DNA of 64,000 nucleotides, taken from assembly GCA_963971425.1 (NCBI GenBank), contig OZ020514.1, positions 47,831,527 through 47,895,526 of the forward strand, read 5' to 3'. The stretch is from Bryoerythrophyllum caledonicum. Its lineage: Eukaryota > Streptophyta > Bryopsida > Pottiales > Pottiaceae. Below the pieces are notes generated by a model. It saw only the letters and a list, made by a program, of their open reading frames with translations. It was not told the DNA's origin and did no database searches. This document shows, in pieces, positions 1 through 64,000 of the stretch. Within the stretch, counting starts at the first letter, position 1. Each line of letters begins with the position of its first letter. A program made the translations under genes and the position numbers.

Positions 1-559
1 CACCATCAACTTGCACACCTAGAACTAGTACTCCATCAATAGAAACATCAATGGTTGGAGCTCCTGGATCAGGATTCAAACTTACTTCTCTAATTTCCTT
101 ATTACGGGATCTGCATCGAATTAACGAAGAGTTTAATGTTGAACAACATTCTAGTGCAATTGCCAATATCTACTTCATTGAAATGGTAGATTTGATTGTA
201 CTTAAATCCTCTAAAATATCATACGGTTCCAGATTGGTTGTAATACTCAATGCCTGTTTCTTCTTTCCAATTTTCGATTCCGTTACTGGGAAATTGGTCT
301 TTCTTATTTTGGGAATTGATACTAGTTCTTGAACTGGTTTCGACGGAACCTGTAACATTGGTTCTTCGAGAGTATAAAATTGGTTTGTCAACTGGAACAA
401 TATTGGTTCTTTGGAAATTGGTGGCCGATCCAATATAGTGATTGGATTGGTGTAGGAGGTCATCCCCGTTTCCAAAATTGGTCCGCCATTCGAAATTGGT
501 AATGGCTCGATGCTTCGTTGAATCGATATTGGTTGCTCTTCAATTATTGGTTTTTCCAA
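1..559 (-). pseudogene. Linker and start of aspartic protease of gypsy element (fossil)
   Basis: A Pro/Ile-rich linker (170-559) follows gag. At the extreme left edge the minus strand encodes VSIDGVLVLGVQVDGG, which resembles the strand-turn leading to the active-site D(T/S/G)G of retropepsins (here VDGG). The protease is cut by the window edge. The identification rests on this short motif plus its position after gag. Confidence 0.45.
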
Positions 560-769
560 TATTAGACTTGGTTCGTTATTTTTCTATTGATTCCTTGTAA
601 GTACAATTTGGACCACTTCCACTCAATGTACTGGTGATTCTTGGTTAGTCTTCGGATTATCTTCTACAATTTTCACCATAGATGGCACCTGTTGATCCCG
701 GTTTTTGGGATTAAATGGAGCATTACATTGGTAATAAGAGTGACCAGACTGCTTACAATTTCCGCAAAT

Positions 770-2232
770 TCAAGCATAATTTTCCACAAATTTTGGATTT
801 GGACATTCACAGGCGTAATGACCCAATTGCCGACATAAAAAACAGCGCACTGGCTTCCGTCGTGGGCCATTTGGAAAATTGGGAGTCTCAACCGGTATAT
901 ATTGACTAGATTGATTCCATGTGGCTTCAGTAAATGATCCTAGTTGACCGGTCGCAATAAATGTTGAATTGGGCTGTTGATTTGGCATAGATTGGAAATT
1001 CCCATGTTGATTATTACCACAATTTGGCATATTGGGCCCATAATTCTGGTTTAAAATAGAGTTCCAAAAATTTCCACCACCTCGATTTGGTCGTTTGGAA
1101 CGATTGCCTTCCCAACCACCCATATTTCTGATTTGCACTTGATTAATATCACACTGAGTTGGTTGAATCATTGTCTGAGTACCACAGGGTGGTTGACCTT
1201 GTAAATACCAACATTTAGCGGTAGGATGTTTTCCGCCGCAACACTTGCATTAAACTCTCGTTTGTAGTGGTGACGGACATTTTGTATCAAAATGATCCTA
1301 CCCCTAATAGTTATTACACCATACATTGGGTCTCGAATTAGAGGGCTTCTGACATTTTTCTCTATCTTTCGCCATATTAACCGCCAATTCCTCTATTTTC
1401 TTCGTAAGATTCAATAACAACGTCTCATTCAAATTTGTTCGAGCGGACGACATTGGTAATTTGTGTTGTGGATAAGTCAATGCTGAAGTATATGGCAACA
1501 CTGTTGTGGGAGGTATTGATTGCAACGGTGCCGCATTGATTACTCCTTGTAAATTAGCGCCTCCTTGAGCTGTATTAACAACCCATGAGTAAATTCCCAT
1601 TAACATATTTCCTTTGGGCACTTGCGGATTTACAGAATTGGGAACCATCGTAGTGCCCACAATCAACAGTTGATTGTAATGGCATTCTTCCCATATCTTC
1701 GCACGTTCTAAAGATGTTCCTACTGTAACTGGTTGAGTCTCATTTACAAACATTTTAATTCTTGTGGATTAAAACCATTCAGTAATATCGACAATATAAA
1801 TGATTCAGGCATTTGATTATACAACCATTTGCGAAGTATATCCGCAACTCTACCATATTATGACTGCACTGGTTTCTCTAAGAACATCTTGCTTGTCATC
1901 AAACTTTCTCAAAGCCGATTTTCAAAACCAATTGGCCTAAAATGTGTCAGAAAAGCATTTTTCAAAGCTTCCCAATTCATAAATTGGCCTACTCTTTGAC
2001 GACTATACCACCCAAATGCTGTGTTTTTTAATGTGGGTGGAAACCATCTAAGCCATATATCTTCAGTTCTTCCATTGTTGGCTACACAGGCTGTCAAAAA
2101 TTGAGACAAATGATGATCTGGATCCGAACCTGGCCACCTACTAAATGTTGGCAATGGCACAACACTGGTTGTACAATCTCCTACCGCACTCATTGCAACC
2201 GCAATTGGTACTTCAGGTGCCGCCTCAACCAT
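770..2232 (-). pseudogene. gag: Gag region of gypsy element (fossil)
   Basis: The N-terminal part (around 1909-2232) has the retrotransposon gag pattern: FSRWPGSDPDHHLSQF, then a conserved Cys, WLRWFPPTLK, WYS and a final W...L...FL.HF. The distal part (770-1171) is Gly/Asn/Gln-rich and ends in the zinc knuckle CFLCRQLGHYACEC (CX2CX4HX4C), which binds RNA. Gag would form the element's particle. The region is no longer one open frame and is treated as a fossil. Confidence 0.75.
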
Positions 2233-2686
2233 TGGTTGTATTAGTGAATTTCTTCCAATTTCTACTCAAATTTTCTTTCTTCCTTTGATTCTTGTTTTAT
2301 TTAAACTTTTGTCTAAAGAGCATCACTCGTTTCCAATCCTTTTGGACCTATACTACGTCCACTTCTCAAACACAAACGTCGAAAACAATATCAATTCCTT
2401 AAATTTTTCTCTTTGACTTCTTTCTTGTTGTTATCGTAAAGAAATTCTTGAGCACAATCTCTCGTATCATTCTTTGATCTATCAATTCTTTCTTTGTAAG
2501 TTACCTTCATTATCACTACCCATAATCCTTCATTTCTTCCATACATACCCTATAGTGCATCAATTTACACTCCATAAAATTATAACCGAAGATCGGTTCT
2601 TATAATATTATTATTTATTATTATTATTAATATTTTATTTTAAAAATTTTCTTTAATCAATTCTTAACATTTCATATTAATGTCAA

Positions 2687-2704
2687 TCTCCGGCAGCGGC
2701 GCCA
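2687..2704 (-). other. Primer-binding site, tRNA-Asp type
   Basis: The minus strand reads TGGCGCCGCTGCCGGAGA three bases inside the LTR edge. It differs by two bases from TGGCGCCGTTGCCGGGGA, the complement of the plant tRNA-Asp(GTC) 3' end as I recall it. Position and sequence together make this a confident call. Confidence 0.75.
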
Positions 2705-2707
2705 AAA

Positions 2708-3395
2708 TGTAGTTATCATTTTGGTTGGATTGGAAATAAACCCAAAGCACCAAATCAGTATAGGTGGATTCGTTCGCGGGGAAAGACCGATAATATGAAT
2801 AAGCCTTGATACTATTACAATTGATTATACACCTACTTACTAACTTCACTTAACAATTACAATCACTCAATTAGTCCCTTGCATCACTTCATGCATAAAT
2901 AATCTCCAATTATCCATTCATCATAATCTCATAGTCATGTCAATTTCTCTCTTCTTCACTGTACTCACAGTAAATTATATTCAATTATTTGCAATTAGTT
3001 TTCGTAATCACATTCAATAACCAATTAAATCACACAGATTACAATCTCTTCACGTACACAATTTAGTTATCCAAATTTTCTAACTCCACAATTCTCATAC
3101 AATGTTCATAAAGTTCACTATCAATCACACAATCACACTTCTTTAATTCCAATTTTATTAATACTTCATACTAATCACAATCCTACACAAAGATATAGAA
3201 AAATTCAAAGAAAACAAGAGGTAGCACCAAGCTTGTCCCGGCTTACAACTATCACAGTTGGGCCTCGAATCATCTTCCTCAAACTTTTTACAGCCAAAAA
3301 TTGAGATTCTAACTACCAGATTCCAACAGTCACATGCTTCTTTACCTCTTAACTAACTTTTCCATGTAACTTTCTAATCTCACTACTGAACTACA
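2708..3395 (-). repeat. LTR of the gypsy fossil (5' LTR in element orientation)
   Basis: On the plus strand the segment begins TGTAGTT and ends AACTACA, a 7-bp terminal inverted repeat with the TG...CA ends of LTRs. Three bases separate it from the primer site. Length is about 688 bp. The inner edge is firm; the outer edge is chosen only because of the matching terminal inverted repeat. Confidence 0.6.
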
Positions 3396-3953
3396 AAACT
3401 ACTATACTAACTACCAAATTTACCCATTTCTAAATCAAATGTTTACACCAAAAACTAATTACATATTCTACACACATTCATACCACACATGCTCAATAAG
3501 TGACAAAATACACGGGGGTTTTTTCAATTCCCTTTTTTTTGCTCTTTCACATTCCAACCAACTGATGAGCATCCTCACAAGTCTAACCATGTATGAAATC
3601 TTCCACCCAATCATAAAGAATATATGCGTATGCAATTGCACTTGCATTACCCCATCATTTTCTACTTACATGGTTCCCTGTGATATCAAGGAATGAAAAA
3701 GGTTCTGGAGGAGGAATTTGAATGTTGAGACTATCTCGTGACTTTAGCATGTTGTACTGTATACAAAAACTTTAAAGGGGGGAATCCCAATTAAATATAA
3801 TATTCCAAATTGTAATAAGAAAATGAGCTCAAAAAGGCCGATACAAATATTGTTAAGTTTTAATGCAATGGAAATGAATACATTTTATAGTTGAACACAA
3901 TATAAGAATAAGCAATTTCAGGAGTGAGATACAAGATATATGGGGAAAATACA
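3396..3953. other. AT-rich non-coding stretch
   Basis: Outside the LTR. A reading frame of about 85 codons here has no recognisable motif and is low complexity. No gene or RNA is visible. Confidence 0.4.
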
Positions 3954-4220
3954 TGTATTGGGAGAAAGAACTGCGAATAATATCCTAGAAATCCTTTATA
4001 TTCCAAGCTCAACATCCGTTGTGCCCTGTATTGGGAGAAAGAAATGCAAATAAGGTCCTAGGAATCCTTTACATTCCAAGCTCAATATCGGTCGTACAAA
4101 AGAGATTATGAAAAACGTCCATGGCTTAAGTTCTTGTACATAAGCAATAAGCATCACCAAGAGAAAAATTCAATGAAAAAGTCCTTGGAGATCTTTACTT
4201 TACAAGCACAATATCCATCA
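3954..4220. repeat. Degenerate 73-bp tandem repeat
   Basis: The unit starting TGTATTGGGAGAAAGAA at 3954 recurs at 4027 with about ten differences over 73 bp. A more diverged third unit spans about 4146-4220 and retains GTCCTTGGA, CTTTAC and AAGCACAATATCC. No coding potential. Confidence 0.65.
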
Positions 4221-6173
4221 CGGTTAGAAAATATATGAACTAGTGTATGTAAATAAGTCACTATATCCATCATCATGTACATGGCATCAATGTTCACATT
4301 TATCTTTTGCCATTGAAATAAATCACATCTAATGGAAGGTATGAGTTGATTCGCATGTTTTTTTCTCTATTATAATTAGTGGTTGAAAAAATTAATGAAT
4401 TAGTTTAAAATGTGACTACCCAAACCGTAAATTTCAAAAAAATACTAACTAACCTCAAGTCATGAGCTCTGTGCCAATGTGTGATTAGAAACTTCCATGT
4501 ATGAGGAACCACATATCTTAAATCCTAATATAGAAAATATAGTACTATATAGCTCATATAGTCACCATTTTACACACCAAACTATGCAATACCCATCACA
4601 ACATGAAAAGCATGGAAAAAACATCACTGGACTTAAATCTAAATATGTCACCGTGATAAGTACCCAAAATATGTCACGCACTACTTCTACCTCAACAAAG
4701 CATACTTAAACCACTCACCCTCTCCCATTATTATACCCGTCACCATCATAAGCACCCAAAAACCGTCACACCTTCTCCTATTATAATACCGAAAACAAAC
4801 CCTAAATTCTAAAATAGTCACTCACAATTCTTGTTGCAACAAGATAATGCAATTTTGAGTGACTAATCATGCAAAAAATCCTAATTTCAAACTACAAAAA
4901 CATGTGAAAATGCATAGTTTTGGTGGAAAAAAAAGAAAAGAGAAGGTTAAATATTAACTAATAGACGATGATGGATGTTGTGCATGTGCAAATGATTCAC
5001 CTCTTACGACCCCAACCACTTGAGGCGTCAGGACTATCAACATTTAAAGTTTTTGTGTGTTCTCTGTGCACATCACATAGTCATAGTAGGTGAGCCATGG
5101 AGATAGGGGCCAAGGCCACATGAACACACTGGGCTGCGATGGGTGATGGTTGTGGGGGCGATGCCCGGGTAGTGTCTGGGGCCCGGGTAGAGTCAAGGGA
5201 CTGAGTATCGGGGGGCTATGGCGGAGAAATATTGGGATGGGTCGGGGGTTGTAGCGGGAGGCGGGCGTGTGGGGCTCGAGGTTGGAAATTGGGCTCGGGT
5301 TTTTGGCTGAGCTTGCGTACACGGGGATGAGGGACCGTGGGCTCGCTGGCTCTTTCCGTTGGAAGAGCCCCCAACGAGGGGTCGATTCGCCTTGTGCCTT
5401 CTTTAAAGTGTTTTGAGTTCAATTTTGGTTTCTTCTACTTTACATAGACTTGAGCCTTTCAGCACGTAAGTCCTTTTCACTCTAAGGTAGGAGCACCCAA
5501 AATCATGCCGGACCTTGAATCGTCACTTATAGATGGACCCAAACTCGTCTAGTGGTTACCTAGGTTTGGACTGTGGTTATAATTAGGCAATTTCAGCACA
5601 TGTGCAAATTATTGCAGGGCCATTTGTGTGTGATTTTGGCAAGTATGTGGATTGCCAAAAGGATGACGGCTATGGTGAATGCAAACACTTTGGTGGATAT
5701 TGTGTGGATGGTGGATGGCAAGCCCTAAAGTAGTAAAAGGGCATTTAAAGAGTTAGGTGAGGTTGCAATTACTAACCACCACTTCTTACTTTCAAATACT
5801 TGAACAACCCATTCTAGAAGTGGAAAAACAATAATTTAACTGCACCAAATTTATTTTCCCTCCATTGCATTTTGGTAAATTTTCCACAAAAAATTTCATG
5901 ATTTTGCAAAGGTTTCATTGATTGCAATTTTTTTATTTTTTTCAAATTTTCGAATTTTTATTTTTTTAATAAAATTGGAAAACCATGATAATACACATTC
6001 ACCACAACACTGTCAAGGGCAATTTCAACATGGAGGTTGAGGGAAGGCGTTCCCAATCGCTTCCAGACCCAAGCACCAAATCCGGAAAGAAATGGGAGAA
6101 AATTAAAAATATCAGGTAGTTAGCTTTGCCTTATTAGCATAACTAGGTCCTTTGTAGAAATAAGGTTTCAAAG
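4221..6173. other. Non-coding stretch with a GC-rich patch at 5090-5420
   Basis: Mostly AT-rich sequence without genes. The GC-rich patch at 5090-5420 opens Pro-rich frames on the minus strand, but these are composition artefacts with no domain. At 5880-5990 there is a poly-T/A-rich run. Confidence 0.4.
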
Positions 6174-6470
6174 CTAAATCGGCATCCTTAAACAGGATAG
6201 TTCCGGCACTTTTCCGGAGGTCCAGTAACCGGAGTACGGTGGCATCCGAAACCTGCTGTTCCGGACTGGACAATATCCGGATCTGGAACCGTCATCATGG
6301 CGCCCAATGATATCCATACATTGTGTCAGATATATAACACGCCTGCCAGCAGAGGGCACCATTATTCTAGATTATCGTTTTCTACGCTCTTTGCTCTCTT
6401 CCACTCCTCCATGTCTTGTCTTCTTGAGATTCTGTAGTGCAGAAGTAGTATAGAAGCGAGGGACTTTGTG
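6174..6470 (+). repeat. LTR-like promoter block, copy 1 (fossil)
   Basis: GGAACCGTCATCATG at 6285-6299 is followed 32 bp later by a TATA-like TATATAA (6331-6337), then a CT-rich leader. The same arrangement (identical 15-mer, then a TATA box, then a CT-rich leader) occurs at 20733-20840. Two scattered copies of a promoter-plus-leader block suggest LTR remnants of one family. Neither end is defined. Confidence 0.4.
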
Positions 6471-6703
6471 AGGTCAGTGCGTGTAGGGTTCCGGACGCAA
6501 TTGCGAGGCGCAAGCACAACGAGAGGTGGGCCCGGATGGCGGGGAAGAAAGGCAAAAATCCAGCCGCCGGAAACCTACTACTTTAGAAGGTGGCGCCAGA
6601 GTGGCCAACCTCAGAAGAAGAGTTTAGGGTTTAAGAAAGCTATTTGGAGGTGATGGGCTGTAACGGACTTCTCTGAGCGCCGTGGGCATTCCAGAGCGAA
6701 GCA

Positions 6704-8205
6704 ATGGTGGCGGACCTTGTGGACAAGCCGCCAAACGAGTATGACGGACGCATCTGGGCGTATCTGGAAGGCAAGACCACAACAATCTGGAGAGACGCCT
6801 ATAGTCTTCAGACGCGGGTTGTCAAGGTGGCGAAGCGCGACGACAACCTGCTAAAGGGGGAGTTCCTACAGAAGGTTAACCCTATGGACGGGTACGTCTT
6901 CAGCAACCTCACAGATCCGGATGCTAGGGCAGTTGTCGCATTCCTAAACTCTACCTTCCATCCGGAGAAACCAAAGAGGATAGTGGCCAAACTAGCTAGT
7001 CTGATCCTATGAGCAATGAGAGGGAAGCACACCATGAACTAGGGAGCCTTGATGGGAGACTAGATTGAATGGATGCTGAAGATCCTTCCTAAGGCCTCAA
7101 AAGACAGCAACGCCCCTCTCAACTTATGTGGTGCATATGTACGCCAAGAGGAAGATGCTAGGTCCGAAGGAGCAAGACGAATATGACAAGCTGCTCAATA
7201 TCCAATCTTACGGGGGGTAGGAGACGGACGATGAGCAGGAGGTTTTGGAGGACTCGGAGTCGCAGATGTCATCATCCCCACTCATCGCCAGGAGATCCCG
7301 GAAGCGGAGCCGGTCAGCTCAGAAGACTCCGGAAACCGTAGGTCCAAGTCAGCCTCCGGTAGAGATGGAGACTCAAAGCCTGACCGAGGTGCCACCCTCC
7401 GAAGCACGAGCGGCCGAATCCTACAACATCGGAGTAGAGCCGGGATCGGTTTTTGCCCCGACAATGACCGGCAGCATACCGGCGGACATCTCGGAGCTCT
7501 CCCGGCATAAAGTCTGGCGGACAAGGATCCATGAAGGGGAGATCCGGGAACGGACAACCATGATCATGGCTATAATGGAGGAGGTGGGGACGAACGACTC
7601 CGTGGATCTCTATCCGCGACTCCAGCAGCTTAAGACCAAGGAGGACTCGATCCAGCAGTTGGAGCAGTAGCAAACCACCATCACCGAGACCAACGTCCGG
7701 CTCTGGATGCGAGTGGAGCAGGCGGAGGCTCCGCAAGAAACGGCCCAACAAGCAAGAGCCGAGGTGGAATCAAAAGTCTAGACCACCATCCAGGCCTTGA
7801 CGGAGGTTCGCGTTGCCCTCGACTTTTCGATAGACACCGTCAACTGGCTCTCCTCTACACTGAGAGCCTGGAGAAGAATGAGTAACTTTACAGGGGGCAA
7901 ATCATCCGATTTCTCCTGGATCACAGTTGAAAGATGGAGAAGACCTGGAGTAAGATTTAGGAGCTCGTGAAGAACCTGTTTCTCTCGATGTAGTATGGAG
8001 TATCCGCGGCAGAGTAATTCAGATCAACCTTCTTCAGTAGCGCAAGAGAATCAAGATGGTCGTCCCTAATGAGGAACAACAGGAAAACCTCAGAACACTT
8101 TGACCTAGATGTCCCCAAGTTCAACCGCTCGTATGCGGATGGCATGTACCTCGACTATGGGCACACATATTTTGACATCCACCTCTCAGCATACTTTTCA
8201 GCCTG
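6704..8205 (+). pseudogene. Unrecognised decayed reading frames downstream of LTR-like block (fossil)
   Basis: Starting at 6704, about 100 codons read MVADLVDKPPNEYDGRIWAY and onward, with FHPEKPKRI near the end. From 7245 a frame of about 140 codons is Ser/Arg/Glu-rich, with RRSRKRSR as a possible nuclear signal. A Gln/Glu-rich stretch with heptad-like leucines follows and could form a coiled coil. Codon-like composition continues to about 8205. I do not recognise the family. The position just behind an LTR-like promoter suggests the internal part of an LTR-derived element, but a decayed host gene is equally possible. Several interruptions are present. Confidence 0.35.
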
Positions 8206-9192
8206 AACCGCTCACTGCTCCAAAGAGGTTATCCCCACCCAAACAGTCAGAGAATTTAAGGTGGGTTTGCTTCTCTGAGTCTTCAAGGTCTTTAGAAACT
8301 CCGAAAAGTATGGCTCTTCCGATGATTTGTCCTTGGAAGACCACCCGAGGACCTGACAGAGGTCAAGGACACCAAGGGACCACTCTCTGTCCTCCGCAAG
8401 TAGATCAAAATATTTGGAGAACTCCATTTTCTCCCCATCAAAATTGCGAAGCTTGGCTGGTCCAACAACGGGATCGATGTAGCTCTTCACATACCAAAAC
8501 TTCCGAAAGAATGGAAACACGTTCGGAAACTTCTCCACCAACTGAGATGCTCCCTTAAGCTTCCCAGCATTTGTGAGCCTCATGGAGAAAAACTCCTTGT
8601 CGGGCCTCACAAGGAGCATATTGTACGTCGCAGAAGACACGCACTGTTCTAGCTTCCATGCCTCCCAGACCTCGCCGTTTGTGGACCCGTCTGGCATCAA
8701 AAACTTCAAGGAAGGATCAATTGCGATCAATTCTTGAAGGACAATGCGCTTCCTCTTCCGGTAATCTGCCCACTCCTCGTAGTGATAGCAGGACCCGTGA
8801 ACAACGCTTGTCCGCCGCAGCGTGACTTTTGGATACCCATTCGGGCCTTCACTGTCAACCAGATAGGTGAACAAGTCCCGTAAGTCCTTATCGGAGAGGT
8901 GGTCCAACCTCTTGAAAAATTCTCGATGGATGGAAGAGGCTCTGAAATTTTTAGCCTCATTATACATGAACATCGTGTCCGGGTTGATGATCTCGCCTTT
9001 TGTGTGCTTTTCGAGAAAATCTTCCCACAGCTTGAAAATGTCATCAGCCAATGTGATCACCTTGATTTCATTCGTGATATCTGATGACTTGTTCACGTGC
9101 TTCCCTTCCTTAGTGGGGTCGATGTTTTGGAAGCGGTTGACAATAAATTTGGAGAGTAACTGCAATTCAGGAAACCTAGGCATATCAAATAA

Positions 9193-9303
9193 CTAAACAT
9201 TATCTGTGAAAATAAAGAAGACATGCAGGAGGGATAAAATCGAAGTTGTTTAGTATCATGTGTTATCCACGACTCAAGGATAATTCTAGAGACGGAAGCT
9301 TAC
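9193..9303 (-). other. Spliceosomal intron of the NGQHS gene
   Basis: 111 bp. The donor is CG|GTAAGC at 9303 and the acceptor is GTTTAG at 9193, preceded by a T-rich tract. Splicing keeps phase 0 between exons. An alternative CACAG acceptor 11 bp upstream would put a stop in frame. The intron contains one diverged copy of the 21-bp palindrome (9263-9283). Confidence 0.6.
9263..9283. repeat. Diverged copy of the 21-bp palindrome inside the intron
   Basis: Arms TTATCCACGA and TCAAGGATAA around a central C, two mismatches from the array consensus. It lies in the NGQHS gene's intron, about 1.46 kb from the array. Confidence 0.6.
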
Positions 9304-10725
9304 CGAGTATTTCTCCTGGTCGAAAACTGCGGCATTGCCGCGAGTTGAGCCCTCTCGTTGCTGGTAACTCGGTCGTCCTGAGTTCAGCCAAATTCTTCTG
9401 CAAGTCAAGATCTGATTTCCCCATGTCGGCTGAGCATGGTCCAGATAGTTGGTGTCGTTGTAGAATTTGGAAATCTTCTACAACTTCAGAGGATCTGTTA
9501 ACCAAACTACATATGCATCCCATTGCTGCAAAACATTTCTTCGATTCTCATTGCACTTTTCGACGTTTTGCAGACGCCTGGAGGCCTCCACGCTATGTTG
9601 TCCATTGATTAGCATAAATTTGCCCTTTTTGATATCGTCCCAAGATGTAGGCTTCCGCTGAAGAGGCTCACCATCCTTATCGATTGGACACACACTGATC
9701 TTCTGGCGTTGACCGATTTCGCCAAGTTGCTCGAGGAAGTCCATGGTGCTTAACACAATGCCCTCCTCCATTCTCCGGATGACGTACTGGGCTTTTGCAA
9801 CAACGCACTGCTCGATCCGAACCCCATAAGTTGAACTGTCGAACGGGAAGCAACCCTTGCACTCCTCTCAAAACAAGCGTTGCGATTCGGTGACCGCCTC
9901 AAAATCGACCTGCGGATCATTTCGAGCTTTGTTCGGAGTGGCAGCCCCGTTATGGTCGAGGTGGAGCTTCCACTAGCCGTTGACTTCCTTTTCTTTGAGG
10001 AGGGCTCTCCAACCGTTGCAGTCGTTGTCGACGGTCTTCTTGGCGGAGCACGGCTAGAAGTTCTAGGTGCACGTGAACCCGATGGATTGGTTGCATCAGC
10101 ACCAAGAGCGCGAGGTCGACGACGTGCAGTGGCTTCGATAGGAACCGGCCGAGCTTCTAATGCTGAAAGGAGTTGATGGATTTGAACTAATCGCCTGTTG
10201 ACCTTCACAACATCATCGTTTGTCCAAGGCAAGTACTTCTCAAACGCCTCCTTTAGCGATCCTTGCCCTTTTTGAACAACGCATTCGAGCAACTCCGAGA
10301 AGTCGAATTGCCCGTGATATGGACCCACTTCGACCACAATGGAGTGGCAGTGGGGAAGATCAGCTCCGGCATCATCAAAAGCTTGAACTCCAAGCACAAT
10401 GTACTCCTTCAGTTGCTGCTCGACAAAGGTGACTCTCTCCTTTCGGTTCAAAAGCACAAATGGGACATCGTCACTGACTTTGATCGTTATTTGCAAACTT
10501 TGCGGATTTAGAAAACGACCAAGTCCGCACTACATCCGTAAATGCCCACAGTGTGTCATAGTTTTCCACCATGTTGTTGATGAAGGGGGACGGCTCGAAC
10601 GGATTTTTGAACCTCTCAATGAAATACTCGTCCGCTGTATAGTCGTAGTCATCCACAATATCCATTGGATCACTGGCCATTTGCAGAATGCATGACCACA
10701 GGGATATTAGAAATCATTTAGCGGC

Positions 10726-11246
10726 TTATCCTCGAGTCGAGGATAGAAATTCCTATTCATGACAAATTACACTAGATTGATAGTCATGTTATCCTCGAGT
10801 CGAGGATAACATCAAATGTAAAGGGTCGGAAGGTATGGATTCTTGGTTTTTTTATCCTCGAGTCGAAGATAAATTTTTCTTGAATTGTTTATAGTGTCGT
10901 GATTTGGAAGCCAGTTATCCTCGACTAAAGAATAAACATCGAATCATTATTTATGTTATGGTATTATTCGTGATGCCAGGTATTGACGTCTAAAGGGCCA
11001 ATTTATATTTTTCATTCAATTTCATTGACTGCTAACCGTCAAGTATGATTTTGTTCCATTTTATTAGTGAATTTCAACCAGTTTATCCTCGGCTCAACAA
11101 TATTGTACTTTTCGTCATGGTATTTTCTTGCATTTATTCTCGGGTCGATAATAAATAGGTAGAAATTCAATGATTAAAAGTGAATCAGACGTCGTTTATT
11201 TTACCCATGAACCACGACAACAAGTTTATCCTCAGCTCGAGAATAA
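10726..11246. promoter_or_regulatory. Array of 21-bp near-palindromes upstream of the NGQHS gene
   Basis: Consensus: arm TTATCCTCGA, central G or C, arm TCGAGGATAA. Copies start at 10726, 10789, 10852, 10915, 11083, 11134 and 11226. The first four are spaced exactly 63 bp apart with unrelated 42-bp spacers. The fifth is 168 bp further on (8 x 21). The copy at 10789 is perfect and extends to 27 bp including flanking ATG/CAT. The left arm is better conserved than the right. The array starts 46 bp upstream of the NGQHS start codon, so it sits where a promoter or operator would be. TTATCC/GGATAA is also the plant I-box / MYB-related core. Function unknown. Confidence 0.8.
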
Positions 11247-11757
11247 ACAGTTCCCAGTTATGGCTGTTTTTTTACCAACTACATTTCAATACAATAATAA
11301 CGCAGACAAACAATCAAACATACAAACAAATTAGCAATACAAACTTACAAACGATTGTGTCAGGCACTTCTCCACTCACGCACATATACAATTATATAAA
11401 CACTAAATCAGATGCAGCTTGAAACGCGGAATGCAGAATTGAGAAAGTTAGCATTACCTTACTTGGAGTGTCTGTAAATTAAACCAATGTAAGCTTTGAA
11501 TCTGATTGAAGTTGCCGTGAACAATCGATGTGTGGGGAAGATTAACTAATTCAAGGTTTTGTTCACAACAAAGCCTCAGCAAACCCCTTGCACACCGACA
11601 ATCGAAACCCTAGTTGAGACAGAAACCCTATCTGAAACCGTCTAAATCTCCAAAACCTAAACAGTTGAAAAACTTGGCAAATGACTACCAAAATCCTCGC
11701 TTAAGTGAAACTAATTACAGAAACTCTCAAACCCTAAGCATTGTCAATCACAAACTC
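11247..11757. other. Non-coding stretch with AAACCCTA-type motifs
   Basis: No gene seen. Several AAACCCTA-like boxes (around 11607, 11623, 11729) resemble plant telo-box promoter elements. They may belong to the upstream region of the minus-strand NGQHS gene or of a lost plus-strand gene. Confidence 0.35.
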
Positions 11758-12120
11758 ACACGCACATACACACACACCTAATGCGCACACACACACCTCA
11801 AGCAGCTCACACAAACACTGACGTACACACCTCTCACACACGCGCACACACACCTCACACTCGCATACACACGCACACACACACGTCACACACACTCACA
11901 CACACTCGCACACACACCTCACACACACGCGCTCACATACCTCACACACACTCACACACAAAACACACACTCGCACACATACACGCGCTCACAAACACAA
12001 TGACAGAGCCTGACGGGCACAGGGGAAGTGAGCAAAGAGAGAGGAGGGAGAAGAGAGGAAGAGAAACAACTAGGAAAGAGCGCGCGCCGAGAGGAGAGAA
12101 TGAGAGAGAGAAAGAGTGAG
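11758..12120. repeat. CA microsatellite followed by a purine-rich tract
   Basis: About 230 bp of imperfect (CA)n with CTCACA and CGCACA interruptions, then a GA-rich purine tract at about 12025-12120. The long open frames across it are composition artefacts. Confidence 0.85.
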
Positions 12121-12417
12121 GTGTCACGTCCTTATTCACTCTTGAAAAAGTGAAGGGACTGGCGGCTCTTCGACTTTTTCGCCTCCTTTCGAAACCAAGC
12201 CAAATCTAATTTTAAAACGACGCGATAGATGAATGTCCAATTTTTTTTAAATTATAAACTATATCGACATGACGCGATGCTTCAGTTTACTTTTTGGTTA
12301 ATGAACGTTTGTGAATTGGAATGAATATGGGACGTTTTCATCTGTCAATTTGATTGTACTTAGAATGATTAAAAACTACCAACTTTGGCATACACACCTC
12401 TATCAACGTTTCCACCT

Positions 12418-12621
12418 CGTCAGAACAAAGATGCCGAGTTTGAAAGACAAATGCATGAAGCCACAATACAGAGCCAGAACGAGTACATCCGCAGGCTCGA
12501 AGATGAATCTCGCTACATGAACAGGCAGTACAATAACTTGTATGATGTTTATTCAAGCGGGCCGTACTCAAGTGGCGCTGGGCCAAGTCAAAGACGTGAT
12601 ACTGACTCTGATTCCGATTAA
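12418..12621 (+). pseudogene. C-terminal exon-like fragment of an unknown protein
   Basis: After a CAG acceptor-like site at 12418-12420, about 67 codons run to TAA at 12619. They are Gln/Asn/Arg-rich, with a short amphipathic stretch (QSQNEYIRRLEDES), then Tyr/Ser-rich residues and an acidic tail DTDSDSD. It looks like the end of a transposon-encoded or host DNA-binding protein. The same tail and 3' region recur at 22.45 kb, which favours a transposon. Family not recognised. Confidence 0.35.
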
Positions 12622-12985
12622 TCATACATGGGCACGTTGTAATGTAATCCATGTGGATAATGTCTTTCTTCGAGAACTATGTTGACTATTTTGTACATTT
12701 AGAAGGTCATTTTTTAAGATCTTCAAATTGATGTTTATTAAATATTTCTACGTTGCGGCCATGTCAATGTGGATGATGAATGTACAATGCATGTTACGCG
12801 TTTCCAAATGAATTTTATTGATAATTTTTTAGTATAAGTGGATGTGTGGAATGAGAAATTTTTATACATTTCAACTTTTCATTCACCTCATATAAGTTCA
12901 AGAGTATTTCATATCATTACATGTTCAATAAATTTCTTTTTACAACCTATACCCCTAAAGTTCCTTGAGTATTTCTCACCCAAAA
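12571..12985 (+). repeat. Dispersed repeat B, copy 1 (3' region of the fragment above)
   Basis: This segment aligns with 22447-22745 and then with 23930-24025. Shared landmarks are the GGGCAC...TGTA block after the stop, TTTTTTAAGATCTTC, GTGGATGTGTGGAATGAGAAA and TCTTTTT.CAA. The 12.6-kb copy is contiguous; the other copy is split by about 1.2 kb. Confidence 0.65.
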
Positions 12986-12993
12986 GTTAAAGC

Positions 12994-14414
12994 AAGAAGA
13001 AGAACGCCGATTCGCGAAGGGGCCGGCGTGAATTAAGGGTCTATTCGTTCCATCACTAAGACCATGCCCACCAGACACCGTGTCGGGGAGGGCTTGGTTT
13101 GTTTTCAATTTTACGTTGGTGTAGTAGAATGGACATGGCCTGTTGAATGGCAATGGTGTTAATAATATTGAAAGTGTGAAATTGTTTCGATGGAGATTTT
13201 AAAGGTAACTCAAAGGATATTTATAGATGGGATAAAGGTGGTGGCATGAGCACCAACAGTGATTACAATTAGCGGGTCCATTTTCCATCCTAGGGCAACG
13301 ATGTCATTAATAAGGGGTTGCCGGGTTGGTATTCATTTATTTTGTTTTCAATTGTTTCCGGGGAGAATCTATCATTACAATATGTGAATTCGATGAATTG
13401 AATGGTATAGTCTTGGTTAATATGGTCGGGTGTAGGGTCATTATATGGTAGGCCCCAAATGCAAAGTATGTCTGCTTTGAGTCTAGCGTTACAGTGATAG
13501 CGCTAAGTTGCGCATGTTCATGGGACTTGGGAGTAGCCAAGGGGAGACCGTATTTCCTTGTGGGTTGTTATTAAAGGTGTCGGCATTCATGAGGATAAAT
13601 CATCGTGATTTGACATGGGAGGTAAATAGTTTTCGAAGTTCCCATACCGCTTTGTTATGTCTTTTGACAATTAAAGAGTGTATGTGATAGTTTTGGCATT
13701 TTAAGTAGAACATGGAGCCATTTGTCGGGGTCTGAGAAAGTGCATATGGGGCATGTTACATATGGGAATTTATCTAATCCAAATAAGAGTTGTTTTTGGG
13801 CGTTTCCCATATATCAACTACTACGGAATTTGATGACACATGTTATTTGTGAGTTTGGGATGATGGAATTCTTCCAAGAATTCGTAGAGAGTTCATAGTC
13901 TATTTTGTTGTTGCCAACCCATTATTCTATATTAGGGAAGTTTTCTTCGATTGTGTCAAGGTTGTTGTAGAGGTCTTGTTTCTTGAGATATTTGTTCAAG
14001 AATAAAACCGGCCCTTTATCGGGGGTATCCTCTTTAGAAGGCCAATCTTCTTTTTGGAAGTAGTATGGGGTAGCATGTACATGTTCGTACGAGTCTTTGG
14101 CATTTTCATGCGTTTTTTTGCGGTCCTCTTTTCCAAGTTTATTTGCTTGTTCGTTTCCATCGATATTGGCATGGGCTCTAACTTTGTGAAGGGTTGTTAT
14201 ATGTGTTCAATTTTGTAACATGTGGACCAACGACATTAAAATAGTTTGGTCGAGATGGTTATTGTAGAGGATAGGGTTTGTTATTTGGATGTTTAGTAGA
14301 TAAAGTGCATTGATACAGTCAGTGAATATGTGTGCGGGTTCGTTGTTGTGTTGTGTTGTGTTGTGATGATTTTAGTGTTTTGGGTATGGCCATAAGTTCT
14401 GCTCTAAGGATATT
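12994..14414 (-). mobile_element. 5'-truncated LINE copy (same family as 26.9-38.6 kb)
   Basis: Collinear with 26975-28590 of the large LINE: the GAA-repeat tail, the CGCCG...CCGGCG hairpin (13005-13028), the 3' UTR landmark CTAAGACCATGCCCAC, and the C-terminal half of ORF2 up to the RNase H region. It stops within the RNase H domain at about 14414, a typical 5' truncation from incomplete reverse transcription. It is more decayed than the large copy and lacks the 190-bp 3' UTR segment found there. No target duplication was recognised. Confidence 0.8.
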
Positions 14415-14783
14415 TTAGTGTGTGGAAATTACTCCATAGAGTACACGAAATAGTAGACCAAATACATTATACAATATCAATGAATACAACAAAATCTTCC
14501 TATAAGCATTTTTGCTATTCATATTTGGATGCCTTTGCATTTTAATGTATGCATGTTTGTATTAATGATTGCATATACTTCATAGCTTAAAATTGTTATG
14601 GTTCTAGATGACCGAGTAAATATGCCGTAGCAATCTACCTACGGAGTTAGGCTTTGAACTTCCTTAAAATGCTTTATAAATACTCACAAGAATGTGGTTT
14701 TTTAAAAACCTTCTACGCAATTTATTTTTTCTACTTAATCAAAACCCTACGTAGGGAGCCGATATCCACTATTAATATAATAT
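14415..14783. other. AT-rich non-coding stretch
   Basis: Between the truncated LINE and the MITE. No coding motif or repeat relationship was recognised. Confidence 0.4.
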
Positions 14784-15328
14784 GGCCAAATTACAGTTTC
14801 ATCCACTGCAGATGAAAATAGTCAGCGGATGGAAAAGCAGTCCATGGTTGAAAAAACAGTCCGTGGACGAAAAACAGTCTCCGGAAGAAAAATCGTCCGC
14901 GAATGACTATGGCTAAGTGTTAAGAATCATCACGAACACTATTAAGAAACCCGCTCCTTCTCTACTCTTCCATTTTTTTATAAAGTAATTTTGAAATGAA
15001 TCTTTTTCTCAATATTCGGTAATATAGAAAATTCATTAAAATGGTTGTTATAATGCGTTGCAAAACAAGCGCGAACCACTACTAAACTTCTATAGATGCA
15101 AACTAGCGGTTGGCGCTTACTTTGCAACGCATTAGTCCAACCATTCTAATGTAGTTTAATATTATAATTTTTTTTCAAAACTTCATCTGTAGTATAATTT
15201 TCATCCGGTGCAAATGTTTTTGATTAGTTGCGCTGTATTTCATCCACTACAAATAAATTCATCTGCTGCAAGATTTTTCTTCCACCGCAAAGAATTTCAT
15301 CCACAGTGGATGAAACTATTTTTTTGGG
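14784..15328. mobile_element. MITE-like element with terminal inverted repeats
   Basis: The left end and the reverse complement of the right end share AGTTTCATCCACTG, two variable bases, then GATGAAA, preceded by an A-rich CCAAA-like start. This gives about 34-bp imperfect terminal inverted repeats 545 bp apart. Internal copies of CATCC(A/G)C and GTCCG(T/C)GGA-like words suggest subterminal transposase sites. No coding capacity. Boundaries are approximate and no target duplication is clear. Confidence 0.55.
15018..15162. repeat. Long hairpin nested in the MITE
   Basis: AATGGTTG...AATGCGTTGCAAA...AAGCGC (15040-15078) pairs with its near-complement at 15106-15144. Weaker pairing extends outwards to about 15018 and 15162. 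The loop is about 27 bp. It could fold as a pre-miRNA-like RNA, but it may just be a second MITE. Confidence 0.6.
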
Positions 15329-15744
15329 AGAATTAACCTAACAGCGAGTTAATAACTTCCAAAATATTCATTTTTATGGAATTCCGACTTCGGATTTGGG
15401 CTTTTTAGGTGCGTTTTCATCTAGAAGAGAAGCAAAAAAATTATTACAAAAGTTTTGAAAATTTGACATTTTTTATTGTATTTAAAAAAAACATTTTAGG
15501 GACTAAACTTTGGAGGTAGATTATGGCTAGAGAGTATGTTCATCACAAACAATCTCATGCATGTTCTTTATGTGTTAGTGTTGGTTGTGTTTTCAAATTT
15601 GTTATATATGACGATATTCATTTACAAAACATGTAAGGTGTCTCATTTGAAATCTCATTTGAAACAATAATATGATGATGGACACCAAAAGAATACAATT
15701 GGATGGAAGGGGACGTCGCTGAAGCGTGCATGAACCCTAGACAT
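15329..15744. other. AT-rich non-coding stretch
   Basis: No gene, repeat family or motif recognised. Confidence 0.35.
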
Positions 15745-16515
15745 GCAAAGTTTGAATCAAAGTTTTAACTTTTCCATCCACCTGATTCAGGTGTAAATAT
15801 TTAGAAGAATTTACATGACAATGTCATGGAAAACCTCATGATAAACGATGTTTTTCACCATTCCCTTGTAAAAACAAATCTTTTCTTTATTGGAAAATAG
15901 CATACCAATCCAAGTCAAACATTTTCACACATTGTCACTCATTGTCGAGCAAGGTACCAAATGATCTTATTAATTTTCACATAAAACCTACATATCTTTG
16001 TATTTGTTACATTTTATTCTCTCCACATTAATATGTGGTGTAAACCTTCTTATTGACCATTTGGATTAGTAATCCAAAACACATTAAGTTCACAAAAAAT
16101 AAAATGTTTGAATTGGCAAATTTTGAATTTATACTACTTGCACGGTTGTTTTGAATACGCTACACCTGTCCTCTACCTCAAAAAATTGTTGTCTAAGGAA
16201 CTAACATCATGCTTAAGGTAGTGGATTTAGACCTTGTGTAGTTCAAAATTTTGACACCAGGTAAAGTCAAAGTCTGCTGATCCACTAAATGCAGTGAAGT
16301 AAATGAACCATTTGCTTCACTTCAAACACTATAATCTTTCAATTTGTGGGGTCAAAGTTTTTGAAATTTTGTAAACATGTTTTTTAATAAGTTTTATTTG
16401 AGATCCTACGGTCAAAACTAGAAATCAAACTTTTGGTTTCCTTCTATGGTCATTGCACTAGAATCCAACAACTTTGAAGTGTTTTCGGTGCAAAACTGTC
16501 ACGATACATTAGGGG
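15745..16515 (+). repeat. Dispersed repeat A, copy 1
   Basis: Aligns in inverted orientation with 46645-47290 and, in part, directly with 16690-16965. Landmarks: CCAAGTCAAACATTTTCACA, GAGCAAGGTACCAAA, TAAAACCTA, GAATACGCTACACCTGTCC, GTGGATTTAGACCTTGTG, ACACTATAATCTTTCAAT. No coding frame; probably a non-autonomous transposon. Confidence 0.65.
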
Positions 16516-16689
16516 ATATAGGAGACATGTTGTATGAGTAGGGAGTCGGGACTGAGGAGGCGTTTCATATGGGGGTAATTTCTAGAAATGTTAAATTATA
16601 TTCAAGAAACATAAAATGGTTGAGGTTATGTATGATTTAGTGCCATGGGCACTATGATCTATCCAAAAAATCCGAACTCAAACCCGTAA

Positions 16690-16965
16690 AATTTGATATT
16701 CGTCTTGTTTGCATAAAACCTAGAGATCATCATATTTTACACATTTTGCTTTTTCAACAACATGTAGTGAAAACCTTCCTAAACCTAGGTTTGGATTATC
16801 ATTTGAAATCAAATTTAGTTTACAAAAAAATTAAACATGGAATGGCAATTTTTAAACTCCAGTGTTTGCGCACTTGATTTGAATATGCTACAGTTCTTCT
16901 CTACCTCTAAAAATTGGTGTGTAGGGAAATATTATCATAAGGTTGGATTTGGATATTTTGAGGTG
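16690..16965 (+). repeat. Dispersed repeat A, copy 2 (partial)
   Basis: Direct, shorter copy of 15975-16250. It shares TAAAACCTA, AATGGCAA-TTT, TTTGAATATGCTACA and the CTCTACCTC(T/A)AAAAATTG block. Confidence 0.55.
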
Positions 16966-17243
16966 ATTTTAAAATTAAAAAAAAATCTACAAGAATTCTG
17001 AAATAGAATACATTGATAAGTTATAAAATTGTAACTATGCCACAAGCAAAACCATATAAAATGCAAAAAATGTCGGTCTTTGCACGGCTATATGAAAAAA
17101 TGTTTTTTTACTTCTTGTGCCCAAATTTCGAAGGCATGCAGTACATATTAATCTAAGACTATTGCTATAGTCACTTCAAAATGCGCATGCTATCTAGTAC
17201 CGTCTAATAATGCCGGAAGGAATAAAGTAAAACCTATGTATTA
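16966..17243. other. AT-rich non-coding stretch
   Basis: Downstream flank of the minus-strand kinase-like gene; nothing recognised. Confidence 0.35.
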
Positions 17244-18728
17244 CTAATACGTTGATCGAAAATGCTCATGAGGCGTGGGCCAATTGTATGTGTTGCTGAA
17301 GCGTGTAATGATATGAAACAACCCTCCAGCGCCCTCTCGGTTTCCGTTGCAGATACCTTCCATGTACATATGAAATGCATCCACAAATTCTTGATTTGAG
17401 AATACTACGGAACTCCGAGATTCGCATTGCAAATTCTCGTAGTCTATGGACATTGTCCGCCCGTTGATTCGTTGCGCTATTCGGGCCGTAGCGAACTCCT
17501 CCTAAGCCATCGATATCTTTGGAATCATTTGCACATCTGCATCTGGTTTGTACAAGTACGCAACCCGCGGATCCACCCACCATCGCTTTCGCAGAGTCTC
17601 GGCCATGTCTTCACGATTCGTGAACGTATAAAGAGACTGCATTGGTTCGTTAACCTTCGTGATCATGCCCCAATTGCATACTCCAATATATACTCGCGAT
17701 ACATCTGGAGGGAAGTGGAGGAGGATATTGTCTGGAGACAAGTCATTGTAGAGATTGTTGCTCTTGTGGACCTCGTTCATAATGCGCAACAACGCCTACG
17801 CAAGCTCGGTCCGTTTTTTGCGAAAACGAACCAACTGATGAACTCAAATAACCTTATCCTTGGGGAATCTCCCATAGTTCAAATGTACAAAGACATCATC
17901 ACCAAACTCGATATCCCGGTTCGACATCTCTCGAATTGTCCCGCCATTCCACCAATACGCATAGCCTTTGTACCTGTCTGGATGAATGGCCACGAAACGA
18001 ATGACACCTGGATGTGGAATCCTCACCGCCATCGACTCATTCTGATGCTCCACTTTTGCCAAGTCCGGCCGTGTCTCCGATTGGTTGGACAATTTGGCGG
18101 CAAATTTCCAGAATGGTTCAATGCATGGAGCACCTTCAATGCGGACTTTGCGAATGGTGACGTATCCACCTCTCCTGTTGGCATTGTCCATTCGTATAAC
18201 CGTGGCTGTTGGCGGAATGGCAATGAGATGGGCTTTTCGCAGCAAATCTTCTTGGTGCCCCCCTATCGAGTTCCACCATCCCACGGAGCCACGCTTGTTG
18301 CGATTCTTGGCGAATGGCTTCATCTGGGCCACGAACAAATCCACTTTCAACAGCACGTCGTTGAAAACTCCATCCGCCGCGCGATTGAACCTCCCAAACT
18401 TGGTCAACAAGGTCTTGGCATTCCAGAGTGAATCGTGCACTCTGGCATCCAAGAACTTCAAAAACCCCCGCTTCTGGGTCTCCGTATTCCACATCGAGGC
18501 TTGAAGCGCGTCCATCATGTGCTGCCGCATGTCCGTCCGAAACTTTTGGAGGTCTTCATCCCGATATCTGACATACTTGCTCTCCAATGATCGAAGAGTA
18601 TTTGCCTCATAAAATCTGACAGTCAGTTCTATGAGGAAATTCTTGCAAGCCTTGGATGGAACGTTGTGGATTGGATGAAGCTTTATTCCGAAGTCCGCAA
18701 CCTTCTGCTTCTTCTTGTCCTGCGGCAT
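17244..18728 (-). pseudogene. Protein-kinase-like gene with unknown N-terminal domain, decayed
   Basis: The start is taken at the Met at 18728 (MPQDKKKQKVADFG); the frame upstream of it is not protein-like. About 170 residues of unknown N-terminal domain come first. Kinase-lobe features follow: WKFAAK (candidate ATP-binding Lys), IPHPGVIRFVAIHPDRY, GYAYWWNGGTIREM (hinge-like), YNDLSPDNILLHF (catalytic loop, Asp kept, HRD replaced by YND) and GVCNWG where DFG/DWG is expected. The metal-binding Asp is therefore Asn in this copy (AAT, one G-to-A change from Asp). The end is TAA just below 17250. In-frame stops: TGA at 17844-17846, TAG at 17796-17798 and TAG at 17502-17504, all in one frame with no indel seen. 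All are explained by single C-to-T changes from Arg or Gln codons. Confidence 0.6.
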
Positions 18729-18949
18729 CTTCTTAAAACCGCCGCCGTTCGAAGTTTTAAAAAAAACTTTTTGGAACAAGTTTTTAGAAAAACTTTCCAA
18801 AAAACGGCAAAACCTCCCCCCAAAATGTGAATCACTTTTTCCCTCCCAAAGATGAGGAGCCAATGGATGGAAAATGCAAGCCAAAGCCACTCCGCATCCA
18901 CTCAAAAATATATTCTTGAGAGGGGAAGGAAAAAGTGAGAGAGAGAGGA

Positions 18950-19220
18950 GGGCGTACGGCCATCGCGTGCCCACGCGATCAAATCGCGGCCGTCCGATCA
19001 GGCGGACGGCCAAAGTGCTGTCCGATCGCCCTGATGGCAGCGACCGATCGGACGGCTTATCGCAGTTTGACGGCTACGATCTGGCCGCGTGGCACTTCGT
19101 CAAATCCGACGGTCCAGATACTTACCTGGGCCTTTCGTAAATGCATTTTACCCCCCCCCCCGGATGGTGCGTCCGACGTGACGTCAGGACGTCCTTGTCC
19201 TAGGACGTCCTAGGATGCTC
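18950..19220. repeat. GC-rich palindromic block with CGTCCG/CGGACGG motifs
   Basis: GGCCGTCCG and CGGACGGCC form a perfect 9-bp stem with a 6-base loop at 18988-19011. A perfect 18-bp palindrome TCCTAGGACGTCCTAGGA lies at 19198-19215. Repeated GATCGGACGGC words match those at 21.0-21.8 kb and 22.3-22.4 kb. It lies upstream of the kinase-like gene. Confidence 0.6.
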
Positions 19221-19239
19221 CCAGTCCCCCAAGGACGTC

Positions 19240-20010
19240 GGATTGATAACCCTGCTCGGAATCATATCCGGATTCCTACCGGGATTCATACATGGATTCA
19301 TACCCCGATTTATACATGGATTTATACCCGGATTCATACTTGGAATCAAATCTAATGTCACATCTAGAAAAATACCCGAAATCATATCAAAAATCATACT
19401 CAGAATCATATCCAAAATAATACCCAGAATCATATCCAAAATTATACCCGGAATCATACCCAAAATTATACCGGGAATCATATCCAAAATTTTACCCGGA
19501 ATAATACCCAAAATTATACTCAGAATAATACCCAAAATTATACTCAGAATAATACCCAAAATTATACTCAGAATAATACCCAAAATTATACCTAGAATCA
19601 TACACAAAATCGTACCTCGAATCATACCTAGGATCATACCAAGAATCATACCCGGAATCATACCCAGAATCATATCCTGAATCATACCGAGAATCATTCC
19701 CAGAATCAAGTGAGGACAAACACCCGGATTTATACCCGAAATCAAGTGAGGACTAACACCGGGATTCATACTCAGAATCTTGCCCGGATTCATACCCAAA
19801 TTCTTACTTGGATACATACCCAAATTCATACCCGGGTTCTTACCCACATTCATACGTAGCTACAAACCTCAATTCATACCTATGTTTATACCCGGCATGA
19901 AACCCCGTATCATACCCAAATTCGTACCCAGATTCAAACTTGGTATCGTACCCGAGTTCGTATCCAAATTCATACTTGGTATCGTATCCGATTTTATATC
20001 CTGTATCATA
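19240..20010. repeat. 12-bp minisatellite, about 60 units
   Basis: The consensus unit is about ATACCCRRAATC, degenerate at the edges. Because 12 is a multiple of 3, both strands stay open for long runs: Ile-Ile-Pro-Lys-like on plus, Met-Ile-Leu-Gly and Gly-Tyr-Asp-Ser on minus. These frames are products of the repeat, not evidence for genes. Confidence 0.9.
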
Positions 20011-20649
20011 TTGAGATACATGTCAATAATATACAAGAAACCACGAAGATGAGGTAATTCTTAGAAGCTGTTGTAGTACGTGACATGTCTATTTCTCACT
20101 CGACGTTAACAATGGTGAGATGCATTATGTCAGGTGTACGTGTTAGCACACGGGAGTATCTCACCGGGCTTTAGCAATAGGGAGGTGCATCATGCTGGCT
20201 GCACGTGTCAAAATACAAGATGGGAACCTCATCAGAAGTAAAATGTGATAAACATAGAAAAATAGAGGATAAAGTAAAACCAACATTTATAGTGTCGAAA
20301 GGAGGCACAAATGGAGAGAGGCTACTCAGAGCTGAGGTTCCAGCACCCCGACCAACGCCCACAATCCGGCTTTTTTTATAGTGTAAACCCTGGTAAAGTG
20401 TCTATGGTTTAAAAGAATGTCATAATGACACTTGTAGAGGGTACTTTGCGGATTTGGCAACCGCACAAAAAGTGTTGAGGGCACGATACTAATGGCGAAC
20501 ACTTTGAACAAATTACATCTGGAAACTCGTTCCAACAAAGTTCCGGAGTAAACCTAAAAATCCAACAGGAATAAAAAGTTATAATGACTTAGTGGATAGG
20601 ACTGTCTTGAATAGCATAAATCAATAGAATTAGTGGATAAGAAGTCAAG
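20011..20649. other. Non-coding stretch with a 60-bp imperfect duplication
   Basis: At about 20100-20210 two units share the order GTTAACAATGGTGAGATGCA...GTACGTGT and TTTAGCAATAGGGAGGTGCA...GCACGTGT. Nothing else recognised. Confidence 0.4.
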
Positions 20650-20900
20650 GTCCAAATCGGAATCCTTAAAGGGTACTATTAGAGTATTAGTCTAGAATCT
20701 GGAATCTGGACATCCAAACGAGACCAGAATCCGGAACCGTCATCATGAGCACAACTCTATCCGACAGCCAGACAGACTTTGACCCAACTATAAAAGGGGA
20801 CCACGGAGGGAGGATGCCACCCATTCTCTCTTTGTCATTTATAGCTCTCTCTCTTCTTTCCTACCTTTCGTCTGCTTTGATGTTAGAGTTGTTAGGACGC
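20650..20900 (+). repeat. LTR-like promoter block, copy 2 (fossil)
   Basis: GGAACCGTCATCATG at 20733-20747 is identical to 6285-6299. It is followed by a strong TATA box (CTATAAAAGG, 20788-20797) and a CT-rich leader. Interpreted as the U3/R part of a broken LTR. Ends undefined. Confidence 0.45.
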
Positions 20901-21860
20901 TCGACGTCCATGACGTCCGGTCCTTCGGACGGAGGACGTCTTTGGCCCGATGAGGACATCCGGTGACATCACTGACTTTGGTCAGTTTACCCGGGGGTAA
21001 ATAGCCGTCCTCTACCCCGACAGACCGCTCGGCAGACGGCACCGTGCGTCCACCACCGGAGGCGACCGCGCTGCGGACAGCCATTCCGTCCGTAGGGGCG
21101 ACCGCACGTCCGTTCGCTTGGGCCGACCGCCGTTCGCCGTCCGCCGCGGCCAATCGCCCGGCCATTCGTGCGAGGGACGGCCCTTTGCCGTCCGTCGTTT
21201 TGTCGTCCGCCCCGCCAACCGCTCCCCGACCTTGTTCAGTAGTAGATTGACATCCTCTTGTCTTCCAACGGTCATAATCACCGTGAGTACAAAGAAAACA
21301 GCACATGGAGCCTCACTTCACGTCCGCACTACGATCGGCCCTTGCCCGTTCGCACGGACAACCGCCAAGCCGTCCATACGGAAGTTGGTCTTTGCCTATT
21401 AAGTGCCCTCCTGCATGAGTACAAAACTGCGAAAAAAAACCGCACTCAATTTGGAGTTGCGGTTCATTTGACCACGCTGTCGGAACAATCAGCATTGTTC
21501 CTAAATCGGGCTGTCCAGGTTTTTTGGCCATAACTCCCTCATTTTTGGGATTTTTTGAACGTGTAATATATTGTTGAAGGCATTTTAAAAACGTGCTTGC
21601 AACAATACAAAATTGGTGAGCGGACGCCTAAGGGGTCGATTGCACGGCGGTCGCCCACGCTGTCAGGACGGACGCTCAAGGGCCGACCTAACGGCAGTCG
21701 GCTTTGCAATCCGCGGAGCGAACGCCCAAGGACCAAACGATGTGCGGTTGGTGAGGCGGAGGGCGGGGGGTACGCCTTAATGGCAAAAATCGACCGCGGA
21801 GCGGACGGCGGATGATTGACCGCCGTACAGACGGCTTAGCGGTTGGCCATTCCAATTTGC
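20901..21860. other. GC-rich block dense in CGTCCG/GCGGACGG words
   Basis: GACGTC and CCGTCCG/CGGACGG words recur in both orientations, giving many overlapping hairpins and spurious open frames on both strands. No protein domain is visible. The composition contrasts sharply with the flanks and probably marks transposon-derived DNA. Confidence 0.5.
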
Positions 21861-22446
21861 TTGTGGTTAGCAAAGGAAGAAAATGAATCAACATTTTTTA
21901 TGTAGTTTATTTTAATTAGAACCACTATTCACAATTTCTTCATATGTTTCCAAGCGCATAGGATATTTGGAATGGAATATCCAATTGTATTTGCATAAAA
22001 TCTTCCAGACATTCCTCTGACTAGTAATGCATGTGACTTTTTTTCTTTATTTAGACTGCACGTGTAATGTCAAACTACCCTAAAAAGAAAAGTTCTAAAC
22101 CATTTTTGTGTTGCCAAAGAGCAGAGAGAAGTGGAGAAGAGGAGAGGGAGTTGATGAAGTTTGAAGCTTGGTGACCATCCGCAAAGCTCTAGGGGCAGAC
22201 GGCATGGCAGTTGACCATCAAGTGCCAACCGACTGATCTCAAGTCAATTAATCAAGGATGTTCGATCAACATTGGGTAAAACGAGATCGTTCAATTAGGC
22301 GGGCGCAGCCAAGTGCGTCTGCAATTGAACAGCCACGGATGGATGAGAGCGATCGGACGGCTACAATTGATGGTGCAGATTGCGCGGCCGTCCGATAGAG
22401 CATTATGGCCAAGTCCGTCCGCCATTGGACAGCCTGAGCGATCTCA
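21861..22446. other. Non-coding stretch with a second GATCGGACGGC cluster
   Basis: At 22290-22440 there are further GATCGGACGGC / GGCCGTCCGAT words like those at 18.96-19.09 kb. No gene. Confidence 0.4.
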
Positions 22447-22745
22447 AGTGAGGCTGGGCAAAGTCCAAGACATGATATTGACTTAGATGAAGATTAATTG
22501 TACATGGGCACATTGTTATGTAGTCTATGAGGATAATGTTTTGGTGCATGAATACTATTCAGTAAATTTCGAAGGTCGTTTTTTAAGATCTTCTAGTGGG
22601 TGTTTATTTCTACATTGTGGCCATGTCAATGTAAACAAAGAATATACATTGTATGTTACCCGTTTTTAAATAAACTTGATTGGTTATTTTTTGTATAAGT
22701 GGATGTGTGGAATGAGAAAATTTTATACATTCCAATGTCTCCAAC
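22447..22745 (+). repeat. Dispersed repeat B, copy 2, first part
   Basis: Aligns with 12571-12880, including the degenerate tail of the reading frame and its 3' region. Confidence 0.65.
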
Positions 22746-23929
22746 ATAGAATTTGAAAGGAGTAACTATTTTTGCAAGGATGTATATAGTGAATTTGGAA
22801 CTTGGAGAAAGGTGCAAGCGTTTAACGATACTTTCCAAAATCATAATGTCGATAATGTCCTACAAACAATGTGATTACCTTAGCAATGTCTTAAAATATT
22901 TTTAAACTCTATACCATTTGTGGGTGGCAATGTTTGTGTTTTAGATAGAATTGGAAGTTGGGGGTTTGAACCAAGGTTGAACTTTCTAAACACACTTGGA
23001 ATCAAAAAAATGAGCGCAGAAGTTAAAAGATGAAGTGTTGGACCGGTAGAATCGGACTTCCTCGTTCATATGAAAATCCATATTTCTAATACACAATGCT
23101 CTTGAGATTATATTGCCAATTTTGGAATGGTATGGCATCTAAGAATCTGACAAAGAATCAACGACTTCTAAATGGATGAAGTACTCCATTGAAAGAGTTC
23201 ATATGCATATAACGCATCCATTAGTTATCCAATGGACTATTGCCATACCATCTTGGAATGAGCATGTCAAAAAAAAAAGCATAAAAGCCCTCGAAAGCAC
23301 TTATTATTGAGATCTCAAAATTTAGAAATACACTACAAGGTCGAGCTCATAAGCTTAAATCATTGGATGTGGACCACTTTTTTATTTTTAGAATGCCACG
23401 ATAGAATTATGGAATAGCCCAATAGTGCCGCATTTTAATTAAAGGTACGGGTACAGTCGTAGTGGCAAAAGGTAATGGCTAGATCTTCCATAGTTAGGTA
23501 TGGCAGTGGCATGTATTCCAAAATTTACATATTAAGTAAGATATATTTGGAGAACCAACCACCATCAGAATTTGTATATATCCATGCATGAATTTCATCT
23601 TGATAAACATGTTATATGGCATATCACTCTTGCACCTATCATGCTACTACTATTGATTGAAATTGATTATGTGTTCAAGGAAAAAACAATGATTATTTAG
23701 AATAATTGTTTTTATTGTTTTCGTCAGAAAGACCACACTACTAATTATTGTTGGAAACACTATTGGCAAAAATTTTGTAACAAGAATCTGAACTCATCTC
23801 ACTCTTGAGCCATATAAGTTTAATCCCTGCAGGCCTAAGTGCACTTTATTGGGTTTATTATGTTTACCTTGACTGCGATCATCTTTCAATTCAAGTGGTT
23901 AAATTTCACAAAATTTTGACCACATCATT
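22746..23929. other. 1.2-kb AT-rich segment splitting repeat B
   Basis: It sits between two parts of repeat B that are adjacent in the 12.6-kb copy, so it looks like an insertion. No terminal repeat or coding frame was recognised. Confidence 0.35.
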
Positions 23930-24025
23930 TCATATTAGTTGGAAATTTTTTTCCTATCGTTACATTTTCAATAAGTTTCTTTTTGCAAGCTGAATATCTA
24001 AAATTCTTTCAGTATTTCTCATATA
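23930..24025 (+). repeat. Dispersed repeat B, copy 2, second part
   Basis: Aligns with about 12900-12985 (TC.TTACATTTTCAATAA.TTTCTTTTT, interrupted by mismatches; GAATATCTAAAATTC; CAGTATTTCTCA). Confidence 0.55.
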
Positions 24026-24109
24026 AAAATGTATGTGTACTTTGTGCAAAAAGAAATGAGGGGAAAAAAAGCTTGAAGCTCTACTTTAACCATGACATCC
24101 TCAACAATA

Positions 24110-24960
24110 CATCTACTACTATAACAGGCGTCAGTGTCTGTCCATCCGCCGCTCCTGGTGGACCAGCAGACCAAGAAGACCAACACCAGCAGACCAAGAA
24201 GAACAACAAAACGATCGGAGTGGATGGGCTGATAAGATGTTATTTCAACAAGACGATTGGAGTGGAAGGGCACGATCGGAGTGGAAGGAGCGTGAAGAGA
24301 GAGCGGCAAGAGCGTTGCACAAAGAGGAACTCGCACCAAATGGACCTTAAGGAGCGCCAGCGAAGAAGGTGCCGGTAGCCGTGAAAAGGGAGTGGAAGAG
24401 ATCAGGAAGCACGTGAGAGAGAGAACGAACGACGGACGACGGAGTTGTCGAGAGCAGCGAGAGAGACAGGAGAAGGGCCCAACTCCTCGAGTCTCGAAGA
24501 CCTAGAGTCTCGAAGACGTCGTCCAGGTAGGTGTTGATTTAGTTCTAATTTTATGATTGTTTCTTCTTAATCATATGTTTTGTCGATCTTGTTCCTGACT
24601 CATGCACGTTTTGTTGCAGTGATTCCTCCCGTGGTTTTGCCCGCGGAGAGCTACAGGTGGCCTTACTTGCAGCAGGAAGCGTCGTTTGTCAACCCGGAGG
24701 TGCGTTCGGGTGATGGGTTTTCGTGAATTTGAGTGATTAGTGCAGTTCTATTCAGGAATTGGACTCATTCGAGTTGTTGATTATTGTCCTTCTTTTGTTA
24801 CAATGCGTGCTTCATTCAAATTATAGAGTTGTTGAGTTGTTGAGGAAGGTGGTTGGCGTGAGCGTTCAAAAGATCAGAGGCGCGAGGCTAGCGGCGGTTG
24901 TGGTGCGGGTTGGAGCGAGGTCCGCGATCGGGAGCGAGGAGACGGTCTCCTATGCACGTT
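24110..24960 (+). repeat. Gene-derived repeat R, copy 1
   Basis: Two blocks, 24110-24205 and about 24600-24830, match the reverse complement of 63115-63220 and 62655-62880 in the same relative order. The first block has GCGTCAGTGTCTGTCC and repeated CAGACCAAGAAGACCA. The second begins after a TTTTGTTGCAG acceptor-like site at 24609-24619 and encodes SFVNPEVRSGDGFS before TGA at 24724. Exon-like composition suggests captured gene pieces. Parent gene not recognised. Confidence 0.6.
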
Positions 24961-25377
24961 GAGAAGGGCGCAGACTGACCTTGAAGGTATGCCGAAATTT
25001 CTTATACCAAAAACATTCCTTAAAGTTCCTTTCGAAAAACATTCCTTTCAAGTGCACACATCAGAGCTCCAATTTGACCCTCGCACCTGAATATGTTAGT
25101 ACTAACCAGCTGAAATATTTCGGGGCAAAAGTGTCCACTTCAGAATGTCAAAAACAGCCCCCTCTCCACCCAATTTCTGCACTCCGTCCCATTGCAACAC
25201 TCCGGTTCCTCTTTTAGGGTTCCATGCAACAACAACATCTCACACAACGCACCTGAATGACATGGTTTCTAAAATCCACGCCCTCCTTCTCCTTGCGCGC
25301 GCGGTACTCCACGTACAACTCATTTTTGTTGAATTTTTGCACTTATTTCATTTTTTTAAGTATGTGTTCTGTTGTGC

Positions 25378-25852
25378 AGCTGAACACCTTCAAAGCCAAG
25401 TGACATGATAGAGGAAGCGGGAATTTGTCATGCATTGTGGAAATAGGAGAAGCATCCGTCCATGGCGTTCAATTCGGGATGCACATACAGGTTAGGTTAG
25501 GTTCAACAATTGATTTTTGTTTTTCAAACAGCGGGAAACCGATGTATTGTCTAAGCAAACGTAGAGGTTTAGATATTTACTTTCATAGCTGATGTCTCAT
25601 CCAAGAGATATGAATTCGGCGAAGGAGGACTTTTGTGGGAGTGGATGCGTTCAGAGGTTGGTATCTTATTGAAACGTTGCGTGAATTTACTAATACAAGC
25701 GATCGTACTAAAGACTGCAAGTACTACGTTTTTGAGTAGTGCATGCTAAGGAGCAAGAAATCGAGAAGCGGAAGGTGCAAGTGCGAGAGAAAGTCCAGGC
25801 ACAGCTCTATCGTGTGGAGAATGAGGCGAGGAGTCTTGACCAATTGCGCAAA
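25378..25852 (+). pseudogene. Fragment of plant RAB6-interacting golgin, interrupted
   Basis: LNTFKAK (about 25379-25399, after a TTGTGCAG acceptor) and AKEQEIEKRKVQVREKVQAQ (from about 25743) match consecutive parts of the conserved coiled-coil region of plant RAB6-interacting golgins (recalled as FKAKEEEIE...EVREKVQAQL). The second piece ends at a clean donor, AAA|GTAAGT (25853). About 340 bp separate the two pieces, and GCCAAG / GCTAAG at its edges looks like a short target duplication. The exons expected on either side are absent, so this is a captured or relict gene piece, not a working gene. Confidence 0.6.
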
Positions 25853-25859
25853 GTAAGTG

Positions 25860-26129
25860 CAGCTATTTTCAACATTTCGTACATAAAGTTATACTACAAG
25901 TTTTCTTTCCTGCATGTCTTATTTTATCCTCGCGTCAACAACATTGTCCGATTCTCGGACATGATCGGCGAGCTCAAATTCGAGGTTTGTATGTATGTTT
26001 AATGGAGTTTTTATAAGATTTTTCTTCTCCTCTTTACTATTATTATCTTCACTCTTCATCATATTTTTCCATCTATAATATTTCACCCATGCTCACCAAC
26101 TCGAATGCATTGTTGAAAAGTCTGTGTTT
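25860..26129. other. Non-coding stretch
   Basis: Downstream of the golgin fragment. A short exon-like piece (about 25922-25984, followed by GTTTGT) does not continue the golgin sequence. Otherwise AT-rich. Confidence 0.3.
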
Positions 26130-26290
26130 AGTGATCAGTACACTAAAATTGAGAATTAGTGTAACCACACTAATTCATTTGTAAATGCTATATGTTTTTA
26201 CTTTAGATGAAGGTTTTTACTATGAGCACAACTATTGATACTATTCAACAAGGGGAATCATTGTAAACATCGTTGGTAAATGAATTCTGA
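26130..26290 (+). repeat. Dispersed repeat C, copy 1
   Basis: Aligns with 50430-50590: TTTACTT(T/A)(A/T)GATGAAG.TTTTTACT, ACAA(C/T)TAT, GG.(G)ATCATTGT.AACAT. Non-coding. Confidence 0.45.
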
Positions 26291-26560
26291 GGTACGATGT
26301 CATTCAATGTCAGATTGTTTGAGAACGTTGCTCATATAAATCCTACAAATACAACTAATCAGGGATTCTTTCTCTCCTTGGAGCTGATTTAATTGTGAAG
26401 TATGTTGAGGTGATTACAGTAATAAAAGAAGGAGATTGATTACATTGTTGTCGGGTGTGAATTGCAGGAGAAAGCAATGACATCGTTTTGGGGTTCGATA
26501 CCCTGGGTCCTTACAAGCATGACTTGAATGTCTCACATTGTCAGAATCATTTTATCTCAT

Positions 26561-26723
26561 AACACCATATTCATTATATTGGGAGATTGTGAGCCTCCCA
26601 ATTTAATACGTGTGTTGCTCTTGAGCTCTAAAATGTACCCACTATGCACATTCAGCTCGAGTCGAGCTGAATGTGCACTAGATCAAAATCATGGAAATCT
26701 CCCAATATAATGAATATGGTGTT
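26561..26723. mobile_element. 163-bp hairpin MITE with 28-bp perfect inverted repeats
   Basis: 26561-26588 and 26696-26723 are perfect reverse complements, starting AACACC and ending GGTGTT. They are flanked on both sides by TCAT, a likely 4-bp target duplication (26557-26560, 26724-26727). Inside, 26645-26677 is a second, perfect 33-bp palindrome: TGCACATTCAGCTCGA, central G, then its complement. No coding capacity. The perfect arms suggest recent insertion. Confidence 0.8.
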
Positions 26724-26920
26724 TCATGTTATGATATGCTTGGTAGTTCAGTCCCTAACATGTTGTTGTTGTGTGTTTGCAGTGTTCTTTGTTGTTGCAA
26801 CTGGAACCAGATTTCATAAAACATTTCTTTCAGGCGGATGGTCCCTTCCGTGAGCACCATGGTAGGGAAGGTATGGAATAGCCCTCTTCAAAGAATTTGT
26901 CATTTACAATCTCATTTACA

Positions 26921-27252
26921 GAAGAAGAAGAAGAAAAAGAAGAAGAAGAAGAAGAAGAAGAAGAAGAAGAAGAAGAAGAAGAACGCCGGTCTCCAAAAGG
27001 GAGGGCCGGCGTGAATAAAGTGTCTGTTCGTTCCACTACTAAGACCATGCCCACTGGACAAGGAATTAGTAAGCTGGAACTACTCCCCTCTCTCGAGGGT
27101 AGACACTATGTAACAAGTAGCCAAAGAACCACAAACCAACCAACCAACGTGTCACTAACCAAGCAGCTAGCCAACAAACCATCACAAATCAAACAAGCAG
27201 TCAAAAAACTTCAAAACTAACTAGTCGTGATAAATCAAGGGGGGGTAGGAAT
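26921..27252 (-). other. LINE 3' end: UTR, hairpin and TTC-repeat tail
   Basis: On the minus strand the 3' UTR ends in CGCCGG, a 16-base loop and CCGGCG (26984-27011), followed at once by about 20 TTC units (26921-26983). The truncated copy at 12994 has the same hairpin with a different loop and the same kind of tail. The hairpin is therefore a family feature, likely the RT's template recognition signal. It ends in a short tandem repeat, not poly(A). Confidence 0.75.
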
Positions 27253-29208
27253 TTAACGGGGGTCCTGTGTATCGGGGAGAGCTTGGTTGTTTTCGATTTT
27301 GCGTTTATGTAGAAGAATGGACATGGCATATTGAGTAGCAATGTTGTTGATGTATTTGAAGGAGGTTTTAATTGTTTCAATGGGTATCTTGAAGGTATCC
27401 TCTAGAGTTTTCATAGATGGAATAAAGGTGGTGGCACGAGCGTCGGATGTGATTACAATAAGGGGATCTACATTCCATCTGAGGGCAATGATGTCGTCAA
27501 TAAGGGGTTGGTATTTATCTATTTTATTTTGGATTGTTTCCGGGGAAAATCTGTCTTTGCAATATGTGAATTCAATGAATTGAATTGTGTAGTCTTGGTT
27601 GATGTTATCGAGTGGTGGGTCATTATATGGTAAACCTTTAATACAAAGAATGTCCGGTTTGAGCCGAGTGTTGCAATGACATCTTTGGGTCATACATGAG
27701 CATGGGAGTAGCCAAGTGGGGACCGTATTTTCTTGTGGTTTGTTATTGAAAGTGTCTGCGTTCATTAGTATAAAACATCTTGATTTATTATAGGAGGTGA
27801 TTAGTTTTCGAACTTCCCATACCGCTTTATTATGTCTTTTAACAATTAAAGAATGTATGTGGTGGTTTTGGCATTTGAGTAGGACATGAAGCCATGTGTC
27901 GGGGTCCGTTGAGGGGCATATGGGGCATGTTTTGGATGGGAATCTTTCCATTCCAAAGAAGAGTTGTTTACGGGCATTTCCCATGTATTGGCCTGTACCG
28001 AATTTGATAAGGCATGTGATTTGTGAATTGGTGATGATGGGGTTTTTCCAAAAATTAGTAGAGAGTTCATCGTCTATTTCATTGTTGTTGGTCCACTTTT
28101 CTATGATAGGGAAGTTGTCTGCGATTGTATCAAGGTTGTTGTAGAGGTCTTGTTTTTTGAGATATTTGCCCAAAAATCTACTCGGGCCTTTGTCGGAGGT
28201 GTCTTCTTTGAAAGGCCAATCTTCTTTTTGAAAGTAGTATGGGGTAGCATGGGCATGCTCGTGTGGGTCTTTGGCATTTTTGTGTGTTTTTTCTCGACCT
28301 TCTTTAGCTAATTTGTCTGCTTGTTCGTTACCGTCAATGTTGGCATGGGCTCTCACTTTGTGGAGGGTTGTGATTTGTGTACGGTTTTGTAACATGTGGA
28401 CCATTGATGTTAATATGGTTTGGTCGGGGTGGCTATTGTGAATGGTAGGGTGTGTTATTTGGGTGTTTAGTAGGTAGAGTGCGTTTATACAATCCGTGAA
28501 TATTTGTGCAGGTTTGTTATTGTATTTTGTTGTGATGATTTGTAGTGTTTTGTGAATGGCCATGAGTTCTGCTCTGAGGATATTTTGTAATCCGTGGAGT
28601 CTTTTAGCTAGTTTAATTTCTTTGGTAGAATTATATACGCCATAGCCAGCTTTTTCTTTGCGCCAAGATCCCGGGCTTATTTGTTCTGGCGGTTTAAAGG
28701 AACCGTCGGTGTAGTAACTATGTATGGGGTTAAATTTTGGTGTGGTATGGGTTGGGTAGTTTTGGAGAGGGGGAGGTGTGACAGAGTAGTTTAGAGTGTT
28801 GTTGACATAGTTTAGTTTTGACCAATTTTTGCTTTTGTTTACGGTGGTTTGTGTGGGTGTTGGTGGAGCCCGTTTTGTGTATAGTCGGTGTATGTTTAAA
28901 TTGTCTATTATGGAGGTGAGTTCAGCAAGTTGTTCTAGTGAGCCAAGGGTTTGATTTTGATGATGGACGCATAATATTTGTAGTGTAGATGGCTCGACTC
29001 GGGGATTTTTTAGCTCGGGTGGAATGGTAGGTTCTTCGTATGGTAGTGTGTCTGCCTCAAATACTGCAATAATATGGGAGTCTGGAAATGGGTTTGAATG
29101 TTGGTTGTTGTTTTGGTACCAATTGTTGTTTGGTGTGATGATGATTGTATTTGTGTTATTTGGATCATGTTTGGCGGCAAGTCTAGCCCAATGTATGGCT
29201 TGTTCCAT
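27253..29208 (-). pseudogene. LINE ORF2 C-terminal part: RNase H and zinc finger
   Basis: 651 open codons. The RNase H domain shows YTDGSF (first Asp), ILRAELMAI (Glu), IFTDCINALYLL (Asp) and VRAHANIDGNEQADKLAKEG (final Asp region), so all catalytic acids are visible. Then CPICPSTDPDTWLHVLLKC, a CCHC-type zinc finger usual after RT in LINEs, and a basic tail ending KIENNQALPDTQDPR. RNase H would remove RNA from the hybrid during target-primed reverse transcription. The frame starts inside ORF2, so this is a segment, not a separate gene. Confidence 0.8.
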
Positions 29209-29448
29209 GTCCTTCTCGTTGTGGAGGTGAGCTAAACCAATACCGATCCATTTATAATCAAAGGCCTTGCCTAGGGATCCGAATATTTTGTCTCTTTCAT
29301 AAGGTGAGTAGAATTTTTTTAGTTTGGTAGGACATGTGACCGGGGAAGAAAAGTATGATTGTTTGATGTTAAATGATGAAATTAGTGAATCTAAGTTGGG
29401 AGTGGGTATTGTGTATTGCGCATTTTTTAGGGGGTCAGTTTTTGGTAT

Positions 29449-30471
29449 TCAGTATTTATATCTTTGGTATAGCCATATTAGTTCGGTTTCGAAGGGTTGG
29501 GTCGTAGGTTCAATGTTTGTAGGGGTTTGTAATGTTGTATTATATTGATTCCATAACCATTGAAGTCGAGTAACGGGGATGGTGTGTAAGTGTCGGCCAT
29601 TTTCTTCGTATAGATGTGCTTGATTGTTATCTATTTGAATTGTGTTTGAGGATGTAAGGATATCATTTTCGGGGTTGCATTCTGTTGTGTAGATGTTTAG
29701 GAGTGGGATAGTTATCGGTGGTGTTACGGATCTTGAGTGTGAGAATTGTTCTTGGGGGTGGTGGGCTAGGATGATATCCAAGTATGTTTTGCTTTGAATT
29801 TTTTGGTAGTATTGTTTTATTTTTTCGGTGTTTTGTGTGGAGGTATTGGTGTCGTGTTGTGGAAAAAGGTCTCTTTAGGAAAGCCATTTATTGTATGTGT
29901 TATTATTGAGTTGCCATTGGCATAGATATTTTGTGTAGGTATTTTATATGTTATTTGTCTCTGTGTGTTGGATGTGTTTATGGTGTATGATGTTTTTAAT
30001 GGGGTATGTGGTAGGATTTTAGGGGATGTATGTTGGGGGGCGGGGATGGTATGTTTGTGGAGGGTTAGGGGGATTGATTGGTGTGGGGATATTTCTTGGG
30101 GTGATGAATGAATCTTTAAGTATATGAGAGTATGGGTGTATGTTACAATGAGTATGACATGTAGTGGGGCATGTAGGGTGGCAAAATAGTTGTTTAGCAA
30201 CATTTAGGGCACTTTTTAATAGTTTGGATGGGGTGAAATGGTAGGATTTGAAGTCCTCATTGTTCATTATGTATATGCCGTTGGATAAAGTAATTTGGCT
30301 TAGTTCAAAAATATTTTTTGAGAAGAGTTTTTGTAGAAGTTTTTGGGAGAGTTGGGCATGAAGTGTGTTGTGGTTTAATGTTTCTTGGCCCCATAGTATT
30401 TCTAGTGATGTAGGGTTGATGAGGAAGTTTGGGATCGTACTTTTAAGGTGGGCTTTAGCTATATGTTTCAA
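29449..30471 (-). pseudogene. LINE ORF2 linker between RT and RNase H
   Basis: Three overlapping open stretches (30019-30471, 29817-30203, 29449-29781) without catalytic motifs. They are Thr/Pro/His-rich, with HIPVTRLQWLWNQY near the end. The frame changes between them show decay. Position suggests the region between the RT thumb and RNase H; it is longer than usual for L1-like elements. Confidence 0.5.
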
Positions 30472-30500
30472 TAAAAAGAATGTTCGTGTTATTGGTGATC

Positions 30501-31863
30501 TTAAGCAGTCACTTTTTTAATTTTAGGTATGTGTTCGGCGCCACCATGTTGGGCAAGGACATATTGAGTTAATCCATTATATATTTTTCCCAGTCTACCT
30601 TTATAGTTTAACGCATTTTGTAGTTGTTCACCTATACATCGGAGGTATGCGTTTTTGAGGGAGAAAGCTTCAAGTCCAAATATGTTATGTGGGAGTTGGG
30701 TTATTGCATTTGACATACATTTTGGTAATCCACATATGGTTTTTTGTATGGCTATTATTTTTTTATCAAGTTTTTTTATAGTTGGCATAGAGTATGGTAC
30801 ACCGTAGAAAATATATGCTACACTTGGGCGTATTACGGTATCAACCATTTTTATTTTTTGTTTCATGGTGGCCGGGCATGTTGTTAGTTCTTTGCATTGT
30901 TTGATGAGTTTCGTGGTTGTAGTGTGAATTTGGATTTTCCATTTTAGTGAGGGGACAAGATTTATACCTAAATATATGTATGGTTCATTTTGGTGTAGTA
31001 TGGGGATCGGTTGATTACGGTAATTAATGTTAGAGGCTTGCATTAGGGCTTTGAAAGTGGTAGGGTTCAATTTGGATTTATTTGGGCATCCGGTAGCGGC
31101 ACATTTTGGGACACCTATGTCCATACCGGCCCATTTACAATATCTATTAATTTTATTAAGTTGTATTTGTATATGTTTGATTTTGTTAGTTATGATGGCG
31201 AGGTCATCTACGTATGCGGCAGAGTTTATTGTGACTTGTGATGTGCCAAACTTGTATCCGTTATTGCCTCGTTCTAGCCATCTGAGTAGTGGTTCTAAAA
31301 ATATAATGAATAGATATGGACTAAGGGTGTCTCCTTGTATGGTTCCTCTTTGTATGGGTATAGGTTTTGTTTTCCTAAAGTGTTCACCAATATAGTAAGT
31401 GGATGACTGGGAGTAGATGTTTCCTACAACTGTAGTTGCATCTTTTGGGTAGCCAAGGTCCATCATTATTGTTAGTAGTCGGGCATGGTCTATTGAACCA
31501 AAGGCGTTTTTAAAGTCAACGTATAATATGTATACATCTTGATTAGTGAATTTTGCGTCTTCTAGTGCGGCTATTATAGTTTGTATTTGTCGAGCGGTGC
31601 TTCTCTCTGCTCTAAATCCTTCTTGACTGTCATGTAGGATTTTGAATTTTCACCGTATGAAGATAGTATGGAGGTGAGTGTACTGGTGAAGAGTTTGTAT
31701 ATAGTGTTAGCGAGTGCAATTGGCTTATGGTTGGGTAGTATAGATGGGTCACCTTTTTGTATAGTAGAATTGTTGCACTTGATTTCCATGAGGTTGGTAT
31801 TTGTTTTTGTTTATAGCAGTGAGAAAAAAATAGGAATAGTAATTTATGAAATCTTGGAGGCAT
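30501..31863 (-). pseudogene. LINE reverse transcriptase domain
   Basis: RT motifs in order on the minus strand: KGDPS..L.NHKPIALANTIYK (RT 1-2), GFRAERSTARQIQ, YILYVDFKNAFGSIDH (motif A), QRGTIQGDTLSPYLF (motif B), INSAAYVDDLAII (motif C, with Val for the usual Ala in Y-A-D-D), then YLGINLVPSLKW (motif E-like). A one-base frame change lies near 31.63-31.65 kb, between RT 2 and GFRAERS. Catalytic Asp residues are kept. Confidence 0.85.
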
Positions 31864-33551
31864 GTTTTTGATTATTGAATTTGGTATGCGGTCTGGGCCT
31901 GAGGCTTTATTGTTACCAAGATTTTGAAGGCATGTGTCATATGTGGCTTTGTTGAGGTGTTGATGTAATGGGATATCTGGTTCGCCTCTTTTGTCCAGGG
32001 TATATCCATCTAGGTCATGCCATGGGTATTGGCATACTGCACATGTGCATTTGTTTTGATGTGGTTAGTAATTACATGTTGGTACTGTTGGTCTATTGGT
32101 TTTTGTTTGTTGGTTGAATATTTCATTCGCAATGTCTTCGGGGCTAGTTAGAATATTATTAAATTGATCTGTGATGCAATCTAATGGTGGGGATTCTGAG
32201 TTCTTGAAGACTTTTCTGTTAATTTTTTTAGGGCTAATTTCATATATTTGTCTATATTTTGAGATGGCTTTTTTAATGTTATCTTTGGTGTATTTTGAGG
32301 TTATTTTTCTGGCTTGTATGTTGGCATTTTTTGCAATTAGTGCGATATCATTTATCCATGTATCATGGGCATATCCGGGGGCGGTGGGGTGGGAATTTGA
32401 GTATATTGTAGAGTAAGTAGTTCATTACATATGGGGTGGTTGCGCCATTGCGAATTGTTTTTTACAAGTCTTATAGTTTTTCGTATAACATGGTATGTAG
32501 TAAGATGTTGTTTCCAAATTTTAGAGAGTTTGCGTGGTAGATAGCCTCCTTGTTGAGATGTTCTATTTGTCAAATGGGGTGTTGGGTGGGCTTTACATGT
32601 TTGTTCTAGTGTGTTGAAGATTTCTTTGATGAGTGTATCAAGGATTTCACATGCTTCTTGCCATTGTACTTGTGATAGTTGATTGTTATTTTCAAGAATA
32701 TTTATGAGGGAGTCTATTAGCATGGATTGTTCTTCAAAGAATTTTGTGTTGAATTTTTCTAAGTTATCTTTTGGAATGGGGTTGAGTATGCGTTTAGTGT
32801 CATTGTTTAGGGTTGTGGGTGTTCTATTAATTAAGGTGTTAATTGGTATGTGTAAATGTATAGGTGTGTGGTCCGAGTTGAGAATAATATCGTTGTTTGT
32901 TGTAGAAGTGTATTGTGTATTGTTGTTGGTATTTATATAAAATCCATCTATTAGACTCCAGTCGCTATAATTATAGCCTCCTTGTCTAGAGAATTGTGTA
33001 TCGGATTTTATGTAAGTGAGATTTAAGTTCTCTGTGAAGTGACGCCATTGGTAGTCTATGTTTTGGAGAGGGGTGCTATGGTTTCCGTTTTGGTGTCCAA
33101 TTAATGCTATATCTCTATTAAAGTCTCCACACAAAATATATGTGTGGTTGGGGTTGTTGTTTATTTGAGATGTGATAGTGTTTTGTATGTCATTAATGAA
33201 TCTAGTATCTTCGGGGTGAGATGGCATATACATGTGGAGAACTAGCCATGGTTGTAGTGGATAATTAGTGATTTTGATTATTTGAAGGTAAGGGGATATG
33301 TGCATTGGGGTGGGGATTTTCTTGATGTTGCCCAGGAAAGCATATTTTTTATGTATTAGCATAAGGAGACCACCGCGACCCGGTGTGTATGGTCTCCGTT
33401 GTTGAATACATCTTGTAAGTGCATGTGTATTGTTGAAAATGAGTTTATATTCTTGAAATAAGTTTTGTATATATTTTGTGGATTTTATGGCTGATAGTTT
33501 TGTTTCTTGTATAACTATAATGGTTGGCGGTGTGTTTGTATGTGTGACCAA
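31864..33551 (-). pseudogene. LINE APE-type endonuclease and EN-RT linker
   Basis: 32352-33551 is open for 399 codons. It has IIVIQETKLS, HTYILCGDFNRDI, YSDWSLIDGFYI and NSDHTPIHLHI, the conserved E, DFN, D and SDH motifs of apurinic-type endonucleases that nick target DNA. Below 32352 the same protein continues in another frame (INDIALIAKNANIQARKI onward to about 32060), so a frame change lies near 32.36 kb. The linker has CTCAVCQYPWHDLDGY. Confidence 0.85.
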
Positions 33552-33904
33552 AGTTTGTAAGCTAGGAGGGGCGGTGTTTAGAGAGGAGGCATTCTATGTG
33601 ATTATATTTGTGTTTTCTTGATTTGAATTATTGTTTTGATTTTGTGGGCGTAGGTGAGGGGGTGGGGGGATGGGTGGATATATTCTGGTATTTGGTCAAG
33701 GCATTTTAGTGATTCTATAATTAGATTATTGGGAAGGTATGGAAATTTTTGTTTTATAGTTTCTTGTATTGGTGGTATATGATGATTGTGTATAAAATCA
33801 TATAGTTCTTTATGTATTGATGTTTTATGATTTATAATATTTTGGTTATTTTCAATGAATGATATATAAGGGTGTGGGGTGTTGATGTGTCTTTCGGGGG
33901 GGTT

Positions 33905-34975
33905 TTATAAGGTAGCAAGGGAGTTTAGTAGTGCATTAGTCCATTGAGTTATGTTTGGGCTTTGCTGGTTTAATAGGCGATTACATTCGTCTACGTGTGG
34001 GTGGATTGTAGTTACTATGGCATATAGGATATGTGGTGAGGGGTGTTCATTTTGTTGTTGTATGTATTGGATGATGTGTGGATGTGTGTTGGTGTATAAT
34101 AGGTGTAGTATATGTGTGGGTTTTAGTATAGGTGCAAATGATTGAGCAATATGTCTATATTCCGGTTGTAATTTTATTGTGTTTGGTATGAAATATATTT
34201 TGGCATTTTTTTTGTGTTTTGTTGGGTGTCTTTTTAGTACGTTTGGCATAGGTCTTGGGTTGATTTCTATGTCTCTTCTAAGTATTAGTAGTAGTTTATA
34301 GTGTGGTGGTTTGTTTTTATGTTTAATGGTTAGGTGTTTTTTTGTTTGTCTAATGTATTGTTTTGTTTTGTTTTTTATTTTATTCTTGTTTTGACGGGTG
34401 TGAGTATTATATTTTCTTTCTTTTGAGTGGGATTCCCTTGGATTAATAATAATAATTAAAAAAAATATTGGTTTGCTGTTTTGTTTTAGTTTATTGTTTT
34501 GTATGTTGTTCTTGTTAATTAGTTTGGTGTTTGTTTTTGTACCTTGGTTTGTGTTCTTCTTAATGTGTGTATATCGACTTGTATTTTTGCATCTTTTTTT
34601 ATATGTGGTGGATGTTGTGTTTGTTTGTGTGTGTGTATTGTAGGTAGTATTTTTATTTGTGTATGTATGTGTATCTATATGTATTTTTTGAGATTTAGTA
34701 TTTGTATGTATTTTGGTAATTGTTTTAGTATATGTATTTGGGTATGTATGTATGTATTCTTCTATGTATTGTATAGTGTATTTGTATTGATGAAGTCTAA
34801 TACAATATTTATACGCCCCATATACGGTTGAATGTATTTTGGTAGTTGTATTAGTGTATGTATTTGAGTATGTGTATATGTATTCTCCTTTGTATAGGAT
34901 AATGTATTTGTATTGAATATAAAGTCTAATACAGTGTTTATATGCCCCATATACAGGTGTATATTTGTACACCAC
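33905..34975 (-). pseudogene. LINE ORF2 N-terminal segment with 2A-like motif
   Basis: The first about 180 codons are Thr/Lys/Tyr/Asn-rich and partly formed from two tandem 131-bp repeats (TVYGAYK..IRLH-like twice). At 34247-34282 the protein reads LRRDIEINPRPM, preceded by KLLLI. This matches the 2A-like ribosome-skipping sequence of some LINEs (LLLxxxGDIExNPGP) but with Arg in place of both key Gly. If so, the intact family would separate an upstream peptide from the endonuclease-RT protein during translation. The segment after it is His/Pro-rich and unrecognised. Confidence 0.6.
34691..34958 (-). repeat. Two tandem units of about 131-137 bp in the LINE 5' region of ORF2
   Basis: 34691-34827 and 34828-34958 share GTATTTTGGTA.TTGT, TATGTATTC.(C/T)CT, GTATTTGTATTGA, AAGTCTAATACA and CCCCATATAC. 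They lie between ORF1 and the 2A-like segment, as promoter or spacer monomers would. Confidence 0.7.
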
Positions 34976-35079
34976 TACATATAATGTATTAGTATAGTAT
35001 CCATACTTTATACTAGTCTTGAGTGTATGTATTCGGTATATTATATGGTCAATGTTAGTTACCTTGTAGTCTTTGAAGT

Positions 35080-37130
35080 CTACAAGTTTGGCGGCTTGTC
35101 TTCAATCATAGGTGTAGCCATACTTCCCGTGATGGCTTGCATTGAAGCAAGTGCGGTGCTCATTGCTTGTTGTATGCTCATCATTTGAGCCTTCAACTCC
35201 TCATGCTTTTGATTGGCGTATTCACGTGTCTCCTTTCTCATCTTCTTGTTGCTTTCTTCCATAACCGACTCCACAATCTCCAACACGTCTTGTTTGGAGA
35301 TGTTGGGTGAGGATTCTTGTATCTTGAAGGTCTCCACCGTGTTGACAATGGCGGCATTGACGTCATCAAACAATCTTACGAATGGCATCACTTGTATCAC
35401 AAATACTCATAAGGATAGGTAGGGGAGAAAGGGTTAGGGTCAAGGCATCCTTTTTTGCCTTAGTTTCTTGTGATATCTTCCCTCCTGTGATGTGTTTAGC
35501 TTGCATGACCTCGTGGTGTGTGGTGACTTGATGTAGTTGAATCTTCTTCGCTTGTTGTGGTGTGGTGGTCATGATGAATGCATGGGTGTCATCGATGCTC
35601 TTCTGGACTCCGGTAATCTCAAACTCTTGCCCCCTTCGAAAAGTGTTCCATAGAACGTCCTTGAAAAGATTGTTGGCTGAAATACCCTTCAAGTTGTCAC
35701 TCTTCACTTTGACAGAGAGGTTAGAGTGCCTAGCAATGTTTTGGTAGCTTTTACAAACTTTTTCCAATGATATTGTGACCATCTAGCTTAAGGATGAAGA
35801 GTCTAAGTCCTTTAAGCATCATGATACCATCAATTTCGGGTTTTAGCAAATGTAGCTTGATTATTCCCACCCATACACCCTTTTTTCCCGCGTTTTTTAC
35901 ACTTAAGCATTGGATTGAGATAGGGTCTATGAGATCATTTCCGAGTTTAATGTCCATTACTTCTAGCCTCTTTGTGACCATTATCTTGATTTCATCATGC
36001 ATGAATTGGGAGGAAGGGAGTTCAAAGTGAATGGCAATGTGGAAGTCCAAGGCCAAACCTGTGGAGGTGTTGATGGTGATATCGAAGGGTAGTTGGGTGA
36101 TGTTGTAGTGTTGTCCCTCCACGTCATTTCTTGTGCTTGGATATAATAGTTGTGGGATGTGAGGAAACGCCGCCTTGGCCACCCTTGCCTCCACCGCCTT
36201 TAATCCTTTTCTTACCATGTCTTCGGCGGTTTCTCCACTATAAAGCTCTTGAAGTCCTTCAATCGCAAGAGCCTCCATGGTGGGGTAACCCAACCAAAAC
36301 TTGAAATTCATACTTACCGGTTGAGTGATGTGCGGTTGGTTTTCTTCTATCATGCCGTTCTTCATTTTTTTGCTTGTGGTAGAGGTTCCTTCGGTTTGTC
36401 TTGGTGTCTTCTCCAACACCATTGTGTCCTCGTCCACCATCTCACTATAGTTAAGGATTTTTTTGATGTTGTCCATGTGCCTAGATGTACTTCTTCTTTT
36501 AAAGGGGTTAGTAGCTATTGGGTCTACTACAGGGTCTCTACTGGTTTTGTGTAGTGTCACTATGGTTGATTTAGGGTCACTACTAGGATTTTCTAGGTCA
36601 TAAGGGTTTAAGGCGGAGGGTCGGTGGGAGAGGGGATTTGTAAAAAGGGAGGTGACAGGTCGCAGGTCGTGGGTCGTGGGTCGTGGGTCGGGGGTTACGG
36701 GTAACAGCTCGTGGGTGGAGAGCCGTAGCCAACAGGTCCAACACAACTTGGCCTTATGCAGGGCGCTTACACCAGTGGTTGCTGGCCTGATGCTCGCATA
36801 GGGCACTGTTGTGAGTCTATCGTGCTTGCCTCTTGCGCGTTCGCAGGTGGGTATACTCGGAGTTCTGGTGTTGAGCCTGTTCTTGGTCAAGGTCCGCGTG
36901 CGGGGGACGCGATCGTAGGAGGTCGTGGTCTTCTCTTTGATCTTGGCGCGTCCGCAGGAGGCGCATACCTTGGTGGTCGTAAGTCGATTTTTGGTGTTGG
37001 TTGTTGTTTCAGTTCTGGCGCGCTCTCTTGTGTTCGGGGACAGGGTGCATGTGCTCCCTGACAACGTACGTTCTTGGTGAGTGTCTAACTTGGCTCGCTT
37101 TGTGTCCGTTGCCCGGTATTCCAATTCCAA
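35080..37130 (-). pseudogene. LINE ORF1, nucleic-acid-binding candidate, with coiled-coil tail
   Basis: Three overlapping frames. 37130-35751: 459 codons with a low-complexity Arg/Thr/Pro-rich start (including GGGTCGT repeats at 36658-36700), then GTSTTSKKMK and a structured part (NFKFWLGYPTMEALAIEGLQ, VWVGIIKLHLL...LRLFILKLDG) that looks like an RRM-type beta-alpha-beta fold. 35782-35366: DTHAFIMTTTPQQAKKIQ, a second RRM-like strand-helix. 35400-35080: Glu/Lys/Gln-rich helix likely to form a coiled coil. RRM plus coiled coil is the usual build of LINE ORF1 chaperones. Frame changes separate the parts. It could instead be an unrelated gene, but the position immediately upstream of ORF2 favours ORF1. 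Confidence 0.5.
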
Positions 37131-37319
37131 GGGGGATATTGTGTGGACAGTGGGTTGGATTTGGCTTGGTGTTGTGTGGACAAAGGTGCGAGTTGAGGTT
37201 TAAGTGGTGTTTCTTCGGGTCGGGGACTATAGGGAGTGTGAGAGGTTTGTAAGGTTCTGTGAAGGGGTTTGTGTGTGCGTAGAGGTTTGTTGGGGTGGGG
37301 GTTTGTGATGGGGTGCGGG

Positions 37320-37660
37320 GGGTGTAGATAAGGTGGGAGGTGTAGGAAATTCGGGAGGTGTAGTGAGTGTGTGAGGTACATGGAGTGTAGAGGGTGCGGG
37401 GATTGTAGATAAGGTGGGAGGTGTAGGGAATTCAGGAGGTGCAGTGAGTGTGTGAGGTACAGGGAGTGTAGAGGGTGCGGAGAGTGTAGATAAGGTGGGA
37501 GGTGTAGGGAATTCGGGAGGTGCAGTGAGTGTGTGAGGTATAGGGAGTGTAGAGGGTGCGGGGAGTGTGGAGAAGGTGGGAGGTGTAGGGAATTCAGGAG
37601 GTGTAGTGAGTGTGTGAGGTATAGGGAGTGTAGAGGGTGCGGGGAGTGTGGAAAGTACAA
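37320..37660. repeat. 81-bp tandem repeat, about four units, at the LINE 5' region
   Basis: Unit GTAGATAAGGTGGGAGGTGT...GTGAGTGTGTGAGGTA...GTAGAGGGTGCGG; units begin near 37324, 37405, 37486 and 37567. The period is a multiple of three, so both strands stay open, giving a 27-residue His/Leu/Pro repeat on minus and a Cys/Gly/Arg repeat on plus. Likely LINE promoter monomers. Confidence 0.85.
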
Positions 37661-37949
37661 GAAGTTTGGGGAGCGCAGTGAGTGCGAGGGTTGTACGGTG
37701 TATCTACGGGCTATCTCCTTAGGGTGCGTAATGAGTGTGAGGGTCGTATGGTGTGTCTCCGGACTGTCTTCGTGGGGTGTACTTGGTCGATTGTCGGGGA
37801 ATATTTTTTTTCCTTTCTCTGTAGGTCGCGTTTCCTACTACAGGCGGGGTGCATGGTATTACTGGGGGTTTTCTTAAGGATGTATGTGTGAGGTTTTGGA
37901 GTATGTGTGTGGGGTCTGCTGGTGTTTCTATGGAGGGGGGGAGCTGTGT

Positions 37950-38170
37950 TGTTTTCTAGGGTTCTGGGGGGAGAGGGAAGAGCGGGAAGGGAGAGAGGGG
38001 GGAGGGGGATAGGGAGGCGGGGGAGAGAGGGAGAGGGAGTGGTTGTAAGAATGGATGGAAGGAGGGGGTGTTATGGCCTGTGGGAGGGAGGGGACACCTG
38101 TTGCGGGGGTGGAAGGAGGGGGTGTTGCGGTTTGTGGGAGGGAGGGGGCACCTCTTGCAGGGGTGGAGGG
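37950..38170. repeat. G-rich tract and 57-bp tandem duplication
   Basis: 37968-38045 is almost pure purine with many GGG/GGGG runs. It is followed by two 57-59-bp units (GGAAGGAGGGGGTGTT..GG..TGTGGGAGGGAGGGG.CACCT) at about 38058-38172. Strong G-quadruplex potential on the plus strand. Confidence 0.8.
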
Positions 38171-38630
38171 ACTATAATGGGAAGTAAAAAGGGGCGAGGG
38201 TTTAGTGGTTATACGTACCTGATCTGTTCTTGTCCTTGCTTACTCGTGCTCGTGTTGTTCTTGTCTTTGTGTTGCGCTTTTGTTCCTGCTGATCCTGCCA
38301 GTCCCCTGTTGTAAATCTCCTTCAAGGTGCTTGCCTCTATTGTTGGCGTTATGTAGTGTTGTGCCGTTATTGCAGATTGATTGCGGTTGCACGTGGAGTG
38401 CCTCTGATTCGGTGTTGTAGTATTGTTGCTTCTTCACAGCTAGATCTAAATCTAGATCCGGTGGGGCTTATCTGTTGATGTGCTTGTGCAGGTCCGGTGT
38501 TTGAGGTGCGTTCGGGATTGTTGGTGGTGTGCTGATTGTCGTTCCTAGATCTGCTACACGATTGTTGTTGATGACAGCTCTGCTGCTGCGGCTGGTCCAC
38601 TGAATAAAGCACGCACTGTTGCATACGTTT

Positions 38631-39585
38631 CTACATACTATGAAATTTAAGTTAAGTATGAAAACACTTGAATTAAAAATTAAGCTATTATAGATGTTTA
38701 AACACTTATGTCCAAAAGACCTTAGCATCTTGTGGAAGTCTATATAGAAATCAGATGAAAAGTGTTATTATGTTTTGGTTGCATATTTGGAAGATTGTAA
38801 CATTTGAAGTGAGTGAAATAAGACTTTTGCAACATGATGATGATTTTGTAAATTGAGCATTTTTCTTAATTATAGAAGAAAAAAAACCATAGGAGATTTA
38901 TAACAGATAGTTGTACTTCTTCACAATTTGGTTAATTTTATTTCTTTCATCCAGGTAGGACATACGGTGGCCTATCAACCACCGTAAACTATTGCAACAA
39001 TAGAAAAATCAAATATTTGTATAAAACAATAAACTTAGTTTTACTTAGTTATGGAAAGAAAATTTATATCCTTTACAAATCATATTATACTCTATGTTCA
39101 TTATTTTTAGCTCTAAACATATATTATTATACCTTGATAATTATAAAATAGCTTTGATTTTGAAATTTTATATTGGAGAGAAGGAAGTAGGATCCTTATT
39201 AGGTTTCATTTACAAAAAAATCAATAGAATTTTCTTACAATATACCAAAATAGACACCTTTTAAATTCTATTTAAATTATCTTGTGATGGAGACATGGCA
39301 CAATTTTTTTTATAATGTCTTGTGGAGAAAAAAATCATACTATCTTATATTCCATACAAACTTATACCTCTAAGCAGAATTCAAAAAAAGACACTCAAAG
39401 TTAGCCCTATCTAAGTATTCAAACGTCCAAATATAAATACTAAGTCTGTTATGAGAAAATCTAGATGCTTTATTTAAAGTGCTATGATATTTGTATATTA
39501 TATGATTTCTTATTAAAGTTGAAAATCAAATTTCAGAAAATTCAATATTATAGTAGAGTTTTAATGATTTTTTCAATTTTCTAAT
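38631..39585. other. AT-rich region upstream of the TPR gene
   Basis: No coding motif. It should contain the promoter and any 5' UTR of the TPR gene, but AT richness hides any single TATA box. Confidence 0.4.
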
Positions 39586-42500
39586 ATGGTTTATAATACT
39601 TTTACAACAGTAAAAAATCTAGTAATGGCTCTGTATACATACCGCCCAAAAAAAGGAATAGGAAAAGAACTATCTGAGGCAGAGCTTCAAGAATTCAATT
39701 GCATAACGTATGTGATATTTAAAATTTAAGTACCATATTTATGATGTCCTTTTGTAATTATGTTAATATAGGAATAGATTATGAATAATGCATCGAAATC
39801 CTCTTCTACTACAATTGTGGCAAGGTAAAAGAATCTTAGAATGGTGTTTTTTTATATGTATGTAGAAAAGAAGACATTTGTAAAATCTAACTAAATTATT
39901 GACATGAACATAATCAATGTAATTTTAATTTCATCCTTCTTAAATACACAAAAACCAACCTCAATTCATAAAAACAAACCATATATATGTCAATTCATCC
40001 AAAATCCATAATCATGCTAGGCACATGTATAGATGATTACAAAAGTATGAAATCTTAAATTTACATTTGAAACTTATGAAATTTTATGATATATCATTGA
40101 CAAATAACAAAGAATGTTGAAGTGTTACTTTTCAATAAAATGATATTTGACTTGATATCAATAAAATCTACGTTATAAATGGTCAAAACAATGTTATTAA
40201 TATAAAATTGAATATTCTAATGATATTCCAAAATACACCTTTAACGGTTCCACTTTAATTTTGTAATATCTTCATGTACTCTAATGATTTGTAATTTTAC
40301 ATTTTATCAGGTATGAAAAAATTTTAAACATGACTAGTATGAAAAAATTGTTGCGTTTAGAGCAGTATATGAGGTTTGATATCCATATTTATATCATTTT
40401 ATACAAATCATTTTCCAAAATATGTTACGTATTATCTTTTTTTTAAAAAATTTTATAGAATTTAATATTTTAATATTTTAGCATATTGGATTATTTTATC
40501 CTGTTTCATTATTTATTTATTTGAAATTCAATTAAAAAGATGTAACACACTTTCTAAATTATCACAGGGAAGAAGAATTCATACAAACTTCTAAATTAGC
40601 AAGAAGAAAAATTGTTGATCTTGGTGGACAGGACGTGAGTCAATATGATTTAAATATAGAGTAAGAATTATAAAAAGTATTACAAAAAGTTAAATTAATC
40701 CTCTTTTGATTAGTTGTGCAAAATTTTCTTGTGATTAATAAGTTGATAATGAAAATATAGTTTTGACATTCTTACAAATATAAGGTAATCATGCACAATA
40801 AATATGATAGATAGAATATACATAGTGTAAGACTTGAAATGAAATTTAAACCAATTTTTTTTAGTACACCACATTACTTGCATCTAAGTATTTGGCATTT
40901 AATAAATCAAAATTAGATATTCAAACAATTTTTGAATTCGAAGTTCACATACTGCAGATTTTATGATATTGATGCTGAATATAGTGAGTTTTTAAGAAAA
41001 ATTGATCTTTGGGAGGTTGGTTCTTAATAATAAAATTAACGGCACATATTCATAGGATGTTTTTAGAGTTCATTTGTACTGATTTTATTGATATAAGAAA
41101 ATCAGTGTTCATCCAACCAATTAGTCATATATAATTTACATAGAATCTTTAACTAATACCAATTATAGTGTATTTTATGACCATATAATCTCTTATACCA
41201 TTGACAAACTTGTTAATATTTCTTTTAGATATATAAACATGTCTATATTGTGTAATGTGAACATATATTACATTTAAATCACATTATAATATGTATTTCT
41301 ATAATTATCTAACTATAATGTATAACAATTCATATTCTATATGTGACTTTTATTTTTTAATTAGCATATATTTGGTCTACTTAGAAACTATCCTACGTTT
41401 TATATTATAAATAAGTAGATGTAAAGTCTTAAGAGCGCCAAAAGTGCATAATCTATGTAAAATGTTGGTCATATATATTGTAAACTACATAGATCTTCTG
41501 CATAATTGGCATTGAAGTAAAGCATTAAAAATGATATTTTAAGATTTTCAAAATTTCTTTGTCTAGATTTATAGAAGTATATATATTTAACAATAGATTC
41601 TATACATATTAAATTATGAATATCCAAATTTGTTTCTAGATGTCAATTTATTTCAAAAAAAATGTATGATAGAATTTATATCTCAAGTAAAGAATCCATT
41701 TTATACATCTATATTATTTTCAATCTTAAATTTTTTGATACAGGATTCTATTAAAAAAGTTGATTATAATTTAATTAAATTGGATAAATGCAAGTATGAA
41801 GGTAATATATATTTACATATATGATTTTTATTTTTATTTTTATTTTTATTTTTATTTTTATTTTTTCTAATATAAGGAATTTCGTTTTCTAAATGAAATT
41901 ACTAATTTGAGTTCTATGCCTACAAGCTTTAATTTTCAAATTTTCAAATTTCTTTCAAATTAAATATAATTGTACAATCTTTATAATATTTTAATTTTAT
42001 TTTGAGCAAGTACAAAAAAGTCCAATTATTATTTAAAAATTAACTTAAAATATCCTCTTTTACTAGTAGCTATATTGAAACAACAATGTGAAGGAACGTT
42101 TGAAGCTGATAATTGGGAAATTAAACATTGTGCAATCAATACAATGAAGGAGAAAAAATATCGTTATCGTGGACACATTTATCATGGGCAATGGGATACT
42201 CACATTACTAAAGATGAAAATGTAATTGATGGCGGCTTTGTTTTAAAAAGTCATATTTCTAATTATATGATATGGACATCAATACTAATTTTAACATTAA
42301 TATATATTCATTTATAAATAAGTAATTTGGACTTATAGTTTTCTTACTTTTAATTTATGTTTTACAAATAATTTTTTAGGAGAGTAAAGTTGAAAAAGAG
42401 AACTTAGAAAGAAGTAATAAAGAAAACATGTCTAACATAAATAACTATTGCAATATCTTTGAAAGTTCTGGAAAGAATTCTACTTACAAAAGGTAAAATA

Positions 42501-45500
42501 AAATCTTACTTAAATGTTTGGTTAGATAATAAGGATGTTTGAATATCTTATTTTAAATAACTATGATAAAACATGATTGTGTCATTTTGTTATTGCTGTG
42601 ATTCATAGTAAGAAGATTTCAATTCAAAATTATGCATTTATTTCATTTTTGCGTTATATGTCTTTTTACTTTATTAAGATTGAAAGAAATTTCAAGATTA
42701 TTTGATTCTTCAAAAATAGAAGAAATTAAAGAAAATCATAGTTAAGAAATTATCTTTTATAGATAGGTAGAATTTTTTAATTCAACAAAGAAGAATTAGT
42801 TTATTTCAAAAAATAAGGATTATCTATTAGGAAATAAATTAATAGAATATTTTCTAAGTCAAAGTTCAATTTAAAACCTTAAGTGGCCCAACAAAAAATC
42901 AAAAAATATTTCTTTCAATTTTGTCTTAATTATTTTACTCTTATGCCTTATTTCACCTCCTTTCTTGCCATTAAAACAATATGCTATCATGCCTTGTTAC
43001 CATCGTCTATATCTCTATGCTTCCCTCTTAACTAACCATTCACCCCCCTAACTTACTTCCTATCTCTTTGACTAATTATCTATCTAATCCCTTTATGTTA
43101 ATTAGTAGTAAAAAGTTGATAATGTTAGGTATATTATTATTGATATATTACTATAATTCACTTGCTTGTAGATAATCAAAATTTAGAATACCTAGGTGGA
43201 AAAATATTTTGAAAAACAAACAAAAAAATTAAAGAATTCTTTTTTTTTTAAATTAAAAATTTAAAAAAATTAATTATTAAAAAATTAAAAAATATTAAAA
43301 ATATTAAAAATTAAAATATATATATATAGCTTATTGAATAAATAGAGTCTTTTTTTTTGTTATCAACATTGTAGATTTTGAAATTTTGATTGTATCATAT
43401 ACCCATATTATTATATGTCTTTTAAAACTTTGAATGGTTCTTGTTTAGGGTCTTGATTATCGAGAAAGTTTGATGTACAAAGAAGTATAATTTTTATAAC
43501 CTAAATACAAATCATAATTGCAGAATATTTAATGTTATTGAAAAAATCAAATAAAATTATTTTAAGAAAGAATAACTCACTTTTAAATTTTAGTCTAAAT
43601 CACAAGTTTATCACTAGTAGGAAATTAAAGTCTATGATTGAAAGAGAATGGTTTGCAGAACGTGAACGAGAAAAAGGGAATGATCTTTTTAAGGTTAATT
43701 GCTTAAAGTTTTTAGAATGTGTTAAATTGTTCAAGTATCATATTTGTAAGCAGATATATTTGTATTCTGGAAGTTCTATCATTTTCATTTTTATTTTATT
43801 TTTGAAATTGTTATTGAACATCCTAGTATCAAATTAAATTCATCATTTAAATGTCCATATCTTTATTCAATTCTACACTTTCAAGTCATTTTTTGTTCCA
43901 TTTTATGTTCTATTAAACCTCTTAACAAAATTGGTTGATCTAACCTTGTATTTCATGCTCAACAATGGATGCAAAAGATTGATCAAATCAGAAATTAATA
44001 ATCTTTGGTTGTCAAATAACTAAACTATTGTCTCATATAATTAGGCTAAAGAATATAATGCAAGTATAACTGCATATAATATGGCCATTGATCTTTTTCC
44101 TAAATCATCATTGGCATATGGTAATCGAGCAGCATCATACTTAAAAGTAAATACATCACCCTCTTCTAAACATAGCAATTATATGAAATTTTTAAATACA
44201 AAATTGATTTCAAAGATTATATTATATAATAGTTATTTATAATCTATATAATTTTAATAAATTCTTTTGCCTTCGATAATAGCAGCTAAAAAGATGGAAT
44301 GATGTCATTAAAGATTGTTCAACAGCCATTGAATTTGATAAAGATTATGTAAAAGTAAGCTGATAATGCAAAATAAACTTGCAACTTAAACTTAAACTAT
44401 GGTTTGCAAATAAGTTGAATAACTGCGTTGATAAAATTAGGATTATAAAACAAAATTTATAAACAAAATTTAAAACTATTTGAAATAAAACTAGACTTAA
44501 GTCTATAAATTATGTAAACAAAAAATCACGTTCCAGAAACTCAAACTTAATTTTGTTTGTTTCTCTTTATAAATAGGTTGATTTATGATTGAAGTGTCAT
44601 ATATTGAAAATTACTTTGATTATTCAATTGGTTTCATATTTTTTCACAGGCTTATATGCGTCGAGGTTTAGCACATTTTCAAATGTACAATCTTCAAAAA
44701 GCTCTCACAGGTAAAAAGTATTACAGTCTGTATTACTTTTTAAAATCTACATTTTATGCATTCTTATTTGGAATTTAGTCAATTATTTTATACATATGAT
44801 ACTTATCAAAGCATAAATTAATTTTATTTGATAATATAACTAACATAGTTCTTGTGTAAAAATTGTATCAACTTCACTAAAAAAATTGGTTTTAAAAAAA
44901 TATCTTAATTATCACATAAAGCTTTACAGAATAAAATTCATACCTTCATTTTGTCATTTTGAAGAATAAATAATTATAATGATTATTTGATAATATTAAT
45001 AATTTGAAGAATAAATAATTATAATGATTATTTGATAATATTAATAATTTGAAGAATAATAAAATAATTTGGAGAAAATAACACTTTGTTTGGAAGTTGA
45101 TTGAAAATATCATGGTTAATCTGATAGTAAAATAATTTGATATAGAAAATTATTCATCATATTTTTAAGTATAAAAATTTGTGTGGCAAATACAGTCTTA
45201 AGTGTTTCTGTAAAAGATCTAAAATTAAAATATATAGGTGATAAAAGAGAAGGTATTCGATCTCTTTTAGAGAAGTATATAAGATATAGCAAGTAATAAA
45301 ATTTGTATAAACCTACATATTTGAACATTACAATAAATTATATCTATCTTTAATATAAACAGATCTTTACAAAGTGCGAGAGTTAGATTTACAAAACCAA
45401 GAAGCACTACATATAATTCGACATATAGAAATGAAGCTCAATAAGCTAAAAAAGAAACAGAATGATGAGGCCATCTATCATAAGGAAAGACAAAAAGCAA

Positions 45501-45988
45501 CTATTCTCCAACAAACAATGGAAGAGATTTTGAAATTGAAAAAAATGTTCTATTCTTCTAACCTATCATGTACATGTTTGCGAATAATAATTCAAGAAAT
45601 TAATGATATGAAAAGTAAAAATACAAATGAATTTGACGATATTGGAATTCAAACAATTGGTTTTCATGAAATTTCATTAACTAATATTAATTTTAAAAAA
45701 ATAAAAAATATGCACATGTGCTCATGGAAAAAAAATAAAAATGAATCCAAAGAATGCATGTACATCATTATAAACATTATCAATAGCAAAAATTACGTGT
45801 TGGAAAATGTCAACAGAATTTTCTTAAAAAAAGAAGAAAAAAACATGGAATCTAAAAAATCGGTAACTTGGCCTGACAAAGATATTAAAAAAAATAATCA
45901 TCTTGAAAGATTAGAAAAAGAAGAATTGGAAAATAATAATAATAGTATTTCTAGAGAGATCAAACATCAATTCAAAACTCTCGTTTGA
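39586..45988 (+). CDS. RPAP3/SPAG1-like TPR co-chaperone, 13 exons
   Basis: Exons by GT-AG sites and phase: 39586-39707, 40311-40373, 40568-40660, 40958-41015, 41744-41801, 42070-42221, 42380-42492, 42679-42740, 43524-43693, 44045-44146, 44286-44354, 44650-44710, 45363-45988. They join in phase to about 582 codons ending in TGA. YSEFLRKIDLWEDSIKK (about residues 97-117) matches the N-terminal RPAP3 pattern (FxRDLxxWExxIKxKD). Three 34-residue TPRs (about 283-384) start at AEREREKGNDLFK, KSSLAYGNRAASYLK and DYVKAYMRRGLAHFQ; two-carboxylate-clamp-type residues are present, so HSP90/HSP70 tail binding is likely. The C-terminal 200 residues are Lys/Asn-rich and unrecognised. The family works in R2TP complexes and in dynein-arm preassembly. 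Start is uncertain (Met at 39586 or 39625). Weakest junction: donor A|GTTAAG at 42741. Confidence 0.75.
41825..41866. repeat. TTTTTA microsatellite in intron 5
   Basis: About seven TTTTTA units within intron 5 of the TPR gene. Confidence 0.85.
44959..45060. repeat. 45-bp tandem duplication in intron 12
   Basis: The unit beginning TTGAAGAATAAATAATTATA repeats at 45-bp spacing (44959, 45004), with a partial third unit. Exact copies point to recent origin. Confidence 0.85.
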
Positions 45989-46644
45989 AATGTTAATGGC
46001 ATAATTGACCAATTTTTTTTGTAAATTGTAAAAGTATATATAATCATTTATGTAAAGAGTTGGACATTTATGTCAATGGAATAGAGCAAGAGAGTGATAT
46101 TGACTTATTTATGAAATTATCTGAAGGTTAAAAGAAAACAGATTTGATAACCAACAATAACATTGGCAGTCAATTGTAAACTAAAAATATTTTTTGCAAT
46201 ATATAAACTTTCTTTCTAAATGAAAGACAATATGTAAAGAAATTTCCTACTATTTTTAATAACACAACAATTGTTTTTATAATTTTTGTAAAAAAAATTG
46301 TGTGGAGACTAATGAAGCAACAACTTCAATATTGTGATGCTCGTATGAAATATTGCAAGACTTGATTGGAAACCAACATATTTAATGCATAATAGAAATA
46401 CATCACAGCATAGAGTGAAGTATAGTTGACTATAAACATTGATAATTGTTGTATAAATTTTTTTATCAAGTAATTCATAACTGTACTTTGATTGAATGGC
46501 AATGCATAATTTGCAAGCTTGTTCTAACAAAAATCCAGTTGTACTAAGTTAATTGACATGATTGCTAATTTGTAAGAAGTGAGTTATGAGTCATCAATGT
46601 TGAACAATGACTTGATAAACATGCTTAACCCCTAAGGTACCCTG
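45989..46644. other. 3' flank of the TPR gene
   Basis: AT-rich. AATAAA-like signals are too frequent to choose a polyadenylation site. No second gene. Confidence 0.4.
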
Positions 46645-47570
46645 ACAGCTTTACACCAAAAACACTTCAAAATTGTTGGATTCTAGTGCAATGAACAAAG
46701 AAGGAACAAGAACCTTCATTTCTATTTCTAACCATACGATCTCAATAGAGACTTATTAAGTAATATACTTACAAAGTTTCATAAACTTTGACAGCACGGA
46801 TTGAAAGATTATAGTGTTTGAAGTCAAGGCAATGGTTCATTTTCTTCCGTGCGTTCAATGGATCAGTAGACTTTGACTTCACTTGGTGTCAAATTTCTGC
46901 ACTACACAAGGTCTAAATCCATTACCATTTTGTTAATCATGATGTTAGTTCTTTATACACCAATTTTTAAAGGTAAAGGACAGGTGTAGCATATTCAAAA
47001 CAACTATGCAAGGAGTGGAGGTTCAAAATTTGCCAATTCACACTTTAAATTTTTGTGAACTTCATATGTTTTAGATTGACAATCCGAATGGTCGATAAAA
47101 AGGTGTACACCACATATTGTTGTGGAAAAAATAAAAAGTGGAAAATAAACAGATATCTAGGTTTTATATAGAAAAGAAGAAGTTTTTTTTGGTACCTTGC
47201 CCGACAATGAATGACAATGTGTGAAAATGTTTGACTTGGGTTGGTATGTTATTTTTCACTAAAGACAAGAACTTTTTTTTGAAAATATGAAGGGTAACAA
47301 TATTACTTGCAAGTATTGAAAATCTCACATTCAATAGAGTGTCCAAGCAAATGTTTTTGGAGGTGCCCGAGGTGCCTGCTCTCTCCATTTGAAATTCAAA
47401 ACCCTATAACTTTTTCATCAAATGTCCAATTCAGGAAAAAAAAATTTACCACTAAGGTTTTGGTAATGCCTTTGTATAGTAAAGTTTTCAAAGAGGAATG
47501 TTGGGAATTAACAGCATAGGAACCTGACCGAACTTTCAAAAAGCCCATTTTTGACACTTGGTCCTTTAGG
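46645..47570 (-). repeat. Dispersed repeat A, copy 3 (inverted)
   Basis: Reverse complement of 15850-16510 over 46645-47290. The remaining 280 bp shares only short words with the direct strand near 15750, perhaps a terminal inverted repeat. No coding frame. Confidence 0.6.
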
Positions 47571-48387
47571 GATTAAATATTCATGATATATTTAAAGCAT
47601 CACATATGATTGTATTCCTATATATTCTTGAGTATAATAAAGAAGTGATTGTTTAACATAACTCATTATATCCTTTACATATCTTTGAAAAATCCTCCAC
47701 AATGCACTATTGGAGCTACATCAATGCTTCTTCATCTTTGCAGAAACAAATTTGGTACTTGAGCTCAAATTTTCATTTTTACCTATGAAGAGAAATAATG
47801 ACGATTTTTTAAAATTGGGTCAAATAAATTCTAAAATGGCTCAAACTTCATTTCTATCTATAGGAAAAAAATATTACCATGGTGGATCAATATTTCTTAA
47901 AGAAGGCATGATCCAAGGATTTTTTAAAACCCAAAATATCTCTTATATTCCATTAAGTTCTTTAAAATAAAGAAACCAAGTCAAGATACTATAACCATCC
48001 AAGCTAACAAACTTGTGTCCATAATGTTTAACAAATAACTTTGCTTCAAACTTTCTCGGTAGATTTTGCCAATATGCCTCATCTACTTAGCAAAAAGATC
48101 CCCTATAAAAGACTTCTCGTATAGAAATATACCCCTCAAGCTCACTTGATACTTTACAAGTTCTTTTTGTTTTCTTATACTCCAATTCTTAATCTACAAA
48201 ATTAGAACTTCCTCATTCAAAACCATATGGTTTTTGTAAAAGTCAACATAAGGAATATATTTATTAGAGAGTGGAATATTTGAATTTTATTTTTAGCAAT
48301 CCAAAGAACCAATTTTGAACAAGAAAAAGTTGAGCCATCTTATAAATTATGAAATTTTTAAAACCACAATGCAATGAAAACTCTCAT
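47571..48387. other. AT-rich non-coding stretch
   Basis: An 86-codon frame at 47710-47970 has no recognisable domain and native-looking AT-biased composition. Not called a gene. Confidence 0.35.
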
Positions 48388-48860
48388 GTCACGGGACGTG
48401 GCATCGAGGGCTTCTCCGCATTGTAGTGTTTTAACATAGATTAGTTTGTTACTAATTTACGGGTTTAGGGACATACGGCGACGCACCACATTCATCCGTG
48501 GATGTTTTCCATCCACTGAGGGTTGTGTATGTGTATGCGTATAGCGCCGCACACGTCCTTGACTTGATGTCTTTCTCAAGTCAAGCTTTGAGAGTGAGTT
48601 AGAGAGTGTTTAGTGATTACCTTTGTTTGTAAGTGATTGTTTATCATTAGGGAAGCCTCCGCATGCTCTTATACTACTTGCACTTGTTGATTCTCCTTTC
48701 GTGGAGTGCGAGACGCTTGACTACTCTAGTGATTCACTAATTATTCCTTGAGGGTGTACTACGTATACTTGTTTAAGTATATATTTTTTGTTTATTTTAT
48801 GTTGGTTAGGACTCTCGATCTGTTGTGGTTATTGATCTTTCTTTACAAGACACTAAAGTT
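48388..48860. other. Higher-GC island inside AT-rich DNA, possible solo LTR
   Basis: From TGTCACGGGACGTGGC the composition is distinctly less AT-rich for about 450 bp, with a CATCCGTGGATG palindrome (48502-48513). It may be a solo LTR or other insertion, but neither a CA end nor a target duplication is visible. Confidence 0.25.
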
Positions 48861-50429
48861 CAAAGGTCAAACTTATTCAATTTTTTTATAAAGGTTGTGT
48901 TAACCAAAGAATATATGGAGCACTAAAAATAGTAGGGGTAGTAATACAAAGCGCATGAACAATAGGATAAAGTGCAATTTTAATCGTAGATGATTGTTTG
49001 GAAAGAAATCTAGCTCAATATAATTATTTTTTCGTATGGCATATTTTCTATCTATTTGAGAGGGCTATGTCTGAGGGAGATTAAGGTCAAGACGACCTCA
49101 TTTCTTTCAAACTCACTTTTCTATGTAGGTTGTGGGTTGTGGAGACAAATAGAGAGGTGTAGGATGTGTGTTAAGAGTGGTTTGTCTATTGAATGGATGT
49201 TTTAATTTGGGCCCATTTAGAGCCGGTTTGTACTTGGTTTGAGTGGAAACAAGCATATTTGAGTAACTCTTATATGTGTTTGTGAGAGATTGACTGTAAT
49301 GGCTAGATCTATTCTACTTTGAGTGTTTTGGAGGTTTTGTGTTGTGGATATCGTAGATGAGGACCAAATACCTCTTGATCTAACTTAAATCTATCCAGTC
49401 TACATAAATCAAGTCCATTTGGATGTTTAGGATTGTAGGTATTGCAAATTGTGACTTGAATACATTAGATTGAACTAAAGTCTACTTGATCCAACTAAAT
49501 AATACACTAAATTTGAATTTCACCAAATTAGGGTTTTGAGCTACAACTCGGACTTGGTCCACATTTGGACCATATGTTTGGTCAATAAAGAGAAGCTCTG
49601 AAGGATTTTTTTACTACAAATCAGGACATAAAACCTTCCTTTCATGTTGGCTACATGCACAAATTTGGATCATGTATTTAGAACTCACCTAGAGATGCGA
49701 CTGCTACAAATAGCAATCAAATGGCTATTTGAGTAACGGTGATAAAATAACCTTCAACAACCAATAGTATATTGGGTTTCACCCAAAATAGTCCTTGGAA
49801 GAGCTGATCCAATTCAACAATGATGATAACAAAACAATTTCAATTTACCACATATATGGTGGAGTTGTTCTACCTAAACCGACTATCAATAGAGCAATGT
49901 GCACCCAAAACAACTTGTGGCAGAGCCAACTCGATTTGACATTGCTAGCGGAGGAGCATGTTGCTCCTGATTTGTCCAATGAAGAATTTGGTGTCATCCA
50001 AGACAACCCGATTACCACTCGGAGGAGAGGACCGCTCACCATCACCACTGTTCCTCTAATATAATGTTTCTACAACATGATTTCGAGAAGAATTGAATCA
50101 ATATTATCTTTTACCAAATAATAGTAATAAAAGCGTATATGATCCATATGGATTCCATATGAGCATATGCCTTACATTGTGTTCATATGATTTTCATGTG
50201 AAAACATCATACCAATCTATTACATATTATAAAAGAGCAAGGCTATTAACTAGTGGTGAAAACCTCCAATACCTCAATGATACCTCCTTCTCTAGCAAAT
50301 CGGCAAGTAGCATTCACTTCAATTCTCTTACATAATATATCTCGGCAGCATGGATATCTAAAGTAAAAAACAAACATATGTCTACTTTATTGGCGATTGT
50401 ACTTTGCCTGTTGGACAGAACAAGTGGTT
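48861..50429. other. AT-rich non-coding stretch
   Basis: An 89-codon frame at 49795-50064 (ending RRRGPLTITTVPLI) could be a relic of a retroelement polyprotein, but the evidence is thin. Nothing else seen. Confidence 0.3.
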
Positions 50430-50590
50430 CACTACACTAAATTTGATGTTTAATATTGTGGTAGTTTTTGTTTTGAAAGTGCTATAATTTTTTACTTTTG
50501 ATGAAGATTTTTACTGATAGTACAATTATCTACACTACTTAAAGAGGGTGATCATTGTCAACATGGGTGATAAAAATAATCATCGAGAAA
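50430..50590 (+). repeat. Dispersed repeat C, copy 2
   Basis: Diverged copy of 26130-26290 (see that entry). Confidence 0.45.
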
Positions 50591-52612
50591 AAAAACTTGT
50601 AGCATTTATAAATCATATAGTGTGCCTACACTTAACATCAAATTTAGAGTAGTAAGACTATAAAATGATAAAAAATAAAAGTAACAAAGTGGAAAAAAGA
50701 GCGTCTTAGACCTAAACTTCAATGATGGCCATACTTGGGAATATTTTATTAACCCCTAATGCCTCAAAAGTTCCGTTTGGAGATTGTAAGAGTTTCCTTG
50801 AGGGACTCTTCAGTCTTTGGGGATTAAAGATATGCATCTTTAACGAGAAATAATTGAAACTGTTCAATGGTTCAAGTGAGTTAGTATATATATTATACAT
50901 ACTGCACCTTGTTTTGTTTTGCATTGGTGTTTGATCCATCAATAATATTATTTTGAAAACAAGTATTGTTTTTTTACAGAAAAGACTTTGCATAAACCTC
51001 AAAATTCTTGTCTAGTTATATAAATGATTGTTCAATGTAATACAATAATATTTGTTTCAACCATCAATAACTAGATGTTGTTCTTGCCAAATGATATACA
51101 AGGAAACTTGCATAATCACTATATCCCGTTTATAAACAGCTCACTCAATCTTAACAAAATTTTCAAAAGCTACATCTTTCAATTAAAGGAACACATATAG
51201 TCTATATATATCATCTCATAGTAATCAATGCATATAAATTCTATCTCCAATGCTTGTAACGCTCAAAATTTCTTATAAGACATTCTAGTTTTTATGAAAA
51301 GTCCTCCTTATTTTTCTACATCGTATTGGTGATTATATAATAAACGTTAATTGGTGATCTTTATTACTTGTGATTATACTACATTAGTGATTTATTATTT
51401 TAAAACTAGAATGTGTTTTGTTACATTAATTTTTTAATCAATGTATTGTATTTTAAAAATTCACAATGGATTGAACACATTCTAGTATGAGATGAAGTAC
51501 CATGATTCAATTTAAATGTAAAAAAATAAAGGATGTATAATATTCTACTCGTTTGTATTGTCTATTCCTTGTATCCATTTATATCTTGAATTTTCTACAC
51601 GTGTTACTATTGTATATCTAGCTTTATTATATTTGTATATAGTAATTCAAAAATATCATATACAAAAAGATGTTAGTATTTTAGTTTTGTAACATATTGA
51701 TACAAAATACTATTATATCCTTTTATTTTTCATTGTACTTATTCTCCATAATAATGTACCTTGAATGTATGAAAAATATAAAAATCATTATCATATTCCA
51801 TGGTATTATAGTATTCTATTTGTATTCCATAAGATATCCGTCTAGCATAATATGTTGTATAATTTTCCTACATATTATAGGCAAAGATAATGTAGTATAC
51901 TATAGAATTACACTAAGATATTTCATACTCTTATTGTTTACAAACTATTAGAGGAATAAATACATTACTTCAAAACATACTTGTTGTATATAGATATACT
52001 AAATTATATCCTATAATTGAGTGTAAAATCAATCACCTTCATTTGAATATTACTCTAGACAATGTATTGATATAGTATGTGAAAAGAAAATACTTGAACC
52101 ATTTATAATGCTAATATTGTTAGAAGTCTACTAGTATAAAAACTAGTCTACTAACCCATTGTTTCCAACGGGACAAGGTAGCAACTTTCTTTTTTTGCTT
52201 GTCCTTGACGCCCTGCCCCCTACCCTACCACCGATCTCCATCAACCATGTACTCAACCTTAACCTCTAAAGATCAAGGCATTTTGGAGAAATTTGTACTC
52301 CATTGATAAAATACTACCAAGATGAACTTTTAGAGAATGTAAGATTGTAGGATCTACTTCTGAACTTACATGAGATGATGTGGTAAAAAAATTGTAAGTG
52401 GAGCTACTTCTAAAAGTGTGTCGGGTAGGAGTGAGATGGAATGTGGCATTTTGTTTTTTTTGGTATGATTTCTGTTGTGAGATTTAGTGTCGAAATGGCA
52501 AAATTGTAACCAATTGCGGATTTGTAATCCACTTTTGACGACTGGAAATTGACAACATTTTTCAAAGTCAAGTTGATGTTGATGTTTTTGGAACCCATGT
52601 GAAGATCGTATA
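50591..52612. other. AT-rich non-coding stretch
   Basis: Very AT-rich with no domain in any frame. A palindromic ACTAGT pair sits near 52127-52149. Confidence 0.4.
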
Positions 52613-52728
52613 GGGTGAGGCCCTGGCAGGAGGGCCTCACGAGCTGTAAGGTGCCCGACGTGGAGGGCGGTAGCCCGACACGAAGGGAACCTCACAACCC
52701 GTGAGGCCTGACCGCCAGGGCCTCACCC
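52613..52728. repeat. GC-rich foldback with 15-bp perfect arms
   Basis: GGGTGAGGCCCTGGC (52613-52627) is the exact reverse complement of 52714-52728. Between the arms lie AGGGCCTCAC and CCTCAC-AACCC-GTGAGG (52690-52706), so several alternative stems are possible. The flanks are AT-rich on the left and moderately GC-rich on the right. Confidence 0.7.
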
Positions 52729-52739
52729 GGCGTAACGCC

Positions 52740-53690
52740 CGATCGGGGCAGTGTTAAAAATTTTTCCGAACCTACCCGGGCAAAAAGTCGTGAGGTTTTA
52801 TTCCGCCCTGATCTCGCGCACATTCCGCGCTGTGAGGTGCGCCGGAATGAATGGGAGACGAATCCGATCGGATGTTACGTGGCAGAAAACATTACTTTTT
52901 GCGTCCATCGTCAGTAAGTCATGTGAGCAATTCCAAGGTGAGTTAGAGTTGCGTAATCTAGTTGTGAAGGAGGCTATGAATGCAAAGTGCCCGCCCAAAT
53001 CGCCGATTGCAGACCACGACGAAAGCCCTGCTATCGGATGTCCGCTTCCCGGATTAAGTGCGTGAGGTATCACCGAGGCTACCCAAGGGTATTCCAATAA
53101 TTAGAATATTATATTATCATTCAAACATAAAAAAGGAAGAGAAATTGATTGTCAACAATCCGTGTAAATAGAGTGAAACCCACACGTGCATAGAGCTGGC
53201 GAACTGCAAATCATTGTCGAAAGTCTGTGCAACCCAATCACCGCAAACGATGTCAATCCCTTGAACTGGTTGAGTCGATCTAGAATTTGGAGTATCGTCC
53301 AGAATTTTTTCAAAATTATTTAAATTTGGAGTTGTTTCTAGCAATGGGGAATGCGTTCGTGGAAGCTCTCGAAGCGCTGCAAAGCTCCGATTTGCAGGAG
53401 GATTGGCTAGAGATTCTTGTGGGGCAGCGTTGTTCGGAATTGTTGCGGGGTGAGAGTAGCGCGGAATCTAGACGTGAATGATGAGTGTACAAAATGGCAT
53501 GGTGCATAGCCCTTGGCATTCACGATCATAGGGGCTGGTAGATGCGTTCTCGGCTGTCTCGTAGGAATGAGAAATATTATCGGGAGTGAGCCATGTAGAT
53601 TCGTCTACGGGCTGCACTTCTGCAGAGTGTCGAGCTGGCCTGAGGGAGCCTCTGCCACGGCTTTGAGGCCGTCATCTCCACTTTATATAT
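52740..53690. other. GC-richer segment with unrecognised short frames
   Basis: 52751-53065 (plus) is open for 104 codons and contains FASIVSKSCEQFQGELEL. 53341-53481 (plus) encodes MGNAFVEALEALQSSDLQED and continues to TGA. A CATTCCG...CGGAATG foldback sits near 52822-52850. None of this matches a family I know. The composition suggests mobile or captured DNA like the foldback next to it. Confidence 0.25.
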
Positions 53691-53977
53691 AGATATATAG
53701 ATGGATAAATCATGAATAGTACAATCAATATACTATTTTCAGATTTTAAGATCTCACTATTTAATCCATGTAATGTGTGACAATGTCGGTTTGTATAAGC
53801 ATTTAACATTGGTGTATTAATAAATAGCATATAAACATATATGCCAATAGTCTATATTAATGCATACTTTTAATGCATTGTATAAACCAATTAGTATCTC
53901 TATAATGATTAAATATGAATTACATTTTAGTCATGCTTTAACATGCTGTTGAACAAGGTATCGTAGTTATAATCATA

Positions 53978-54021
53978 CTAGGGTTGGTACCCATCGTCCT
54001 GACGAGGAGAGCGGAGGATGG
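53978..54021 (-). other. Candidate Helitron 3' terminus with hairpin
   Basis: CCATCGTCC (53991-53999) and GGAGGATGG (54013-54021) pair except at one position. On the minus strand the hairpin is followed by GTACCAACC and CTAG, then host T. This is the classic Helitron end (hairpin about 10 bp before CTRR, insertion before T). Confidence 0.55.
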
Positions 54022-54352
54022 TGTGTTAAATATACGTTTGTATGTTTTGTATTTTATCCCCTGTTGTCATCAACTCGCCGGGGCAATCCCAACTTAAATA
54101 AACGTATGTAAATGCAAAAATCAAATTTACCCATTATATACGCATTATGTATTATATATATATCTATTATTCACTTTAAATACCCAATATTTATGTCATA
54201 TACGTGTTATTGTCTTTAGGTAACTATCATTTATTTTATGTACCCGAGGTAGTATATTGTGTAGTTTCAATATGTTGGAAATTATGGTTTTATTTTTCTA
54301 TTTTTGATACATAATACAATTATAAAACTCAATAAGCCAAATTTGAATAAAA

Positions 54353-54452
54353 GGGCACTATAAAGGATTCCTCCAAAAGGCACTATAAAGGATTCCTCCA
54401 AAGGGCACTATAAAGGATTCCTCCAAAGGGCACTATAAAAGATTCCTCAAAG
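54353..54452. repeat. 24/25-bp tandem repeat with TATAAA in each unit
   Basis: Four units of GGGCACTATAAAGGATTCCTC plus CAAA, beginning near 54353, 54379, 54403 and 54428. Each contains CACTATAAA. It lies in the Helitron 3' region, downstream of RepHel. Confidence 0.85.
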
Positions 54453-54574
54453 GATTCTTTCAAAGTTCACATTCAATTCAAAGGGCACATTTGATTCAAA
54501 TGGCAAATCCAAAGGTCACGTGACCTGGAGCGGCGAACGGATAGATTGTCGCCTATTATATAAGTAGACAAGTT

Positions 54575-54680
54575 TCGATACCCATCGTTCCGACTGGGGA
54601 AGATTTTTTATTAGTGCTCCTCAGAATAAATCGACGTATTATATAGGTAGATTGCAATTTGCATTCCACATTTTACATCA
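54575..54680. repeat. Helitron-flanking direct repeat, left copy
   Basis: Shares with 59538-59670 the words TTTTTTATTAGT, AGAATAAA, GACGTATTA and TAGATTGCAATTTGCAT, in the same order and orientation. TACCCATCGTTC precedes it here, follows it at 59658, and occurs again at 53987. Confidence 0.75.
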
Positions 54681-54717
54681 CAGGATCCATTGATTTTATG
54701 TGCGGCATCAATGGCCT

Positions 54718-57700
54718 TCAGCGCAAGGCCTCCTCGTATACAATGTTACGCATAAGTTGATCCTCGGTCCCTTCAACTGTTTCTGCATCAAGAAGAATAG
54801 TGACGTTTTTGGGAGCCGTGGCACGTGAGAAAGCAACATACAACTGACCATGGGAGAACACGTTCTTCGTGAGGCAAATGCCAACCCTGGGAAGCGTCTG
54901 CCCTTGAGACTTGTTGATTGTCATTGCATACGCAACTCGAATCGGAAACTGCTTGCGTCGCACTGGAAACGGAAGCCCAGATTGTTCACTGATCAAGGGA
55001 ATCCGCGGGATAAAAGCAACGTAACCGGCACGATCTCCCGTCAACACTTCTGCTTTGATCACCCGCAACGCACATCGTCGAACAATAAGGCAGGTGCCGT
55101 TATATAGACCGTTGGTTGGATCCAGGTTCCGTAAAAGCATGACCGTTGTTCCAATTTTGACTGTGAGCTTGTACGGTGGCCATCCGTTGATTTCAAGCAT
55201 GTTGAGGTACTCCACGGGAATCAAGTTGGCACCTTCCTCGCTGTCCACCTTATCTACGCTCAGAAACTCAGACGTATCGCCTTGTACCATGTCAAGCACG
55301 GCTCCATTGATCCGCGAAACGTCGTCGTTCCGTGCGGCAAGGATGGCATGACCGTTGAAGTACCCGCGCGCATTTGCTTCGACGTCAACAATTCCTCCAT
55401 AGACGGCATTGATCAAGCCGTTCAAGGTGTGATTGCCGGCAATCATCGCCCGTGGACACCGGATCATGTCATCCTTCACCTTTTCCAACTTGTCCTCCCC
55501 CAACGCCAAGAGCGACTCTGGAAATGTACGGTTGCCCAAATCCACACGGCGTTCACCAACAATAGCGCGCATGTTCCGGCGAAGTCGACAGACATGCACT
55601 CGATTCCACAGATGAGATTCCTTGATGGATGCCACAATGATATCTGGCCGGAGGCCCTTGGGCACCACCGGCAAGACTTGTCGAAAATCACCGCACATGA
55701 CAAATGTGATGCCGCCAAACGGCTTATTAGAACGATTGGTGATATTCCTCAGCGTGCGATCCACCGCCTCGAAGGCAAACTTGCTCATCATCGGAGCTTC
55801 GTCCCACAGAATGAGCTTTGCACGGCAAATCATCTCTACGAGATCGCCTTGCTTGCTGAAGTTGGAGACAGATGTGGGACTAAGCTGAATCGGAATCTTG
55901 AACCTTGAATGCGCCGTCCGACCAAGCTGTAGAAGCAACGCTGCAATCCCCGACGAAGCGACTGCCAATGCGATCTTGCCCTACCCTCGGACGGCCTTAA
56001 GGATCAGGTTCTCAATGTATGTCTTGCCTGTCCCATCGGGGCCACCAACGAAGAAGATAGTGTCGGCAATGTCGCGTAGACAGGAGTCCATGATCTGGTC
56101 GTAGATATCCCGCTGCTCCTCGTTCAACGTCTCAACCTCACGCTTAGCTTTGGTCCTTAGCTCTGCAGCGTTGAACGACAGCTGCTCGGCCACAAACCAA
56201 TTCCCCTGCAGCTCCTCCATTGCAAACTCAGGCTCCGGCAGGTTGAAATCCGCAAGAGTCATCTCGCTGTTCTGAAGGATCTGCGCAATCAGGTTGAGGG
56301 CAAGGTTGATAATCTGCTGCTGGGATGGATCCTACAAGCCCCCGTTCTGACAAAGACGATGAGCACAATCATCAGACAGGCTTGCGCTGAATTGCTCCCA
56401 TAGTTGCCTCGGATCCGTTGGTGGGCCATGGGTGAGGATCGTTACAAAGAGCGATCGCAGTTGTGCTCCGCTATGCATCAACGCGGCTTCACGCAAGCAG
56501 TGCTCCCACTCCTTGTCATTCTCGTACAACCCGCGCGCCACGCATGCTGCCTTGAACGTCGGGTGTTGGACACCCTCAAACCTCCGAAGCGCCTCTGGAC
56601 TTGTTGCACCCTTCACCACCGTCAACAATGTACGCATGAAGTATCTCTCGCTAGCGTTTGGGCTTACAAAATAAAGCCGGCCAATACACATCCCACGCTT
56701 GCGCATAGTCCATTCCTTCCTCGAGTTGTTCCACACAAAGCGTGATGGAAAGTCGAGGTATGAGGTGTCACGTGCGCCCGACAAATTCGTGCGATTGGCC
56801 TCAAACCACTGGATCAATGTCGTCTTCCGTGCTCTCTCCGCATTCACCGCCTGTGCCAAATCTCCATCGGCCCTGAACGTCACCCATTGTTGGTATGGTA
56901 GGTGAACTTGGAGACTCTGGATTAGTGGTGTATGGTCGTGCATTCTGAAGCTGAACAACCGCCAAGCCGCCTTCGGAGCTGAGACGTAGCGCGCGTCAAT
57001 GTACTGTTTGATCTCATTGACGTCCTCGATGACCACGGTTGCCCGGTTATGGCCCTTGTACACATACTTGAATAGATACTTGACGGCGGAAATGGATGAA
57101 CACACCTGACACGTGAAAATTGGTGAGATTGATGTATTAAAGATTAATGATGAAAATAAAGGTCTGCTGCACACCGGGCCACCCTCTCACCTCGACATTA
57201 ATATGTGCGTTGTACTTTGTACTCAGGTAGAGGTTGTGTGGGACAATCCATCGATTGTCCACGTGCCGGCCTATCGAGTCAACAAAAGAACGCCCATCAT
57301 CCCGCCGCCTGTACTCGGGGTAACCATCATGATCTGCGATTGTCTCCTCTCGGAATGTCTTTGGGTACCGCTTGGTACATTTTCCCTCTTCCATGCATGG
57401 CGCGTTCGGGTATTCCGCCCCGCACGGTCCATGAACCAAACAATGAGTGACTGTCTCGAATGCATCTGGATGCGTCTCTCGGACAGGAATCTCTGCCGAG
57501 ACAACAGAGTTGATCTCGTCGACCGTTCTCAGCTTCGAATCTTCGTCCAAGATCAGCAGGATGTACGCGTGCGGAAGGCCTCGCTTCTGAAACTCAATCA
57601 CCCAGGTGTATCCAAGCACAGTCCCAAAAACTTTCCGATCCTTGAGGTCGGTCATGAGCTCCTCAAACTTGATGCTGAACACACGCGCCACCAAATCCGG

Positions 57701-59494
57701 CCTATCCTGCGCCGTCTGCCGCTCTTTTAGCTCTTCCGTGATCTCCGTCCATTTTGGATTGCATGTAAAGGTAACGAACTGGTCGGGCTTTCCAAACCGT
57801 CGCACAATGGCCATTGCGTCTTGGTAGAGCTGATTCATCTGCCGGTTCCCCCCGAAAAACGTTGCCGGCAGAATCATCCGCTGTCCAACTTGCGCTGCGT
57901 CGTGGTTGCCAGCATTCAAAGCGTCCATGACTCCCGAGTACAGCTCAGATCGAAGATATTGCTGATTCTCCGCAAGCCAATTCAGCATGTTCTGCTCGGT
58001 GCACGCCCACGCATCCACCATGTACTGCTGGAGTAGTCGACCAGCCAGGAAGATCTGCTCGACGCACTCACGTGGGTGCAACATGTACGCGTAGTACTGC
58101 ATTTGAGACACACGCATCCCGCCGCCACGGCCCCGCATGGCATCTTGATTGACATTGTTGAACTGTTGCGCATCCTCATCATACTCAAATCCTTGCAGCG
58201 GCATGGTTGTGGTCCAACCTTGCCGCCCATCAAGAAAGAGCAGGACATAATGGAGCGGAGTGTATGCCGAATGAAGAGCCGAAAGGCGTTGGAGCAGTCC
58301 TCCACGGAGCTTGACAATGACGTCGTGATCAGTCATGCTGCCGTCGTGACCATCTCCCACCATGATCCCCCCAATCTCGACGGATCTTGGCGTGTTGTAC
58401 CGACGCCGGTCTTTCGACGGAAAAGATAACAACCGAAGTTCGGGCTCTGGTGCAAGCTGGTTAGCAATGCGCTGTTGTACCTGTTCGTATACCTGTGCAT
58501 ACGGATTGCACTCCTGCAGCATGGTCTAGAGCTCGGCCATCGTCCGTCGATCAAGGCTGCCAAAGACGTTCATCCGACCGTCGAGTGCGGTGCTGTTGTC
58601 GGTGATGTACAACTGAGAGAACTTTGGAGCTTCCCCCGCCTCCGACAGTAAGCTTCCCATCCTGTAATATAGGAAACCTTGGAGCCGGAACGTGTACACC
58701 CCGTCCTACGTGAACCGTTCATCAATCTTAGCGCCCAGTGACGTGAACGACAGAGCGCTGTTGTACGCCCGGATGTTTGTTCGAAATGCCTTTGCCACTG
58801 GCGTCTGGCTGCTCAGCAAGGTCCGAAGAGGCTCAGGCGGCGCCGCCATCGATTCAATGTTCGAGACCTTCCCTCGGTCGCAGCACATCGTGAAATGCAG
58901 CTCTGCAATTGTCGACTCGTGCCCCACAGCGTGCTCCTCCAGCCAATGAAGCGCACGGCATGCCCGACAATGGATGTTCATGCGGCCAAAGACATGTCGA
59001 TGTACACCCCTAGGTGCATTGATTGCTTGCCGCGCAAGAGGAATTTCAAGATTGGCCGTGCGTGCCGCTCGACGTGCTTGTCGCGCAAGAGGAATTTCAA
59101 GATTGGTCGCGCATGCCGCTCGATGTGCTTGTCGATCCTGCTCACGAACTGCTGCTGCCTGCTCCTCAGGTTGAGCCACCCTCTGAGCCGCATGAGCTTC
59201 ACGATTAATCCGGAGTTCCTCAAGGCGTTGCTCAGCTGTGCGTGCGTCACGGCGATCCGCCACTCGCTGCTGCTCGCGCTCGCGTTCTCTTTCTTGCTCC
59301 AGCTGCCAAGCACGCCTAGTCTCCCGTGCGGCATTATCTGCCTCGCGTTGAGCTGCAGTCCGATTGGCACGACGCTCTCGAGCAAGGCGATTTCTTCGTG
59401 ATCGCGGGCTTTCGTTGACCACCGCGTCGGTAGCCACAGCCGGGACGACTTCTAATTTGCAATGCAAAGTGTTGTCAGAGAAATGTTGGGACAT
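54718..59494 (-). pseudogene. RepHel: Helitron rolling-circle replicase-helicase
   Basis: Exons 59494-57191 and 57105-54718, joined in phase 0 across an 85-bp GT-AG intron; about 1,563 codons with no frameshift. Order: Arg/Glu/Ala-rich coiled N-terminus; zinc-finger-like FGRMNIHCRACRALHWLEEH with CCDRGKV; Rep domain with FVTFTCNPKW and GLPHAYILLIL (HUH expected, second His is Tyr here); YLSTKYNAHINVE with the catalytic Tyr region just before the intron; then VCSSISAVKYLFKYVYKGH. The helicase has GGPDGTGKT (Walker A), LILWDEAPM, CGDFRQVLPV and YAMTINKSQGQTL...SHGQLYVAFSRA. Four in-frame TAG codons: 58706-58708, 58526-58528, 56332-56334, 55981-55983. Rep nicks and joins DNA ends; the helicase unwinds the strand during rolling-circle transposition. 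Confidence 0.85.
57106..57190 (-). other. Intron in RepHel
   Basis: Minus strand GAG|GTGAGAGG at 57190 and CACGTGTCAG|GTGTGT at 57106. Removing it restores the conserved AHINVE-VCSSISAVKYL sequence of Helitrons, which is strong evidence for splicing. Confidence 0.8.
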
Positions 59495-59537
59495 TCAAAG
59501 TGATAGCAGACATACGATGTATGCCTCCACACCTAGT

Positions 59538-59670
59538 ATTTTTTTTATTAGTACTACTGAGAATAAAATTTGTTTGACGTATTACATTTTAGATTGCAAT
59601 TTGCATCCCTCGTATTTTAGGCATACTTTCATGAATATTTCAAGCATACTTTCATGAACGTACCCATCGT
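59538..59670. repeat. Helitron-flanking direct repeat, right copy
   Basis: Partner of 54575-54680. On the minus strand it includes TCTCAGTAGTACTAATAAAA, which resembles plant Helitron 5' starts. The base before that TC is not the expected A, so the true 5' end may be elsewhere. A 23-bp direct duplication (GCATACTTTCATGAA) is also present at 59618-59656. Confidence 0.65.
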
Positions 59671-60154
59671 TAATTCGGGTTGAGGTTCGTGCATTTATTT
59701 AGTATTGCACACAGCATAGTGCCCCCTCACGGTGCTTCTGTTTTCAAAACGTGGTGAGCAATTAGCCTGCACCTCCCTACATCACTTGTACCTACCTAAA
59801 ACCTGCTAAAACCACCACCCAAAAATAAGTGAGAAGGAGGGCTAACTTTTGAAGTTACAGAGTTCTGATGAGTTTTTGTTTTGAACTTGATTTTTTTCAG
59901 TTTTGGGTTTGCAAGCATAGCATCGTCATAGCTGCAGAAATACATGAGGAGGTATGTTGTTCATGCGCTTAGGGTTTGCAATTTTGTATGACCTTTTTCG
60001 TTCTTTTTTTTTTACCTTATCGTTACTCATCCATATACTCATTCACTCTCCAATTTACTCTCCAATTGAGGCAATCAATAAGTTGGACATCCAAACATCA
60101 ATCAACTTTATACTAATAAATACAAACATACAAATAGAAATGGAAAATCACGGT
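59671..60154. other. Non-coding stretch
   Basis: Between the Helitron repeat and the minisatellite. No gene recognised. Confidence 0.35.
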
Positions 60155-60392
60155 TTTGGACAGTCACATAAATAGACAATCACAGAAATCACAGAAATGG
60201 ACAATCACAGAAATGGACAATCACAGAAATCACAGAAATGGACAATCACAGAAATCACAGAAATGGACAATCACAGAAATCACAGAAATGGACAATCAGA
60301 GAAATCACAAAAATGAACAATCACAGAAATCACAAAAATGAACAATCACAGAAATCACAGAAGTGGACAATCACAGAAATGGACAATTATTG
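60155..60392. repeat. Minisatellite of ACAGAAATC and ACAGAAATGGACAATC units
   Basis: 9-bp and 16-bp subunits alternate to give a mainly 25-bp higher-order period, roughly nine to ten units. Confidence 0.9.
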
Positions 60393-60631
60393 TTTTCCCT
60401 ATCAAACATCTACTACTATATCACTAAGAAGCGCTGCATGTTTTCATTCCGGACTCAATGTGTCTTATCTGCTGCTTACAACAGATTGCTGCAAAATAAA
60501 TTACTGAGGAAGGTGGTTGATGTGATCGTGACTGGATCCTGTTTGAAGTTTTTCTCACCCAAGCAGGCGCGGGAGGTAAAAAGCTCAACAAGAAAATCCT
60601 CGTTGTTCAGCTTGATTGAGGTTCTTGGTCC

Positions 60632-60771
60632 TTAAAGTCCGTATAGAATCAGAAACCTGAAAATCTGCAAAGGAGTCTCTCTGATGCATTAGTGTGAATC
60701 CTTAAAGTCCGTATGGAATCAGAAATCTGAAAATCTACAAAGAAGTCTCTCTGATGCATTAGTGTGAATAC
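60632..60771. repeat. 70-bp tandem duplication
   Basis: CCTTAAAGTCCGTAT.GAATC ... TGATGCATTAGTGTGAAT occurs twice, at about 60632 and 60702, with about six differences. Confidence 0.85.
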
Positions 60772-60833
60772 ATGGATTTAAGATTTTAAGATTTTGGATG
60801 TTCGCAGGCAAGAGCTCAGAGTAAGATAGAAGG

Positions 60834-61230
60834 ATGGCGTTTTCAGCAGCATCGCCCTTGTGTACTTGGTTGATAGCTGCCTGTGTATCTAGTTCTGTGT
60901 CAGGGCTCGCTGGGAATGATGCACCCGTAAGCTCAGGACCCCTGGGCAGAAGACTCAGACGAAGAATTGCCCGCTCCAAGCACTTGGCCGCAGAAAGCTG
61001 GTTTTCCAGTTTCGGCATGCAATCAACAAGTCTTTCCGGTCAGAGTTTAGTAGCATTCTGTGGATCTGGACTTTTGGAGTTAGGGACTTTCTGTAGTCTT
61101 GAAGGATGCGAAGAGTACAACAACATGAAACCTTTGTTTGGAGATGGTTTTTTTGGAGAGGGTTTGGGAGGTTTTGGATTCGGAACAAAGCCCGCAAGAG
61201 CTGGGCAGAGACTTAGGAGAGCTACTGCAG
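60834..61230 (+). pseudogene. First-exon-like fragment, possible chloroplast transit peptide
   Basis: A TTCGCAG acceptor-like site lies just upstream (about 60801-60807). Then MAFSAASPLCTWLIAACVSS and a Ser/Arg/Gly-rich sequence run to a donor GCAG|GTGAGG at 61231. Rich in Ser and Arg with few acids, like a transit peptide, and ending GTKPARAGQRLRRATAG. The expected next exon does not follow. Given the DnaJ exon on the opposite strand at 61966, this may be the same chloroplast DnaJ gene with an inversion, but that link is inference. Confidence 0.35.
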
Positions 61231-61352
61231 GTGAGGAATTTGTGGTGCAAATTTGTATGATGTTTTTGGTTTCTCATCACTCTATGCGTGAAGAGCAATG
61301 TCTTTCTTCTCAGACACTATGGATCTTTCTGTGAATACTTTCGAATTAATGT

Positions 61353-61752
61353 TGATGAAATTCGCAATTAATTCCTGTTCCAAAAGCAACAGCATTCAAA
61401 AATTCTTAGCTGAGATAAGAATTCACTTTGTAAAATCAGCTCGTCGTCCGGGCGCTGGCCCCGCCATTTCCCACTTCGCGCGCGACTCGTGCGATCCTTC
61501 TGATAACATCAGATGCTACATGAAAAGATCATGAAAATGTCATAGCAGCATGATGCACACAACTGAATAATCTGCATTAGACTTATGCCGATGCCGTGGT
61601 GGTTGATGAGATTCGCAATTAATTCCTGTTCCAAAAGCAACAGCATTCAAAAATTCTTAGCTGAGATGAGAATTCACTTTGTAAAATCAGCTCGTCATCC
61701 GAGCGCTGGCCCCGCCATTTCCCACTTCGCGCGCGACTCGTGCGATCCTTCT
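61353..61752. repeat. 149-bp direct repeat (two copies plus a partial third)
   Basis: 61353-61501 and 61604-61752 are nearly identical. The GGGCGCTGGCCCCGCCATTT...CTTCGCGCGC part recurs at 61869-61902. This indicates local duplication in the rearranged block. Confidence 0.85.
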
Positions 61753-61965
61753 CCAGCTTCGTCCTAGCGTCTCCCGCGGTCACGTCCACTTGGTTTCCAC
61801 CCGCTGCTGCAGATATGAGAATTCGGGGGCGATCATGAAGCCCAAATGGGACGGAGCTGTCGTCATCCGGGCGCTGGCCCCGCCATTTCCCACTTCGCGC
61901 GCTGGGTCCCGGTTTTCACTATCAAACATACAAATACTCTCAGGACAACCTTGTGCGAACCCTAC

Positions 61966-62034
61966 CTCGTACGCATTGCTGATTTCCTTGAACTTGTCTT
62001 CAGCCCTCGGCTCCTTGTTCACGTCAGGATGGTA
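61966..62034 (-). pseudogene. Single exon of a chloroplast-type DnaJ (J domain)
   Basis: 69 bp between acceptor TTTGCAG (62035) and donor GAG|GTAGGG (61965). It encodes [20 protein letters not shown] followed by AYE, matching J-domain helices II-III after the HPD loop (HPD kept). The wording [17 protein letters not shown] is that of plastid DnaJ proteins. No exon for the rest of the J domain, Gly/Phe or zinc region was found nearby, so this is an isolated fragment. Confidence 0.7.
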
Positions 62035-62470
62035 CTGCAAACAGAACCAACCGAGGATTGCTCACTCATACAACATAGAGCATTCTCAAAACGATCTTCA
62101 TAGTCAAGTACAAACAACAGTAAAAATTCCTGCTCTTCGCATAGAAAATCTACTGGCTGACGCCCAATTTTGAGGATATATCACATGTTTCTATCCACAC
62201 AAAAGCCCTCAGAAGATCAGAGAGAACTCTCAGAGTCAAAGATAATAATAAAATTAACAACCGCTTTACTACCGCAAAGGAGTGTTTGCGTGTTTTTTCC
62301 ATCCTCTTTGTAACAAATGACTTCGAAAAATGTGCACAATCAGAGACAAAGATATTAATTAATTCAAAACCGCAGAGGAATGTTTGCGCTTGAAAAAAAT
62401 TCCAATCACAACAAAGTTTAATTGAAAGACAATAGACAACCCAAAACCCTACAAAGAAAAGGAACGATAC

Positions 62471-62553
62471 CTGAAATGCTCCCATGTCAGAATGTCCAGA
62501 GCTCGCTATCAAGGAACTCTGTGTGTCAAATGTTACACCAAGGAGCTCGCTAT
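62471..62553 (-). pseudogene. Exon-like fragment of unknown gene
   Basis: 83 bp between TGTGTGCAG acceptor (62554) and CAG|GTATCG donor (62470), encoding DSELLGVTFDTQSSLIASSG and a short continuation. Splice sites and composition are exon-like. Protein family not recognised. Confidence 0.35.
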
Positions 62554-62599
62554 CCTGCACACAGACTCATCACACCTCGTCCAATTCGTCAAGAACAGA

Positions 62600-63240
62600 A
62601 ATCAATCAGAAGCTTATTTTGAAGCATCAGCCTACCGTGATCACCTCAACAACTCAAGAATTTGAATGAAGCACGCATTGTAACAAAAGAAGGACAATAA
62701 TCAATAACTCGAATGAGTCCAATTCCTGAACATCATTGCACTAATCACTGAAATTCACGAAAATCCATCACCCGAACGCACCTCCGGGTTGACAAACGAT
62801 GCTTTCTTCTGCAAGTAAGGCCGCCTGTGGCTCTCCGCGGGCAAAACCTCAGGAGGAATCACTGCAACAAAACACGCATGAGTCAGGAATACGAAAACCC
62901 ATCACCCGAACGCACCTCCGGGTTGACAAACGTTTGTGGCTCTCTGCGGGCAAAACCTTGGGAGGAATCACTGCAACAAAACGCGCATGAGTGAGGAACA
63001 CAAAAACCCATCACCCGAATGCACCTCCGGGTAGACAAACGACGTTTCCTGCTGCGCCACAGTGCGCGGCGTGTACTCCAACTCACAAAGAAACGTGAGT
63101 GCATTTCTCAAATTTTCCATCTTGGTGATGGTCTTCTTGGTCTGTTCTACGGTTATGGTCTTCTTGGTCTGATAGGAGCGGCGGACGGACAGACACTGAC
63201 GCATGTTATAGTAGTAGATAATTGTAATAAACTACTACAA
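62600..63240 (-). repeat. Gene-derived repeat R, copy 2 (inverted), with a triplicated exon-like block
   Basis: Inverted relative to 24110-24960. The block encoding FVNPEVRSGDGFS or FVYPEVHSGDGF occurs three times (near 62762, 62895 and 63005). The first two are preceded on the minus strand by a G(C/T)GTTTTGTTGCAG acceptor-like sequence and TGATTCCTCC. The right part begins MRQCLSVRRSYQTKKTITVE. A short piece (GAGGAAGGTGGTTG) also recurs at 60508. Confidence 0.6.
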
Positions 63241-64000
63241 ATTTGATTCGCCCATTGATAGACTACTTTTATTTTTACAATTACATAATTATTAGATCCT
63301 TATGAACTTTTTGTTTTTATCATGTCATTTTATAGATTACATATGTCACATATGTGTATATTAATCAATATTTTCATGTGACTAGTGTATATTATGTGAT
63401 TATTTGATATATTTAATAATGATGATTACAAAGTGGTATATATGTACAATATAATATAATTAGAACTTAAATGTTTCGCGGATAATGACTGTCTGTTCCC
63501 GTACAATGAATGCCTAAAATAATAGAATAGATCTTGTTGCGATGGGGGAAGCCCAAAAAAGCGGCTGGGAGGGTTCGCACAACGAATGAAAGGTAAAAGT
63601 AGCTTTGCGGGGCTACTTTTTCCTCTTGCCAAAGAACTTCTGAATAATATGCTTCGCTTCCCCCACGCTCTTTCCAACAAAATGAAAAAAAAGAGACATT
63701 ATATATCAATTACATAGTATACTCAATTATATACAATCAATAAAGGCTAATAAAAGTCGCAGGGTGCATTAAGACCCACCTTTTTGATGCTTTGTGCTAT
63801 ATAATGAAAGAAAAAAGTGCTAGTAGATATTTTTATTCTTATTTTTAAAAAAAGTAATATTTTTTGCTATGCTTTTTATTTTTAGGCTTTACGCTTTTAC
63901 TTTCGGGTCCGGCCTTTTATCCATATTACTTTAACTAATAGGTCGGAGAAACCACTTTGGTAACGTAGCTGTGAAAGATCAATTTAGGTGCTGTGCAATA
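63241..64000. other. AT-rich non-coding stretch
   Basis: No complete gene. A minus-strand stretch at 63613-63688 encodes FVGKSVGEAKHIIQKFFGKR and ends in TAG soon after; it is too short to assign. Confidence 0.3.

Follow-up and report, generated by a model that had tools for sequence, protein, structure and literature searches.

Here, we describe an array of 21-bp near-palindromes beside the start of a broken minus-strand gene, and we tentatively regard it as a candidate array for operator control or self-recognition in a plant DNA transposable element. A symmetric dimer would read the array, and the gene of the element is now broken. A repeat search of the window (the whole 64-kb stretch of DNA analysed) found seven such palindromes of 21 bp each spanning 10726-11246, at the same positions as those claimed in the first-pass annotation, and their consensus is TTATCCTCGAGTCGAGGATAA. 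Copy 2 (10789-10809, TTATCCTCGAGTCGAGGATAA) is identical to the consensus with 0 mismatches, and its arms are complementary in 10 of 10 pairs around a single centre base. Copies 1 (10726-10746, TTATCCTCGAGTCGAGGATAG) and 3 (10852-10872, TTATCCTCGAGTCGAAGATAA) have 1 mismatch each, copies 4 (10915-10935, TTATCCTCGACTAAAGAATAA) and 7 (11226-11246, TTATCCTCAGCTCGAGAATAA) have 3, copy 6 (11134-11154, TTATTCTCGGGTCGATAATAA) has 4 and copy 5 (11083-11103, TTATCCTCGGCTCAACAATAT), the weakest, has 5; no strand is assigned to any copy. Relative to the minus-strand ATG at 10680, the array occupies the upstream interval from 46 to 566 bp. A form of the palindrome usable for genome scans is the 21-mer TTATCCTCGASTCGAGGATAA with up to 4 mismatches.

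An eighth copy, likewise without strand, was recovered at 9263-9283 (TTATCCACGACTCAAGGATAA) both by a weight matrix derived from the seven copies and by pattern search, and is an addition to the seven annotated before. It has 2 mismatches to the degenerate pattern, and more to the strict consensus on one strand. All eight copies (up to 5 mismatches) fall inside 2 kb around one gene, and no further copies at this threshold were found elsewhere in the 64-kb window. In Markov-simulated windows, the expected number of matches per 64 kb is ∼0.1 at up to 5 mismatches and 0 at up to 4. The number and likeness of the palindromes far exceed chance.

The gene that bears the palindromes runs from 10680 to 8212 on the minus strand. 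Its first coding segment (10517-10680) starts with the ATG (MASDPMDIVDDYDYTADEYF...) and is followed on the same strand by segment A (9750-10529), with a 259-aa open frame, segment B (9304-9867), which carries the box FMLINGQHSVEASRRL, and segment C (8212-9192), with a 326-aa open frame that ends at the TGA 8214-8212. Open frames this long (259 and 326 codons) have chances of ∼3e-6 and ∼1e-7 per start, respectively, and show that real coding sequence is present. The gene is nevertheless a broken copy. The frame changes near 10525 and again between 9900 and 9867, so that the final part of segment A and segment B are in different frames; a TGA (9870-9868) stands just before segment B, an in-frame TAG lies at 9480-9478, and stops in the 3' part are found at 8214-8212 and 8157-8155. 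Past segment C, coding-like sequence continues in the same frame to ∼7957, beyond a further TAG. No other copies of this NGQHS gene were found within the 64-kb window. Decayed open frames on the plus strand (6438-7885), without Pfam match, head toward the palindrome-bearing gene.

Segments B and C are joined by a probable intron of 111 bp (9193-9303, minus strand), which can be read directly as GTAAGC...AATGTTTAG with GT...AG borders; it is in phase 0 on both sides, has open frames flanking it on both sides, and holds copy 8. With seven copies upstream and the eighth in this probable intron, all the palindromes therefore lie in noncoding sequence of one gene. Two TATA-like boxes (TATAAA, minus strand), both motif matches only, were also found: one at 10888-10893, between copies 3 and 4, which would set the transcription start near copy 3, and an alternative at 11002-11007. 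As these boxes, at 10893 and 11007, are inside the array, binding to the palindromes would act directly on the promoter.

That the palindromes are kept as duplex sequence and not as hairpins came from comparing their columns. Eleven of the 21 columns are invariant (T1 T2 A3 T4 C6 C8 T12 A15 A18 T19 A20), while pairing between the arms occurs in 81.9% of cells versus 81.4% in shuffled columns, and a compensatory change between arms is found in 1 cell. Since the base changes are non-compensatory, pairing is about that of shuffled columns and several copies do not fold, it is the sequence of the duplex that has been kept. Such conservation of sequence without pairing suggests sites in duplex DNA that a symmetric dimer would bind, and favours the double helix, read by such a dimer, as the candidate mode of recognition. 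The half-sites would be about one helical turn apart, with 10-bp arms and a 1-bp centre. The opposite reading, in which the palindromes act as RNA or single-strand hairpins in translation control or folding instead of as protein sites, draws on the proximal leader, which folds far better than shuffles (z -6.4). However, the proximal palindromes alone suffice to explain this value, as any palindrome would give it, and copies 4, 5 and 7 form a poor hairpin or none on folding. With no covariation in pairing and three copies that barely fold, we reject the hairpin reading as highly improbable.

The start-to-start spacings of copies 1-7 are 63, 63, 63, 168, 51 and 92 bp, in agreement with the earlier statement that four starts lie 63 bp apart and a fifth 168 bp on, and the intervals between them are 42, 42, 42, 147, 30 and 71 bp. 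The first-pass annotation had further placed the sites on the same face of the DNA. This holds for five of the seven, whose 63- and 168-bp positions share one helical phase, but not for copies 6 and 7 (51 and 92 bp on), which depart from the 21-bp grid. For the whole array, phasing at 10.5 bp gave p ∼0.018, and p 0.058 when the period was scanned. The spacers are unrelated in sequence, as had been claimed against a decaying tandem repeat: their identity in register is 31-38%, near the ∼27% for random pieces of the region, and most gapped comparisons were non-significant. A plain tandem repeat is not supported, the units being unlike along their full length, and Tandem Repeats Finder did not report the array region as a tandem repeat. 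A CRISPR-like repeat-spacer layout, also suggested at first pass, lacks support and was rejected: the intervals are uneven, as many as 5 of the 21 bases vary between repeats, and neither the array region nor its spacers matched DNA of phages or plasmids.

The surroundings of the gene are rich in repeats. A plus-strand exon at ∼25741 matches Pfam PF04949 (E 1.3e-9), a plant-specific family, and 25741-25980 (plus strand) holds exons of a likely host gene; together with gag-like, LINE and Helitron genes, this exon points to a repeat-rich plant-lineage genome. A weak match to copy 5, spanning 25 bp at 25924, was rejected, being next to the likely host exon and close to chance level. A fold-back element occupies 26560-26720 and is centred on the near-perfect palindrome TTCAGCTCGAGTCGAGCTGAA, with one unpaired centre base; this palindrome and the array consensus have the 11-bp core CTCGAGTCGAG in common, perhaps coincidentally. 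Being the centre of the fold-back element, the palindrome with this core at 26651 was excluded as a copy. The minus strand carries a non-LTR retrotransposon (27253-35101) with endonuclease, reverse transcriptase and RNase H, and with a sub-threshold match to the PCIF1 WW domain before the RNase H (E 1.9e-6); part of it recurs at 13080-14416 as a 79% copy. A Helitron with Helitron_like_N and PIF1 helicase domains is located at 54718-59494 (minus strand). Strong GC skew extends over 28-38 kb, and the region 40000-48000, with 21-30% GC and low-complexity open frames without Pfam match, is unlike the rest of the window. A dispersed 308-bp repeat is present at 12567-12874 and 22443-22735 (78% identity); a coiled-coil-like open frame on the plus strand terminates within it, and the terminus common to both copies is GTGTGGAATGAGAAA(A/T)TTTTATACATT(T/C)CAA.

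Three other readings compete with a transposable element's own array. The palindromes could be an operator array through which a transcription factor of the host plant controls one of the host's own genes, the copy at this locus being broken. The sites flank the ATG and the TATA-like boxes, five of them share one helical phase, and their arms contain GGATAA/TTATCC, known in plants as I-box/MYB-related and sugar-response motifs. Yet sites of a host factor would be expected near other genes, and none was found in the 64 kb, a weak test given the few host genes there; moreover, the gene is broken and set among mobile elements. We consider a host operator rather unlikely. Alternatively, a DNA transposon, CACTA-like or other, could have the palindromes as subterminal repeats close to one of its ends, where they would bind transposase and have transposition as their main role. 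The array resembles in density and form the soybean CACTA element Tgmt*, one border of which carries 12 palindromes within 732 bp (PMC2613891), and on the array side the dispersed 308-bp repeat ends at 12874 and so marks a mobile-element end. This is the only element end near the gene; it is defined by the repeat copy at 22443-22735, and may or may not belong to the same element. Against this reading, CACTA ends, a 3-bp duplication and a pair of terminal inverted repeats are lacking, the other side of the gene has no matching sites and one site is intronic, so that we regard it as unlikely.

The array could also be the remnant of a 63-bp tandem repeat, of which selection or conversion kept the palindromic part while the rest decayed. 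Three equal gaps in succession, here of 63 bp, arise in 0.02% of random placements (p ∼0.0002), and the VANC targets of Arabidopsis, discussed below, arose by tandem duplication (PMC5735166). On the other hand, the near-random spacer identity and the mostly non-significant gapped comparisons speak against such an origin, as do copies 5-8, which are out of the 63-bp register. A tandem remnant is in our judgement very unlikely; it would describe the origin of the array and not its function, and can be compatible with the reading of a transposable element's own array.

We tentatively favour that reading. A multi-site operator, as the first-pass annotation had proposed, fits the clustering around one gene including the intron copy, the unrelated spacers, and the arm pairing that is not preserved. 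The minus-strand gene 10680-8212 would most likely be the gene of a DNA transposable element, now broken. A DNA-binding protein encoded by the element, perhaps the product of this very gene, would bind the sites in the promoter or leader and in the intron, and the bound protein may mark or control the element's own copies by autoregulation or anti-silencing, for which TnpA of Spm and VANC of VANDAL elements offer parallels. The sites, their restriction to one gene of the window, the arm pairing without covariation and the broken frames are observed; that the gene belongs to a transposable element, which protein binds and how binding acts on expression are inferred in this best explanation. The LINE, Helitron and gag genes that crowd the surroundings support the assignment to a transposable element. 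Against it, no terminal inverted repeats or target-site duplication around the gene rose above shuffles under general and CACTA-specific rules, and no second cluster of sites was found 3' of the gene.

What kind of protein the gene encoded is suggested by a short motif in segment B. The box FMLINGQHSVEASRRL is followed ∼43 residues on by KFYNDTN, and in the DGQHR-domain proteins compared, a DGQHR box is followed by F..(L/I)N after ∼41-48 residues. The GQH box and its spacing to F..DTN are rare in shuffles, with patterns written after the sequence had been seen. That the neighbouring gene's product may carry a DNA-binding fold had been suggested at first pass: the short GQH box speaks for it, but segment B scored no better than shuffles against profiles for ParB_N and DGQHR made from bacterial loci. 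The box recalls these folds, and a ParB/DGQHR-like assignment of segment B is a lead only. In the libraries searched, the gene product has no detectable relatives, and no segment of this single broken copy gave a Pfam match above cut-off. There was no Rfam match, and neither relatives of the protein nor the palindrome motif were found in viral contigs, phages or plasmids. AlphaFold models made without alignment (pLDDT 33 and 38) were useless, and a literature search with the arm sequences returned no evidently related work. In bacteria, parS sites are palindromic and cluster near the gene of their binding protein ParB. The array is similar in that its palindromes cluster near the gene of a candidate binder, but parS sites are 16 bp and bacterial, whereas those described here are 21 bp and eukaryotic, and the profile tests do not support ParB homology. 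It is thus quite unlikely, though conceivable, that a plant-lineage transposon encodes DNA-binding proteins of an uncharacterised family which, by means of a ParB/DGQHR-like box, read 21-bp palindromes in their own promoter and intron, a self-recognition system of eukaryotes in the manner of ParB-parS.

The nearest functional parallels come from mobile elements that encode a protein reading short repeated motifs in noncoding sequence of the element. ParB-like accessory proteins of algae have been proposed to bind their own transposon. In Ectocarpus, the element Sola1-1_Ec32 encodes a ParB-like and methyltransferase protein for which binding and modification of the element itself are proposed (PMC12477816). 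The gene described here has a GQH box that recalls ParB/DGQHR folds, but no methyltransferase domain was found, and the ParB-like assignment is without statistical support.

A second parallel is given by the targets of VANC proteins of VANDAL (MULE) elements. VANC21 of Arabidopsis VANDAL21 recognises short motifs in tandem repeats, which lie in introns and in front of genes, the VANC21 intron among them (PMC5735166), and its binding leads to loss of silencing marks (PMC5735166, PMC10398659). Both systems have motif clusters in tandem in noncoding parts, upstream and in introns, including an intron of the binder's gene, here a candidate only; in the array, seven copies are upstream, one is in the probable intron and none is in the coding segments. 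However, the VANC motif is ∼9 bp and directional (YAGTATTAY), in contrast to a 21-bp palindrome with unrelated spacers. VANC proteins are DUF1985/DUF287 proteins, and the gene here, one broken copy, matched no Pfam family and hence neither of these.

The subterminal repeats of CACTA elements (maize Spm/En and soybean Tgmt*) likewise consist of many short palindrome-forming motifs within several hundred bp, and are bound by a TnpA-like protein which the element encodes and which has a regulatory role in it as well; in Spm/En, TnpA occupies the subterminal repeats and controls the element from which it comes (PMC2613891). CACTA motifs lie near both ends, whereas the sites here are at the gene start and in the intron, with none left of 9263. 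No CACTA termini or 3-bp target duplication were found in the stretch searched, and the ends may be decayed or lie outside it. By analogy with these systems, we propose that the array may be a variant on known element-encoded self-recognition arrays.

If so, it would be a further case of mobile elements that carry a sequence-specific system to address their own copies. The sites would be unusually long, symmetric and easily recognised, so that every genomic target would be simple to find and binding could be tested. It would also open the way to a protein family that is unclassified and missed by current profile libraries.
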